A DNA stretch of 64,000 nt from Pythium myriotylum (Eukaryota > Oomycota > Peronosporomycetes > Pythiales > Pythiaceae). The DNA lies in the NCBI GenBank assembly GCA_023091665.1, contig JALJCQ010000023.1, forward strand, positions 868,001 to 932,000, read 5' to 3'. Made by a program: the position numbers and the translations under genes. Numbering within the stretch: position 1 is the stretch's first letter; the number at the start of each line of letters is the position of its first letter. Of the stretch, positions 1 to 64,000 are shown one piece after another. Under the pieces are notes generated by a model. The model did no database searches. It was not told where the DNA came from and saw nothing but the letters and a program-made list of their open reading frames with translations.

Positions 1-800
1 CTCGCCATTATCTCTCGCAGTCCCAGTGAATAAACTCCTACGGTCTAGTTTCGATGAGTCGGAACATGATTGCCGTCACACACACAACCTCCATAGTAAT
101 CACAAACTCCACAAGTGCGAATGTGGGTCCTTTGTCCGCCAAAATCCATCCCTTTCTCCATGCGCGTCGAGTCGTGTCACAGGGATGGACTTGTTCATCC
201 TAAAAAAAACTCCTGGGTTCAAGTTCGTGTCATCCATGGTCAACTGGTGTTGAACAATCCCATCTCATACTTGCTGCACGCAGTGTTGCAACATACCGTA
301 CATCAGTACATCTGTCGTGATGATCACCCTGTCTTCAAATCCTTTCGGAGACGATAACGATAACGACGACACTTCAAGGTCCCGAGATCTTCAAGAAAGG
401 TCATCGCTCCGGCTCAGATCTTCCAGCACATCCGTCACCTGTCACCCACTGCAGTACTTGATGGCTCTCTTCATCCTCCACTCGGTTACAAAGGAACGAA
501 CCGCGCTTCTCAATGCACGCGTACGCGTACGGTACCGTCCTCATCCACCCGACACAACGAAAAGCAAGTGCAGCTCGCCACCATCCAGTCTGGCTAATGT
601 GAGACACCACCCACCTTCCAATAACACGAAAAAGTCATCGCCGACTGATCTCGGCCTGTATCCGTAGCCGCGCCCCACGGAATCTCCTCTTCGCTTCTTT
701 TTGTCCTCCTCACAACTCAATTTCGTCGGTTCCAACAACCACACCCCAACACACCCCACCCTCCCAGCACAACCACCACCCCTCCTTCCCGTCATCCACC
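1..800. other. 5' region of gene A, no gene seen
   Basis: No open frame here looks like a gene. The last 120 bases before the gene A start are rich in C and T, as is usual upstream of oomycete genes. The same stretch lies at 4073-4872 and 8138-8937. Confidence 0.5.
716..726 (+). promoter_or_regulatory. possible oomycete initiator element of gene A
   Basis: The string CTCAATTTCG resembles the oomycete core promoter (an Inr of TCA-TTT type joined to its flanking region). It lies about 80 bases before the gene A ATG, a sensible distance for a transcription start. The same string occurs 4072 and 8137 bases further on. This is a motif match by eye only. Confidence 0.3.
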
Positions 801-1373
801 ATGAAGCTCATCGCCACTGTCGCCACCATCGCTGCCATTGCCCTCGGCCTCGATTCCGCCTCCGCGCAACTCGAAACCAAGTACTTCATGGAAGAACCGG
901 CCGATATTCGGTCTCCACCGCAGGTGCTCGGTGGCGCTGACGACAAGCCTGTCTTCAAGAGCTACGCGGGATACAGTCTCGACGTCGGCATGGCCAACAG
1001 CACGTCCGCAAGCCATCGTCAACTGCAAGAGGCCGAAATCGCCGTCGCCGCCTTCCAGGTCGCGGCCGCTGCCGCTCCCATCATCGCTCAGATCTTCAAG
1101 GGAACCGTAAAAGACTGCCAGCAGCTCGCTTGCTGGATTTCTACCAACTCTCACACCTGTGCACTCGCCGTCGCCGAGAAGGTGCAGGCCGACATCACCC
1201 AGGGCCGTGACCGATACGCGTACGAGAGCATCCAGTCGAACGGCATGTGGGTGCGCTACTGGCGCACCAAGTTCGAGCCGGCGGACCGCGGCAACATCGC
1301 CACGGGCAAGTGCACCAACGGCTCGCCCTTCACCGTGACCAACTGCCAGTCCACGGGCCGTGTGCAGTGCTAG
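801..1373 (+). CDS. secreted six-cysteine protein A, copy 1
   Basis: A 190-residue protein that I cannot assign to a named family. It starts with a clear signal peptide (residues 1-22, cleavage after ASA), so it should be secreted. Residues 78-100 are a long alanine-rich, probably helical stretch. The C-terminal part has six cysteines at 106, 111, 120, 171, 182 and 190, the last being the final residue, around the conserved block GMWVRYWRT (148-156) and DRG (162-164). The cysteine spacing is identical to that of protein B, encoded convergently 1.2 kb away, so A and B are paralogs. RQLQ at 73-76 sits where an RXLR host-entry motif might be, but it lacks the final R. One N-glycosylation site (NST, 66-68). 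Single exon. An extracellular or effector-like role is inference. Confidence 0.9.
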   Translation: MKLIATVATIAAIALGLDSASAQLETKYFMEEPADIRSPPQVLGGADDKPVFKSYAGYSLDVGMANSTSASHRQLQEAEIAVAAFQVAAAAAPIIAQIFKGTVKDCQQLACWISTNSHTCALAVAEKVQADITQGRDRYAYESIQSNGMWVRYWRTKFEPADRGNIATGKCTNGSPFTVTNCQSTGRVQC

Positions 1374-1545
1374 GCGAACACGCGCGAAACGGAAGCGATA
1401 ACAGTAATGGTGAACAGCAAACAGAAAGGATATGGAAATGGATCGTAAGCACAAACACGACAGGCGGCTCCCCAGTCGACTGTCACATCGAGAAGACGCA
1501 GTGGTCCAGAGATTTATATGCATGGGCTCCCTCCCGTTCTTACTC

Positions 1546-1551
1546 AATAAA
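1546..1551 (+). terminator. polyadenylation signal of gene A
   Basis: An AATAAA hexamer about 170 bases after the gene A stop codon. The equivalent positions in the other units are 5618-5623 and 9683-9688. Oomycete genes do not always use this hexamer. Confidence 0.4.
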
Positions 1552-1940
1552 ATTCCATTCGATTTCGATGCGGAGTCCTTGCCATGCCCAGTTAATGATG
1601 GCGATGCCACATCACTCTCGTCCGGTCACTACGGCTTCCGATGATAGTTGGGTGCGTCAATATCGGGAAAGCTTACACATACAGATCGTCCTAATCGTTT
1701 CGGAGCCCCTAGCTACCCAATCGTAGTCGCGCCTCTTGGAACCACATACTGTACACAAAAACTCCACGCAACACATGGGGTGGGACCACCAGGATTTCAG
1801 TGTGCAGAACGAAGTGGGCTGGGTTGAGGTGTTCCCGTCTCACTCTCATCCAAGTCGTTGTGAGACAGTGTCACAGATGCACATAGACGCGTCACGTACA
1901 CTCGTTTGCAAGATCCAGTCTGCATAAAAGAGACACACCT

Positions 1941-2288
1941 CAGAACGTCAGAACGTCAGAACGTCAGAACGTCAGAACTCTGTGCTCGAACACCTACCTA
2001 CCTACCTACCTATCCCGGATACAGCTGAACGCTGAACTGTACCTCCGGACTACCAAGGCCTCAAGGTGGGACCTCCTCACAGCCATCTGAACAGGTCGAA
2101 ACGAGACTCGACACCGGAGACTGGAGATTTGGGATTGGACACTCGGCTCTCGGCTCTTGGCTCTCGGCTCTCGGCTCTCGGCTCTCGGCTCTCGGCTCTC
2201 GGTCCTTGGCACTCCAGTCCAGCGTCTAGCGACTATTACGTCTACAATCTAGAGTCTAGAGTCTAGAGTCTAGAGTCTAGTGTCTAGA
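1941..2288. repeat. cluster of four short tandem repeats
   Basis: Four simple repeats follow one another: CAGAACGT about 4.75 times (1941-1978), ACCT about 5 times (1992-2011), CGGCTCT 8 times plus a degenerate copy (2144-2206), and TCTAGAG about 6 times (2248-2288). Unit 2 has one heptamer CGGCTCT fewer. Unit 3 has the same cluster with a changed TCTAGAG tract. Confidence 0.9.
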
Positions 2289-2542
2289 TGACGGGGTCAC
2301 AGACAGCGTGTAAACTGGGATCAACCTCATTCGAAGCAAACCCTGCTTGTATTCATAGTTTTAATCATATGAAAGCGTCATGTAGCGTTAACCGAGAACG
2401 TTGTCAGTGGTAGCGCTGCGTTCTCTCGTCGTTTCCTCTTTTGCATCGTGCGAGGTACCCAACTACTCAGAAAGACCCAAAGATACGAGTGAGGCCAACA
2501 CAACCGCGACCACGCCCCCATGCGTGACCGAGTCCGCTCCAC

Positions 2543-3052
2543 TTAGCAGTACACCTTGCCCGTCTCCTGGCAGTTGGACACCACAAAGTGAGACCCGCCG
2601 CCGCACTTGCCGTCCGCCACGGCGCCACGGTCCGGGGGCGTGAACTGCGTGCGCCAGTACCGCACCCACATGCCACTAGACGTCGAGCTATCGACGGCAA
2701 ACGAGTTGCGGCCTTTGGTGAGCTCGCGCTGGACCTGGTTGGCGGCCGCGAACTGGCAGTCGTAGTTGGGCGCCGCCACCCAGCACGCCAGCTGGTGGCA
2801 CTCCTTGCCACTACCGAACATGCCGGCCAGCAACGGAGCCACCGACTGCGCGATCGTGAACACCGAGATCGTCGCGTCCGCCGCTTGGCCAGGGGTCACG
2901 CCAGCGTTCGCTCGGAGCGCGCGGTCGGCGTTAGTGGTGTCCGTGTAGGTGTCGGCTCCTGTCGTGAGGTCGGCCGTCTGAGCGAGCACGATCGAGCTGG
3001 TGGTCGTGGCGAGGGTAGCGACGGCGCAGAGAGCGGCGGTGGAGAACTTCAT
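2543..3052 (-). CDS. secreted six-cysteine protein B with RXLR-type motif, copy 1
   Basis: A 169-residue paralog of protein A, on the opposite strand. I chose the ATG at 3050-3052 because a signal peptide (residues 1-24, cleavage after VLA) starts there; the open frame runs back to 3184 but those 44 residues would hide the signal. RALR at residues 44-47 is an RXLR motif in the window typical of oomycete effectors, although no EER follows. Six cysteines at 85, 90, 99, 150, 161 and 169 have exactly the spacing of protein A (C-x4-C-x8-C-x50-C-x10-C-x7-C), and QLACW, GMWVRYWRT and DRG are shared. No known family recognised. A secreted effector is a reasonable guess; one RXLR match alone is weak evidence. 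Confidence 0.88.
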   Translation of the reverse strand: MKFSTAALCAVATLATTTSSIVLAQTADLTTGADTYTDTTNADRALRANAGVTPGQAADATISVFTIAQSVAPLLAGMFGSGKECHQLACWVAAPNYDCQFAAANQVQRELTKGRNSFAVDSSTSSGMWVRYWRTQFTPPDRGAVADGKCGGGSHFVVSNCQETGKVYC

Positions 3053-4872
3053 GTTGGTAGTGAGTGCTGCTGGTGGTAAGCGTTCCTCTTGTGGACTGGA
3101 GATGTCGAAGGCAAATTCGGTTGTGGGAAATGATCTCGTGCAGGTTCGGCTCGGTGGCTGACTCCCGCGCTTCGATACCTCCACGCTTGAATGCCAGCGA
3201 CCGATAGCAACAACACTTGGTGCGTATTGCCCAGTGCCGGAACAAAGCAGCGTAGAAGGAGGGAGAAAGAAAAAGAGAGAGAGGGAAAAAAGGGGACGAT
3301 GATCATGATGATGATGATGTGCTAGGTCGTTGCTTGAACATTGTGCGACAGCTCCGAACCAAAGTCATCCACTCCACTCCACGCCACATCACGTCAAGCC
3401 ACCATTGACCAATTTGGCTCAACCAAGCTGAACCATCCATGGGTGGTTCTTCAACGTATCCGACTGGTGCATTCTTGGTGGATTTCATCGCCACGAATCA
3501 ACACAAGACAATACCTTGTTTGTCACCACCAGTGTGTGGAGACAAAAACAAAGACAACGATAGAAATAGAAATAGAGACCCAAACCCAGGCTTGCTGCCT
3601 CCTTCCCTTGAGCTTGATGGTCGGCTCCCAGACTGTCCACTTCCACGTCGGACGAGGTCGATCGACCCATCCAATCAAGAGTGCGTCCGTCTTCATGCAG
3701 TCTCTTCTCGGAACCATATGGCTCAATCACTGAGACGAGGGTCAGTCACCCTCCTCCTGAGGGTGAGACCATCCAGAGACATGAGGTGTGCAGTTCGTGG
3801 AGTGTCTCCCACTCCGCCTTCACAGACATAGAGCTCTCACTCTCAGCCACGAGAGGCTCCGAGCCCGTACGCAATCGAGACCGTCTCCACGGCCGTCTTC
3901 AATTACGATGTGGTATTCACGTTCGACGCTACCAATATACCTCTGCATCAATATATTCAAGTTCTCTCTCTATCTATCCATCTCTATCTCTCTGACGCAC
4001 TCACACGCGTACCCCACGCACAGTCACTGCAGATGAGGGATGACTCAGTACGTCCTACCCATCGCTTGCTCACTCGCCATTATCTCTCGCAGTCCCAGTG
4101 AATAAACTCCTACGGTCTAGTTTCGATGAGTCGGAACATGATTGCCGTCACACACACAACCTCCATAGTAATCACAAACTCCACAAGTGCGAATGTGGGT
4201 CCTTTGTCCGCCAAAATCCATCCCTTTCTCCATGCGCGTCGAGTCGTGTCACAGGGATGGACTTGTTCATCCTAAAAAAAACTCCTGGGTTCAAGTTCGT
4301 GTCATCCATGGTCAACTGGTGTTGAACAATCCCATCTCATACTTGCTGCACGCAGTGTTGCAACATACCGTACATCAGTACATCTGTCGTGATGATCACC
4401 CTGTCTTCAAATCCTTTCGGAGACGATAACGATAACGACGACACTTCAAGGTCCCGAGATCTTCAAGAAAGGTCATCGCTCCGGCTCAGATCTTCCAGCA
4501 CATCCGTCACCTGTCACCCACTGCAGTACTTGATGGCTCTCTTCATCCTCCACTCGGTTACAAAGGAACGAACCGCGCTTCTCAATGCACGCGTACGCGT
4601 ACGGTACCGTCCTCATCCACCCGACACAACGAAAAGCAAGTGCAGCTCGCCACCATCCAGTCTGGCTAATGTGAGACACCACCCACCTTCCAATAACACG
4701 AAAAAGTCATCGCCGACTGATCTCGGCCTGTATCCGTAGCCGCGCCCCACGGAATCTCCTCTTCGCTTCTTTTTGTCCTCCTCACAACTCAATTTCGTCG
4801 GTTCCAACAACCACACCCCAACACACCCCACCCTCCCAGCACAACCACCACCCCTCCTTCCCGTCATCCACC
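3053..4872. other. spacer between divergent genes B and A, no gene seen
   Basis: This 1.8-kb stretch holds the upstream regions of gene B (-) and of the next gene A (+). It includes a purine-rich patch (about 3257-3295) next to a GAT triplet run (3297-3318). I see no gene with supporting features. The equivalent stretch is 7118-8937. Confidence 0.5.
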
Positions 4873-5445
4873 ATGAAGCTCATCGCCACTGTCGCCACCA
4901 TCGCTGCCATTGCCCTCGGCCTCGATTCCGCCTCCGCGCAACTCGAAACCAAGTACTTCATGGAAGAACCGGCCGATATTCGGTCTCCACCGCAGGTGCT
5001 CGGTGGCGCTGACGACAAGCCTGTCTTCAAGAGCTACGCGGGATACAGTCTCGACGTCGGCATGGCCAACAGCACGTCTGCAAGCCATCGTCAACTGCAA
5101 GAGGCCGAAATCGCCGTCGCCGCCTTCCAGGTCGCGGCCGCTGCCGCTCCCATCATCGCTCAGATCTTCAAGGGAACCGTAAAAGACTGCCAGCAGCTCG
5201 CTTGCTGGATTTCTACCAACTCTCACACCTGTGCACTCGCCGTCGCCGAGAAGGTGCAGGCCGACATCACCCAGGGCCGTGACCGATACGCGTACGAGAG
5301 CATCCAGTCGAACGGCATGTGGGTGCGCTACTGGCGCACCAAGTTCGAGCCGGCGGACCGCGGCAACATCGCCACGGGCAAGTGCACCAACGGCTCGCCC
5401 TTCACCGTGACCAACTGCCAGTCCACGGGCCGTGTGCAGTGCTAG
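4873..5445 (+). CDS. secreted six-cysteine protein A, copy 2
   Basis: The same 190-residue protein as copy 1. The only coding change I found is a silent T for C in a serine codon (TCC to TCT). Same signal peptide, same six cysteines, same stop and 3' flank. Convergent with gene B copy 2. Confidence 0.9.
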   Translation: MKLIATVATIAAIALGLDSASAQLETKYFMEEPADIRSPPQVLGGADDKPVFKSYAGYSLDVGMANSTSASHRQLQEAEIAVAAFQVAAAAAPIIAQIFKGTVKDCQQLACWISTNSHTCALAVAEKVQADITQGRDRYAYESIQSNGMWVRYWRTKFEPADRGNIATGKCTNGSPFTVTNCQSTGRVQC

Positions 5446-6607
5446 GCGAACACGCGCGAAACGGAAGCGATAACAGTAATGGTGAACAGCAAACAGAAAG
5501 GATATGGAAATGGATCGTAAGCACAAACACGACAGGCGGCTCCCCAGTCGACTGTCACATCGAGAAGACGCAGTGGTCCAGAGATTTATATGCATGGGCT
5601 CCCTCCCGTTCTTACTCAATAAAATTCCATTCGATTTCGATGCGGAGTCCTTGCCATGCCCAGTTAATGATGGCGATGCCACATCACTCTCGTCCGGTCA
5701 CTACGGCTTCCGATGATAGTTGGGTGCGTCAATATCGGGAAAGCTTACACATACAGATCGTCCTAATCGTTTCGGAGCCCCTAGCTACCCAATCGTAGTC
5801 GCGCCTCTTGGAACCACATACTGTACACAAAAACTCCACGCAACACATGGGGTGGGACCACCAGGATTTCAGTGTGCAGAACGAAGTGGGCTGGGTTGAG
5901 GTGTTCCCGTCTCACTCTCATCCAAGTCGTTGTGAGACAGTGTCACAGATGCACATAGACGCGTCACGTACACTCGTTTGCAAGATCCAGTCTGCATAAA
6001 AGAGACACACCTCAGAACGTCAGAACGTCAGAACGTCAGAACGTCAGAACTCTGTGCTCGAACACCTACCTACCTACCTACCTATCCCGGATACAGCTGA
6101 ACGCTGAACTGTACCTCCGGACTACCAAGGCCTCAAGGTGGGACCTCCTCACAGCCATCTGAACAGGTCGAAACGAGACTCGACACCGGAGACTGGAGAT
6201 TTGGGATTGGACACTCGGCTCTCGGCTCTTGGCTCTCGGCTCTCGGCTCTCGGCTCTCGGCTCTCGGTCCTTGGCACTCCAGTCCAGCGTCTAGCGACTA
6301 TTACGTCTACAATCTAGAGTCTAGAGTCTAGAGTCTAGAGTCTAGTGTCTAGATGACGGGGTCACAGACAGCGTGTAAACTGGGATCAACCTCATTCGAA
6401 GCAAACCCTGCTTGTATTCATAGTTTTAATCATATGAAAGCGTCATGTAGCGTTAACCGAGAACGTTGTCAGTGGTAGCGCTGCGTTCTCTCGTCGTTTC
6501 CTCTTTTGCATCGTGCGAGGTACCCAACTACTCAGAAAGACCCAAAGATACGAGTGAGGCCAACACAACCGCGACCACGCCCCCATGCGTGACCGAGTCC
6601 GCTCCAC

Positions 6608-7117
6608 TTAGCAGTACACCTTGCCCGTCTCCTGGCAGTTGGACACCACAAAGTGAGACCCGCCGCCGCACTTGCCGTCCGCCACGGCGCCACGGTCCGG
6701 GGGCGTGAACTGCGTGCGCCAGTACCGCACCCACATGCCACTAGACGTCGAGCTATCGACGGCAAACGAGTTGCGGCCTTTGGTGAGCTCGCGCTGGACC
6801 TGGTTGGCGGCCGCGAACTGGCAGTCGTAGTTGGGCGCCGCCACCCAGCACGCCAGCTGGTGGCACTCCTTGCCACTACCGAACATGCCGGCCAGCAACG
6901 GAGCCACCGACTGCGCGATCGTGAACACCGAGATCGTCGCGTCCGCCGCTTGGCCAGGGGTCACGCCAGCGTTCGCTCGGAGCGCGCGGTCGGCGTTAGT
7001 GGTGTCCGTGTAGGTGTCGGCTCCTGTCGTGAGGTCGGCCGTCTGAGCGAGCACGATCGAGCTGGTGGTCGTGGCGAGGGTAGCGACGGCGCAGAGAGCG
7101 GCGGTGGAGAACTTCAT
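6608..7117 (-). CDS. secreted six-cysteine protein B with RXLR-type motif, copy 2
   Basis: Identical in protein sequence to gene B copy 1 (169 residues from the ATG at 7115-7117, RALR at 44-47). This is the last copy of gene B; unit 3 ends before it. Confidence 0.88.
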   Translation of the reverse strand: MKFSTAALCAVATLATTTSSIVLAQTADLTTGADTYTDTTNADRALRANAGVTPGQAADATISVFTIAQSVAPLLAGMFGSGKECHQLACWVAAPNYDCQFAAANQVQRELTKGRNSFAVDSSTSSGMWVRYWRTQFTPPDRGAVADGKCGGGSHFVVSNCQETGKVYC

Positions 7118-8937
7118 GTTGGTAGTGAGTGCTGCTGGTGGTAAGCGTTCCTCTTGTGGACTGGAGATGTCGAAGGCAAATTCGGTTGTGGGAAATGATC
7201 TCGTGCAGGTTCGGCTCGGTGGCTGACTCCCGCGCTTCGATACCTCCACGCTTGAATGCCAGCGACCGATAGCAACAACACTTGGTGCGTATTGCCCAGT
7301 GCCGGAACAAAGCAGCGTAGAAGGAGGGAGAAAGAAAAAGAGAGAGAGGGAAAAAAGGGGACGATGATCATGATGATGATGATGTGCTAGGTCGTTGCTT
7401 GAACATTGTGCGACAGCTCCGAACCAAAGTCATCCACTCCACTCCACGCCACATCACGTCAAGCCACCATTGACCAATTTGGCTCAACCAAGCTGAACCA
7501 TCCATGGGTGGTTCTTCAACGTATCCGACTGGTGCATTCTTGGTGGATTTCATCGCCACGAATCAACACAAGACAATACCTTGTTTGTCACCACCAGTGT
7601 GTGGAGACAAAAACAAAGACAACGATAGAAATAGAAATAGAGACCCAAACCCAGGCTTGCTGCCTCCTTCCCTTGAGCTTGATGGTCGGCTCCCAGACTG
7701 TCCACTTCCACGTCGGACGAGGTCGATCGACCCATCCAATCAAGAGTGCGTCCGTCTTCATGCAGTCTCTTCTCGGAACCATATGGCTCAATCACTGAGA
7801 CGAGGGTCAGTCACCCTCCTCCTGAGGGTGAGACCATCCAGAGACATGAGGTGTGCAGTTCGTGGAGTGTCTCCCACTCCGCCTTCACAGACATAGAGCT
7901 CTCACTCTCAGCCACGAGAGGCTCCGAACCCGTACGCAATCGAGACCGTCTCCACGGCCGTCTTCAATTACGATGTGGTATTCACGTTCGACGCTACCAA
8001 TATACCTCTGCATCAATATATTCAAGTTCTCTCTCTATCTATCCATCTCTATCTCTCTGACGCACTCACACGCGTACCCCACGCACAGTCACTGCAGATG
8101 AGGGATGACTCAGTACGTCCTACCCATCGCTTGCTCACTCGCCATTATCTCTCGCAGTCCCAGTGAATAAACTCCTACGGTCTAGTTTCGATGAGTCGGA
8201 ACATGATTGCCGTCACACACACAACCTCCATAGTAATCACAAACTCCACAAGTGCGAATGTGGGTCCTTTGTCCGCCAAAATCCATCCCTTTCTCCATGC
8301 GCGTCGAGTCGTGTCACAGGGATGGACTTGTTCATCCTAAAAAAAACTCCTGGGTTCAAGTTCGTGTCATCCATGGTCAACTGGTGTTGAACAATCCCAT
8401 CTCATACTTGCTGCACGCAGTGTTGCAACATACCGTACATCAGTACATCTGTCGTGATGATCACCCTGTCTTCAAATCCTTTCGGAGACGATAACGATAA
8501 CGACGACACTTCAAGGTCCCGAGATCTTCAAGAAAGGTCATCGCTCCGGCTCAGATCTTCCAGCACATCCGTCACCTGTCACCCACTGCAGTACTTGATG
8601 GCTCTCTTCATCCTCCACTCGGTTACAAAGGAACGAACCGCGCTTCTCAATGCACGCGTACGCGTACGGTACCGTCCTCATCCACCCGACACAACGAAAA
8701 GCAAGTGCAGCTCGCCACCATCCAGTCTGGCTAATGTGAGACACCACCCACCTTCCAATAACACGAAAAAGTCATCGCCGACTGATCTCGGCCTGTATCC
8801 GTAGCCGCGCCCCACGGAATCTCCTCTTCGCTTCTTTTTGTCCTCCTCACAACTCAATTTCGTCGGTTCCAACAACCACACCCCAACACACCCCACCCTC
8901 CCAGCACAACCACCACCCCTCCTTCCCGTCATCCACC

Positions 8938-9510
8938 ATGAAGCTCATCGCCACTGTCGCCACCATCGCTGCCATTGCCCTCGGCCTCGATTCCGCCTCC
9001 GCGCAACTCGAAACCAAGTACTTCATGGAAGAACCGGCCGATATTCGGTCTCCACCGCAGGTGCTCGGTGGCGCTGACGACAAGCCTGTCTTCAAGAGCT
9101 ACGCGGGATACAGTCTCGACGTCGGCATGGCCAACAGCACGTCTGCAAGCCATCGTCAACTGCAAGAGGCCGAAATCGCCGTCGCCGCCTTCCAGGTCGC
9201 GGCCGCTGCCGCTCCCATCATCGCTCAGATCTTCAAGGGAACCGTAAAAGACTGCCAGCAGCTCGCTTGCTGGATTTCTACCAACTCTCACACCTGTGCA
9301 CTCGCCGTCGCCGAGAAGGTGCAGGCCGACATCACCCAGGGCCGTGACCGATACGCGTACGAGAGCATCCAGTCGAACGGCATGTGGGTGCGCTACTGGC
9401 GCACCAAGTTCGAGCCGGCGGACCGCGGCAACATCGCCACGGGCAAGTGCACCAACGGCTCGCCCTTCACCGTGACCAACTGCCAGTCCACGGGCCGTGT
9501 GCAGTGCTAG
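8938..9510 (+). CDS. secreted six-cysteine protein A, copy 3
   Basis: Same protein as copies 1 and 2, with the silent T also seen in copy 2. Unlike those copies it has no convergent gene B downstream, because the duplication unit is cut short near 10598. Confidence 0.9.
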   Translation: MKLIATVATIAAIALGLDSASAQLETKYFMEEPADIRSPPQVLGGADDKPVFKSYAGYSLDVGMANSTSASHRQLQEAEIAVAAFQVAAAAAPIIAQIFKGTVKDCQQLACWISTNSHTCALAVAEKVQADITQGRDRYAYESIQSNGMWVRYWRTKFEPADRGNIATGKCTNGSPFTVTNCQSTGRVQC

Positions 9511-10931
9511 GCGAACACGCGCGAAACGGAAGCGATAACAGTAATGGTGAACAGCAAACAGAAAGGATATGGAAATGGATCGTAAGCACAAACACGACAG
9601 GCGGCTCCCCAGTCGACTGTCACATCGAGAAGACGCAGTGGTCCAGAGATTTATATGCATGGGCTCCCTCCCGTTCTTACTCAATAAAATTCCATTCGAT
9701 TTCGATGCGGAGTCCTTGCCATGCCCAGTTAATGATGGCGATGCCACATCACTCTCGTCCGGTCACTACGGCTTCCGATGATAGTTGGGTGCGTCAATAT
9801 CGGGAAAGCTTACACATACAGATCGTCCTAATCGTTTCGGAGCCCCTAGCTACCCAATCGTAGTCGCGCCTCTTGGAACCACATACTGTACACAAAAACT
9901 CCACGCAACACATGGGGTGGGACCACCAGGATTTCAGTGTGCAGAACGAAGTGGGCTGGGTTGAGGTGTTCCCGTCTCACTCTCATCCAAGTCGTTGTGA
10001 GACAGTGTCACAGATGCACATAGACGCGTCACGTACACTCGTTTGCAAGATCCAGTCTGCATAAAAGAGACACACCTCAGAACGTCAGAACGTCAGAACG
10101 TCAGAACGTCAGAACTCTGTGCTCGAACACCTACCTACCTACCTACCTATCCCGGATACAGCTGAACGCTGAACTGTACCTCCGGACTACCAAGGCCTCA
10201 AGGTGGGACCTCCTCACAGCCATCTGAACAGGTCGAAACGAGACTCGACACCGGAGACTGGAGATTTGGGATTGGACACTCGGCTCTCGGCTCTTGGCTC
10301 TCGGCTCTCGGCTCTCGGCTCTCGGCTCTCGGTCCTTGGCACTCCAGTCCAGCGTCTAGCGACTATTACGTCTACAATCTAGAGTCTAGAGTCTAGTGTC
10401 CAGAGTCCAGTGTCTAGATGAGGGATACATGAGGTTGATCCCAGTTTACACACAGCCAGCGTGTAAACTGGGTTCAACCTCATCGAAGCAAACCCTGCTT
10501 GTATTCATATTTTTAATCATATGAAAGCGTCATGTAGCGTTAATCGAGAACATTGTCGGTGGTAGCCCTGCGTACTCTCGTTGTTCCCTCTTTTGCATAA
10601 CTACCTACAACCTTGTGCGCACCATATGGGTCGGATAGGCCCAGGGACGGAAGCAACTGTTGAGTAGCAGGTCTGAGGGATCAATATGATCTCTCCGATC
10701 GGTTGAGTGGTGAATTCGGGGGCTGTTCACCAAATCCATCACCGCTGTGCGCGAACAAGTGGAGAAGGGGCGATTCCATTTGTTCATCATCTAGGTTCCG
10801 CGTCCTGATGAAGAGACCAGACCCTATTACATATCCAACGCGGAATGAGTCCCATACATCTCACATTAGAAGTGTATTCACAATTGGTTGGGTAAACGCC
10901 GGGCTGGAGCTCCAGACTGTTTGGTGGTGCC
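9511..10931. other. 3' region of gene A copy 3 and duplication end
   Basis: Contains the AATAAA at 9683-9688, the short-repeat cluster, an inverted repeat (10429-10483) and, past 10598, about 330 bases of unique sequence leading to the 3' end of the transporter gene. Small open frames at 10605-10960 on either strand have no recognisable content. Confidence 0.5.
10429..10483. repeat. 23-bp inverted repeat in unit 3
   Basis: Arms 10429-10451 and 10461-10483 pair over 23 bp with one mismatch and a 9-base loop (ACAGCCAGC). In units 1 and 2 only the right arm exists, and its sequence is the exact reverse complement of the left arm here. The left arm therefore looks like an inverted copy of local sequence. 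Confidence 0.85.
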
Positions 10932-12611
10932 CTAGCATCCGGTCCCGCCAGCGATCTTGAGGCACGCTGTTGAAGGATAGATCGACATGAGGTTCGTCAT
11001 AACGGCCCACACGAGAAGGAACGAAAGTAACGCGACTGTGATGACGCCAACCGCGAAGCTCTTCTTTCCCTCGCGCTTCATCGCCTGAGTTTCTGCCTTC
11101 TGTCGTGGTAGCAAAAGGACAAACACGAGCGAGAAGATTTGCATGCCGTACTGGAATAGGTACGCATACGTGACCTGCGAGCGCACGTAGTGTGTGTCAG
11201 CTTGAAGCAGCTCAAGGTCCATGTCAAAGTTGGCGTCAACTTGTTTTGTAATGACCGTCGCAAATGGCGACGCCAACGACGACACGGAACTCATCAGCCC
11301 GTAGAATGTAGCCTCGCTGCCGACATCCATGACCTCGATCATACAGAAAGTCGAAACGATGAACGAGAAGTTGGTCGGGATTTGCTCCAGCAACGGCACG
11401 CCCAGCCAAAACCACTGGCTGCGGTACACGTCCCAGATCGTCAAGAAGGTCGGAATCATATCGATTCCGACGGCTGCCAGTTGTGAGGCGATGATGATAT
11501 AGCGCCAGTTCCAGTTAAGGCCGACTTTAGCGATGAACGTGAGCGCTAGGGCCGAGATCAGATATGTAAGGATGCTCGCAATGCTGCTGTTCACAGGCTC
11601 CACTTTCGCCCACACACTCTGGATCGGGTATGAAGCCGTCACGCCGATGTAAGCAAACATGTTCTTGAAGAGCTGGAATGCTAGGACGTAGTATACGACC
11701 TTGAGCTGGATAAGGTCGAAAAGCTTGGCTGCTTCGGCGCGGAGTGACTGTCGTTGGGCTTTCTCCTCTGTGATGTTGAACCAACCAGACAGACAGGTCA
11801 AAACTGACACAACCGTACAGACGATCATGAGTCCGTTGACGCCGATGGAGCCGTCGAAGGACCCACCAAAGTCGGCGCTGTTGAGCCCGAAGCCCACGAG
11901 AGCGGCCGCGATCATGCCCCCGAAGTCTCGCCAGACCCAGATCATGGCCTGGAGGTTACCGCGCTCGTTCTCGGGCTCGCGCTGTGACAGCTCGACGAGC
12001 GTGCCACCCGAGGCGGTGAAAGCCATGACGATACCCAAATTGGCCAAGATCAACAGAAGCACGTACTTGGAGCCGGAGTCTGGCGCGTCCTTGTTGAAGG
12101 ACGCGAGGACGTCCGCTGAGAGAGTAGTCGGGTCGACGAACGCCAGCGACGGGTCCGGGTAATACGGATCGCCAATGGGCATCACAGCCATGACGAGACA
12201 GCACACTGTGCAAATGGCCCAGCCAATGACGATGTACGGGCGTCGACGATAACCGAAGATCGGGTAGCAGTCCGAGATGATGCCGAAGAACACCTTGAGT
12301 GTGTAAGGGAGAGCCGTGAGCACGCTGGCCGAGGCCGTGGCCACACCCGACATGCGCAGGTAGTTGTTGAGGAACGGGTAGATGATCGAGTAAATGATAC
12401 TGTAGATGATGCCGGACCCGAAGTAGTGGACCAAGAGCCCGATGTTCTGCTTGCTGTAGATATTGGGTGGGCCGCCGGGGCGAATAGCGCCGTCCTCAAG
12501 ATCGGCGTTAGGCGTCTTGACCTGCACATAGGGGCCGTCCTCGACTTGGAGCTGGGCCTTGCCAAGGCTGGAGGCGGAGACACGTTCAACAAGGTCGCTC
12601 GGCTTGCTCAT
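10932..12611 (-). CDS. BT1 family (folate-biopterin) transporter
   Basis: A 559-residue multi-pass membrane protein of the BT1/FBT branch of the major facilitator superfamily, known for folate and pterin uptake in Leishmania and plastids and expanded in oomycetes. About 50 hydrophilic residues come first, then some 12 hydrophobic segments. Between the third and fourth segments, LPYTLKVFFG (101-110), SD (113-114) and GYRRRPY (120-126) give the usual P-x3-K-x3-G-x2-SD then GYRR-PY signature. A long loop lies near 145-185. It ends with a short tail after a last hydrophobic segment (LLSFLLVWAVM). Length fits the family and it needs no intron. The substrate cannot be read from sequence. It is divergent from the kinase gene at 13642. 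Confidence 0.88.
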   Translation of the reverse strand: MSKPSDLVERVSASSLGKAQLQVEDGPYVQVKTPNADLEDGAIRPGGPPNIYSKQNIGLLVHYFGSGIIYSIIYSIIYPFLNNYLRMSGVATASASVLTALPYTLKVFFGIISDCYPIFGYRRRPYIVIGWAICTVCCLVMAVMPIGDPYYPDPSLAFVDPTTLSADVLASFNKDAPDSGSKYVLLLILANLGIVMAFTASGGTLVELSQREPENERGNLQAMIWVWRDFGGMIAAALVGFGLNSADFGGSFDGSIGVNGLMIVCTVVSVLTCLSGWFNITEEKAQRQSLRAEAAKLFDLIQLKVVYYVLAFQLFKNMFAYIGVTASYPIQSVWAKVEPVNSSIASILTYLISALALTFIAKVGLNWNWRYIIIASQLAAVGIDMIPTFLTIWDVYRSQWFWLGVPLLEQIPTNFSFIVSTFCMIEVMDVGSEATFYGLMSSVSSLASPFATVITKQVDANFDMDLELLQADTHYVRSQVTYAYLFQYGMQIFSLVFVLLLPRQKAETQAMKREGKKSFAVGVITVALLSFLLVWAVMTNLMSIYPSTACLKIAGGTGC

Positions 12612-13641
12612 CGCGGAGAAAGATGAAGACTGACGAGCCGAACCGCCGGGACTCGAATACCTTCACTTCGGAAGGCCGTGGCTTTGTTGAGGCGATCCAC
12701 TCGCAGCCACTCGATGCCCAAGCGACACCATCATGCCATGGGAATTCGATCAGCTCAGCAAAGAGGGAGAGACAAAGGAGGCACGCCTGCGTCCAATCAA
12801 CGAAAGCTGGACCAGGCATGGGCGAGCGGCATTCTCTACGGACGAATAAGACCGCCGGTAGATAAGACATGTCGAAGTTGCCGCGCATCGCCATCTGCAC
12901 TTGCCACGCTGGCAATGCGAGTGCCAATATCATGACAAATCGCCTCGGGCGTGTTGCCTCCCGCCAATCGAGTCCCATCGATCTGTCAAGCGCCGTGCCC
13001 TGAACCAATCCGCGGCGAGTGAATCAGTGCGGAGATGGGCTTGCGCGAGAGCTGGAAGGTTCTTTGAAGTCGCTCGTTGCCCCTCCAGCGAGACTGGACG
13101 CTGATCCAACAACGTCGGCTGTGCTCGTCATTGATTTAAATATTTTTATATTTTCATTACAATAAATTTCAGCTTATTGCAGTTTTACATTAATTACTGA
13201 CTGATACATTATACCCTGTCAAAATGATATCTATTTTTATGTTTTTGTGAGCAGTCAATCTCTTCACTACGCGGTCAGGAAACTGGTCAGTCAACTCGCT
13301 TGGAGGCTGCAACCGGTGCAGCTGAGCTCGACTGGCAGGCATTGACAACTCGTCAACTTGTCTTCTTGACACGGTGGGAAGTGGCCATTGGAGTCATCCG
13401 AGACGTCCTCGAGGTCCACCGATTGTGCCTCCGCCACCTTTCTGCTGGTGGATGCGGCTAATAGTATGGTTTCGTCCGTTTCTCTTTTGGAAAGAAACTA
13501 AGCCAGCCTATGCTAGCACTGGGGTCTCGAGGTCGAGGTCGTCCGAAGGTGGCCGTCGGCCCGCGAGTGGGTGGTGGGGTGTCGCTGGAGAGAAGCCTTG
13601 CCGAACGAACGCTGTGGCGCGCGCGCTTGCTCCGAGGCCCC
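12612..13641. other. divergent promoter region, transporter and CK2 alpha
   Basis: About 1 kb between the transporter (-) and the first kinase gene (+). An AT-rich island at roughly 13130-13250 stands out from its GC-rich surroundings. An open frame at 12586-13008 (-) runs into the transporter N-terminus in another frame and has no recognisable domain, so I do not call it a gene. Confidence 0.5.
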
Positions 13642-14816
13642 ATGAGTCGCGCGCGAGTGTACGCCGACGTCAACGCGTCGCGGCCGCGCGAGTACTGGGA
13701 CTACGAGAACCTCGAGGTCACGTGGGGGTGCGTCCTGTCTTCGCGCCGAGCGCGTCCCGAGGAGCTCACGAGAACGCGTTTGGTGTGTGCTAGCAACCAG
13801 GACAACTACGAAGTCGTGCGAAAGATCGGCCGCGGCAAGTACAGCGAGGTCTTCGAAGGCTACAACGTCGCCAACAACAACAAGTGCGTGATCAAGATCC
13901 TCAAGCCCGTCAAGAAGAAGAAGATCAAGCGGTGCGTTTGCTTGGAACGGGAAAGAGGTCGGGAGCACGGCTCAATCGTGGCTTTTCTGCCGAGTATAGG
14001 GAGATCAAGATCCTCCAGAACTTGTCGGGCGGTGTGAACGTCGTCCAGCTGCTCGATGTCGTGCGCGACCCGCAGTCCAAGACGCCCAGCCTCGTTTTCG
14101 AGTATGTCAACAACACGGACTTCAAGGTTCTTTACCCGACGCTCACCGACTACGACATTCGCTATTACATTTACGAGCTGCTCAAGGCGTTGGACTATTG
14201 CCACGCCAATGGCATCATGCACCGTGATGTGAAACCGCATAATGTAATGATCGACCATGAGAAGCGCCAGCTGAGGTTGATCGACTGGGGCCTCGCTGAG
14301 TTCTACCATCCTAACCGCGAGTACAACGTACGCGTCGCGAGCCGATACTTCAAGGGCCCCGAGCTTCTGGTGGATATGCAGGAGTATGACTACTCTCTGG
14401 ATATGTGGAGCCTCGGCTGCATGTTCGCAGGTATGATATTCCGCAAGGAACCGTTTTTCCATGGTCACGACAACTGCGACCAGCTTGTCAAGATCGCCAA
14501 GGTCAAGGGAACGGATGAGCTCTTCGACTACCTCACAACCTACGACCTCGAACTCGACACACAATACGATGGCATCCTCGGCACCCACACGAAGAAGCCG
14601 TGGGAGAAGTTTATCACACCCGAGAACAAGCATCTCGTTTCAGCAGAGGCACTCGACTTCCTCGATGGGTTGTTGCGCTATGATCACCAGGATCGGTTAA
14701 CGGCGAAGGAAGCCATGGCCCACCCGTACTTCCAGCCTGTGCGTGATGCCGAGGAGCAGAAGCTACGTGGTGTGCATGGTGAAGAGACGACGAGCGTCTC
14801 AGACTCAAGCTCGTAA
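13642..14816 (+). CDS. CK2A: casein kinase 2 catalytic subunit alpha, copy 1
   Basis: Three exons: 13642-13727, 13794-13931 and 14000-14816, with GT-AG introns of 66 and 68 bp, giving 346 residues. CK2 alpha is the catalytic subunit of a constitutively active Ser/Thr kinase that prefers acidic sites in nucleus and cytoplasm. The product has the glycine loop G41-R-G43-K-Y-S, the ATP lysine K63, the basic cluster K69-K72 that binds regulatory subunit and substrate, the catalytic HRD at 149-151, and DWG at 170-172 in place of DFG, a CK2 hallmark. The first exon encodes the N-terminal segment (from [11 protein letters not shown]) that in this family holds the activation loop open. It ends in a short acidic serine-rich tail. 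The same intron positions occur in the copy 570 bp downstream. Confidence 0.95.
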
Positions 14817-15385
14817 ACTGTGGAATGGGTGGAGATATTCTCAACGACGAACAAAAATGCGTTGCGTGAGAAGAACTGCTCCATGTTCAAGGTCATGTGC
14901 TTTGCAAGCCAAGCCGCGGTACCAGCGCATTTGACACGGGGGCGATGACGCCCACGGAACGTTCGCAACTGTCTCCCTCGAACCAGTTCATAGGAATAGC
15001 TGAAAGACTCAAACCGAAGTCACCAAATATGCATGTTCCAAATTTCCCTCTGAGTTCAACCCACTCTTCGTGAACGAGCCACCAACCATGCGTGGATCCA
15101 TGCGATTGAACTCGTGGGCACTCCCTATGCTAGCTTCATCGCAGCTGTCGCTCGGTGGGGAAGTTCTGGGCGGCGCATGCGTTCGTCGGGATAGAACACC
15201 ATGTCCTTGTAGCCCCCCGGGGGGACACGAGGAGCTACAGTACTTCTCAGAGTGATGGTCTCTCATTCTCCATACAAAATCCAAGTGATTAGTGAGTCAG
15301 TCCCCTTTTTTCTTCTGAGGAGGTCCACTGCGGGAGCCGCCAGTGGAGCGCCAGAGGGGGGAGAAGCCCGTGCCAGCAGAACGCC
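14817..15385. other. spacer between the two CK2 alpha genes
   Basis: Holds the 3' end of the first kinase gene and the promoter of the second. A CCCCCCGGGGGG palindrome lies near 15214-15225. No coding frame is convincing. Confidence 0.5.
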
Positions 15386-16564
15386 ATGAGCCGCGCCCGC
15401 GTCTACGCCGACGTGAACGCCACGCGCCCGCGTGAGTACTGGGACTACGAGAACCTCGAGGTCACGTGGGGGTACGTTGTTCTGTCACAGGAGAGAAACA
15501 GTGGCGCGAGATGGCTGACACTCGCGCAGCAACCAGGACAACTACGAGGTCGTGCGCAAAGTCGGCCGAGGCAAGTACAGCGAGGTCTTTGAGGGTTACA
15601 ACGTCGTGACCGGCAACAAGTGCGTGATCAAGATCCTCAAGCCTGTCAAGAAGAAGAAGATCAAGCGGTGAGTTGGGGTGCTGGGCATGTGATGGCGTGG
15701 GGACATCGAGATTGACGTGAGAACATGGTTGATTGATGGTCCAGAGAGATCAAGATTTTGCAAAACCTTGCAGGCGGTGTGAACATTGTCAAGCTGCTTG
15801 ACGTCGTGCGCGACCCGCAGTCCAAGACCCCCAGTCTCGTTTTCGAGTATGTCAACAATACGGACTTCAAAGTCCTCTACCCGACGCTCACAGACTACGA
15901 CATTCGCTATTACATTTACGAGCTGCTCAAGGCGTTGGATTACTCTCACGCGAACGGCATCATGCATCGCGACGTCAAGCCGCACAACATCATGATCGAT
16001 CACGAGAAGCGCCAGCTGCGGTTGATCGACTGGGGCCTTGCTGAGTTCTACCACTGTAATACCGAGTACAACGTGCGCGTCGCCAGTCGGTACTACAAGG
16101 GCCCGGAGTTACTCGTAGATATGCAGGAGTACGACTACTCTCTGGATATGTGGAGTCTCGGCTGTATGTTCGCAGCAATGATCTTCCGCAAAGATCCATT
16201 CTTCCATGGCCACGACAACAATGACCAACTCGTCAAGATCGCCAAGGTCAAGGGAACGGATGAGCTCTTCGACTACCTCACAACCTACGACCTCGAACTT
16301 GACACGCAATACGACGGTATCCTTGGCACCCACACGAAGAAGCCATGGGAGAAGTTTATCACGCCCGAGAACAAGCATCTCGTTTCAGCTGAAGCCATCG
16401 ATTTCCTTGATCACCTCCTGCGCTACGACCACCAGGAACGACTGACCGCGAAGGAGGCCATGGCGCATCCTTACTTCCAGCCCGTCCGCGACGCGGAGGA
16501 GCAGAAGCTGCGCGGCTCCCACCAGGACGAGGCAACAACGTGCTCGTCGGACTCTAGCATCTAA
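15386..16564 (+). CDS. CK2A: casein kinase 2 catalytic subunit alpha, copy 2
   Basis: Exons 15386-15471, 15530-15667 and 15745-16564, with introns of 58 and 77 bp at exactly the positions used in copy 1, giving 347 residues. All catalytic features are kept: glycine loop, K63, KKKK at 69-72, HRD 149-151, DWG 170-172. Differences from copy 1 are scattered and mostly conservative (Y for F in the activation segment [15 protein letters not shown] for VMIDHEK) plus a different acidic tail ending in SSDSSI. The two genes are an old tandem duplication: introns differ completely in sequence while exons stay close, so both copies appear to be under selection. Confidence 0.95.
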
Positions 16565-16717
16565 TGCTGCACAGGGCCTGGGAGAAGGAGAGCGATCGCG
16601 ACAACGGAGAGGTTGTGCTTACATCATAGGAATCAGTTGGGTCTGCATTTTGACGTACTACTTCGAAGTTTTACACTCTGAATTGGACTGCATGTATCTG
16701 CATTGGAAATGGTTGTC

Positions 16718-17025
16718 TCAGTCTTTCGCGTCGAGATCTCTCCGGATGTCCTCCGCCGCGCGCGAGAAGAACCGGTAGGCGTATGTGCTGGCATTCGTCG
16801 GACGGTCGCGGATGATGCCGCGCACGAGCGCGCGCATGACCTTGCTCACGTCCGGCTGGTCGCGCAGATACTGCTCGTTGTCCATGCGGATCATCACCTA
16901 CGCAGCCTCAGCACCGCCACAGCCGCACCACTTCGGACGCGCCGACGCACCTTGGCCTGGTTCAGCGACGCCAGCTGCTCGGGCGTGAGCACCTCGATCT
17001 TGTCCACGGGCGCGTGGTCCGCCAT
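16718..17025 (-). CDS. RIIa-domain protein, RIIAD1-like
   Basis: A small gene of two exons, 17025-16951 and 16897-16718, with a 53-bp GT-AG intron (16950-16898), encoding 84 residues. The N-terminus has LTPEQLASLNQAK followed by MDNEQYLRDQPDVSKVM and GIIRDRP (residues 30-58), which matches the layout of RIIAD1-like proteins (PEQ-x-L-x-K then NE-YLR-HPE). These contain the short RIIa helix pair that docks PKA regulatory subunits to anchoring proteins and is common in flagellar proteins. The ATG is followed by MADHAPVDKIEVL and ends after DLDAKD. The gene lies head to head with the PPR gene, about 210 bp apart. Family assignment is from memory of the motif layout; the splice fits the reading frame exactly. 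Confidence 0.75.
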
Positions 17026-17235
17026 GAGATCTCCTTTCATGTGCCTCTTCGCGGGCCGACAATCAGTTTAAAACACTTTCGACTGGCATGTGTTTTATAC
17101 CATTCGGGCCGGGTCCACTTCAACGGGTCTGTTTATTGGCTGACAACCCGCGAGGTGGCCCACCCGTGGCTACGCCGATGCGTGTGTGGTGCATTGGCCC
17201 CAAGAGCTCAGGAGGCATTGATACGCGATCGCTCC

Positions 17236-20031
17236 ATGTGGTCTCTCTGTCGCCCGGCGGCGCTCGCGCAGCTCCAGCGCGCGGCCGTGCGAGCGCCAGT
17301 GCTGCGCGCGACAGCTGCGGCCTTGGCGCCGCCCGTCTCAGCGCGCGCGCTCGCCACGAGCTCGACTATCGCCGGCGTGGAAATGAGCAAGCTGCTGAGC
17401 CAGTCGTCGAGCGAGCTCGTGGCCGAGCTGGGCAAGGACAAGCTCAGCAAGGTGCAGCGCGCGCTCGCCGAGGAGTTCGCCGAGGTTGTTGCCAGCGGAG
17501 AGGAGACTGTGGTCGCCGACGTCGTGCAGCTCTTCTCGGCTGCGACCAAGACGCGACTCTCGACGCTCATGCTTCGCGCCTTTGACTACCTCTTGGAGCA
17601 CTCGCCCGAGAGCATCGACTTTGTCATGTACGGCGAGGTTTTTCGCGTTCTGTCGCGTGAACACGACGGGGCCAAAATGGTCCAGATCTACGAAGCTGCC
17701 GGTCCGTTCTTTGAGCCAGCGGTGCCCGAGCTGATCTACCGGTTCGGCATTGTGGGCAAGATCGAGCTGGGCCAGATGGAGCAGGCCCATGATCTTGTCG
17801 AGCAGATGCAAAATGACGGTCACTTCTTGAACAACGAGATCTTGTCGCGGCTGATGCACGGCCACGCTCGCGACAAGAATGCTGAGCGCGTCGTCGACCT
17901 GTACGAGCAACTGGATCCAACAAAAGGGCACTGGCACGAGTCGGCTGTTGACCGGGTCATCCTCAGCCTCGGCGTTGTGGGCAAACCCGAGTTGGCATTT
18001 GATTTTTACGTGAACTCCAACATGAAGCTCAGCGGTGGTACTCTCATGACTTTGCTCAGTGTATGCCGCCACAACAACTGTCGACAGCAGGCTGCCGACA
18101 TTCTCGAGAACCGCAAGCGCTTTAACTTGAAGCTCAATGCCCGTGCGTTCAACAGCATTCTCCAGACGCTTGAGTTTTTGGATCGCCACGACGATATCCC
18201 AGAGGTTCTCGATGAAATGACCAACCTGGGTATACGCTTTGACACGAAAACCAAGGAGATTGTGGCGCGAAACCAAGACGTCCTTGTAGGAACATTTTTC
18301 GACTTGAGTATCGCTCGCGAGCGGAACCAAACGTTAAATCCAGACCAGACTGCACAACCCGGCAAGAAGAAGAACGCCAAACACTTGAAGAAGCGGATTT
18401 CTGCTTCAATGGCAATGCCTGAGTTGAAGGCTCTGTTGGAACAGGGCAAGTTTGCTGAGGCAGCCGCTCTGTCGGACAAGCTCGTGCGACCGCTTACTAT
18501 TGATGATTTGTCCGAGGAAAAGCGCCATGGCGCTGAAGTTGCTGATGGAGCCCTTCGCGTATCACCGTCAATGTCGAAGGAAGTCGTGCTCTCCTACATC
18601 GGAAATGGTGAACTTGATAAACTGGACAGCCTCCTCAAGGGCTTCACGCACGCAGAAAGCCGGGTCGGATCCGCTCTGATGGAGATTGTCCTTGCTTTCG
18701 CTGAAGAAGAAAAACGCGGCCGTCCGTTGCACAAAAAGCTCTCGAAACAGCAGAACGAGCTCGCGTATCGTGCCGCGAAGATCATGGTCGATCATGAGTG
18801 GTCTATCTATCGCGCGCAGCTTGCTCTCCAGCTTTTCCGCCAGTTCGGCGACGTCGATGCCGCTCGCAAGTTGTGTGAAATGGTTATGGCAGACTACGCT
18901 GGCCAAGAAGCCTCGAAGACGCCGAAGGTCAACGCGGCTGTTGTGAGTCAGACTTTGGTAGGGACGCTCCGTGTTTTGGTCGAGAACAATGACCTTCCAG
19001 CTGCTTTTGAGGTGTTAGATAAGGCAGGCGACTCTGGTTTCCGTGTCGAGCCATTTCACTACGTTGGACTCCTCACAAGTATGCGCAACAACAGTGCCTA
19101 TGCGGTCAAACCGAAAGGTGTGGTCGTCCTTGCTGATGACTACGGCAAGAATGCGTTTCACTACTCGAGCGAAGACTTCGACGCTGTGTTGGTCGACATG
19201 GAAAAGCGTGGTGTGCGTGTGACTCGAGGAATTATTGCCAATTCCTGTCTTGCACTCGCCGCTGGGGACAAAGTTCAGCGTACACGACTACTTGAAGGTT
19301 ATGCAGCGTTAAAAGCAGCAGAAGCAACTGGAAGTGTGCGAGACACTTTCGAGATGCCGCCTGTCGTGTACAGTGTATTGTTGCAGTTATCGGGTCGCGA
19401 GAGTAACGACTTGACTGAGATGAAGCAAATCTACGTCGACGCCATTGGCTCGATTAAAGACAGAAACGGCGTCAAGCGCGTGCCGAACGATTGGGAAATA
19501 ATTGTCATTTCACACCTCGCAGATGCAGGGTTCGTTGAAGAAGCTGCAGAACGTTTGAAGAACATGTTGGAGACCACCGGAGGATACTCGTATGAGGCAG
19601 TGGTGAAGGTGCTTCGCGGCAGCATATTGGCCAAGCATGAGGGCGGAATCGAAACTGCGCTCAAGCTACTTGACGAACGCGGCTTCAGACTTACCCTCAG
19701 CGAAACCTATGGTCTGGTCCACCTCGCAAAGGATGCTGAACTCCCGTTAGTGGCATTTGATGTCATGGAGCTGTATGAGCGTGCGTACGGTCACTCAACC
19801 GCAGGAGTCGTGGGCCATGCCAAGTCACGTCAGTCGATTGATAAAAGCGCCGAGCGAAAGATTCGCTCCTTGTACCGAACGGTCCTCGAGCTATGTGAAC
19901 AGAACGGTGAGTGGAAGCGGGCTCTCACGTTCAGCACGCGTGTCAATGATCTTCTTCGCGGTTTCAACTCGGAAGCGGAGGGCATTGATGGTGATGGCGA
20001 CATCGATGAGGAGACTCAACGTCCGGAGTAG
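17236..20031 (+). CDS. mitochondrial pentatricopeptide-repeat protein
   Basis: About 931 residues from the ATG at 17236. The open frame reaches back to 17014, but I prefer 17236 because it begins a typical mitochondrial presequence: some 45 residues rich in Ala, Arg and Leu with no acidic residues (MWSLCRPAALAQLQRAAV). The body is helical throughout with degenerate 35-residue units, for example VPELIYRFGIVGKIELGQME, LNNEILSRLMHGHARDKNAE and LNARAFNSILQTLEFLDRHD, as in PPR proteins that bind organellar RNA. Around residues 355-375 a lysine-rich linker (PGKKKNAKHLKKR) splits the repeats in two blocks. The C-terminus is acidic. RNA target and exact role cannot be told. No intron is needed. Confidence 0.8.
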   Translation: MWSLCRPAALAQLQRAAVRAPVLRATAAALAPPVSARALATSSTIAGVEMSKLLSQSSSELVAELGKDKLSKVQRALAEEFAEVVASGEETVVADVVQLFSAATKTRLSTLMLRAFDYLLEHSPESIDFVMYGEVFRVLSREHDGAKMVQIYEAAGPFFEPAVPELIYRFGIVGKIELGQMEQAHDLVEQMQNDGHFLNNEILSRLMHGHARDKNAERVVDLYEQLDPTKGHWHESAVDRVILSLGVVGKPELAFDFYVNSNMKLSGGTLMTLLSVCRHNNCRQQAADILENRKRFNLKLNARAFNSILQTLEFLDRHDDIPEVLDEMTNLGIRFDTKTKEIVARNQDVLVGTFFDLSIARERNQTLNPDQTAQPGKKKNAKHLKKRISASMAMPELKALLEQGKFAEAAALSDKLVRPLTIDDLSEEKRHGAEVADGALRVSPSMSKEVVLSYIGNGELDKLDSLLKGFTHAESRVGSALMEIVLAFAEEEKRGRPLHKKLSKQQNELAYRAAKIMVDHEWSIYRAQLALQLFRQFGDVDAARKLCEMVMADYAGQEASKTPKVNAAVVSQTLVGTLRVLVENNDLPAAFEVLDKAGDSGFRVEPFHYVGLLTSMRNNSAYAVKPKGVVVLADDYGKNAFHYSSEDFDAVLVDMEKRGVRVTRGIIANSCLALAAGDKVQRTRLLEGYAALKAAEATGSVRDTFEMPPVVYSVLLQLSGRESNDLTEMKQIYVDAIGSIKDRNGVKRVPNDWEIIVISHLADAGFVEEAAERLKNMLETTGGYSYEAVVKVLRGSILAKHEGGIETALKLLDERGFRLTLSETYGLVHLAKDAELPLVAFDVMELYERAYGHSTAGVVGHAKSRQSIDKSAERKIRSLYRTVLELCEQNGEWKRALTFSTRVNDLLRGFNSEAEGIDGDGDIDEETQRPE

Positions 20032-20569
20032 AACCAATCGATGAAATAGACCTGACCTAGAGGGAAGTTTGTCGATACGAATTCCTCCCTGCTTTTATTT
20101 GATCAAGGAAAACAAAACAAAACCATTCTTGACCAAGTTGAAATTTGCGAGTAAAAGGCAAAGTTTCAATTTGAGCTGTTCAGAGTCTGGGAATTTGAGA
20201 TCCAGCCAAAAATCCAGCTAAAAAATTGACTGTGCTCGATTCGTCTTGATGTGCTGAAAACAGTGTTTCTATTGTTTTCTTTCAAGTCTGCTCAGAAAAG
20301 AAGATAAGAAAAAGAATACAACAAAATGTGTTCAAAACATGTTCAATTGAGATGGTGTACTGGTTTAGTTAACCCTTTCGCAATCACCTCCGTGCAAACA
20401 GGGATTGTATGGATACTTTAATCAAGTCAGAATGTCCAGAAAATTAGGGACGGATTTTCGTTCCCGTCGCAATTTACTGGACAGACATCCAGAATTTTCC
20501 GTAATTTCAAAAATGATCGAGTATACTAACATCAAGTCATTTCGATAGGACCCACAGAATGAGTGACTT
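20032..20569. other. AT-rich intergenic region
   Basis: Clearly richer in A and T than the genes to its left. It has no coding frame I can support and no tRNA or repeat that I could see. It probably holds the PPR gene 3' end and the decayed N-terminal part of the recombinase relic. Confidence 0.4.
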
Positions 20570-21395
20570 TTGCTGAATCGGGATATGGAGGATGAATTGA
20601 CTGAAACGTTTGGTGGACTTGAGAAGCGTATCCCTCGAGCAATAGGCGCAGGAGACGGCGGTATCAAAGTAGGCAAGGATCCACTCCCGTTCTCTTTGTT
20701 TCGTCGACTCGGGTCCGACATGCTCAAATTTAATTCTAGAGACTATGTGTTCGCGCGCACATTCATGCTCCTCTCTTGAAATCTAATGTCGCGATCCGCC
20801 AACACAGTTTCTATCTGCTACACCCATCTGGAGTGGGGTGAAGACGCGCTTCGTGTTTACTTCGCGCATATGAAGAACGACCAGCGCGGAACACGGCCTC
20901 GAGACCGGCGACATATCTACGCAAACCCAATCATGCCGGAGATCTGTCCAATACTCGCACTAGGTAGGTACTGTCTCACTAATGTAATGCTGCATTAATT
21001 CATTTATTTCCATGTAGGTATTTACTGGGCTACTGTCGGTATTGATGCAAACACGTCACAGCTATTTCCTGGTAATGATCAGTATGATCGCTTCAGGAAG
21101 ATATTTGCTCGATTTTTGAAAACTCCAGGTGTCAAATGCCAACTTGAACGACGTGGGATAGATCTATTAAATCTTGGGACACATTCAATGCGAAAGGGAT
21201 CGGCGACGTACTGTTCATCGGGGTCAACGGCGTGTCCACCAGCGGTCGCAGTGCACTTGCGAGCAGGGTGGTCAATGCAAGGCGTCACAGACAGGTATCT
21301 GCGCCATGATTCTGCAGGAGACATGTGTGTTGGAAGGACAGTGAGTGGTTTGCCCATTGAGAGGGCGGATTTCGCCGCTCTTCCCCCAAGGTTCG
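20570..21395 (+). pseudogene. Crypton-like tyrosine recombinase, truncated and decayed
   Basis: One frame runs from about 20570 through an in-frame TGA at 20777-20779, then on to 20963. A 54-bp GT-AG intron (20964-21017) joins it to the frame that ends at the repeat border near 21395. After the intron the frame reads IYWATVGID, then LGTHSMRKGSATYC and AGWSMQGVTDRYLR. HSMR fits the H-x-x-R motif, W nine residues before Y fits the last two catalytic positions of tyrosine recombinases, and YFAHMKNDQ holds a candidate catalytic lysine. Oomycete genomes carry many such Crypton-type recombinases. The stop codon, missing start and abrupt C-terminal end after ALPPRF show it is dead. In homologs as I remember them the TGA position is a tryptophan. 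Confidence 0.72.
20964..21017 (+). other. intron inside the recombinase relic
   Basis: Begins GTAGGT and ends ATGTAG, is AT-rich, and its removal joins PILALG to IYWA in frame. It contains stop codons if read through. Confidence 0.6.
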
Positions 21396-21613
21396 TGAGC
21401 GAAGGGAACGAAGGGACGTTGAAGCGGTTTTGTCGAAGGATTGGGCGTGCGAGTGAGGTTGGTGAGTGCTGTAGTGGTTTTGCGGGAGCATATGGGTACG
21501 ATGCGAGAGTTTGTTGTGTGTGGAGTGGTGAGTAATGTCTGTTTTTGCTATTTTGCGTGGCGTGGTTGTGATGCATGTTTGTGAGGAGTATGGTGTGTGG
21601 TAGGTGGTTGTAT

Positions 21614-21686
21614 GGGGATGTAGCTCAGATGGTAGAGCGCTCGCTTAGCATGCGAGAGGTACTGGGATCGATACCCAGCTTCTCCA
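21614..21686 (+). tRNA. tRNA-Ala(AGC), copy 1
   Basis: 73 nt with a complete cloverleaf. Acceptor GGGGATG pairs with CTTCTCC and includes G3-U70, the alanine identity pair. The anticodon stem CTCGC/GCGAG holds loop TTAGCAT with anticodon AGC. The T stem is CTGGG/CCCAG around ATCGATA. A box (TAGCTCAGATGG) and B box (GGATCGATACC) are internal. Base 73 is A. Pair 6-67 is a U-U mismatch. No intron and no encoded CCA. Confidence 0.98.
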
Positions 21687-21687
21687 G

Positions 21688-21759
21688 GCGTATGTAGTAT
21701 AGTGGTTAGTACCTCACGTTGTGGCCGTGATATCCCAGGTTCGACTCCTGGCATACGCA
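21688..21759 (+). tRNA. tRNA-His(GTG), copy 1
   Basis: 72 nt. Acceptor GCGTATG/CATACGC pairs perfectly. The anticodon stem TCACG/CGTGA holds loop TTGTGGC with anticodon GTG. The T stem is CCAGG/CCTGG around TTCGACT. Base 73 is A, as in eukaryotic tRNA-His. It begins after a single G (21687) that follows A73 of tRNA-Ala, so that G sits at position -1, where tRNA-His needs a G. Confidence 0.98.
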
Positions 21760-21763
21760 TCTC

Positions 21764-21768
21764 TTTTT
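21764..21768 (+). terminator. RNA polymerase III terminator of the Ala-His pair
   Basis: TTTTT starts 5 bases after the tRNA-His 3' end, and no run of four or more T lies between or inside the two tRNAs. The same terminator follows every pair, 4 bases after each His gene end plus one. This favours one transcript carrying both tRNAs. Confidence 0.85.
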
Positions 21769-23133
21769 GCACAACCTATCACATCCGAATCCCCGCAGCT
21801 ATCACACTCACGCTCACGCTCACCCACACGCTCACGCTCACGCTCACCCACACGCTCACGCACACTTGCGCCTCGACGATCGATCGCCCCCTCTATCTAT
21901 CGTCCCTATCGAAGCCCTGCGCCTCCACCTGCGCCTCCGCCTCCGCCTCCGATCTGCACACAGCCGCATTGTTCGTGCCACATGCCACGCCCTTGTCTTC
22001 ATCTCCAACGCGGACAGAATCGTAGGCCATCCGCGTCGTGCGTCTCTCGTGCCACGCCTTGGTGACTTTGAAGTGTTGGAGCCCCGTGTTCTATATCCCC
22101 CGCATCCCCGTATTCCCGTACCCCCGTATCCTCGTATCGCCTTATTCCCATGTCCCTACGGCCCGTCCATCATCGACCACCGACCATCGACGCGGCCCCA
22201 CAGGAGCAAGTCTGAGTAGTATTGTTTCTCTTCAAGAGCGTGGTGGCTTTGTTGTCTCATCTCCACAGCACAACTCGACACGATAGAGTGCGAGGTGGTG
22301 GTGGTGGTGGCTGTGTATCGATAGCGGCTTCTTGAGGTCACAGTCACTCGATCGGCTTCCTCCTTGCGATGCGAACGTCGTGTGGCGCTCTACGACGTAC
22401 TTCCTACGGCCACGACGCGGGGAGAGCGATAGAGGGACAGGAGAGAGCGATAGAGAGAGAGAGAGCGAGGTGGAGACAATATCGGCAACGACCGATACGA
22501 AAACAAAAACAAAGTCGAAGACGAAGGCGACGACGAAGGCGACGACGACGACGACGACGACAACAACGACGACAACAACAACAACGACGACAACAACAAC
22601 AACGACGAATGTCCCGTGCCCACGAATAAGGAGCAGTGGCTATGCAGACCTGCGAGCGGTGAGGTGGCATTCATCTCCACGGTGGCCAGGTGGGCGTCGG
22701 TAGATCAGGAGTGAAGTGTATGGCGAAGGCGGAGCTGTGAGTATACGGGCTTGGGGGGAGTGTTTGATGGAACGACGGGGTGAGGAGGGCGCCGAGGGGA
22801 TGGAGAGGTGGCGGAGTGGATGTGGGGCAAGGAATGGAGTGCAGGCGACTTGTGCGGTCTCGGCGAGGTGGTTGATTGTGTGTAGGAGGAATCAGTGTGT
22901 AGCGGTGGGTGGGAATGAGCGAAGGGAACGAAGGGACGTTGAAGCGGTTTTGTCGAAGGATTGGGCGTGCGAGTGAGGTTGGTGAGTGCTGTAGTGGTTT
23001 TGCGGGAGCATATGGGTACGATGCGAGAGTTTGTTGTGTGTGGAGTGGTGAGTAATGTCTGTTTTTGCTATTTTGCGTGGCGTGGTTGTGATGCATGTTT
23101 GTGAGGAGTATGGTGTGTGGTAGGTGGTTGTAT

Positions 23134-23206
23134 GGGGATGTAGCTCAGATGGTAGAGCGCTCGCTTAGCATGCGAGAGGTACTGGGATCGATACCCAGCT
23201 TCTCCA
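23134..23206 (+). tRNA. tRNA-Ala(AGC), copy 2
   Basis: Identical to copy 1. Confidence 0.98.
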
Positions 23207-23207
23207 G

Positions 23208-23279
23208 GCGTATGTAGTATAGTGGTTAGTACCTCACGTTGTGGCCGTGATATCCCAGGTTCGACTCCTGGCATACGCA
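23208..23279 (+). tRNA. tRNA-His(GTG), copy 2
   Basis: Identical to copy 1, with the same single-G junction. Confidence 0.98.
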
Positions 23280-24635
23280 TCTCTTTTTGCACAACCTATC
23301 ACATCCGAATCCCCGCAGCTATCACACTCACGCTCACGCTCACGCTCACGCTCACCCACACGCTCACGCACACTTGCGCCTCGACGATCGATCGCCCCCT
23401 CTATCTATCGTCCCTATCGAAGCCCTGCGCCTCCACCTCCGCCTCCGCCTCCGATCTGCACACAGCCGCATTGTTCGTGCCACATGCCACGCCCTTGTCT
23501 TCATCTCCAACGCGGACAGAATCGTAGGCCATCCGCGTCGTGCGTCTCTCGTGCCACGCCTTGGTGACTTTGAAGTGTTGGAGCCCCGTGTTCTATATCC
23601 CCCGCATCCCCGTATTCCCGTACCCCCGTATCCTCGTATCGCCTTATTCCCATGTCCCTACGGCCCGTCCATCATCGACCACCGACCATCGACGCGGCCC
23701 CACAGGAGCAAGTCTGAGTAGTATTGTTTCTCTTCAAGAGCGTGGTGGCTTTGTTGTCTCATCTCCACAGCACAACTCGACACGATAGAGTGCGAGGTGG
23801 TGGTGGTGGTGGCTGTGTATCGATAGCGGCTTCTTGAGGTCACAGTCACTCGATCGGCTTCCTCCTTGCGATGCGAACGTCGTGTGGCGCTCTACGACGT
23901 ACTTCCTACGGCCACGACGCGGGGAGAGCGATAGAGGGACAGGAGAGAGCGATAGAGAGAGAGAGAGCGAGGTGGAGACAATATCGGCAACGACCGATAC
24001 GAAAACAAAAACAAAGTCGAAGACGAAGGCGACGACGAAGGCGACGACGACGACGACGACGACAACAACGACGACAACAACAACAACGACGACAACAACA
24101 ACAACGACGAATGTCCCGTGCCCACGAATAAGGAGCAGTGGCTATGCAGACCTGCGAGCGGTGAGGTGGCATTCATCTCCACGGTGGCCAGGTGGGCGTC
24201 GGTAGATCAGGAGTGAAGTGTATGGCGAAGGCGGAGCTGTGAGTATACGGGCTTGGGGGGAGTGTTTGATGGAACGACGGGGTGAGGAGGGCGCCGAGGG
24301 GATGGAGAGGTGGCGGAGTGGATGTGGGGCAAGGAATGGAGTGCAGGCGACTTGTGCGGTCTCGGCGAGGTGGTTGATTGTGTGTAGGAGGAATCAGTGT
24401 GTAGCGGTGGGTGGGAATGAGCGAAGGGAACGAAGGGACGTTGAAGCGGTTTTGTCGAAGGATTGGGCGTGCGAGTGAGGTTGGTGAGTGCTGTAGTGGT
24501 TTTGCGGGAGCATATGGGTACGATGCGAGAGTTTGTTGTGTGTGGAGTGGTGAGTAATGTCTGTTTTTGCTATTTTGCGTGGCGTGGTTGTGATGCATGT
24601 TTGTGAGGAGTATGGTGTGTGGTAGGTGGTTGTAT

Positions 24636-24650
24636 GGGGATGTAGCTCAG
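24636..24650 (+). repeat. target-site duplication, left of the LINE (tRNA-Ala positions 1-15)
   Basis: GGGGATGTAGCTCAG, the first 15 bases of tRNA-Ala, preceded by the normal array flank (TGTAT) and followed at 24651 by the LINE 3' end. It is the upstream half of the duplication; the other half is 31986-32000. A T before the GGGG is shared too, so 16 bp is possible. Confidence 0.92.
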
Positions 24651-25028
24651 TTTCAAGGCGTCTGTATTAATTAAAATTAATACGACTATGACTACTCTAA
24701 TCTACCTCGTCGATGAATATTATACACTTGACTAGTATGTGACGAGGCTGGGAGCTTCAATTGTTGAGTTGTTGGTTGACTTCCGTTGGTCTTGACTGGT
24801 CTAGGTACTTGTTTTAGCACATCGGTTGGATAACTGCGGTTAGCTCAAATGGTTGTGAGCGTGGACCCCGATGTTGTCGGTCGCGCGGGTGGGGAGGTTT
24901 CTTGTGCTAGTGGTTTCGCTTGACTTCGGTCGCGAAGGTACGCTCTGATTCCAAAACGAGGTTGGTTTCGAGCCAGTATTGAAAGCAAGCACCCGCACTG
25001 AAGAAGAAGAAACGGCAGGAAATCGCTT
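24651..25028 (-). other. 3' untranslated region of the LINE
   Basis: Reading on the element strand, the last 60 bases contain a perfect hairpin (GTATTAAT, loop TTTA, ATTAATAC) followed by ATACAGACGCCTTGAAA, the 3' terminus. On the plus strand, 24840-24905 has a tRNA-like D arm (TAGCTCAAATGGTTGTGAGC) but no B box. Confidence 0.7.
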
Positions 25029-28000
25029 TTATGCCAAAAAGCGAACTGCAAACAACCCCATGTTGTTTTGCAGGAAGGCACCGAAAGAAGGCGTAGACTG
25101 GAGACTTGACAACACAACCTGAAGCGAAGCACGCTGCGCATCGTCGTACACACGTCGAAGACACGCACGCACATGAGCACCCACAGTCGTATACACCACA
25201 CGCAGTGCTGCAATTGTTGGCATCGGGGACCGCCCGTTGAACAGTCGCCCATTGCGTTCAGTCCACAACAGGTGAAGCACCACAGCACGGATGACTTGCC
25301 ACAGGTCTTGGATTTCTTCTGTGTGGTCCTTCCACACGGGAGCAACGCGGATGGCTTTACCGAAGACAATGTCGGTCCAGGAGGGTCGAGATGTGAAGAA
25401 CACCGACATATCACGGAAGATGTCGCGCCATATCACAGTCGGCAGCACACACTCGAAGAACAAATGACGCGCCGTCTCCACTGAGTTGCAGCCTGGTCGA
25501 ACACAGTACACGATGCCGGGATTTGCCACCGTCATGAACGAGAAGCGTGAGCGAGTCGGTAACAAGCCGTACGCCAAGCGGAACTGGAGGTCTTCGTATA
25601 TCGGGAGAAGCAACACACGAAGCCGCTTGCGTAGCTTGTTGAATCGGAGGACCACGTCTGTAGGCGCTCGAGGGTCGTGGAAGAACAGCGGATGCGTTCT
25701 CGTCGGCTCTGGAGCTTGCCACACCAGGCGGAGCAGTTGGGATCGTGGAATGCGCGGCACCCAGCACACACGGTCGTTGATCTTCACACCGACTCGCGGA
25801 TGTTGGTGCTCAGGCGCCGTCGGTAGCACTCCATCGACTGGGACAGAGCACATTGTGCAGAGACGCCCGAAAACTTGCGTGGCTTCCTCGTGAAGCTTGA
25901 GCAGCCACGTGTACTGTCGATACGGGGTGATGGAGACTTGGGTGTAGTCGACATGTCGCTCAGCAAACTCGATCGCGCTCGGCCACTTGTCGCCTTCACC
26001 AGCGAAGTCACGAAGAGATCGCAACTGAAAGACACGGGCAACTTGCCGACGGAAGCTTCGTTGCGGCTCTGCAATCATGCTGAGAGAACGATGCTGGGAC
26101 GGCGTTGTGTCGGAACGGCTGGTTGGGAGGAACTGGAAGTTCTTGTCGCCATGGAACCAGATCGGTTGGTCGAGTGCAAACGCAAGACGGTCTTCTGGAG
26201 GGAGGTCGAGCCACGACACCGGCCACTTGATAGCGTACCAAGTCTTCCAGGCCGCACGCCACCACGAAGAGAGCTGGTCCCACTCGATCGAGCCTCGATG
26301 CCGCCACGGACTGACGTAGAGAAAGTCGAGTGGCCTCTGCGGGCCCCACCGCGGAAGACTGATCCGCAGCAGCTCGACTCCTGCTACCGTCCAGTTGCCG
26401 GTCGTCGATGCCGAAGCTGCCGTGAACTGAAGCAGGAGCTGCAGTGACTGTCGCTTGAGCACACCGTCGAGACTCGGTACCTGCAGACCCCCAGACTCGC
26501 GCGGCAGGTTGACAAATTCGTTCGAGATCAACTGGACATGCCGAGCGTCGCGTTCGTAGCGCCGACTCAAGACGAACCGGTGTAGCGCGGCTTGCCACTT
26601 CTTCACTCGTCCTGGCGGCACAACAACGTGAGCAGTGTAGTGCCACAGACGTGAGAGCACCATGGTCTGGGCGACGAGGAGCCTGCCTTGGAGCGTCCGT
26701 GCGCGCCGAAACCACTGCTTGAACCCGTCAAAGAAGCGTCGATCGAGGTCTTCAACAATCAATTCCGTTGTGCGTCGTTGACCGAACAGGAGACCGAGGA
26801 ACTTGACCGTGGAGTCTTCATCGAGAACCTGCACACCTGGTATGCCCGGGCATCGCCGCGTTCGATGCAGCGACATCAGCACACACTTGTTCACGTTGAG
26901 CTTGGCGCCGGAGCCTTGACAGTATTCTTCGACCAACCCAAGTTGCGCCTCGACACCAGCGATAGAGCCCGACAGTAACGTCGAGTCGTCGGCGAAGAAA
27001 ACACTCGTGACGGTGGCATCCGCTGTCAAGCAGATCCTATGTTCTTCGTGCTGGCGGAGCAGGTTACCGAGTGGCTCGATAACAAGCAAGAACAGCAGCG
27101 CCGACAGCGGATCACCTTGCTTGACTCCGCGCGTTGGGCAGAGCGGGTCTTGCACGAATCCGTTGATCATGAGATGCGCGTGTGGTCGAGTGTACAGGAG
27201 CTTCACCCACCCCGAGAACGCCCCGCCACATCCCATCCGATCGAGCACCTGAAACATGTAGTTCCAGTTGACGCGGTCGTACGCCTTCTCAAAGTCGAGG
27301 AACATGGCGTAGGCTTCCTCGTCGCGCGCGGTGACGAGGTCTTGCAGGTCACTCACGAAACGAACGTGGTGATGCAGAGAGCGACCACGCACGAAAGCCT
27401 TCTGGTCTTGGTGCACAAGCTTGGTCAGGAACAACTGCAGTCGGAAAGCGAGAACCTTTGACAGTGCCTTCACGTCGACACCCATCAAAGCAATTGGGCG
27501 ATAGTTGCCTGGGTCAGCTCGGGATCCCTTCTTGTGCAGCAGACTGATCGCCGACTGGCGTTGGCACCGAAGAAGCTCGCCTCGCTGAAGTTGGTAGTTG
27601 AACACGATCTCCAGGCATTCACCGAACACGTCAGGAGCCACCTGGTAGAAGGCAGCTGGAAGCCCGTCCATCCCGGGCGCTGACGATGCTCGCATCTTCT
27701 TGATTGCACTGGCGAGGTCCGCCGCTGTGATCGGAGCGTTGAGGATATTTTGCTCGTCTTCAGACAGTCGGCGGTTGATCGTGTCGAGCATCCGGTCAAT
27801 CTGGCTCTGCTCAGGCTCTTGGACGACAACACCACCGCGCTCAACATCGCCCATGATACCGCCCCAGTGCTGATTGAAGGCAGCCGCGATATCCGCGGGG
27901 TTGCTTGATGCTGAGCCATCTTGAAGCCGCACTTGTTCGATGCTGACTCTCCGCAAGGATCCGTCCAGCGGTCGAAAGAAGTACTTGGATGACTTCTCCG

Positions 28001-29195
28001 CGTGTTGAGCCTGGAAGTCGAAAGCCGAGTCTTGGTTGTAAAGACGCGCCGAGTTGATGCTGTCTTGGTATGCCGTCAGTGCGGTCTGGAACACCGTCTG
28101 CGCGCGATCGCTTCGCTCCGACCGGTATGCCGCAGCCGCGTGGGCAAGTGCCTGACGAGCTTCGGTGGTGGCGGTCTCGCCTTGACGCTTCAGCTTGCGC
28201 TGCAGAGCTTGAAGCTGACGACGCATGCCCTTCTTCCACTTGTGCCACACCTTGCCCGGGTTGGAGGAGCGCCGTAACGCAGCAAGCACAGTCGTCGCTT
28301 CGCCTTGGATAGCTTCAACGATATCGGGGAAGTCGAGCATCGCCGACTGGAAACGCCAGTACCCGTGGCCTTGAGGCTGGCTCATCGCGCGCAACACAAC
28401 TTGATGTGCGAGATGGTCGCCGGCACCCTTGGGCTCAAAGTACGAGGAGTCACCGTACAGCGCGGTGCAGAAGTCTTCTGACATGAGGATGTAGTCGAGA
28501 CGGTTGTGTCGAGGCTGTGGACCAGTGTAGACGCGTTCGTCGGGATGGTGGATTCGCCAGGCATCCACGACACCGAGTTGGGCCAACCACGCCACACACG
28601 CGTTACCGCCGGTCGTTCCTGTCGCCCTTGGATCCGACGCATCGACGAGGGGGTCAAGTGGCGTGTTGAGGTCACCGAGCACCAGGTGAGTCGCATTGTC
28701 TTCGAACACTTCGTACGGTAGCGCTTCGAAGAACCCCTTCTTCTCGAAGTTATCGACTGGCGCGTACACGTTGTGGATGTAGATCGGAGCACCGTTCGCG
28801 ACGACCCGGACGACCAAGTAGCGGCCTTGAATAGTCAACGAAGACTGCTCACAAGCAGACTGAAAGCCGGGAAAGTCGGAGCGGAGCACTGTCATGACGC
28901 CACCCGATCGTGCAGCAACGGCAACTGGACTGTGCGCGTTGGTGTCGCTGACGAAGAGGCGGTGTTGAAATCTGGTGTCATGGTGAAATTGGAGCGTTGC
29001 ACGATGATGCGAGTCGCGCAGCTTGGTCTCTTGGACGCACGAGAGACTGTTCTTGATGAGCTGGTTCTCGATCAACAGGTGGCCGTTCTTCTTGATCCCG
29101 TTGGTGTTCACCGTCAAAAGACTGATGTTCTCCCACGAGACCTCGGCCGCGTCCGCCTCGACCGCTTTAGCAGTCGAGGCAGAGCGGTCCGGCAC
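25029..29195 (-). CDS. LINE ORF2: APE endonuclease and reverse transcriptase
   Basis: An intact frame of 1388 codons. An APE-type endonuclease lies at about 22-270 with its catalytic set: N30/N32, E56 (QET), Y144 (NVYAP), GDLN at 174-177, and GDH at 259-261. The reverse transcriptase is at about 545-790, with motif A aspartate D634 (MFLDFEKAYDRVNW), QGDPLS (693-698) and the FADD box (734-737). A zinc-finger of zf-RVT type closes the protein with C1231, C1236, H1244 and C1249. This layout is that of the L1/Tx1/R1 type. The frame opens with GTG directly after a TAG, and the first ATG is codon 101, inside the endonuclease, so it has no usable AUG start. It overlaps ORF1 by 29 bases in the +1 frame. 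Confidence 0.93.
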   Translation of the reverse strand: MPDRSASTAKAVEADAAEVSWENISLLTVNTNGIKKNGHLLIENQLIKNSLSCVQETKLRDSHHRATLQFHHDTRFQHRLFVSDTNAHSPVAVAARSGGVMTVLRSDFPGFQSACEQSSLTIQGRYLVVRVVANGAPIYIHNVYAPVDNFEKKGFFEALPYEVFEDNATHLVLGDLNTPLDPLVDASDPRATGTTGGNACVAWLAQLGVVDAWRIHHPDERVYTGPQPRHNRLDYILMSEDFCTALYGDSSYFEPKGAGDHLAHQVVLRAMSQPQGHGYWRFQSAMLDFPDIVEAIQGEATTVLAALRRSSNPGKVWHKWKKGMRRQLQALQRKLKRQGETATTEARQALAHAAAAYRSERSDRAQTVFQTALTAYQDSINSARLYNQDSAFDFQAQHAEKSSKYFFRPLDGSLRRVSIEQVRLQDGSASSNPADIAAAFNQHWGGIMGDVERGGVVVQEPEQSQIDRMLDTINRRLSEDEQNILNAPITAADLASAIKKMRASSAPGMDGLPAAFYQVAPDVFGECLEIVFNYQLQRGELLRCQRQSAISLLHKKGSRADPGNYRPIALMGVDVKALSKVLAFRLQLFLTKLVHQDQKAFVRGRSLHHHVRFVSDLQDLVTARDEEAYAMFLDFEKAYDRVNWNYMFQVLDRMGCGGAFSGWVKLLYTRPHAHLMINGFVQDPLCPTRGVKQGDPLSALLFLLVIEPLGNLLRQHEEHRICLTADATVTSVFFADDSTLLSGSIAGVEAQLGLVEEYCQGSGAKLNVNKCVLMSLHRTRRCPGIPGVQVLDEDSTVKFLGLLFGQRRTTELIVEDLDRRFFDGFKQWFRRARTLQGRLLVAQTMVLSRLWHYTAHVVVPPGRVKKWQAALHRFVLSRRYERDARHVQLISNEFVNLPRESGGLQVPSLDGVLKRQSLQLLLQFTAASASTTGNWTVAGVELLRISLPRWGPQRPLDFLYVSPWRHRGSIEWDQLSSWWRAAWKTWYAIKWPVSWLDLPPEDRLAFALDQPIWFHGDKNFQFLPTSRSDTTPSQHRSLSMIAEPQRSFRRQVARVFQLRSLRDFAGEGDKWPSAIEFAERHVDYTQVSITPYRQYTWLLKLHEEATQVFGRLCTMCSVPVDGVLPTAPEHQHPRVGVKINDRVCWVPRIPRSQLLRLVWQAPEPTRTHPLFFHDPRAPTDVVLRFNKLRKRLRVLLLPIYEDLQFRLAYGLLPTRSRFSFMTVANPGIVYCVRPGCNSVETARHLFFECVLPTVIWRDIFRDMSVFFTSRPSWTDIVFGKAIRVAPVWKDHTEEIQDLWQVIRAVVLHLLWTERNGRLFNGRSPMPTIAALRVVYTTVGAHVRACLRRVYDDAQRASLQVVLSSLQSTPSFGAFLQNNMGLFAVRFLA

Positions 29196-31884
29196 CTAGT
29201 GTTGCGACGCCGTTGACAGCCGTAAGCTGGAGAACCGCTTCGTCGTCGGAGAAGTACAAGCCGCACGTGCGAAGATATTCGAGGTCGTCGAGAAGCTCGC
29301 CTTGCCACTGGATCTTCTCCCACACGGCAAAGATCTGTGCGCCCAAGTCGGAGCGCAGCAGTGCCAACAACACGTTGGGGTGGAGCAAACGACCGTTGAG
29401 TGCTGGAATCCACCCGACTGGAGCTCCGGTAAGGCGCTGGATCCACATGTCGCTCTGGAAGATCTGCGGCGCCGTGCACATGAGCATCAACTCGAACAAC
29501 GAGAGCGCGCACGTGGCTCGCAAGAGCGCCGACATCCGCTCATCACGATACCACCGTCCCGTCATCTTGAAGATGTCATTGCGATCCTTCGGCAGCTTCT
29601 CACCGTAGTGCGCAGCCCACTTGTGCGCGAAGGTCGTACACGAGTTTGGATCAGTCGCGCTCAACACACGATTGATCATGTGGAGCTGTGCGAGTTCCTT
29701 GACGTTGCCGCTGAGGTCACTCATCTCGCCGAGCAGCACAGAGTTGAACGCGAGCGGAGACTTCCCACCGGCAAGATGGCCGATCGTGTCCGGGTTGGCC
29801 GTGTTGCGGAGAGTCTTCCGAAGTGATTCCGCACGAACGTCCGCTGCAGCGATATGGTTCGACTGGAGCTGGAGGTCGGCGGTGGGCTCGGTCGTCTCGA
29901 GTTCGGCGAGGATCTCTTGGATTGACGTCGGTTCCTTCGTCTTCATGACCAGAGTGTGGTGCTTGGTCAAGAAGTGACTCGACTCCTTGCTGGTCTTGAT
30001 CGTGTCGGGACCCTTGACCTTGCGAGGCACGACCTGGAACCGCGGCAGGCTCGACTCGTTGAGCGCCGCATTGCAGCAGTCGAGTTCGAACTCGATGGAG
30101 TTCAACACTTCGAAGTAGTTGCTTGTCGCGATGCCTTGCACGGGCTTCGGTCGCGCCTTCTGTAACATGTCGGCAAAGTCGTCGGCGTAACGCGAGCGCT
30201 TGCCCTTGGACTTGGTCGATTTGGTTCCGTTTTCCGGACGATCTGCGTTGGACGCGGACAGACCGAGCGGCGGTGGCGGCGGCGGCAGAGACTTGGTTCC
30301 AGGCTGCGGACTACCCGGAGGCGTCAACAGCGATCCCGCGTGCGTACCGACCGAGATGACGCTTGCAGAGTCTTGCGACTTGGACTCCGCTTGCGAGACA
30401 CCGTTCTTCACCGCGTCTGCGTACGAAGTCGGAGCAGCCGGCTCGGACGGTTGCACTGGTGCTGGCGGAGTAGGCTTGTTGATCTTGTCCAAGTCCAAAG
30501 CGTGTGGCGACACCTGACCGAAACCACGTCGCTGGGACGGGAACGCGGCGTCGCGCGCCAAAGCTGGGTACATGCGGCTGCCGAAGATGACTTGGTCGCA
30601 CGTGAAGCCTTGCACACACAGCGCTCTTGGGCACGTCGCACTTCGAAAGTAGACGCGCCACGTTGCTGTCGTCATTCCGGACGCGAGGTTGACGTCGCGG
30701 AACGTGTCGTAGATCGGCTCGCTGCCGATGTCGAAGAACGCGCGCAGAAGACCTTCGTTGTCGAAGTTGCTGTCGACGCTCGAGATGTCGATGTAGAAGC
30801 GATCGGTGAGGACGTCGAAGTCTTGGAACATGTACTTGCCACCGAGGATCTTGACTTCCTGACGCGCAAGGCGTTCGCACGCAGCACGTGACTTGACCTT
30901 GACGCGGATTTCTCCGCCACGACCCTTGGAGATCTGGCCGAGTTCTTGAAGCTTGATCTGCTCGGTGACCACGGGGTTCCCGTTGTCCTTGAGAAAAGAC
31001 GCCATGATCTTGTTGATGCCGGTACGCTCGAACGCGCGACCAGTGTCGATGGTCATGACGTAACGAGCGCGCGGGAGCTCGTACGGGCGCGCTTGTTCAA
31101 CTGACGTGAAGAGCGAGGCCCAGTCGCCACCGTTCTCGTACAGCGCGTCAATCGCTTCGATATCCGCAGCACACGGTCGAGGCAGCACCACACGACTGGT
31201 CGCCGAGACGGGAGTTCTGTCACGGCGAATCTCGGTTGGACGGCGTAGAAGAGCACCAAGCGAAGGCGTCGCACCTGCCGCACTGGCAGGCGGTTGCTGA
31301 GCATCCGGAATCGGATCCGGGGTCGAATCAGTCGTAGTCGAGTCTTCAACAGTTGATTCGTCGGGGCTTGAGGCGAGACTGAGCTGGAGCGAGGTCGCCG
31401 CCATCATCAAGTCGTCGTCGTCATCGTCGCCACAGGAGACAGCAGTAGTCCCAGTGTTCGCGAGCGAGTCGGTCGAACTGGAAAGCGCAACGGAGATCTC
31501 GACACCAGACGCCACCGGAGCGGAGCCTGTCACGAGCACCGTCATACCGGCACCGACATCCACGATGCGGGCGGTAGAGGCGGGTCCGTCGGCGGTTGAA
31601 GGAGCGTCGGCGTCGTCGACCGCGGAGGTGGTGGTCGTGCCGGAGCTGACTGGGGCTTGCGCATTCACTGACTTCGAAGTCACGTGAGATACGGGCGCGG
31701 GCGTCGCAGGGTCGTCGGCAGTCGCACTGGCACCATCCGGACCAGATGGTGGCTCACAATGGGTGAGGCTTCCCGAATCTTGTGCAGAGACGGGACGGAG
31801 CAGCTGCGCGGGAGGGTTCTCACCCACAAAGTCGAGGTCGGAGGGAGATGGGCAGGCCGAGTCGATCTGGTTCGCTGGCTTCAT
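29167..31884 (-). CDS. LINE ORF1 protein, probable RNA-binding partner
   Basis: 905 residues from an ATG about 100 bases inside the element. Residues 1-240 are low-complexity, rich in Ser, Thr, Ala and Asp. Residues 270-440 look like two compact alpha/beta modules (one ending GGKYMFQDFDV, the next DRFYIDISSVDSNF to TCDQVIFG) that may be RRM-like, as in ORF1 proteins that bind element RNA. A proline-rich stretch follows near 470-560. The last 300 residues are probably helical and unlike anything I recognise. No CCHC zinc knuckle is seen, which sets it apart from many L1-type ORF1 proteins. Its TAA lies 26 bases inside the ORF2 frame. Confidence 0.82.
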   Translation of the reverse strand: MKPANQIDSACPSPSDLDFVGENPPAQLLRPVSAQDSGSLTHCEPPSGPDGASATADDPATPAPVSHVTSKSVNAQAPVSSGTTTTSAVDDADAPSTADGPASTARIVDVGAGMTVLVTGSAPVASGVEISVALSSSTDSLANTGTTAVSCGDDDDDDLMMAATSLQLSLASSPDESTVEDSTTTDSTPDPIPDAQQPPASAAGATPSLGALLRRPTEIRRDRTPVSATSRVVLPRPCAADIEAIDALYENGGDWASLFTSVEQARPYELPRARYVMTIDTGRAFERTGINKIMASFLKDNGNPVVTEQIKLQELGQISKGRGGEIRVKVKSRAACERLARQEVKILGGKYMFQDFDVLTDRFYIDISSVDSNFDNEGLLRAFFDIGSEPIYDTFRDVNLASGMTTATWRVYFRSATCPRALCVQGFTCDQVIFGSRMYPALARDAAFPSQRRGFGQVSPHALDLDKINKPTPPAPVQPSEPAAPTSYADAVKNGVSQAESKSQDSASVISVGTHAGSLLTPPGSPQPGTKSLPPPPPPLGLSASNADRPENGTKSTKSKGKRSRYADDFADMLQKARPKPVQGIATSNYFEVLNSIEFELDCCNAALNESSLPRFQVVPRKVKGPDTIKTSKESSHFLTKHHTLVMKTKEPTSIQEILAELETTEPTADLQLQSNHIAAADVRAESLRKTLRNTANPDTIGHLAGGKSPLAFNSVLLGEMSDLSGNVKELAQLHMINRVLSATDPNSCTTFAHKWAAHYGEKLPKDRNDIFKMTGRWYRDERMSALLRATCALSLFELMLMCTAPQIFQSDMWIQRLTGAPVGWIPALNGRLLHPNVLLALLRSDLGAQIFAVWEKIQWQGELLDDLEYLRTCGLYFSDDEAVLQLTAVNGVATLGAGPLCLDC

Positions 31885-31985
31885 CTTCGTTCGGCGGGAA
31901 GGCTGGGAGGCCGGGAGGCTGGTAGGCTGGTTACTTCGGCTGTTTGCTTGGATCGACTTGTGCTCGACGAGGCAAAACGAGAAGT

Positions 31986-32058
31986 GGGGATGTAGCTCAG
32001 ATGGTAGAGCGCTCGCTTAGCATGCGAGAGGTACTGGGATCGATACCCAGCTTCTCCA
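31986..32058 (+). tRNA. tRNA-Ala(AGC), copy 3, rebuilt by the LINE target duplication
   Basis: Full and identical to copy 1 although the LINE lies directly upstream. Its first 15 bases are the right-hand target duplication. Its native 5' flank is now at 24635 and is replaced by the LINE 5' end (GAGAAGT). Confidence 0.97.
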
Positions 32059-32059
32059 G

Positions 32060-32131
32060 GCGTATGTAGTATAGTGGTTAGTACCTCACGTTGTGGCCGT
32101 GATATCCCAGGTTCGACTCCTGGCATACGCA
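32060..32131 (+). tRNA. tRNA-His(GTG), copy 3
   Basis: Identical to copy 1. Confidence 0.98.
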
Positions 32132-33487
32132 TCTCTTTTTGCACAACCTATCACATCCGAATCCCCGCAGCTATCACACTCACGCTCACGCTCACGCTCA
32201 CCCACACGCTCACCCACACGCACACTTGCGCCTCGACGATCGATCGCCCCCTCTATCTATCGTCCCTATCGAAGCCCTGCGCCTCCACCTGCGCCTCCAC
32301 CTCCGATCTGCACACAGCCGCATTGTTCGTGCCACATGCCACGCCCTTGTCTTCATCTCCAACGCGGACAGAATCGTAGGCCATCCGCGTCGTGCGTCTC
32401 TCGTGCCACGCCTTGGTGACTTTGAAGTGTTGGAGCCCCGTGTTCTATATCCCCCGCATCCCCGTATTCCCGTACCCCCGTATCCTCGTATCGCCTTATT
32501 CCCATGTCCCTACGGCCCGTCCATCATCGACCACCGACCATCGACGCGGCCCCACAGGAGCAAGTCTGAGTAGTATTGTTTCTCTTCAAGAGCGTGGTGG
32601 CTTTGTTGTCTCATCTCCACAGCACAACTCGACACGATAGAGTGCGAGGTGGTGGTGGTGGTGGCTGTGTATCGATAGCGGCTTCTTGAGGTCACAGTCA
32701 CTCGATCGGCTTCCTCCTTGCGATGCGAACGTCGTGTGGCGCTCTACGACGTACTTCCTACGGCCACGACGCGGGGAGAGCGATAGAGGGACAGGAGAGA
32801 GCGATAGAGAGAGAGAGAGCGAGGTGGAGACAATATCGGCAACGACCGATACGAAAACAAAAACAAAGTCGAAGACGAAGGCGACGACGAAGGCGACGAC
32901 GACGACGACGACAACAACAACGACGACAACAACAAGAACGACGACAACAACAACAACGACGAATGTCCCGTGCCCACGAATAAGGAGCAGTGGCTATGCA
33001 GACCTGCGAGCGGTGAGGTGGCATTCATCTCCACGGTGGCCAGGTGGGCGTCGGTAGATCAGGAGTGAAGTGTATGGCGAAGGCGGAGCTGTGAGTATAC
33101 GGGCTTGGGGGGAGTGTTTGATGGAACGACGGGGTGAGGAGGGCGCCGAGGGGATGGAGAGGTGGCGGAGTGGATGTGGGGCAAGGAATGGAGTGCAGGC
33201 GACTTGTGCGGTCTCGGCGAGGTGGTTGATTGTGTGTAGGAGGAATCAGTGTGTAGCGGTGGGTGGGAATGAGCGAAGGGAGCGAAGGGACGTTGAAGCG
33301 GTTTTGTCGAAGGATTGGGCGTGCGAGTGAGGTTGGTGAGTGCTGTAGTGGTTTTGCGGGAGCATATGGGTACGATGCGAGAGTTTGTTGTGTGTGGAGT
33401 GGTGAGTAATGTCTGTTTTTGCTATTTTGCGTGGCGTGGTTGTGATGCATGTTTGTGAGGAGTATGGTGTGTGGTAGGTGGTTGTAT

Positions 33488-33502
33488 GGGGATGTAGCTC
33501 AG
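33488..33502 (+). repeat. target-site duplication, left of the non-autonomous dimer
   Basis: GGGGATGTAGCTCAG again, with the normal array flank on its left and the element from 33503. The other half is 35106-35120. The junction is the same base as at the LINE. Confidence 0.92.
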
Positions 33503-34295
33503 TTTCAAGGCGTCTGTATTGCTGCACTAGCATTTACGACTGACTTCTAACTGCTCGCTAATCCCGTGCGGGTTTTATGTTGCTAAGGTTCGGTTGAGTC
33601 TCGTGGTTGGCTGGTCGGTTTGTGCTGAGAGGATGAATCCTTGCGTCATGGTTCGTTGGGTTGTTGAGGTGGTTGTTCTGTTGTCGTTGAAGCTGGGTAC
33701 TGGGTTAACTTGACCTTCATTTGCTGGTTTGCTGGTATGTTGATGCTGGGTGAGTTGAGTGTTGGTTGGGTTGAAGCTGGGTTGGCTGAATGCCGGTTGG
33801 GTTGATGCTGGGTTGCTTGAATGCTGGTTGGGTTGAGGTTGGTGTCGGTGAGTGCTGGTTGGGTTGAGGTTGGTGTCGGTGAGTGCTGGTTGGGTTGAGG
33901 TTGGTGTCGGTGAGTGTTGGTTACCCAACGGTCTCGTGAGTGAAGGTTGGTGGCTGGGTGCCGTGAGTGTTGGTCACGGCGTGGGTTGATCAGCGGTGGG
34001 TTGATATTAGAGTCGACCGGGTGGCCGAGCTCTGGCGCGCGCTCTCCATGTGGTGAATGTCGGCTCTCCCGATGAAGCCGAAGGAAGCACGCATGGGATG
34101 CCGACTGGTCGGCGCGGTGGCGGCAGCGTCCCGATGCCGAGCTTCTTGCGCTTGGTCTTGGCTCTCGCAGCACCCTTGGTCATGGCGACTGGGTGTGGAG
34201 AGGGTCGGGGGTGATGGGCTGGCAGCTGGGCTGGGTGCTTGGACTGGACACTTCTGGACTTGGTCACTTGAGGGGTAGCGAGCAAATTGCGAAGT
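33503..34295 (-). mobile_element. 793-bp non-autonomous element, copy A
   Basis: Minus strand. It has no open frame for a transposition protein. Its ends match the LINE: on the element strand it starts ACTTCGCAATTTGC (LINE: ACTTCTCGTTTTGC) and ends ATACAGACGCCTTGAAA like the LINE. A 31-bp tandem repeat occurs three times at 33823-33915, with more diverged relatives before it. A short frame starting MTKGAARAKTKRKK lies near its 5' end (about 34180) but I cannot tie it to a known protein. It fits a SINE-like or deletion-derived partner mobilised by the LINE. Confidence 0.85.
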
Positions 34296-34312
34296 GAGCT
34301 TCGATAGCTCAG
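34296..34312 (+). other. 17-base tRNA-like linker between the two element copies
   Basis: GAGCTTCGATAGCTCAG. Its last 15 bases have the form of a tRNA start (7-base acceptor strand GCTTCGA, TA, then GCTCAG) but differ from tRNA-Ala before TAGCTCAG. They look like the target site from a different tRNA gene. Confidence 0.65.
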
Positions 34313-35105
34313 TTTCAAGGCGTCTGTATTGCTGCACTAGCATTTACGACTGACTTCTAACTGCTCGCTAATCCCGTGCGGGTTCTATGTTGCTAAGGTT
34401 CGGTTGAGTCTCGTGGTTGGCTGGTCGGTTTGTGCTGAGAGGATGAATCCTTGCGTCATGGTTCGTTGGGTTGTTGAGGTGGTTGTTCTGTTGTCGTTGA
34501 AGCTGGGTACTGGGTTAACTTGACCTTCATTTGCTGGTTTGCTGGTATGTTGATGCTGGGTGAGTTGAGTGTTGGTTGGGTTGAAGCTGGGTTGGCTGAA
34601 TGCCGGTTGGGTTGATGCTGGGTTGCTTGAATGCTGGTTGGGTTGAGGTTGGTGTCGGTGAGTGCTGGTTGGGTTGAGGTTGGTGTCGGTGAGTGCTGGT
34701 TGGGTTGAGGTTGGTGTCGGTGAGTGTTGGTTACCCAACGGTCTCGTGAGTGAAGGTTGGTGGCTGGGTGCCGTGAGTGTTGGTCACGGCGTGGGTTGAT
34801 CAGCGGTGGGTTGATATTAGAGTCGACCGGGTGGCCGAGCTCTGGCGCGCGCTCTCCATGTGGTGAATGTCGGCTCTCCCGATGAAGCCGAAGGAAGCAC
34901 GCATGGGATGCCGACTGGTCGGCGCGGTGGCGGCAGCGTCCCGATGCCGAGCTTCTTGCGCTTGGTCTTGGCTCTCGCAGCACCCTTGGTCATGGCGACT
35001 GGGTGTGGAGAGGGTCGGGGGTGATGGGCTGGCAGCTGGGCTGGGTGCTTGGACTGGACACTTCTGGACTTGGTCACTTGAGGGGTAGCGAGCAAATTGC
35101 GAAGT
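34313..35105 (-). mobile_element. 793-bp non-autonomous element, copy B
   Basis: Second copy, in the same orientation and 810 bases further on. The only difference I found from copy A is C for T near 34386. Its 5' end (GCGAAGT on the plus strand) abuts the right-hand target duplication and an intact tRNA-Ala. Confidence 0.85.
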
Positions 35106-35178
35106 GGGGATGTAGCTCAGATGGTAGAGCGCTCGCTTAGCATGCGAGAGGTACTGGGATCGATACCCAGCTTCTCCA
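35106..35178 (+). tRNA. tRNA-Ala(AGC), copy 4, rebuilt by the second insertion
   Basis: Identical to copy 1. Positions 1-15 are the right-hand duplication of the non-autonomous insertion; the upstream flank is element sequence. Confidence 0.97.
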
Positions 35179-35179
35179 G

Positions 35180-35251
35180 GCGTATGTAGTATAGTGGTTA
35201 GTACCTCACGTTGTGGCCGTGATATCCCAGGTTCGACTCCTGGCATACGCA
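35180..35251 (+). tRNA. tRNA-His(GTG), copy 4
   Basis: Identical to copy 1. Confidence 0.98.
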
Positions 35252-36643
35252 TCTCTTTTTGCACAACCTATCACATCCGAATCCCCGCAGCTATCACACT
35301 CACGCTCACCCACACGCTCACGCTCACCCACACGCTCACGCTCACGCTCACCCACACGCTCACGCACACTTGCGCCTCGACGATCGATCGCCCCCTCTAT
35401 CTATCGTCCCTATCGAAGCCCTGCGCCTCCACCTGCGCCTCCACCTCCGCCTCCGCCTCCGATCTGCACACAGCCGCATTGTTCGTGCCACATGCCACGC
35501 CCTTGTCTTCATCTCCAACGCGGACAGAATCGTAGGCCATCCGCGTCGTGCGTCTCTCGTGCCACGCCTTGGTGACTTTGAAGTGTTGGAGCCCCGTGTT
35601 CTATATCCCCCGCATCCCCGTATTCCCGTACCCCCGTATCCTCGTATCGCCTTATTCCCATGTCCCTACGGCCCGTCCATCATCGACCACCGACCATCGA
35701 CGCGGCCCCACAGGAGCAAGTCTGAGTAGTATTGTTTCTCTTCAAGAGCGTGGTGGCTTTGTTGTCTCATCTCCACAGCACAACTCGACACGATAGAGTG
35801 CGAGGTGGTGGTGGTGGTGGCTGTGTATCGATAGCGGCTTCTTGAGGTCACAGTCACTCGATCGGCTTCCTCCTTGCGATGCGAACGTCGTGTGGCGCTC
35901 TACGACGTACTTCCTACGGCCACGACGCGGGGAGAGCGATAGAGGGACAGGAGAGAGCGATAGAGAGAGAGAGAGCGAGGTGGAGACAATATCGGCAACG
36001 ACCGATACGAAAACAAAAACAAAGTCGAAGACGAAGGCGACGACGAAGGCGACGACGACGACGACGACAACAACAACGACGACAACAACAAGAACGACGA
36101 CAACAACAACAACGACGAATGTCCCGTGCCCACGAATAAGGAGCAGTGGCTATGCAGACCTGCGAGCGGTGAGGTGGCATTCATCTCCACGGTGGCCAGG
36201 TGGGCGTCGGTAGATCAGGAGTGAAGTGTATGGCGAAGGCGGAGCTGTGAGTATACGGGCTTGGGGCGAGTGTTTGATGGAACGACGGGGTGAGGAGGGC
36301 GCCGAGGGGATGGAGAGGTGGCGGAGTGGATGTGGGGCAAGGAATGGAGTGCAGGCGACTTGTGCGGTCTCGGCGAGGTGGTTGATTGTGTGTAGGAGGA
36401 ATCAGTGTGTAGCGGTGGGTGGGAATGAGCGAAGGGAACGAAGGGACGTTGAAGCGGTTTTGTCGAAGGATTGGGCGTGCGAGTGAGGTTGGTGAGTGCT
36501 GTAGTGGTTTTGCGGGAGCATATGGGTACGATGCGAGAGTTTGTTGTGTGTGGAGTGGTGAGTAATGTCTGTTTTTGCTATTTTGCGTGGCGTGGTTGTG
36601 ATGCATGTTTGTGAGGAGTATGGTGTGTGGTAGGTGGTTGTAT

Positions 36644-36716
36644 GGGGATGTAGCTCAGATGGTAGAGCGCTCGCTTAGCATGCGAGAGGTACTGGGATCG
36701 ATACCCAGCTTCTCCA
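36644..36716 (+). tRNA. tRNA-Ala(AGC), copy 5
   Basis: Identical to copy 1, with the usual array flank upstream. Confidence 0.98.
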
Positions 36717-36717
36717 G

Positions 36718-36789
36718 GCGTATGTAGTATAGTGGTTAGTACCTCACGTTGTGGCCGTGATATCCCAGGTTCGACTCCTGGCATACGCA
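36718..36789 (+). tRNA. tRNA-His(GTG), copy 5
   Basis: Identical to copy 1. Confidence 0.98.
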
Positions 36790-38157
36790 TCTCTTTTTGC
36801 ACAACCTATCACATCCGAATCCCCGCAGCTATCACACTCACGCTCACCCACACGCTCACGCTCACCCACACGCTCACGCTCACGCTCACCCACACGCTCA
36901 CGCACACTTGCGCCTCGACGATCGATCGCCCCCTCTATCTATCGTCCCTATCGAAGCCCTGCGCCTCCACCTGCGCCTCCGCCTCCGCCTCCGATCTGCA
37001 CACAGCCGCATTGTTCGTGCCACATGCCACGCCCTTGTCTTCATCTCCAACGCGGACAGAATCGTAGGCCATCCGCGTCGTGCGTCTCTCGTGCCACGCC
37101 TTGGTGACTTTGAAGTGTTGGAGCCCCGTGTTCTATATCCCCCGCATCCCCGTATTCCCGTACCCCCGTATCCTCGTATCGCCTTATTCCCATGTCCCTA
37201 CGGCCCGTCCATCATCGACCACCGACCATCGACGCGGCCCCACAGGAGCAAGTCTGAGTAGTATTGTTTCTCTTCAAGAGCGTGGTGGCTTTGTTGTCTC
37301 ATCTCCACAGCACAACTCGACACGATAGAGTGCGAGGTGGTGGTGGTGGTGGCTGTGTATCGATAGCGGCTTCTTGAGGTCACAGTCACTCGATCGGCTT
37401 CCTCCTTGCGATGCGAACGTCGTGTGGCGCTCTACGACGTACTTCCTACGGCCACGACGCGGGGAGAGCGATAGAGGGACAGGAGAGAGCGATAGAGAGA
37501 GAGAGAGCGAGGTGGAGACAATATCGGCAACGACCGATACGAAAACAAAAACAAAGTCGAAGACGAAGGCGACGACGAAGGCGACGACGACGACGACGAC
37601 AACAACAACGACGACAACAACAACAACGACGAATGTCCCGTGCCCACGAATAAGGAGCAGTGGCTATGCAGACCTGCGAGCGGTGAGGTGGCATTCATCT
37701 CCACGGTGGCCAGGTGGGCGTCGGTAGATCAGGAGTGAAGTGTATGGCGAAGGCGGAGCTGTGAGTATACGGGCTTGGGGCGAGTGTTTGATGGAACGAC
37801 GGGGTGAGGAGGGCGCCGAGGGGATGGAGAGGTGGCGGAGTGGATGTGGGGCAAGGAATGGAGTGCAGGCGACTTGTGCGGTCTCGGCGAGGTGGTTGAT
37901 TGTGTGTAGGAGGAATCAGTGTGTAGCGGTGGGTGGGAATGAGCGAAGGGAACGAAGGGACGTTGAAGCGGTTTTGTCGAAGGATTGGGCGTGCGAGTGA
38001 GGTTGGTGAGTGCTGTAGTGGTTTTGCGGGAGCATATGGGTACGATGCGAGAGTTTGTTGTGTGTGGAGTGGTGAGTAATGTCTGTTTTTGCTATTTTGC
38101 GTGGCGTGGTTGTGATGCATGTTTGTGAGGAGTATGGTGTGTGGTAGGTGGTTGTAT

Positions 38158-38230
38158 GGGGATGTAGCTCAGATGGTAGAGCGCTCGCTTAGCATGCGAG
38201 AGGTACTGGGATCGATACCCAGCTTCTCCA
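38158..38230 (+). tRNA. tRNA-Ala(AGC), copy 6
   Basis: Identical to copy 1. The spacer before it has the shortest GAC/AAC tract (18 bp less). Confidence 0.98.
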
Positions 38231-38231
38231 G

Positions 38232-38303
38232 GCGTATGTAGTATAGTGGTTAGTACCTCACGTTGTGGCCGTGATATCCCAGGTTCGACTCCTGGCATAC
38301 GCA
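38232..38303 (+). tRNA. tRNA-His(GTG), copy 6
   Basis: Identical to copy 1. Confidence 0.98.
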
Positions 38304-39683
38304 TCTCTTTTTGCACAACCTATCACATCCGAATCCCCGCAGCTATCACACTCACGCTCACGCTCACGCTCACGCTCACCCACACGCTCACGCTCACGCT
38401 CACCCACACGCTCACGCACACTTGCGCCTCGACGATCGATCGCCCCCTCTATCTATCGTCCCTATCGAAGCCCTGCGCCTCCACCTGCGCCTCCACCTCC
38501 GCCTCCGCCTCCGATCTGCACACAGCCGCATTGTTCGTGCCACATGCCACGCCCTTGTCTTCATCTCCAACGCGGACAGAATCGTAGGCCATCCGCGTCG
38601 TGCGTCTCTCGTGCCACGCCTTGGTGACTTTGAAGTGTTGGAACCCCGTGTTCTATATCCCCCGCATCCCCGTATTCCCGTACCCCCGTATCCTCGTATC
38701 GCCTTATTCCCATGTCCCTACGGCCCGTCCATCATCGACCACCGACCATCGACGCGGCCCCACAGGAGCAAGTCTGAGTAGTATTGTTTCTCTTCAAGAG
38801 CGTGGTGGCTTTGTTGTCTCATCTCCACAGCACAACTCGACACGATAGAGTGCGAGGTGGTGGTGGTGGTGGCTGTGTATCGATAGCGGCTTCTTGAGGT
38901 CACAGTCACTCGATCGGCTTCCTCCTTGCGATGCGAACGTCGTGTGGCGCTCTACGACGTACTTCCTACGGCCACGACGCGGGGAGAGCGATAGAGGGAC
39001 AGGAGAGAGCGATAGAGAGAGAGAGAGCGAGGTGGAGACAATATCGGCAACGACCGATACGAAAACAAAAACAAAGTCGAAGACGAAGGCGACGACGACG
39101 ACGACGACGACAACAACGACGACAACAACAAGAACGACGACAACAACAACAACGACGAATGTCCCGTGCCCACGAATAAGGAGCAGTGGCTATGCAGACC
39201 TGCGAGCGGTGAGGTGGCATTCATCTCCACGGTGGCCAGGTGGGCGTCGGTAGATCAGGAGTGAAGTGTATGGCGAAGGCGGAGCTGTGAGTATACGGGC
39301 TTGGGGCGAGTGTTTGATGGAACGACGGGGTGAGGAGGGCGCCGAGGGGATGGAGAGGTGGCGGAGTGGATGTGGGGCAAGGAATGGAGTGCAGGCGACT
39401 TGTGCGGTCTCGGCGAGGTGGTTGATTGTGTGTAGGAGGAATCAGTGTGTAGCGGTGGGTGGGAATGAGCGAAGGGAACGAAGGGACGTTGAAGCGGTTT
39501 TGTCGAAGGATTGGGCGTGCGAGTGAGGTTGGTGAGTGCTGTAGTGGTTTTGCGGGAGCATATGGGTACGATGCGAGAGTTTGTTGTGTGTGGAGTGGTG
39601 AGTAATGTCTGTTTTTGCTATTTTGCGTGGCGTGGTTGTGATGCATGTTTGTGAGGAGTATGGTGTGTGGTAGGTGGTTGTAT

Positions 39684-39756
39684 GGGGATGTAGCTCAGAT
39701 GGTAGAGCGCTCGCTTAGCATGCGAGAGGTACTGGGATCGATACCCAGCTTCTCCA
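39684..39756 (+). tRNA. tRNA-Ala(AGC), copy 7
   Basis: Identical to copy 1. Confidence 0.98.
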
Positions 39757-39757
39757 G

Positions 39758-39829
39758 GCGTATGTAGTATAGTGGTTAGTACCTCACGTTGTGGCCGTGA
39801 TATCCCAGGTTCGACTCCTGGCATACGCA
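39758..39829 (+). tRNA. tRNA-His(GTG), copy 7
   Basis: Identical to copy 1. Confidence 0.98.
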
Positions 39830-41221
39830 TCTCTTTTTGCACAACCTATCACATCCGAATCCCCGCAGCTATCACACTCACGCTCACGCTCACGCTCACG
39901 CTCACCCACACGCTCACGCTCACGCTCACCCACACGCTCACGCACACTTGCGCCTCGACGATCGATCGCCCCCTCTATCTATCGTCCCTATCGAAGCCCT
40001 GCGCCTCCACCTGCGCCTCCACCTCCGCCTCCGCCTCCGATCTGCACACAGCCGCATTGTTCGTGCCACATGCCACGCCCTTGTCTTCATCTCCAACGCG
40101 GACAGAATCGTAGGCCATCCGCGTCGTGCGTCTCTCGTGCCACGCCTTGGTGACTTTGAAGTGTTGGAGCCCCGTGTTCTATATCCCCCGCATCCCCGTA
40201 TTCCCGTACCCCCGTATCCTCGTATCGCCTTATTCCCATGTCCCTACGGCCCGTCCATCATCGACCACCGACCATCGACGCGGCCCCACAGGAGCAAGTC
40301 TGAGTAGTATTGCTTCTCTTCAAGAGCGTGGTGGCTTTGTTGTCTCATCTCCACAGCACAACTCGACACGATAGAGTGCGAGGTGGTGGTGGTGGTGGCT
40401 GTGTATCGATAGCGGCTTCTTGAGGTCACAGTCACTCGATCGGCTTCCTCCTTGCGATGCGAACGTCGTGTGGCGCTCTACGACGTACTTCCTACGGCCA
40501 CGACGCGGGGAGAGCGATAGAGGGACAGGAGAGAGCGATAGAGAGAGAGAGAGCGAGGTGGAGACAATATCGGCAACGACCGATACGAAAACAAAAACAA
40601 AGTCGAAGACGAAGGCGACGACGAAGGCGACGACGACGACGACGACGACAACAACGACGACAACAACAAGAACGACGACAACAACAACAACGACGAATGT
40701 CCCGTGCCCACGAATAAGGAGCAGTGGCTATGCAGACCTGCGAGCGGTGAGGTGGCATTCATCTCCACGGTGGCCAGGTGGGCGTCGGTAGATCAGGAGT
40801 GAAGTGTATGGCGAAGGCGGAGCTGTGAGTATACGGGCTTGGGGCGAGTGTTTGATGGAACGACGGGGTGAGGAGGGCGCCGAGGGGATGGAGAGGTGGC
40901 GGAGTGGATGTGGGGCAAGGAATGGAGTGCAGGCGACTTGTGCGGTCTCGGCGAGGTGGTTGATTGTGTGTAGGAGGAATCAGTGTGTAGCGGTGGGTGG
41001 GAATGAGCGAAGGGAACGAAGGGACGTTGAAGCGGTTTTGTCGAAGGATTGGGCGTGCGAGTGAGGTTGGTGAGTGCTGTAGTGGTTTTGCGGGAGCATA
41101 TGGGTACGATGCGAGAGTTTGTTGTGTGTGGAGTGGTGAGTAATGTCTGTTTTTGCTATTTTGCGTGGCGTGGTTGTGATGCATGTTTGTGAGGAGTATG
41201 GTGTGTGGTAGGTGGTTGTAT

Positions 41222-41294
41222 GGGGATGTAGCTCAGATGGTAGAGCGCTCGCTTAGCATGCGAGAGGTACTGGGATCGATACCCAGCTTCTCCA
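41222..41294 (+). tRNA. tRNA-Ala(AGC), copy 8
   Basis: Identical to copy 1. Confidence 0.98.
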
Positions 41295-41295
41295 G

Positions 41296-41367
41296 GCGTA
41301 TGTAGTATAGTGGTTAGTACCTCACGTTGTGGCCGTGATATCCCAGGTTCGACTCCTGGCATACGCA
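41296..41367 (+). tRNA. tRNA-His(GTG), copy 8
   Basis: Identical to copy 1. Confidence 0.98.
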
Positions 41368-42759
41368 TCTCTTTTTGCACAACCTATCACATCCGAATCC
41401 CCGCAGCTATCACACTCACGCTCACGCTCACGCTCACGCTCACCCACACGCTCACGCTCACGCTCACCCACACGCTCACGCACACTTGCGCCTCGACGAT
41501 CGATCGCCCCCTCTATCTATCGTCCCTATCGAAGCCCTGCGCCTCCACCTGCGCCTCCACCTCCGCCTCCGCCTCCGATCTGCACACAGCCGCATTGTTC
41601 GTGCCACATGCCACGCCCTTGTCTTCATCTCCAACGCGGACAGAATCGTAGGCCATCCGCGTCGTGCGTCTCTCGTGCCACGCCTTGGTGACTTTGAAGT
41701 GTTGGAGCCCCGTGTTCTATATCCCCCGCATCCCCGTATTCCCGTACCCCCGTATCCTCGTATCGCCTTATTCCCATGTCCCTACGGCCCGTCCATCATC
41801 GACCACCGACCATCGACGCGGCCCCACAGGAGCAAGTCTGAGTAGTATTGTTTCTCTTCAAGAGCGTGGTGGCTTTGTTGTCTCATCTCCACAGCACAAC
41901 TCGACACGATAGAGTGCGAGGTGGTGGTGGTGGTGGCTGTGTATCGATAGCGGCTTCTTGAGGTCACAGTCACTCGATCGGCTTCCTCCTTGCGATGCGA
42001 ACGTCGTGTGGCGCTCTACGACGTACTTCCTACGGCCACGACGCGGGGAGAGCGATAGAGGGACAGGAGAGAGCGATAGAGAGAGAGAGAGCGAGGTGGA
42101 GACAATATCGGCAACGACCGATACGAAAACAAAAACAAAGTCGAAGACGAAGGCGACGACGAAGGCGACGACGACGACGACGACGACAACAACGACGACA
42201 ACAACAAGAACGACGACAACAACAACAACGACGAATGTCCCGTGCCCACGAATAAGGAGCAGTGGCTATGCAGACCTGCGAGCGGTGAGGTGGCATTCAT
42301 CTCCACGGTGGCCAGGTGGGCGTCGGTAGATCAGGAGTGAAGTGTATGGCGAAGGCGGAGCTGTGAGTATACGGGCTTGGGGCGAGTGTTTGATGGAACG
42401 ACGGGGTGAGGAGGGCGCCGAGGGGATGGAGAGGTGGCGGAGTGGATGTGGGGCAAGGAATGGAGTGCAGGCGACTTGTGCGGTCTCGGCGAGGTGGTTG
42501 ATTGTGTGTAGGAGGAATCAGTGTGTAGCGGTGGGTGGGAATGAGCGAAGGGAACGAAGGGACGTTGAAGCGGTTTTGTCGAAGGATTGGGCGTGCGAGT
42601 GAGGTTGGTGAGTGCTGTAGTGGTTTTGCGGGAGCATATGGGTACGATGCGAGAGTTTGTTGTGTGTGGAGTGGTGAGTAATGTCTGTTTTTGCTATTTT
42701 GCGTGGCGTGGTTGTGATGCATGTTTGTGAGGAGTATGGTGTGTGGTAGGTGGTTGTAT

Positions 42760-42832
42760 GGGGATGTAGCTCAGATGGTAGAGCGCTCGCTTAGCATGCG
42801 AGAGGTACTGGGATCGATACCCAGCTTCTCCA
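42760..42832 (+). tRNA. tRNA-Ala(AGC), copy 9
   Basis: Identical to copy 1. Confidence 0.98.
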
Positions 42833-42833
42833 G

Positions 42834-42905
42834 GCGTATGTAGTATAGTGGTTAGTACCTCACGTTGTGGCCGTGATATCCCAGGTTCGACTCCTGGCAT
42901 ACGCA
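42834..42905 (+). tRNA. tRNA-His(GTG), copy 9
   Basis: Identical to copy 1. Confidence 0.98.
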
Positions 42906-44285
42906 TCTCTTTTTGCACAACCTATCACATCCGAATCCCCGCAGCTATCACACTCACGCTCACGCTCACGCTCACGCTCACCCACACGCTCACGCTCACG
43001 CTCACCCACACGCTCACGCACACTTGCGCCTCGACGATCGATCGCCCCCTCTATCTATCGTCCCTATCGAAGCCCTGCGCCTCCACCTGCGCCTCCACCT
43101 CCGCCTCCGCCTCCGATCTGCACACAGCCGCATTGTTCGTGCCACATGCCACGCCCTTGTCTTCATCTCCAACGCGGACAGAATCGTAGGCCATCCGCGT
43201 CGTGCGTCTCTCGTGCCACGCCTTGGTGACTTTGAAGTGTTGGAGCCCCGTGTTCTATATCCCCCGCATCCCCGTATTCCCGTACCCCCGTATCCTCGTA
43301 TCGCCTTATTCCCATGTCCCTACGGCCCGTCCATCATCGACCACCGACCATCGACGCGGCCCCACAGGAGCAAGTCTGAGTAGTATTGTTTCTCTTCAAG
43401 AGCGTGGTGGCTTTGTTGTCTCATCTCCACAGCACAACTCGACACGATAGAGTGCGAGGTGGTGGTGGTGGTGGCTGTGTATCGATAGCGGCTTCTTGAG
43501 GTCACAGTCACTCGATCGGCTTCCTCCTTGCGATGCGAACGTCGTGTGGCGCTCTACGACGTACTTCCTACGGCCACGACGCGGGGAGAGCGATAGAGGG
43601 ACAGGAGAGAGCGATAGAGAGAGAGAGAGCGAGGTGGAGACAATATCGGCAACGACCGATACGAAAACAAAAACAAAGTCGAAGACGAAGGCGACGACGA
43701 CGACGACGACGACAACAACGACGACAACAACAAGAACGACGACAACAACAACAACGACGAATGTCCCGTGCCCACGAATAAGGAGCAGTGGCTATGCAGA
43801 CCTGCGAGCGGTGAGGTGGCATTCATCTCCACGGTGGCCAGGTGGGCGTCGGTAGATCAGGAGTGAAGTGTATGGCGAAGGCGGAGCTGTGAGTATACGG
43901 GCTTGGGGCGAGTGTTTGATGGAACGACGGGGTGAGGAGGGCGCCGAGGGGATGGAGAGGTGGCGGAGTGGATGTGGGGCAAGGAATGGAGTGCAGGCGA
44001 CTTGTGCGGTCTCGGCGAGGTGGTTGATTGTGTGTAGGAGGAATCAGTGTGTAGCGGTGGGTGGGAATGAGCGAAGGGAACGAAGGGACGTTGAAGCGGT
44101 TTTGTCGAAGGATTGGGCGTGCGAGTGAGGTTGGTGAGTGCTGTAGTGGTTTTGCGGGAGCATATGGGTACGATGCGAGAGTTTGTTGTGTGTGGAGTGG
44201 TGAGTAATGTCTGTTTTTGCTATTTTGCGTGGCGTGGTTGTGATGCATGTTTGTGAGGAGTATGGTGTGTGGTAGGTGGTTGTAT

Positions 44286-44358
44286 GGGGACGTAGCTCAG
44301 ATGGTAGAGCGCTCGCTTAGCATGCGAGAGGTACTGGGATCGATACCCAGCTTCTCCA
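44286..44358 (+). tRNA. tRNA-Ala(AGC), copy 10, with C at position 6
   Basis: The only Ala copy with a base change that I found: GGGGACG instead of GGGGATG. It turns the U6-U67 mismatch into C6-U67 and so does not repair the acceptor stem. Confidence 0.97.
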
Positions 44359-44359
44359 G

Positions 44360-44431
44360 GCGTATGTAGTATAGTGGTTAGTACCTCACGTTGTGGCCGT
44401 GATATCCCAGGTTCGACTCCTGGCATACGCA
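44360..44431 (+). tRNA. tRNA-His(GTG), copy 10
   Basis: Identical to copy 1. Confidence 0.98.
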
Positions 44432-45823
44432 TCTCTTTTTGCACAACCTATCACATCCGAATCCCCGCAGCTATCACACTCACGCTCACCCACACGCTCA
44501 CGCTCACCCACACGCTCACGCTCACGCTCACCCACACGCTCACGCACACTTGCGCCTCGACGATCGATCGCCCCCTCTATCTATCGTCCCTATCGAAGCC
44601 CTGCGCCTCCACCTGCGCCTCCACCTCCGCCTCCGCCTCCGATCTGCACACAGCCGCATTGTTCGTGCCACATGCCACGCCCTTGTCTTCATCTCCAACG
44701 CGGACAGAATCGTAGGCCATCCGCGTCGTGCGTCTCTCGTGCCACGCCTTGGTGACTTTGAAGTGTTGGAGCCCCGTGTTCTATATCCCCCGCATCCCCG
44801 TATTCCCGTACCCCCGTATCCTCGTATCGCCTTATTCCCATGTCCCTACGGCCCGTCCATCATCGACCACCGACCATCGACGCGGCCCCACAGGAGCAAG
44901 TCTGAGTAGTATTGTTTCTCTTCAAGAGCGTGGTGGCTTTGTTGTCTCATCTCCACAGCACAACTCGACACGATAGAGTGCGAGGTGGTGGTGGTGGTGG
45001 CTGTGTATCGATAGCGGCTTCTTGAGGTCACAGTCACTCGATCGGCTTCCTCCTTGCGATGCGAACGTCGTGTGGCGCTCTACGACGTACTTCCTACGGC
45101 CACGACGCGGGGAGAGCGATAGAGGGACAGGAGAGAGCGATAGAGAGAGAGAGAGCGAGGTGGAGACAATATCGGCAACGACCGATACGAAAACAAAAAC
45201 AAAGTCGAAGACGAAGGCGACGACGAAGGCGACGACGACGACGACGACGACAACAACGACGACAACAACAAGAACGACGACAACAACAACAACGACGAAT
45301 GTCCCGTGCCCACGAATAAGGAGCAGTGGCTATGCAGACCTGCGAGCGGTGAGGTGGCATTCATCTCCACGGTGGCCAGGTGGGCGTCGGTAGATCAGGA
45401 GTGAAGTGTATGGCGAAGGCGGAGCTGTGAGTATACGGGCTTGGGGCGAGTGTTTGATGGAACGACGGGGTGAGGAGGGCGCCGAGGGGATGGAGAGGTG
45501 GCGGAGTGGATGTGGGGCAAGGAATGGAGTGCAGGCGACTTGTGCGGTCTCGGCGAGGTGGTTGATTGTGTGTAGGAGGAATCAGTGTGTAGCGGTGGGT
45601 GGGAATGAGCGAAGGGAACGAAGGGACGTTGAAGCGGTTTTGTCGAAGGATTGGGCGTGCGAGTGAGGTTGGTGAGTGCTGTAGTGGTTTTGCGGGAGCA
45701 TATGGGTACGATGCGAGAGTTTGTTGTGTGTGGAGTGGTGAGTAATGTCTGTTTTTGCTATTTTGCGTGGCGTGGTTGTGATGCATGTTTGTGAGGAGTA
45801 TGGTGTGTGGTAGGTGGTTGTAT

Positions 45824-45896
45824 GGGGATGTAGCTCAGATGGTAGAGCGCTCGCTTAGCATGCGAGAGGTACTGGGATCGATACCCAGCTTCTCCA
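45824..45896 (+). tRNA. tRNA-Ala(AGC), copy 11
   Basis: Identical to copy 1. Confidence 0.98.
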
Positions 45897-45897
45897 G

Positions 45898-45969
45898 GCG
45901 TATGTAGTATAGTGGTTAGTACCTCACGTTGTGGCCGTGATATCCCAGGTTCGACTCCTGGCATACGCA
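45898..45969 (+). tRNA. tRNA-His(GTG), copy 11
   Basis: Identical to copy 1. Confidence 0.98.
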
Positions 45970-47337
45970 TCTCTTTTTGCACAACCTATCACATCCGAAT
46001 CCCCGCAGCTATCACACTCACGCTCACGCTCACGCTCACGCTCACCCACACGCTCACGCTCACGCTCACCCACACGCTCACGCACACTTGCGCCTCGACG
46101 ATCGATCGCCCCCTCTATCTATCGTCCCTATCGAAGCCCTGCGCCTCCACCTGCGCCTCCGCCTCCGATCTGCACACAGCCGCATTGTTCGTGCCACATG
46201 CCACGCCCTTGTCTTCATCTCCAACGCGGACAGAATCGTAGGCCATCCGCGTCGTGCGTCTCTCGTGCCACGCCTTGGTGACTTTGAAGTGTTGGAACCC
46301 CGTGTTCTATATCCCCCGCATCCCCGTATTCCCGTACCCCCGTATCCTCGTATCGCCTTATTCCCATGTCCCTACGGCCCGTCCATCATCGACCACCGAC
46401 CATCGACGCGGCCCCACAGGAGCAAGTCTGAGTAGTATTGTTTCTCTTCAAGAGCGTGGTGGCTTTGTTGTCTCATCTCCACAGCACAACTCGACACGAT
46501 AGAGTGCGAGGTGGTGGTGGTGGTGGCTGTGTATCGATAGCGGCTTCTTGAGGTCACAGTCACTCGATCGGCTTCCTCCTTGCGATGCGAACGTCGTGTG
46601 GCGCTCTACGACGTACTTCCTACGGCCACGACGCGGGGAGAGCGATAGAGGGACAGGAGAGAGCGATAGAGAGAGAGAGAGCGAGGTGGAGACAATATCG
46701 GCAACGACCGATACGAAAACAAAAACAAAGTCGAAGACGAAGGCGACGACGACGACGACGACGACAACAACGACGACAACAACAAGAACGACGACAACAA
46801 CAACAACGACGAATGTCCCGTGCCCACGAATAAGGAGCAGTGGCTATGCAGACCTGCGAGCGGTGAGGTGGCATTCATCTCCACGGTGGCCAGGTGGGCG
46901 TCGGTAGATCAGGAGTGAAGTGTATGGCGAAGGCGGAGCTGTGAGTATACGGGCTTGGGGCGAGTGTTTGATGGAACGACGGGGTGAGGAGGGCGCCGAG
47001 GGGATGGAGAGGTGGCGGAGTGGATGTGGGGCAAGGAATGGAGTGCAGGCGACTTGTGCGGTCTCGGCGAGGTGGTTGATTGTGTGTAGGAGGAATCAGT
47101 GTGTAGCGGTGGGTGGGAATGAGCGAAGGGAACGAAGGGACGTTGAAGCGGTTTTGTCGAAGGATTGGGCGTGCGAGTGAGGTTGGTGAGTGCTGTAGTG
47201 GTTTTGCGGGAGCATATGGGTACGATGCGAGAGTTTGTTGTGTGTGGAGTGGTGAGTAATGTCTGTTTTTGCTATTTTGCGTGGCGTGGTTGTGATGCAT
47301 GTTTGTGAGGAGTATGGTGTGTGGTAGGTGGTTGTAT

Positions 47338-47410
47338 GGGGATGTAGCTCAGATGGTAGAGCGCTCGCTTAGCATGCGAGAGGTACTGGGATCGATACCC
47401 AGCTTCTCCA
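47338..47410 (+). tRNA. tRNA-Ala(AGC), copy 12
   Basis: Identical to copy 1. Confidence 0.98.
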
Positions 47411-47411
47411 G

Positions 47412-47483
47412 GCGTATGTAGTATAGTGGTTAGTACCTCACGTTGTGGCCGTGATATCCCAGGTTCGACTCCTGGCATACGCA
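47412..47483 (+). tRNA. tRNA-His(GTG), copy 12
   Basis: Identical to copy 1. The unit it opens is the shortest in the array (1490 bp). Confidence 0.98.
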
Positions 47484-48827
47484 TCTCTTTTTGCACAACC
47501 TATCACATCCGAATCCCCGCAGCTATCACACTCACGCTCACCCACACGCTCACGCTCACCCACACGCTCACGCACACTTGCGCCTCGACGATCGATCGCC
47601 CCCTCTATCTATCGTCCCTATCGAAGCCCTGCGCCTCCACCTGCGCCTCCGCCTCCGATCTGCACACAGCCGCATTGTTCGTGCCACATGCCACGCCCTT
47701 GTCTTCATCTCCAACGCGGACAGAATCGTAGGCCATCCGCGTCGTGCGTCTCTCGTGCCACGCCTTGGTGACTTTGAAGTGTTGGAGCCCCGTGTTCTAT
47801 ATCCCCCGCATCCCCGTATTCCCGTACCCCCGTATCCTCGTATCGCCTTATTCCCATGTCCCTACGGCCCGTCCATCATCGACCACCGACCATCGACGCG
47901 GCCCCACAGGAGCAAGTCTGAGTAGTATTGTTTCTCTTCAAGAGCGTGGTGGCTTTGTTGTCTCATCTCCACAGCACAACTCGACACGATAGAGTGCGAG
48001 GTGGTGGTGGTGGTGGCTGTGTATCGATAGCGGCTTCTTGAGGTCACAGTCACTCGATCGGCTTCCTCCTTGCGATGCGAACGTCGTGTGGCGCTCTACG
48101 ACGTACTTCCTACGGCCACGACGCGGGGAGAGCGATAGAGGGACAGGAGAGAGCGATAGAGAGAGAGAGAGCGAGGTGGAGACAATATCGGCAACGACCG
48201 ATACGAAAACAAAAACAAAGTCGAAGACGAAGGCGACGACGACGACGACGACGACAACAACGACGACAACAACAAGAACGACGACAACAACAACAACGAC
48301 GAATGTCCCGTGCCCACGAATAAGGAGCAGTGGCTATGCAGACCTGCGAGCGGTGAGGTGGCATTCATCTCCACGGTGGCCAGGTGGGCGTCGGTAGATC
48401 AGGAGTGAAGTGTATGGCGAAGGCGGAGCTGTGAGTATACGGGCTTGGGGCGAGTGTTTGATGGAACGACGGGGTGAGGAGGGCGCCGAGGGGATGGAGA
48501 GGTGGCGGAGTGGATGTGGGGCAAGGAATGGAGTGCAGGCGACTTGTGCGGTCTCGGCGAGGTGGTTGATTGTGTGTAGGAGGAATCAGTGTGTAGCGGT
48601 GGGTGGGAATGAGCGAAGGGAACGAAGGGACGTTGAAGCGGTTTTGTCGAAGGATTGGGCGTGCGAGTGAGGTTGGTGAGTGCTGTAGTGGTTTTGCGGG
48701 AGCATATGGGTACGATGCGAGAGTTTGTTGTGTGTGGAGTGGTGAGTAATGTCTGTTTTTGCTATTTTGCGTGGCGTGGTTGTGATGCATGTTTGTGAGG
48801 AGTATGGTGTGTGGTAGGTGGTTGTAT

Positions 48828-48900
48828 GGGGATGTAGCTCAGATGGTAGAGCGCTCGCTTAGCATGCGAGAGGTACTGGGATCGATACCCAGCTTCTCCA
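48828..48900 (+). tRNA. tRNA-Ala(AGC), copy 13
   Basis: Identical to copy 1. Confidence 0.98.
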
Positions 48901-48901
48901 G

Positions 48902-48973
48902 GCGTATGTAGTATAGTGGTTAGTACCTCACGTTGTGGCCGTGATATCCCAGGTTCGACTCCTGGCATACGCA
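48902..48973 (+). tRNA. tRNA-His(GTG), copy 13
   Basis: Identical to copy 1. Confidence 0.98.
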
Positions 48974-50359
48974 TCTCTTTTTGCACAACCTATCACATCC
49001 GAATCCCCGCAGCTATCACACTCACGCTCACCCACACGCTCACGCTCACCCACACGCTCACGCTCACGCTCACCCACACGCTCACGCACACTTGCGCCTC
49101 GACGATCGATCGCCCCCTCTATCTATCGTCCCTATCGAAGCCCTGCGCCTCCACCTGCGCCTCCGCCTCCGCCTCCGATCTGCACACAGCCGCATTGTTC
49201 GTGCCACATGCCACGCCCTTGTCTTCATCTCCAACGCGGACAGAATCGTAGGCCATCCGCGTCGTGCGTCTCTCGTGCCACGCCTTGGTGACTTTGAAGT
49301 GTTGGAGCCCCGTGTTCTATATCCCCCGCATCCCCGTATTCCCGTACCCCCGTATCCTCGTATCGCCTTATTCCCATGTCCCTACGGCCCGTCCATCATC
49401 GACCACCGACCATCGACGCGGCCCCACAGGAGCAAGTCTGAGTAGTATTGTTTCTCTTCAAGAGCGTGGTGGCTTTGTTGTCTCATCTCCACAGCACAAC
49501 TCGACACGATAGAGTGCGAGGTGGTGGTGGTGGTGGCTGTGTATCGATAGCGGCTTCTTGAGGTCACAGTCACTCGATCGGCTTCCTCCTTGCGATGCGA
49601 ACGTCGTGTGGCGCTCTACGACGTACTTCCTACGGCCACGACGCGGGGAGAGCGATAGAGGGACAGGAGAGAGCGATAGAGAGAGAGAGAGCGAGGTGGA
49701 GACAATATCGGCAACGACCGATACGAAAACAAAAACAAAGTCGAAGACGAAGGCGACGACGAAGGCGACGACGACGACGACGACGACAACAACGACGACA
49801 ACAACAAGAACGACGACAACAACAACAACGACGAATGTCCCGTGCCCACGAATAAGGAGCAGTGGCTATGCAGACCTGCGAGCGGTGAGGTGGCATTCAT
49901 CTCCACGGTGGCCAGGTGGGCGTCGGTAGATCAGGAGTGAAGTGTATGGCGAAGGCGGAGCTGTGAGTATACGGGCTTGGGGCGAGTGTTTGATGGAACG
50001 ACGGGGTGAGGAGGGCGCCGAGGGGATGGAGAGGTGGCGGAGTGGATGTGGGGCAAGGAATGGAGTGCAGGCGACTTGTGCGGTCTCGGCGAGGTGGTTG
50101 ATTGTGTGTAGGAGGAATCAGTGTGTAGCGGTGGGTGGGAATGAGCGAAGGGAACGAAGGGACGTTGAAGCGGTTTTGTCGAAGGATTGGGCGTGCGAGT
50201 GAGGTTGGTGAGTGCTGTAGTGGTTTTGCGGGAGCATATGGGTACGATGCGAGAGTTTGTTGTGTGTGGAGTGGTGAGTAATGTCTGTTTTTGCTATTTT
50301 GCGTGGCGTGGTTGTGATGCATGTTTGTGAGGAGTATGGTGTGTGGTAGGTGGTTGTAT

Positions 50360-50432
50360 GGGGATGTAGCTCAGATGGTAGAGCGCTCGCTTAGCATGCG
50401 AGAGGTACTGGGATCGATACCCAGCTTCTCCA
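50360..50432 (+). tRNA. tRNA-Ala(AGC), copy 14
   Basis: Identical to copy 1. Confidence 0.98.
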
Positions 50433-50433
50433 G

Positions 50434-50505
50434 GCGTATGTAGTATAGTGGTTAGTACCTCACGTTGTGGCCGTGATATCCCAGGTTCGACTCCTGGCAT
50501 ACGCA
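50434..50505 (+). tRNA. tRNA-His(GTG), copy 14
   Basis: Identical to copy 1. Confidence 0.98.
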
Positions 50506-51855
50506 TCTCTTTTTGCACAACCTATCACATCCGAATCCCCGCAGCTATCACACTCACGCTCACCCACACGCTCACGCTCACGCTCACCCACACGCTCACG
50601 CACACTTGCGCCTCGACGATCGATCGCCCCCTCTATCTATCGTCCCTATCGAAGCCCTGCGCCTCCACCTGCGCCTCCGCCTCCGATCTGCACACAGCCG
50701 CATTGTTCGTGCCACATGCCACGCCCTTGTCTTCATCTCCAACGCGGACAGAATCGTAGGCCATCCGCGTCGTGCGTCTCTCGTGCCACGCCTTGGTGAC
50801 TTTGAAGTGTTGGAGCCCCGTGTTCTATATCCCCCGCATCCCCGTATTCCCGTACCCCCGTATCCTCGTATCGCCTTATTCCCATGTCCCTACGGCCCGT
50901 CCATCATCGACCACCGACCATCGACGCGGCCCCACAGGAGCAAGTCTGAGTAGTATTGTTTCTCTTCAAGAGCGTGGTGGCTTTGTTGTCTCATCTCCAC
51001 AGCACAACTCGACACGATAGAGTGCGAGGTGGTGGTGGTGGTGGCTGTGTATCGATAGCGGCTTCTTGAGGTCACAGTCACTCGATCGGCTTCCTCCTTG
51101 CGATGCGAACGTCGTGTGGCGCTCTACGACGTACTTCCTACGGCCACGACGCGGGGAGAGCGATAGAGGGACAGGAGAGAGCGATAGAGAGAGAGAGAGC
51201 GAGGTGGAGACAATATCGGCAACGACCGATACGAAAACAAAAACAAAGTCGAAGACGAAGGCGACGACGACGACGACGACGACAACAACGACGACAACAA
51301 CAAGAACGACGACAACAACAACAACGACGAATGTCCCGTGCCCACGAATAAGGAGCAGTGGCTATGCAGACCTGCGAGCGGTGAGGTGGCATTCATCTCC
51401 ACGGTGGCCAGGTGGGCGTCGGTAGATCAGGAGTGAAGTGTATGGCGAAGGCGGAGCTGTGAGTATACGGGCTTGGGGCGAGTGTTTGATGGAACGACGG
51501 GGTGAGGAGGGCGCCGAGGGGATGGAGAGGTGGCGGAGTGGATGTGGGGCAAGGAATGGAGTGCAGGCGACTTGTGCGGTCTCGGCGAGGTGGTTGATTG
51601 TGTGTAGGAGGAATCAGTGTGTAGCGGTGGGTGGGAATGAGCGAAGGGAACGAAGGGACGTTGAAGCGGTTTTGTCGAAGGATTGGGCGTGCGAGTGAGG
51701 TTGGTGAGTGCTGTAGTGGTTTTGCGGGAGCATATGGGTACGATGCGAGAGTTTGTTGTGTGTGGAGTGGTGAGTAATGTCTGTTTTTGCTATTTTGCGT
51801 GGCGTGGTTGTGATGCATGTTTGTGAGGAGTATGGTGTGTGGTAGGTGGTTGTAT

Positions 51856-51928
51856 GGGGATGTAGCTCAGATGGTAGAGCGCTCGCTTAGCATGCGAGAG
51901 GTACTGGGATCGATACCCAGCTTCTCCA
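51856..51928 (+). tRNA. tRNA-Ala(AGC), copy 15
   Basis: Identical to copy 1. Confidence 0.98.
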
Positions 51929-51929
51929 G

Positions 51930-52001
51930 GCGTATGTAGTATAGTGGTTAGTACCTCACGTTGTGGCCGTGATATCCCAGGTTCGACTCCTGGCATACGC
52001 A
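51930..52001 (+). tRNA. tRNA-His(GTG), copy 15
   Basis: Identical to copy 1. Confidence 0.98.
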
Positions 52002-53393
52002 TCTCTTTTTGCACAACCTATCACATCCGAATCCCCGCAGCTATCACACTCACGCTCACCCACACGCTCACGCTCACCCACACGCTCACGCTCACGCTCA
52101 CCCACACGCTCACGCACACTTGCGCCTCGACGATCGATCGCCCCCTCTATCTATCGTCCCTATCGAAGCCCTGCGCCTCCACCTGCGCCTCCACCTCCGC
52201 CTCCGCCTCCGATCTGCACACAGCCGCATTGTTCGTGCCACATGCCACGCCCTTGTCTTCATCTCCAACGCGGACAGAATCGTAGGCCATCCGCGTCGTG
52301 CGTCTCTCGTGCCACGCCTTGGTGACTTTGAAGTGTTGGAGCCCCGTGTTCTATATCCCCCGCATCCCCGTATTCCCGTACCCCCGTATCCTCGTATCGC
52401 CTTATTCCCATGTCCCTACGGCCCGTCCATCATCGACCACCGACCATCGACGCGGCCCCACAGGAGCAAGTCTGAGTAGTATTGTTTCTCTTCAAGAGCG
52501 TGGTGGCTTTGTTGTCTCATCTCCACAGCACAACTCGACACGATAGAGTGCGAGGTGGTGGTGGTGGTGGCTGTGTATCGATAGCGGCTTCTTGAGGTCA
52601 CAGTCACTCGATCGGCTTCCTCCTTGCGATGCGAACGTCGTGTGGCGCTCTACGACGTACTTCCTACGGCCACGACGCGGGGAGAGCGATAGAGGGACAG
52701 GAGAGAGCGATAGAGAGAGAGAGAGCGAGGTGGAGACAATATCGGCAACGACCGATACGAAAACAAAAACAAAGTCGAAGACGAAGGCGACGACGAAGGC
52801 GACGACGACGACGACGACGACAACAACGACGACAACAACAAGAACGACGACAACAACAACAACGACGAATGTCCCGTGCCCACGAATAAGGAGCAGTGGC
52901 TATGCAGACCTGCGAGCGGTGAGGTGGCATTCATCTCCACGGTGGCCAGGTGGGCGTCGGTAGATCAGGAGTGAAGTGTATGGCGAAGGCGGAGCTGTGA
53001 GTATACGGGCTTGGGGCGAGTGTTTGATGGAACGACGGGGTGAGGAGGGCGCCGAGGGGATGGAGAGGTGGCGGAGTGGATGTGGGGCAAGGAATGGAGT
53101 GCAGGCGACTTGTGCGGTCTCGGCGAGGTGGTTGATTGTGTGTAGGAGGAATCAGTGTGTAGCGGTGGGTGGGAATGAGCGAAGGGAACGAAGGGACGTT
53201 GAAGCGGTTTTGTCGAAGGATTGGGCGTGCGAGTGAGGTTGGTGAGTGCTGTAGTGGTTTTGCGGGAGCATATGGGTACGATGCGAGAGTTTGTTGTGTG
53301 TGGAGTGGTGAGTAATGTCTGTTTTTGCTATTTTGCGTGGCGTGGTTGTGATGCATGTTTGTGAGGAGTATGGTGTGTGGTAGGTGGTTGTAT

Positions 53394-53466
53394 GGGGATG
53401 TAGCTCAGATGGTAGAGCGCTCGCTTAGCATGCGAGAGGTACTGGGATCGATACCCAGCTTCTCCA
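53394..53466 (+). tRNA. tRNA-Ala(AGC), copy 16
   Basis: Identical to copy 1. Confidence 0.98.
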
Positions 53467-53467
53467 G

Positions 53468-53539
53468 GCGTATGTAGTATAGTGGTTAGTACCTCACGTT
53501 GTGGCCGTGATATCCCAGGTTCGACTCCTGGCATACGCA
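53468..53539 (+). tRNA. tRNA-His(GTG), copy 16
   Basis: Identical to copy 1. Confidence 0.98.
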
Positions 53540-54895
53540 TCTCTTTTTGCACAACCTATCACATCCGAATCCCCGCAGCTATCACACTCACGCTCACCCA
53601 CACGCTCACGCTCACGCTCACCCACACGCTCACGCACACTTGCGCCTCGACGATCGATCGCCCCCTCTATCTATCGTCCCTATCGAAGCCCTGCGCCTCC
53701 ACCTGCGCCTCCGCCTCCGCCTCCGATCTGCACACAGCCGCATTGTTCGTGCCACATGCCACGCCCTTGTCTTCATCTCCAACGCGGACAGAATCGTAGG
53801 CCATCCGCGTCGTGCGTCTCTCGTGCCACGCCTTGGTGACTTTGAAGTGTTGGAGCCCCGTGTTCTATATCCCCCGCATCCCCGTATTCCCGTACCCCCG
53901 TATCCTCGTATCGCCTTATTCCCATGTCCCTACGGCCCGTCCATCATCGACCACCGACCATCGACGCGGCCCCACAGGAGCAAGTCTGAGTAGTATTGTT
54001 TCTCTTCAAGAGCGTGGTGGCTTTGTTGTCTCATCTCCACAGCACAACTCGACACGATAGAGTGCGAGGTGGTGGTGGTGGTGGCTGTGTATCGATAGCG
54101 GCTTCTTGAGGTCACAGTCACTCGATCGGCTTCCTCCTTGCGATGCGAACGTCGTGTGGCGCTCTACGACGTACTTCCTACGGCCACGACGCGGGGAGAG
54201 CGATAGAGGGACAGGAGAGAGCGATAGAGAGAGAGAGAGCGAGGTGGAGACAATATCGGCAACGACCGATACGAAAACAAAAACAAAGTCGAAGACGAAG
54301 GCGACGACGACGACGACGACGACAACAACGACGACAACAACAAGAACGACGACAACAACAACAACGACGAATGTCCCGTGCCCACGAATAAGGAGCAGTG
54401 GCTATGCAGACCTGCGAGCGGTGAGGTGGCATTCATCTCCACGGTGGCCAGGTGGGCGTCGGTAGATCAGGAGTGAAGTGTATGGCGAAGGCGGAGCTGT
54501 GAGTATACGGGCTTGGGGCGAGTGTTTGATGGAACGACGGGGTGAGGAGGGCGCCGAGGGGATGGAGAGGTGGCGGAGTGGATGTGGGGCAAGGAATGGA
54601 GTGCAGGCGACTTGTGCGGTCTCGGCGAGGTGGTTGATTGTGTGTAGGAGGAATCAGTGTGTAGCGGTGGGTGGGAATGAGCGAAGGGAACGAAGGGACG
54701 TTGAAGCGGTTTTGTCGAAGGATTGGGCGTGCGAGTGAGGTTGGTGAGTGCTGTAGTGGTTTTGCGGGAGCATATGGGTACGATGCGAGAGTTTGTTGTG
54801 TGTGGAGTGGTGAGTAATGTCTGTTTTTGCTATTTTGCGTGGCGTGGTTGTGATGCATGTTTGTGAGGAGTATGGTGTGTGGTAGGTGGTTGTAT

Positions 54896-54968
54896 GGGGA
54901 TGTAGCTCAGATGGTAGAGCGCTCGCTTAGCATGCGAGAGGTACTGGGATCGATACCCAGCTTCTCCA
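54896..54968 (+). tRNA. tRNA-Ala(AGC), copy 17
   Basis: Identical to copy 1. Confidence 0.98.
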
Positions 54969-54969
54969 G

Positions 54970-55041
54970 GCGTATGTAGTATAGTGGTTAGTACCTCACG
55001 TTGTGGCCGTGATATCCCAGGTTCGACTCCTGGCATACGCA
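54970..55041 (+). tRNA. tRNA-His(GTG), copy 17
   Basis: Identical to copy 1. Confidence 0.98.
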
Positions 55042-56433
55042 TCTCTTTTTGCACAACCTATCACATCCGAATCCCCGCAGCTATCACACTCACGCTCACC
55101 CACACGCTCACGCTCACCCACACGCTCACGCTCACGCTCACCCACACGCTCACGCACACTTGCGCCTCGACGATCGATCGCCCCCTCTATCTATCGTCCC
55201 TATCGAAGCCCTGCGCCTCCACCTGCGCCTCCACCTCCGCCTCCGCCTCCGATCTGCACACAGCCGCATTGTTCGTGCCACATGCCACGCCCTTGTCTTC
55301 ATCTCCAACGCGGACAGAATCGTAGGCCATCCGCGTCGTGCGTCTCTCGTGCCACGCCTTGGTGACTTTGAAGTGTTGGAGCCCCGTGTTCTATATCCCC
55401 CGCATCCCCGTATTCCCGTACCCCCGTATCCTCGTATCGCCTTATTCCCATGTCCCTACGGCCCGTCCATCATCGACCACCGACCATCGACGCGGCCCCA
55501 CAGGAGCAAGTCTGAGTAGTATTGTTTCTCTTCAAGAGCGTGGTGGCTTTGTTGTCTCATCTCCACAGCACAACTCGACACGATAGAGTGCGAGGTGGTG
55601 GTGGTGGTGGCTGTGTATCGATAGCGGCTTCTTGAGGTCACAGTCACTCGATCGGCTTCCTCCTTGCGATGCGAACGTCGTGTGGCGCTCTACGACGTAC
55701 TTCCTACGGCCACGACGCGGGGAGAGCGATAGAGGGACAGGAGAGAGCGATAGAGAGAGAGAGAGCGAGGTGGAGACAATATCGGCAACGACCGATACGA
55801 AAACAAAAACAAAGTCGAAGACGAAGGCGACGACGAAGGCGACGACGACGACGACGACGACAACAACGACGACAACAACAAGAACGACGACAACAACAAC
55901 AACGACGAATGTCCCGTGCCCACGAATAAGGAGCAGTGGCTATGCAGACCTGCGAGCGGTGAGGTGGCATTCATCTCCACGGTGGCCAGGTGGGCGTCGG
56001 TAGATCAGGAGTGAAGTGTATGGCGAAGGCGGAGCTGTGAGTATACGGGCTTGGGGCGAGTGTTTGATGGAACGACGGGGTGAGGAGGGCGCCGAGGGGA
56101 TGGAGAGGTGGCGGAGTGGATGTGGGGCAAGGAATGGAGTGCAGGCGACTTGTGCGGTCTCGGCGAGGTGGTTGATTGTGTGTAGGAGGAATCAGTGTGT
56201 AGCGGTGGGTGGGAATGAGCGAAGGGAGCGAAGGGACGTTGAAGCGGTTTTGTCGAAGGATTGGGCGTGCGAGTGAGGTTGGTGAGTGCTGTAGTGGTTT
56301 TGCGGGAGCATATGGGTACGATGCGAGAGTTTGTTGTGTGTGGAGTGGTGAGTAATGTCTGTTTTTGCTATTTTGCGTGGCGTGGTTGTGATGCATGTTT
56401 GTGAGGAGTATGGTGTGTGGTAGGTGGTTGTAT

Positions 56434-56506
56434 GGGGATGTAGCTCAGATGGTAGAGCGCTCGCTTAGCATGCGAGAGGTACTGGGATCGATACCCAGCT
56501 TCTCCA
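56434..56506 (+). tRNA. tRNA-Ala(AGC), copy 18
   Basis: Identical to copy 1. Confidence 0.98.
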
Positions 56507-56507
56507 G

Positions 56508-56579
56508 GCGTATGTAGTATAGTGGTTAGTACCTCACGTTGTGGCCGTGATATCCCAGGTTCGACTCCTGGCATACGCA
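56508..56579 (+). tRNA. tRNA-His(GTG), copy 18
   Basis: Identical to copy 1. Confidence 0.98.
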
Positions 56580-57965
56580 TCTCTTTTTGCACAACCTATC
56601 ACATCCGAATCCCCGCAGCTATCACACTCACGCTCACGCTCACGCTCACGCTCACCCACACGCTCACGCTCACGCTCACCCACACGCTCACGCACACTTG
56701 CGCCTCGACGATCGATCGCCCCCTCTATCTATCGTCCCTATCGAAGCCCTGCGCCTCCACCTGCGCCTCCGCCTCCGCCTCCGATCTGCACACAGCCGCA
56801 TTGTTCGTGCCACATGCCACGCCCTTGTCTTCATCTCCAACGCGGACAGAATCGTAGGCCATCCGCGTCGTGCGTCTCTCGTGCCACGCCTTGGTGACTT
56901 TGAAGTGTTGGAACCCCGTGTTCTATATCCCCCGCATCCCCGTATTCCCGTACCCCCGTATCCTCGTATCGCCTTATTCCCATGTCCCTACGGCCCGTCC
57001 ATCATCGACCACCGACCATCGACGCGGCCCCACAGGAGCAAGTCTGAGTAGTATTGTTTCTCTTCAAGAGCGTGGTGGCTTTGTTGTCTCATCTCCACAG
57101 CACAACTCGACACGATAGAGTGCGAGGTGGTGGTGGTGGTGGCTGTGTATCGATAGCGGCTTCTTGAGGTCACAGTCACTCGATCGGCTTCCTCCTTGCG
57201 ATGCGAACGTCGTGTGGCGCTCTACGACGTACTTCCTACGGCCACGACGCGGGGAGAGCGATAGAGGGACAGGAGAGAGCGATAGAGAGAGAGAGAGCGA
57301 GGTGGAGACAATATCGGCAACGACCGATACGAAAACAAAAACAAAGTCGAAGACGAAGGCGACGACGAAGGCGACGACGACGACGACGACGACAACAACG
57401 ACGACAACAACAAGAACGACGACAACAACAACAACGACGAATGTCCCGTGCCCACGAATAAGGAGCAGTGGCTATGCAGACCTGCGAGCGGTGAGGTGGC
57501 ATTCATCTCCACGGTGGCCAGGTGGGCGTCGGTAGATCAGGAGTGAAGTGTATGGCGAAGGCGGAGCTGTGAGTATACGGGCTTGGGGCGAGTGTTTGAT
57601 GGAACGACGGGGTGAGGAGGGCGCCGAGGGGATGGAGAGGTGGCGGAGTGGATGTGGGGCAAGGAATGGAGTGCAGGCGACTTGTGCGGTCTCGGCGAGG
57701 TGGTTGATTGTGTGTAGGAGGAATCAGTGTGTAGCGGTGGGTGGGAATGAGCGAAGGGAACGAAGGGACGTTGAAGCGGTTTTGTCGAAGGATTGGGCGT
57801 GCGAGTGAGGTTGGTGAGTGCTGTAGTGGTTTTGCGGGAGCATATGGGTACGATGCGAGAGTTTGTTGTGTGTGGAGTGGTGAGTAATGTCTGTTTTTGC
57901 TATTTTGCGTGGCGTGGTTGTGATGCATGTTTGTGAGGAGTATGGTGTGTGGTAGGTGGTTGTAT

Positions 57966-58038
57966 GGGGATGTAGCTCAGATGGTAGAGCGCTCGCTTAG
58001 CATGCGAGAGGTACTGGGATCGATACCCAGCTTCTCCA
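57966..58038 (+). tRNA. tRNA-Ala(AGC), copy 19
   Basis: Identical to copy 1. Confidence 0.98.
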
Positions 58039-58039
58039 G

Positions 58040-58111
58040 GCGTATGTAGTATAGTGGTTAGTACCTCACGTTGTGGCCGTGATATCCCAGGTTCGACTCC
58101 TGGCATACGCA
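58040..58111 (+). tRNA. tRNA-His(GTG), copy 19
   Basis: Identical to copy 1. Confidence 0.98.
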
Positions 58112-59497
58112 TCTCTTTTTGCACAACCTATCACATCCGAATCCCCGCAGCTATCACACTCACGCTCACGCTCACGCTCACGCTCACCCACACGCTCACG
58201 CTCACGCTCACCCACACGCTCACGCACACTTGCGCCTCGACGATCGATCGCCCCCTCTATCTATCGTCCCTATCGAAGCCCTGCGCCTCCACCTGCGCCT
58301 CCGCCTCCGCCTCCGATCTGCACACAGCCGCATTGTTCGTGCCACATGCCACGCCCTTGTCTTCATCTCCAACGCGGACAGAATCGTAGGCCATCCGCGT
58401 CGTGCGTCTCTCGTGCCACGCCTTGGTGACTTTGAAGTGTTGGAACCCCGTGTTCTATATCCCCCGCATCCCCGTATTCCCGTACCCCCGTATCCTCGTA
58501 TCGCCTTATTCCCATGTCCCTACGGCCCGTCCATCATCGACCACCGACCATCGACGCGGCCCCACAGGAGCAAGTCTGAGTAGTATTGTTTCTCTTCAAG
58601 AGCGTGGTGGCTTTGTTGTCTCATCTCCACAGCACAACTCGACACGATAGAGTGCGAGGTGGTGGTGGTGGTGGCTGTGTATCGATAGCGGCTTCTTGAG
58701 GTCACAGTCACTCGATCGGCTTCCTCCTTGCGATGCGAACGTCGTGTGGCGCTCTACGACGTACTTCCTACGGCCACGACGCGGGGAGAGCGATAGAGGG
58801 ACAGGAGAGAGCGATAGAGAGAGAGAGAGCGAGGTGGAGACAATATCGGCAACGACCGATACGAAAACAAAAACAAAGTCGAAGACGAAGGCGACGACGA
58901 AGGCGACGACGACGACGACGACGACAACAACGACGACAACAACAAGAACGACGACAACAACAACAACGACGAATGTCCCGTGCCCACGAATAAGGAGCAG
59001 TGGCTATGCAGACCTGCGAGCGGTGAGGTGGCATTCATCTCCACGGTGGCCAGGTGGGCGTCGGTAGATCAGGAGTGAAGTGTATGGCGAAGGCGGAGCT
59101 GTGAGTATACGGGCTTGGGGCGAGTGTTTGATGGAACGACGGGGTGAGGAGGGCGCCGAGGGGATGGAGAGGTGGCGGAGTGGATGTGGGGCAAGGAATG
59201 GAGTGCAGGCGACTTGTGCGGTCTCGGCGAGGTGGTTGATTGTGTGTAGGAGGAATCAGTGTGTAGCGGTGGGTGGGAATGAGCGAAGGGAACGAAGGGA
59301 CGTTGAAGCGGTTTTGTCGAAGGATTGGGCGTGCGAGTGAGGTTGGTGAGTGCTGTAGTGGTTTTGCGGGAGCATATGGGTACGATGCGAGAGTTTGTTG
59401 TGTGTGGAGTGGTGAGTAATGTCTGTTTTTGCTATTTTGCGTGGCGTGGTTGTGATGCATGTTTGTGAGGAGTATGGTGTGTGGTAGGTGGTTGTAT

Positions 59498-59570
59498 GGG
59501 GATGTAGCTCAGATGGTAGAGCGCTCGCTTAGCATGCGAGAGGTACTGGGATCGATACCCAGCTTCTCCA
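59498..59570 (+). tRNA. tRNA-Ala(AGC), copy 20
   Basis: Identical to copy 1. Confidence 0.98.
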
Positions 59571-59571
59571 G

Positions 59572-59643
59572 GCGTATGTAGTATAGTGGTTAGTACCTCA
59601 CGTTGTGGCCGTGATATCCCAGGTTCGACTCCTGGCATACGCA
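59572..59643 (+). tRNA. tRNA-His(GTG), copy 20
   Basis: Identical to copy 1. Confidence 0.98.
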
Positions 59644-61029
59644 TCTCTTTTTGCACAACCTATCACATCCGAATCCCCGCAGCTATCACACTCACGCTCA
59701 CGCTCACGCTCACGCTCACCCACACGCTCACGCTCACGCTCACCCACACGCTCACGCACACTTGCGCCTCGACGATCGATCGCCCCCTCTATCTATCGTC
59801 CCTATCGAAGCCCTGCGCCTCCACCTGCGCCTCCGCCTCCGCCTCCGATCTGCACACAGCCGCATTGTTCGTGCCACATGCCACGCCCTTGTCTTCATCT
59901 CCAACGCGGACAGAATCGTAGGCCATCCGCGTCGTGCGTCTCTCGTGCCACGCCTTGGTGACTTTGAAGTGTTGGAGCCCCGTGTTCTATATCCCCCGCA
60001 TCCCCGTATTCCCGTACCCCCGTATCCTCGTATCGCCTTATTCCCATGTCCCTACGGCCCGTCCATCATCGACCACCGACCATCGACGCGGCCCCACAGG
60101 AGCAAGTCTGAGTAGTATTGTTTCTCTTCAAGAGCGTGGTGGCTTTGTTGTCTCATCTCCACAGCACAACTCGACACGATAGAGTGCGAGGTGGTGGTGG
60201 TGGTGGCTGTGTATCGATAGCGGCTTCTTGAGGTCACAGTCACTCGATCGGCTTCCTCCTTGCGATGCGAACGTCGTGTGGCGCTCTACGACGTACTTCC
60301 TACGGCCACGACGCGGGGAGAGCGATAGAGGGACAGGAGAGAGCGATAGAGAGAGAGAGAGCGAGGTGGAGACAATATCGGCAACGACCGATACGAAAAC
60401 AAAAACAAAGTCGAAGACGAAGGCGACGACGAAGGCGACGACGACGACGACGACGACAACAACGACGACAACAACAAGAACGACGACAACAACAACAACG
60501 ACGAATGTCCCGTGCCCACGAATAAGGAGCAGTGGCTATGCAGACCTGCGAGCGGTGAGGTGGCATTCATCTCCACGGTGGCCAGGTGGGCGTCGGTAGA
60601 TCAGGAGTGAAGTGTATGGCGAAGGCGGAGCTGTGAGTATACGGGCTTGGGGCGAGTGTTTGATGGAACGACGGGGTGAGGAGGGCGCCGAGGGGATGGA
60701 GAGGTGGCGGAGTGGATGTGGGGCAAGGAATGGAGTGCAGGCGACTTGTGCGGTCTCGGCGAGGTGGTTGATTGTGTGTAGGAGGAATCAGTGTGTAGCG
60801 GTGGGTGGGAATGAGCGAAGGGAACGAAGGGACGTTGAAGCGGTTTTGTCGAAGGATTGGGCGTGCGAGTGAGGTTGGTGAGTGCTGTAGTGGTTTTGCG
60901 GGAGCATATGGGTACGATGCGAGAGTTTGTTGTGTGTGGAGTGGTGAGTAATGTCTGTTTTTGCTATTTTGCGTGGCGTGGTTGTGATGCATGTTTGTGA
61001 GGAGTATGGTGTGTGGTAGGTGGTTGTAT

Positions 61030-61102
61030 GGGGATGTAGCTCAGATGGTAGAGCGCTCGCTTAGCATGCGAGAGGTACTGGGATCGATACCCAGCTTCTC
61101 CA
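61030..61102 (+). tRNA. tRNA-Ala(AGC), copy 21
   Basis: Identical to copy 1. Confidence 0.98.
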
Positions 61103-61103
61103 G

Positions 61104-61175
61104 GCGTATGTAGTATAGTGGTTAGTACCTCACGTTGTGGCCGTGATATCCCAGGTTCGACTCCTGGCATACGCA
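61104..61175 (+). tRNA. tRNA-His(GTG), copy 21
   Basis: Identical to copy 1. Confidence 0.98.
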
Positions 61176-62561
61176 TCTCTTTTTGCACAACCTATCACAT
61201 CCGAATCCCCGCAGCTATCACACTCACGCTCACGCTCACGCTCACGCTCACCCACACGCTCACGCTCACGCTCACCCACACGCTCACGCACACTTGCGCC
61301 TCGACGATCGATCGCCCCCTCTATCTATCGTCCCTATCGAAGCCCTGCGCCTCCACCTGCGCCTCCGCCTCCGCCTCCGATCTGCACACAGCCGCATTGT
61401 TCGTGCCACATGCCACGCCCTTGTCTTCATCTCCAACGCGGACAGAATCGTAGGCCATCCGCGTCGTGCGTCTCTCGTGCCACGCCTTGGTGACTTTGAA
61501 GTGTTGGAACCCCGTGTTCTATATCCCCCGCATCCCCGTATTCCCGTACCCCCGTATCCTCGTATCGCCTTATTCCCATGTCCCTACGGCCCGTCCATCA
61601 TCGACCACCGACCATCGACGCGGCCCCACAGGAGCAAGTCTGAGTAGTATTGTTTCTCTTCAAGAGCGTGGTGGCTTTGTTGTCTCATCTCCACAGCACA
61701 ACTCGACACGATAGAGTGCGAGGTGGTGGTGGTGGTGGCTGTGTATCGATAGCGGCTTCTTGAGGTCACAGTCACTCGATCGGCTTCCTCCTTGCGATGC
61801 GAACGTCGTGTGGCGCTCTACGACGTACTTCCTACGGCCACGACGCGGGGAGAGCGATAGAGGGACAGGAGAGAGCGATAGAGAGAGAGAGAGCGAGGTG
61901 GAGACAATATCGGCAACGACCGATACGAAAACAAAAACAAAGTCGAAGACGAAGGCGACGACGAAGGCGACGACGACGACGACGACGACAACAACGACGA
62001 CAACAACAAGAACGACGACAACAACAACAACGACGAATGTCCCGTGCCCACGAATAAGGAGCAGTGGCTATGCAGACCTGCGAGCGGTGAGGTGGCATTC
62101 ATCTCCACGGTGGCCAGGTGGGCGTCGGTAGATCAGGAGTGAAGTGTATGGCGAAGGCGGAGCTGTGAGTATACGGGCTTGGGGCGAGTGTTTGATGGAA
62201 CGACGGGGTGAGGAGGGCGCCGAGGGGATGGAGAGGTGGCGGAGTGGATGTGGGGCAAGGAATGGAGTGCAGGCGACTTGTGCGGTCTCGGCGAGGTGGT
62301 TGATTGTGTGTAGGAGGAATCAGTGTGTAGCGGTGGGTGGGAATGAGCGAAGGGAACGAAGGGACGTTGAAGCGGTTTTGTCGAAGGATTGGGCGTGCGA
62401 GTGAGGTTGGTGAGTGCTGTAGTGGTTTTGCGGGAGCATATGGGTACGATGCGAGAGTTTGTTGTGTGTGGAGTGGTGAGTAATGTCTGTTTTTGCTATT
62501 TTGCGTGGCGTGGTTGTGATGCATGTTTGTGAGGAGTATGGTGTGTGGTAGGTGGTTGTAT

Positions 62562-62634
62562 GGGGATGTAGCTCAGATGGTAGAGCGCTCGCTTAGCATG
62601 CGAGAGGTACTGGGATCGATACCCAGCTTCTCCA
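62562..62634 (+). tRNA. tRNA-Ala(AGC), copy 22
   Basis: Identical to copy 1. Last Ala copy in the window; its spacer runs to the right edge. Confidence 0.98.
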
Positions 62635-62635
62635 G

Positions 62636-62707
62636 GCGTATGTAGTATAGTGGTTAGTACCTCACGTTGTGGCCGTGATATCCCAGGTTCGACTCCTGGC
62701 ATACGCA
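62636..62707 (+). tRNA. tRNA-His(GTG), copy 22
   Basis: Identical to copy 1. Confidence 0.98.
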
Positions 62708-64000
62708 TCTCTTTTTGCACAACCTATCACATCCGAATCCCCGCAGCTATCACACTCACGCTCACGCTCACGCTCACGCTCACCCACACGCTCACGCTCA
62801 CGCTCACCCACACGCTCACGCACACTTGCGCCTCGACGATCGATCGCCCCCTCTATCTATCGTCCCTATCGAAGCCCTGCGCCTCCACCTGCGCCTCCAC
62901 CTCCGCCTCCGCCTCCGATCTGCACACAGCCGCATTGTTCGTGCCACATGCCACGCCCTTGTCTTCATCTCCAACGCGGACAGAATCGTAGGCCATCCGC
63001 GTCGTGCGTCTCTCGTGCCACGCCTTGGTGACTTTGAAGTGTTGGAGCCCCGTGTTCTATATCCCCCGCATCCCCGTATTCCCGTACCCCCGTATCCTCG
63101 TATCGCCTTATTCCCATGTCCCTACGGCCCGTCCATCATCGACCACCGACCATCGACGCGGCCCCACAGGAGCAAGTCTGAGTAGTATTGTTTCTCTTCA
63201 AGAGCGTGGTGGCTTTGTTGTCTCATCTCCACAGCACAACTCGACACGATAGAGTGCGAGGTGGTGGTGGTGGTGGCTGTGTATCGATAGCGGCTTCTTG
63301 AGGTCACAGTCACTCGATCGGCTTCCTCCTTGCGATGCGAACGTCGTGTGGCGCTCTACGACGTACTTCCTACGGCCACGACGCGGGGAGAGCGATAGAG
63401 GGACAGGAGAGAGCGATAGAGAGAGAGAGAGCGAGGTGGAGACAATATCGGCAACGACCGATACGAAAACAAAAACAAAGTCGAAGACGAAGGCGACGAC
63501 GACGACGACGACGACAACAACGACGACAACAACAAGAACGACGACAACAACAACAACGACGAATGTCCCGTGCCCACGAATAAGGAGCAGTGGCTATGCA
63601 GACCTGCGAGCGGTGAGGTGGCATTCATCTCCACGGTGGCCAGGTGGGCGTCGGTAGATCAGGAGTGAAGTGTATGGCGAAGGCGGAGCTGTGAGTATAC
63701 GGGCTTGGGGCGAGTGTTTGATGGAACGACGGGGTGAGGAGGGCGCCGAGGGGATGGAGAGGTGGCGGAGTGGATGTGGGGCAAGGAATGGAGTGCAGGC
63801 GACTTGTGCGGTCTCGGCGAGGTGGTTGATTGTGTGTAGGAGGAATCAGTGTGTAGCGGTGGGTGGGAATGAGCGAAGGGAACGAAGGGACGTTGAAGCG
63901 GTTTTGTCGAAGGATTGGGCGTGCGAGTGAGGTTGGTGAGTGCTGTAGTGGTTTTGCGGGAGCATATGGGTACGATGCGAGAGTTTGTTGTGTGTGGAGT

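Follow-up and report, generated by a model that had tools for sequence, protein, structure and literature searches.

A LINE family of Pythium myriotylum that very probably inserts at a precise base within many kinds of tRNA genes

The window analysed here, a 64,000-nt stretch of the Pythium myriotylum genome (contig JALJCQ010000023.1, positions 868,001 to 932,000), is a tandem array of units that each hold a tRNA-Ala(AGC) and a tRNA-His(GTG) gene, with 44 tRNA genes called by ARAGORN. Within this array, a full-length LINE of 7,335 bp with two ORFs lies on the minus strand (24651-31985, with its 3' end at 24651 and its 5' end at 31985) between positions 1-15 of tRNA-Ala and a complete tRNA-Ala gene. 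The sequence GGGGATGTAGCTCAG brackets the element at 24636-24650 and 31986-32000, on the plus strand. As an earlier, preliminary description of this locus had read it, the right copy continues as a complete, restored tRNA-Ala(AGC) (31986-32058, plus strand; ARAGORN, and Rfam tRNA at 57.3 bits), and the left copy, at the LINE 3' junction, keeps the native upstream flank, 24301-24600 being 100% identical to 33153-33452. The second gene of the array unit, tRNA-His(GTG), is undisturbed (32060-32131, plus strand; ARAGORN and Rfam). There are 23 exact copies of GGGGATGTAGCTCAG in the window against none in 100 shuffles; the remaining copies are part of the tRNA-Ala array, and one of them, at 33488, marks a second insertion. 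When joined in a script, the LINE flanks align over 1,015 bp with the array unit at 22634-23648, gap-free and at 99.2% identity, and this unit is the empty site of the insertion. The arrangement first described, a two-ORF LINE of 7,335 bp between two tRNA-Ala 1-15 copies, is thus borne out by the location of both copies and of the element ends, and by the empty-site match. No HDV-like ribozyme came up at the LINE 5' end: between 24600 and 32200, Rfam matched nothing but two tRNAs at E <= 1.

The second insertion, which the preliminary description had missed, occupies 33503-35105 and consists of two 793-bp copies of a non-autonomous element, both on the minus strand and 99.9% identical to each other (copy A, 33503-34295; copy B, 34313-35105), at the position in the tRNA gene that the LINE uses as well. 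A tRNA-Ala 1-15 fragment stands on its left (33488-33502, plus strand) and a restored complete tRNA-Ala on its right (35106-35178, plus strand; ARAGORN). Inside this tRNA-Ala gene, the two copies are separated by the 15-nt tag GCTTCGATAGCTCAG, which is the start of tRNA-Phe (34298-34312, plus strand). The simplest reading is that the dimer formed at a tRNA-Phe gene and then moved as one unit; gene conversion is another possible source of the tag. This partner element has only its terminal 18 bp in common with the LINE (24651-24668, minus strand; blastn 18/18, E 2.6e-4, next best E 0.16). With the patterns tried, no A-box/B-box match was found on either strand of the 793-bp element, which argues against a Pol III-transcribed SINE.

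ORF1 (29167-31884, minus strand, with its ATG at 31884) encodes 905 aa; it has homologues in oomycetes, and no match was found in Pfam, in NCBIfam or among solved structures. The ORF2 frame (25029-29195, minus strand; 1,388 aa) starts within ORF1, with no ATG ahead of the endonuclease region. It holds an apurinic-type (APE) endonuclease (residues 28-247, 28455-29114), for which the endonuclease/exonuclease/phosphatase domain scored marginally below the cut-off (24.3 vs 24.5 bits), a reverse transcriptase (RT; RVT_1 8.5e-34; residues 554-802, 26790-27536) and a conserved C..C..H..C near the C-terminus. A profile built from 17 ORF2 sequences matched L1 ORF2p at 1.9e-118 and R2 at 4e-43 among solved structures, and, on the endonuclease side, the L1 endonuclease at 7.1e-17 and ExoIII at 4.3e-7. 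By this profile comparison, in which only the L1 and R2 RTs were set side by side, ORF2 is closest to L1 among solved structures. The LINE-type RT and the lack of long terminal repeats are those of a LINE, and the APE-type endonuclease of the L1 kind is that of the L1 group. For the Tx1 clade, whose membership turns on the branching of the RT, site-specific insertion was observed. The APE-type domain lies N-terminal to the RT, unlike in NeSL or early-branched site-specific LINEs, which have a restriction-like endonuclease C-terminal to the RT and no APE domain. Moreover, target-site duplications, a fixed 3' end and 5'-truncated copies (one of 31 bp with a duplication, one of 3.4 kb with no recognised second flank) were found, as is expected of target-primed reverse transcription. 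Altogether, the element behaves like a site-specific L1/Tx1-type LINE. ORF2 had 68 protein matches in the 7,993 candidates that were scored; the named matches with at least 34% identity belong to oomycetes, among them Globisporangium splendens, Peronospora matthiolae, Lagenidium giganteum and Aphanomyces, and the ORF1 matches add Pythium insidiosum and P. brassicae to this set. A single weak ORF2 match came from a plant, and 26 pattern matches in viral contigs yielded no relative. In keeping with an oomycete genome, a BT1-type protein encoded in the window has its best named match, at 66% identity, in Pythium oligandrum.

In the assembly to which the window belongs (58.7 Mb, 55 contigs), LINE 3' ends were sought with a pattern that held no tRNA letters, and reversed patterns served as controls. 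Genome-wide, this gave 46 3' ends (control, 0) and 44 5' ends (control, 1), and since the controls give zero or one match, a chance origin of the end matches is ruled out. Both ends are present in 37 distinct copies of 7,329-7,385 bp, two nested 3' ends with one common 5' end being counted as a single two-ended copy (38 reduced to 37); 8 of the 46 3' ends and 7 of the 44 5' ends are unpaired. Three of the eight unpaired 3' ends were inspected (L044, L062 and L064), and at the 5' ends guessed for unpaired copies (L119-L124) no junction was found. Recent activity of the LINE is suggested by ORF2, because the 34 copies scored, out of 206 first-look candidates, are all 98-100% identical and 32 of them are without a stop. 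The partner 3' end occurs at 176 places in the genome (reversed-pattern control, 0). A second 3'-end type, TTTCAATGGCGTGTATTACATC, is found at 4 places.

The preliminary description had taken tRNA-Ala for the target. When all 46 LINE 3' junctions were read, 42 followed fragments of 13 tRNA 5'-end sequences (Ala, 7; Arg, 5; Asn, 3; Cys, 5; Ile-AAT, 2; Ile-TAT, 1; Lys, 6; Met, 2; Phe, 2; Thr-AGT/CGT, 3; Thr-TGT, 1; Trp, 4; Tyr, 1), and 39 of the 44 LINE 5' ends abut a complete tRNA, tRNA-Pro(AGG) and tRNA-Pro(TGG) included. A specificity for tRNA-Ala is therefore ruled out, and many tRNA genes are hit instead. The same figures, with the duplications in the 37 two-ended copies, agree with the expectation that most copies would follow TAGCTCAG of tRNA genes and duplicate about positions 1-15, and the complete tRNAs at the 5' ends uphold the proposal that the duplication restores the host gene. 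The exceptions at the 3' side are a non-tRNA site (L044), a position upstream of tRNA-Val, some 18 nt away (L113/L100), a tRNA-like block within an older LINE 3'UTR (L058) and a tRNA-like fragment in a 9.9-kb stretch in which no tRNA was found (L064); those at the 5' side, 5 of 44, are L077, with about 10 extra nt before tRNA-Met, L092, L100, L102 and L104. For the partner, all 31 readable junctions lie in tRNA fragments, 22 of them, among the matches listed, in a tRNA-Thr(TGT) array on contig C4. Taken together, LINE and partner have 217 exact 18-bp 3' termini, 202 of which directly follow an exact CTCAG, many copies lying in amplified arrays so that these counts are not of independent events.

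Such arrays raise the question of how many insertions really occurred. Identical junctions repeat within single arrays, as in four tRNA-Lys copies on C15, and in the tRNA-Thr(TGT) array on C4 adjacent units carry zero, one or six head-to-tail partner copies with GCCTCTGTGGCTCAG between them. These six copies comprise three identical 795-bp and three identical 764-bp units, and tandem duplication has therefore contributed beside insertion on C4. It is nevertheless very improbable that the family as a whole stems from one or a few real insertions, multiplied by gene conversion and by the amplification of tRNA arrays, given that the 37 two-ended copies fall into 28 distinct junction classes, in many kinds of tRNA and on many contigs, with differing added nucleotides and duplication starts, and that one copy on C12 is not in a tRNA at all. 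Arrays of tRNA genes are also hard to assemble, and element reads could have been misjoined into them; such an artefact is extremely improbable, as the duplications are consistent at either end of 37 copies from many contigs and the empty sites are gap-free.

The junctions have a regular geometry. The tRNA-sense strand is joined to the element 3' end after the conserved A14 of the A box, and the other end lies no more than about 2 nt from the mature 5' end of the tRNA; 14-16 bp are duplicated, which leaves a 15-nt fragment on the 3' side of the element and a complete tRNA gene on its 5' side. Counted to A14, the duplication measures 14 nt in 17 copies, 15 nt in 14, 16 nt in 4, 18 nt in 1 and 21 nt in 1 (n=37), the two longest including bases that happen to match the 5' end of the element itself or a partner element on the left. 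Between the element and the duplication stand at most two added nucleotides (chiefly G, GA, GG or GC), except at L077, where there are ten. The preliminary description had placed the nick on the tRNA-like strand in the A box and the second cut at the 5' edge of the mature tRNA, with a duplication from base 1. The A box and the tRNA-sense strand stand; as for the exact point, the native sequence at tRNA-Arg is CCCAATGG (CCCA/ATGG, the slash marking the nick) and the junction CCCAG, and near tRNA-Val the native GGTCAAG (GGTCA/AG) gives a GGTCAG junction. Because the junction G is not native at these two sites, the nick is best placed after A14 (CTCA/G). The second cut does fall near the 5' end, not always at base 1; in most copies the duplication starts between -2 and +1 relative to the tRNA start given by ARAGORN. 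Some 3' junctions carry an extra TTTCAG or TTTCAATTTCAG, which looks like repeated copying of the first bases.

Judged from these junctions, an L1-like APE LINE family and its non-autonomous partner very probably insert base-precisely within many kinds of tRNA genes; the position within the gene is base-precise in 35 of the 37 two-ended copies, and the insertion is known from its traces, that is, from junctions in one assembly. In the scenario we propose, the ORF2 endonuclease would nick the tRNA-sense strand after A14, the 3' end freed at A14 would prime reverse transcription of an RNA ending in ...CCUUGAAAC, and a second nick about 14 nt upstream would finish target-primed reverse transcription. 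With its A and B boxes rebuilt, the gene would be expected to remain usable and could be hit again. The restored gene, predicted to be open to further insertion, would in this way explain the head-to-tail copies separated by 15-nt tRNA tags.

The off-target copy L044 bears on both the nick and the target. At C12:1745328, two copies of TACACTGGAGCTGCTCAG enclose just 31 bp of the LINE 3' end. The insertion lies at a non-tRNA site, GCTGCTCAG, and has its own 17-18 bp duplication; CTCAG is present there and a tRNA gene is not. By its sequence, this is a severely 5'-truncated insertion and the clearest trace of target-primed reverse transcription, and it fits the CTCA/G nick. As it inserted at CTCAG where there is no tRNA gene, a tRNA context is not absolutely required.

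What, then, singles out tRNA genes? The genome holds 1,748 instances of the word TAGCTCAG and 4,271 of its reversal, and 710 of the 1,748 stand in a tRNA D-arm context. Of the junction classes with this word, 23 of 24 are in tRNA genes, with P between 1.5e-8 and 2.3e-7 if all such words were equal, a value computed after seeing the data and on array classes that are not fully independent. Set against the 710 of 1,748 words, the 23 of 24 classes disfavour TAGCTCAG alone as the target, the array copies not being independent. Moreover, tRNA genes without the word are also used (Arg, Met and Thr-TGT, and Pro as judged by the 5' end). More than TAGCTCAG thus seems to be required for recognition, and we propose, with less confidence, that tRNA genes are found either through Pol III factors or through a longer DNA contact, two readings to which we give about equal weight.

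The first of these has a little less than an even chance in our judgement: Pol III factors (TFIIIC/TFIIIB) bound to tRNA genes would guide the LINE to them, a mechanism proposed for Dictyostelium TRE5-A, and the endonuclease would do no more than pick the nearest YYYA/. Such guidance agrees with the variety of sites (CTCA, CCCA, TCTA, GGTCA), nearly all of them in tRNA genes of many kinds, with the tRNA-Val insertion about 18 nt upstream, near the tRNA and outside it, and with the 836-1,038 TAGCTCAG words outside the D-arm context, which hold none of the 46 LINE 3' ends bar one, in an older LINE 3'UTR. However, the fixed position at A14 is unlike the factor-guided elements, which land at a distance (PMC3706591); the A box should itself be covered by TFIIIC; and L044 inserted with no tRNA gene at its site. 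Under the second reading, which comes similarly close to an even prospect, ORF1 or ORF2 would read a longer A-box or A-plus-B-box sequence directly, as rDNA-specific LINEs do. The base-precise position in 35 of 37 copies and an off-target site, GGAGCTGCTCAG, that is similar to an A box speak for such a contact, but the targets have little in common beyond TRGYYYA across tRNA species, and most of the duplicated 14 nt vary between them.

Site-specific LINEs usually break the gene that they enter. In the Tx1 group, the LINEs of small-RNA genes, such as Keno in U2 and Mutsu in 5S, have an APE endonuclease, are related to L1 and use a precise site in a multicopy small-RNA gene, as does the present LINE; unlike it, they destroy their target and keep to one gene family each. 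LINEs directed at tRNA genes otherwise keep to a single tRNA species or remain outside the gene. Of the former, NeSL-1_TV (tRNA-Pro), LIN15_SM (tRNA-Arg) and LIN25_SM (tRNA-Glu) have been published (PMC4640811). These NeSL-group non-LTR retrotransposons likewise have tRNA genes as their specific target, but, compared here by endonuclease and by range of targets, they use a restriction-like endonuclease and are listed with one tRNA species per family, whereas here the endonuclease is apurinic-type and many species are used; in the present family, the gene is also restored. The same source describes Utopia, a site-specific LINE of the U2 snRNA gene that is found in oomycetes too; it differs by its restriction-like endonuclease and by disrupted U2 genes that are without the 5'-terminal 38 bp (PMC4640811). 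As for LINEs beside tRNA genes, PMC5911963 and PMC5006619 describe the dictyostelid TRE5, TRE3, NLTR-A and NLTR-B as APE-type LINEs serving many tRNA genes, with TRE5 listed under L1 and NLTR-A as close as 2-6 bp upstream of the mature tRNA. They lie beside the gene, either downstream of it or upstream (by about 50 bp or by 2-6 bp), whereas here 39 of 44 5' ends abut a tRNA, the nick is placed inside the A box, after A14, and the duplication takes in the 5' part of the gene. Dada DNA transposons also insert precisely within tRNA genes of several kinds, but with a DDE transposase, 6-7 bp duplications and disruption of the gene (PMC3706591, PMC8869645). In searches of an open-access library we found no base-precise, gene-restoring LINE of many tRNA genes; subscription papers or Repbase Reports may describe one.

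Judged from sequence, each landing can leave the site looking unharmed, with the tRNA gene complete and the target re-usable. If a LINE does enter many tRNA genes at the same conserved base without breaking any of them, it would offer a natural model for harmless programmable insertion, and it would also be a test case for how a gene class is read by a LINE. The 15-nt tRNA tags between elements would record the tRNA locus that was entered and the order of entry. The family may also bear on the large tRNA arrays described in oomycetes (PMC9584435, PMC11540230). The tRNA clusters of Peronospora effusa resemble the present arrays in their attached repeats, but were read as SINE-like units spread by recombination, and the part of that report that was available mentions neither LINE targeting nor an A14 junction (PMC11540230).

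The LINE itself carries a sequence that resembles its target. In three 3'UTR types, A-box-like and B-box-like sequence is found some 170-260 nt away from the LINE 3' end, antisense to the LINE genes. In the window copy, this tRNA-related block spans 24834-24900 (plus strand, antisense to the LINE; from the 3'UTR alignment, with Rfam weak or absent), with an A box, TTAGCTCAAATGG, at 24840-24852 and a B-box region at 24883-24897 that has a 14-bp deletion. A true tRNA is not borne out: Rfam scored one subfamily at 15.7 bits (cut-off, 29) and matched neither of two others nor L092. We tentatively offer a wider scheme, possible and on balance rather doubtful, in which the LINE would recognise tRNA genes as a class, probably via the Pol III machinery, and cut after the near-universal A14, the stagger, matched to the distance from the mature 5' end, would recreate an intact and re-usable target, and the conserved antisense 3'UTR block would be part of the targeting or would itself be a place to land. 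In an older LINE, the tRNA-like block has received another LINE at CTCA/G (L058/L092), and in the 3'UTR alignment the diverged copy L062 is without the block.

One tRNA-Ala gene carries two copies of the non-autonomous element, the 793-bp partner of the LINE, arranged head-to-tail (window 33503-35105), and the spacer between them corresponds to the first 15 nt of tRNA-Phe. Because of this 15-nt tag between the copies, we suggest that the dimer was formed elsewhere and moved as a single unit. Each copy contains 31-bp tandem repeats (window 33649-34179 and 34459-34989), and the open frames in the same two intervals matched no family. At L102 (C4:1720176), another stretch of the genome, a tRNA-Thr(TGT) fragment is followed by a differing 3' end, TTTCAATGGCGTGTATTACATC, which occurs at 4 places genome-wide and perhaps represents a second family using the same tRNA site.

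In the LINE itself, ORF1 and ORF2 share a stretch at the 3' end of ORF1 (window 29140-29195), and in the ORF2 frame no ATG precedes the endonuclease region. Translation of ORF2 would therefore have to involve an unusual way of starting or shifting. The LINE 3'UTR carries an antisense tRNA-like block with A-box and B-box (window 24834-24900; L040:1684-1756, elsewhere in the genome; and L058); in one case this block is itself the landing site. A truncated LINE copy of 31 bp lies at a non-tRNA site (L044:1481-1550) with a duplication of 17-18 bp. Upstream of the tRNA array, ORFs recur with a period of ~4,065 bp (window about 500-9900).
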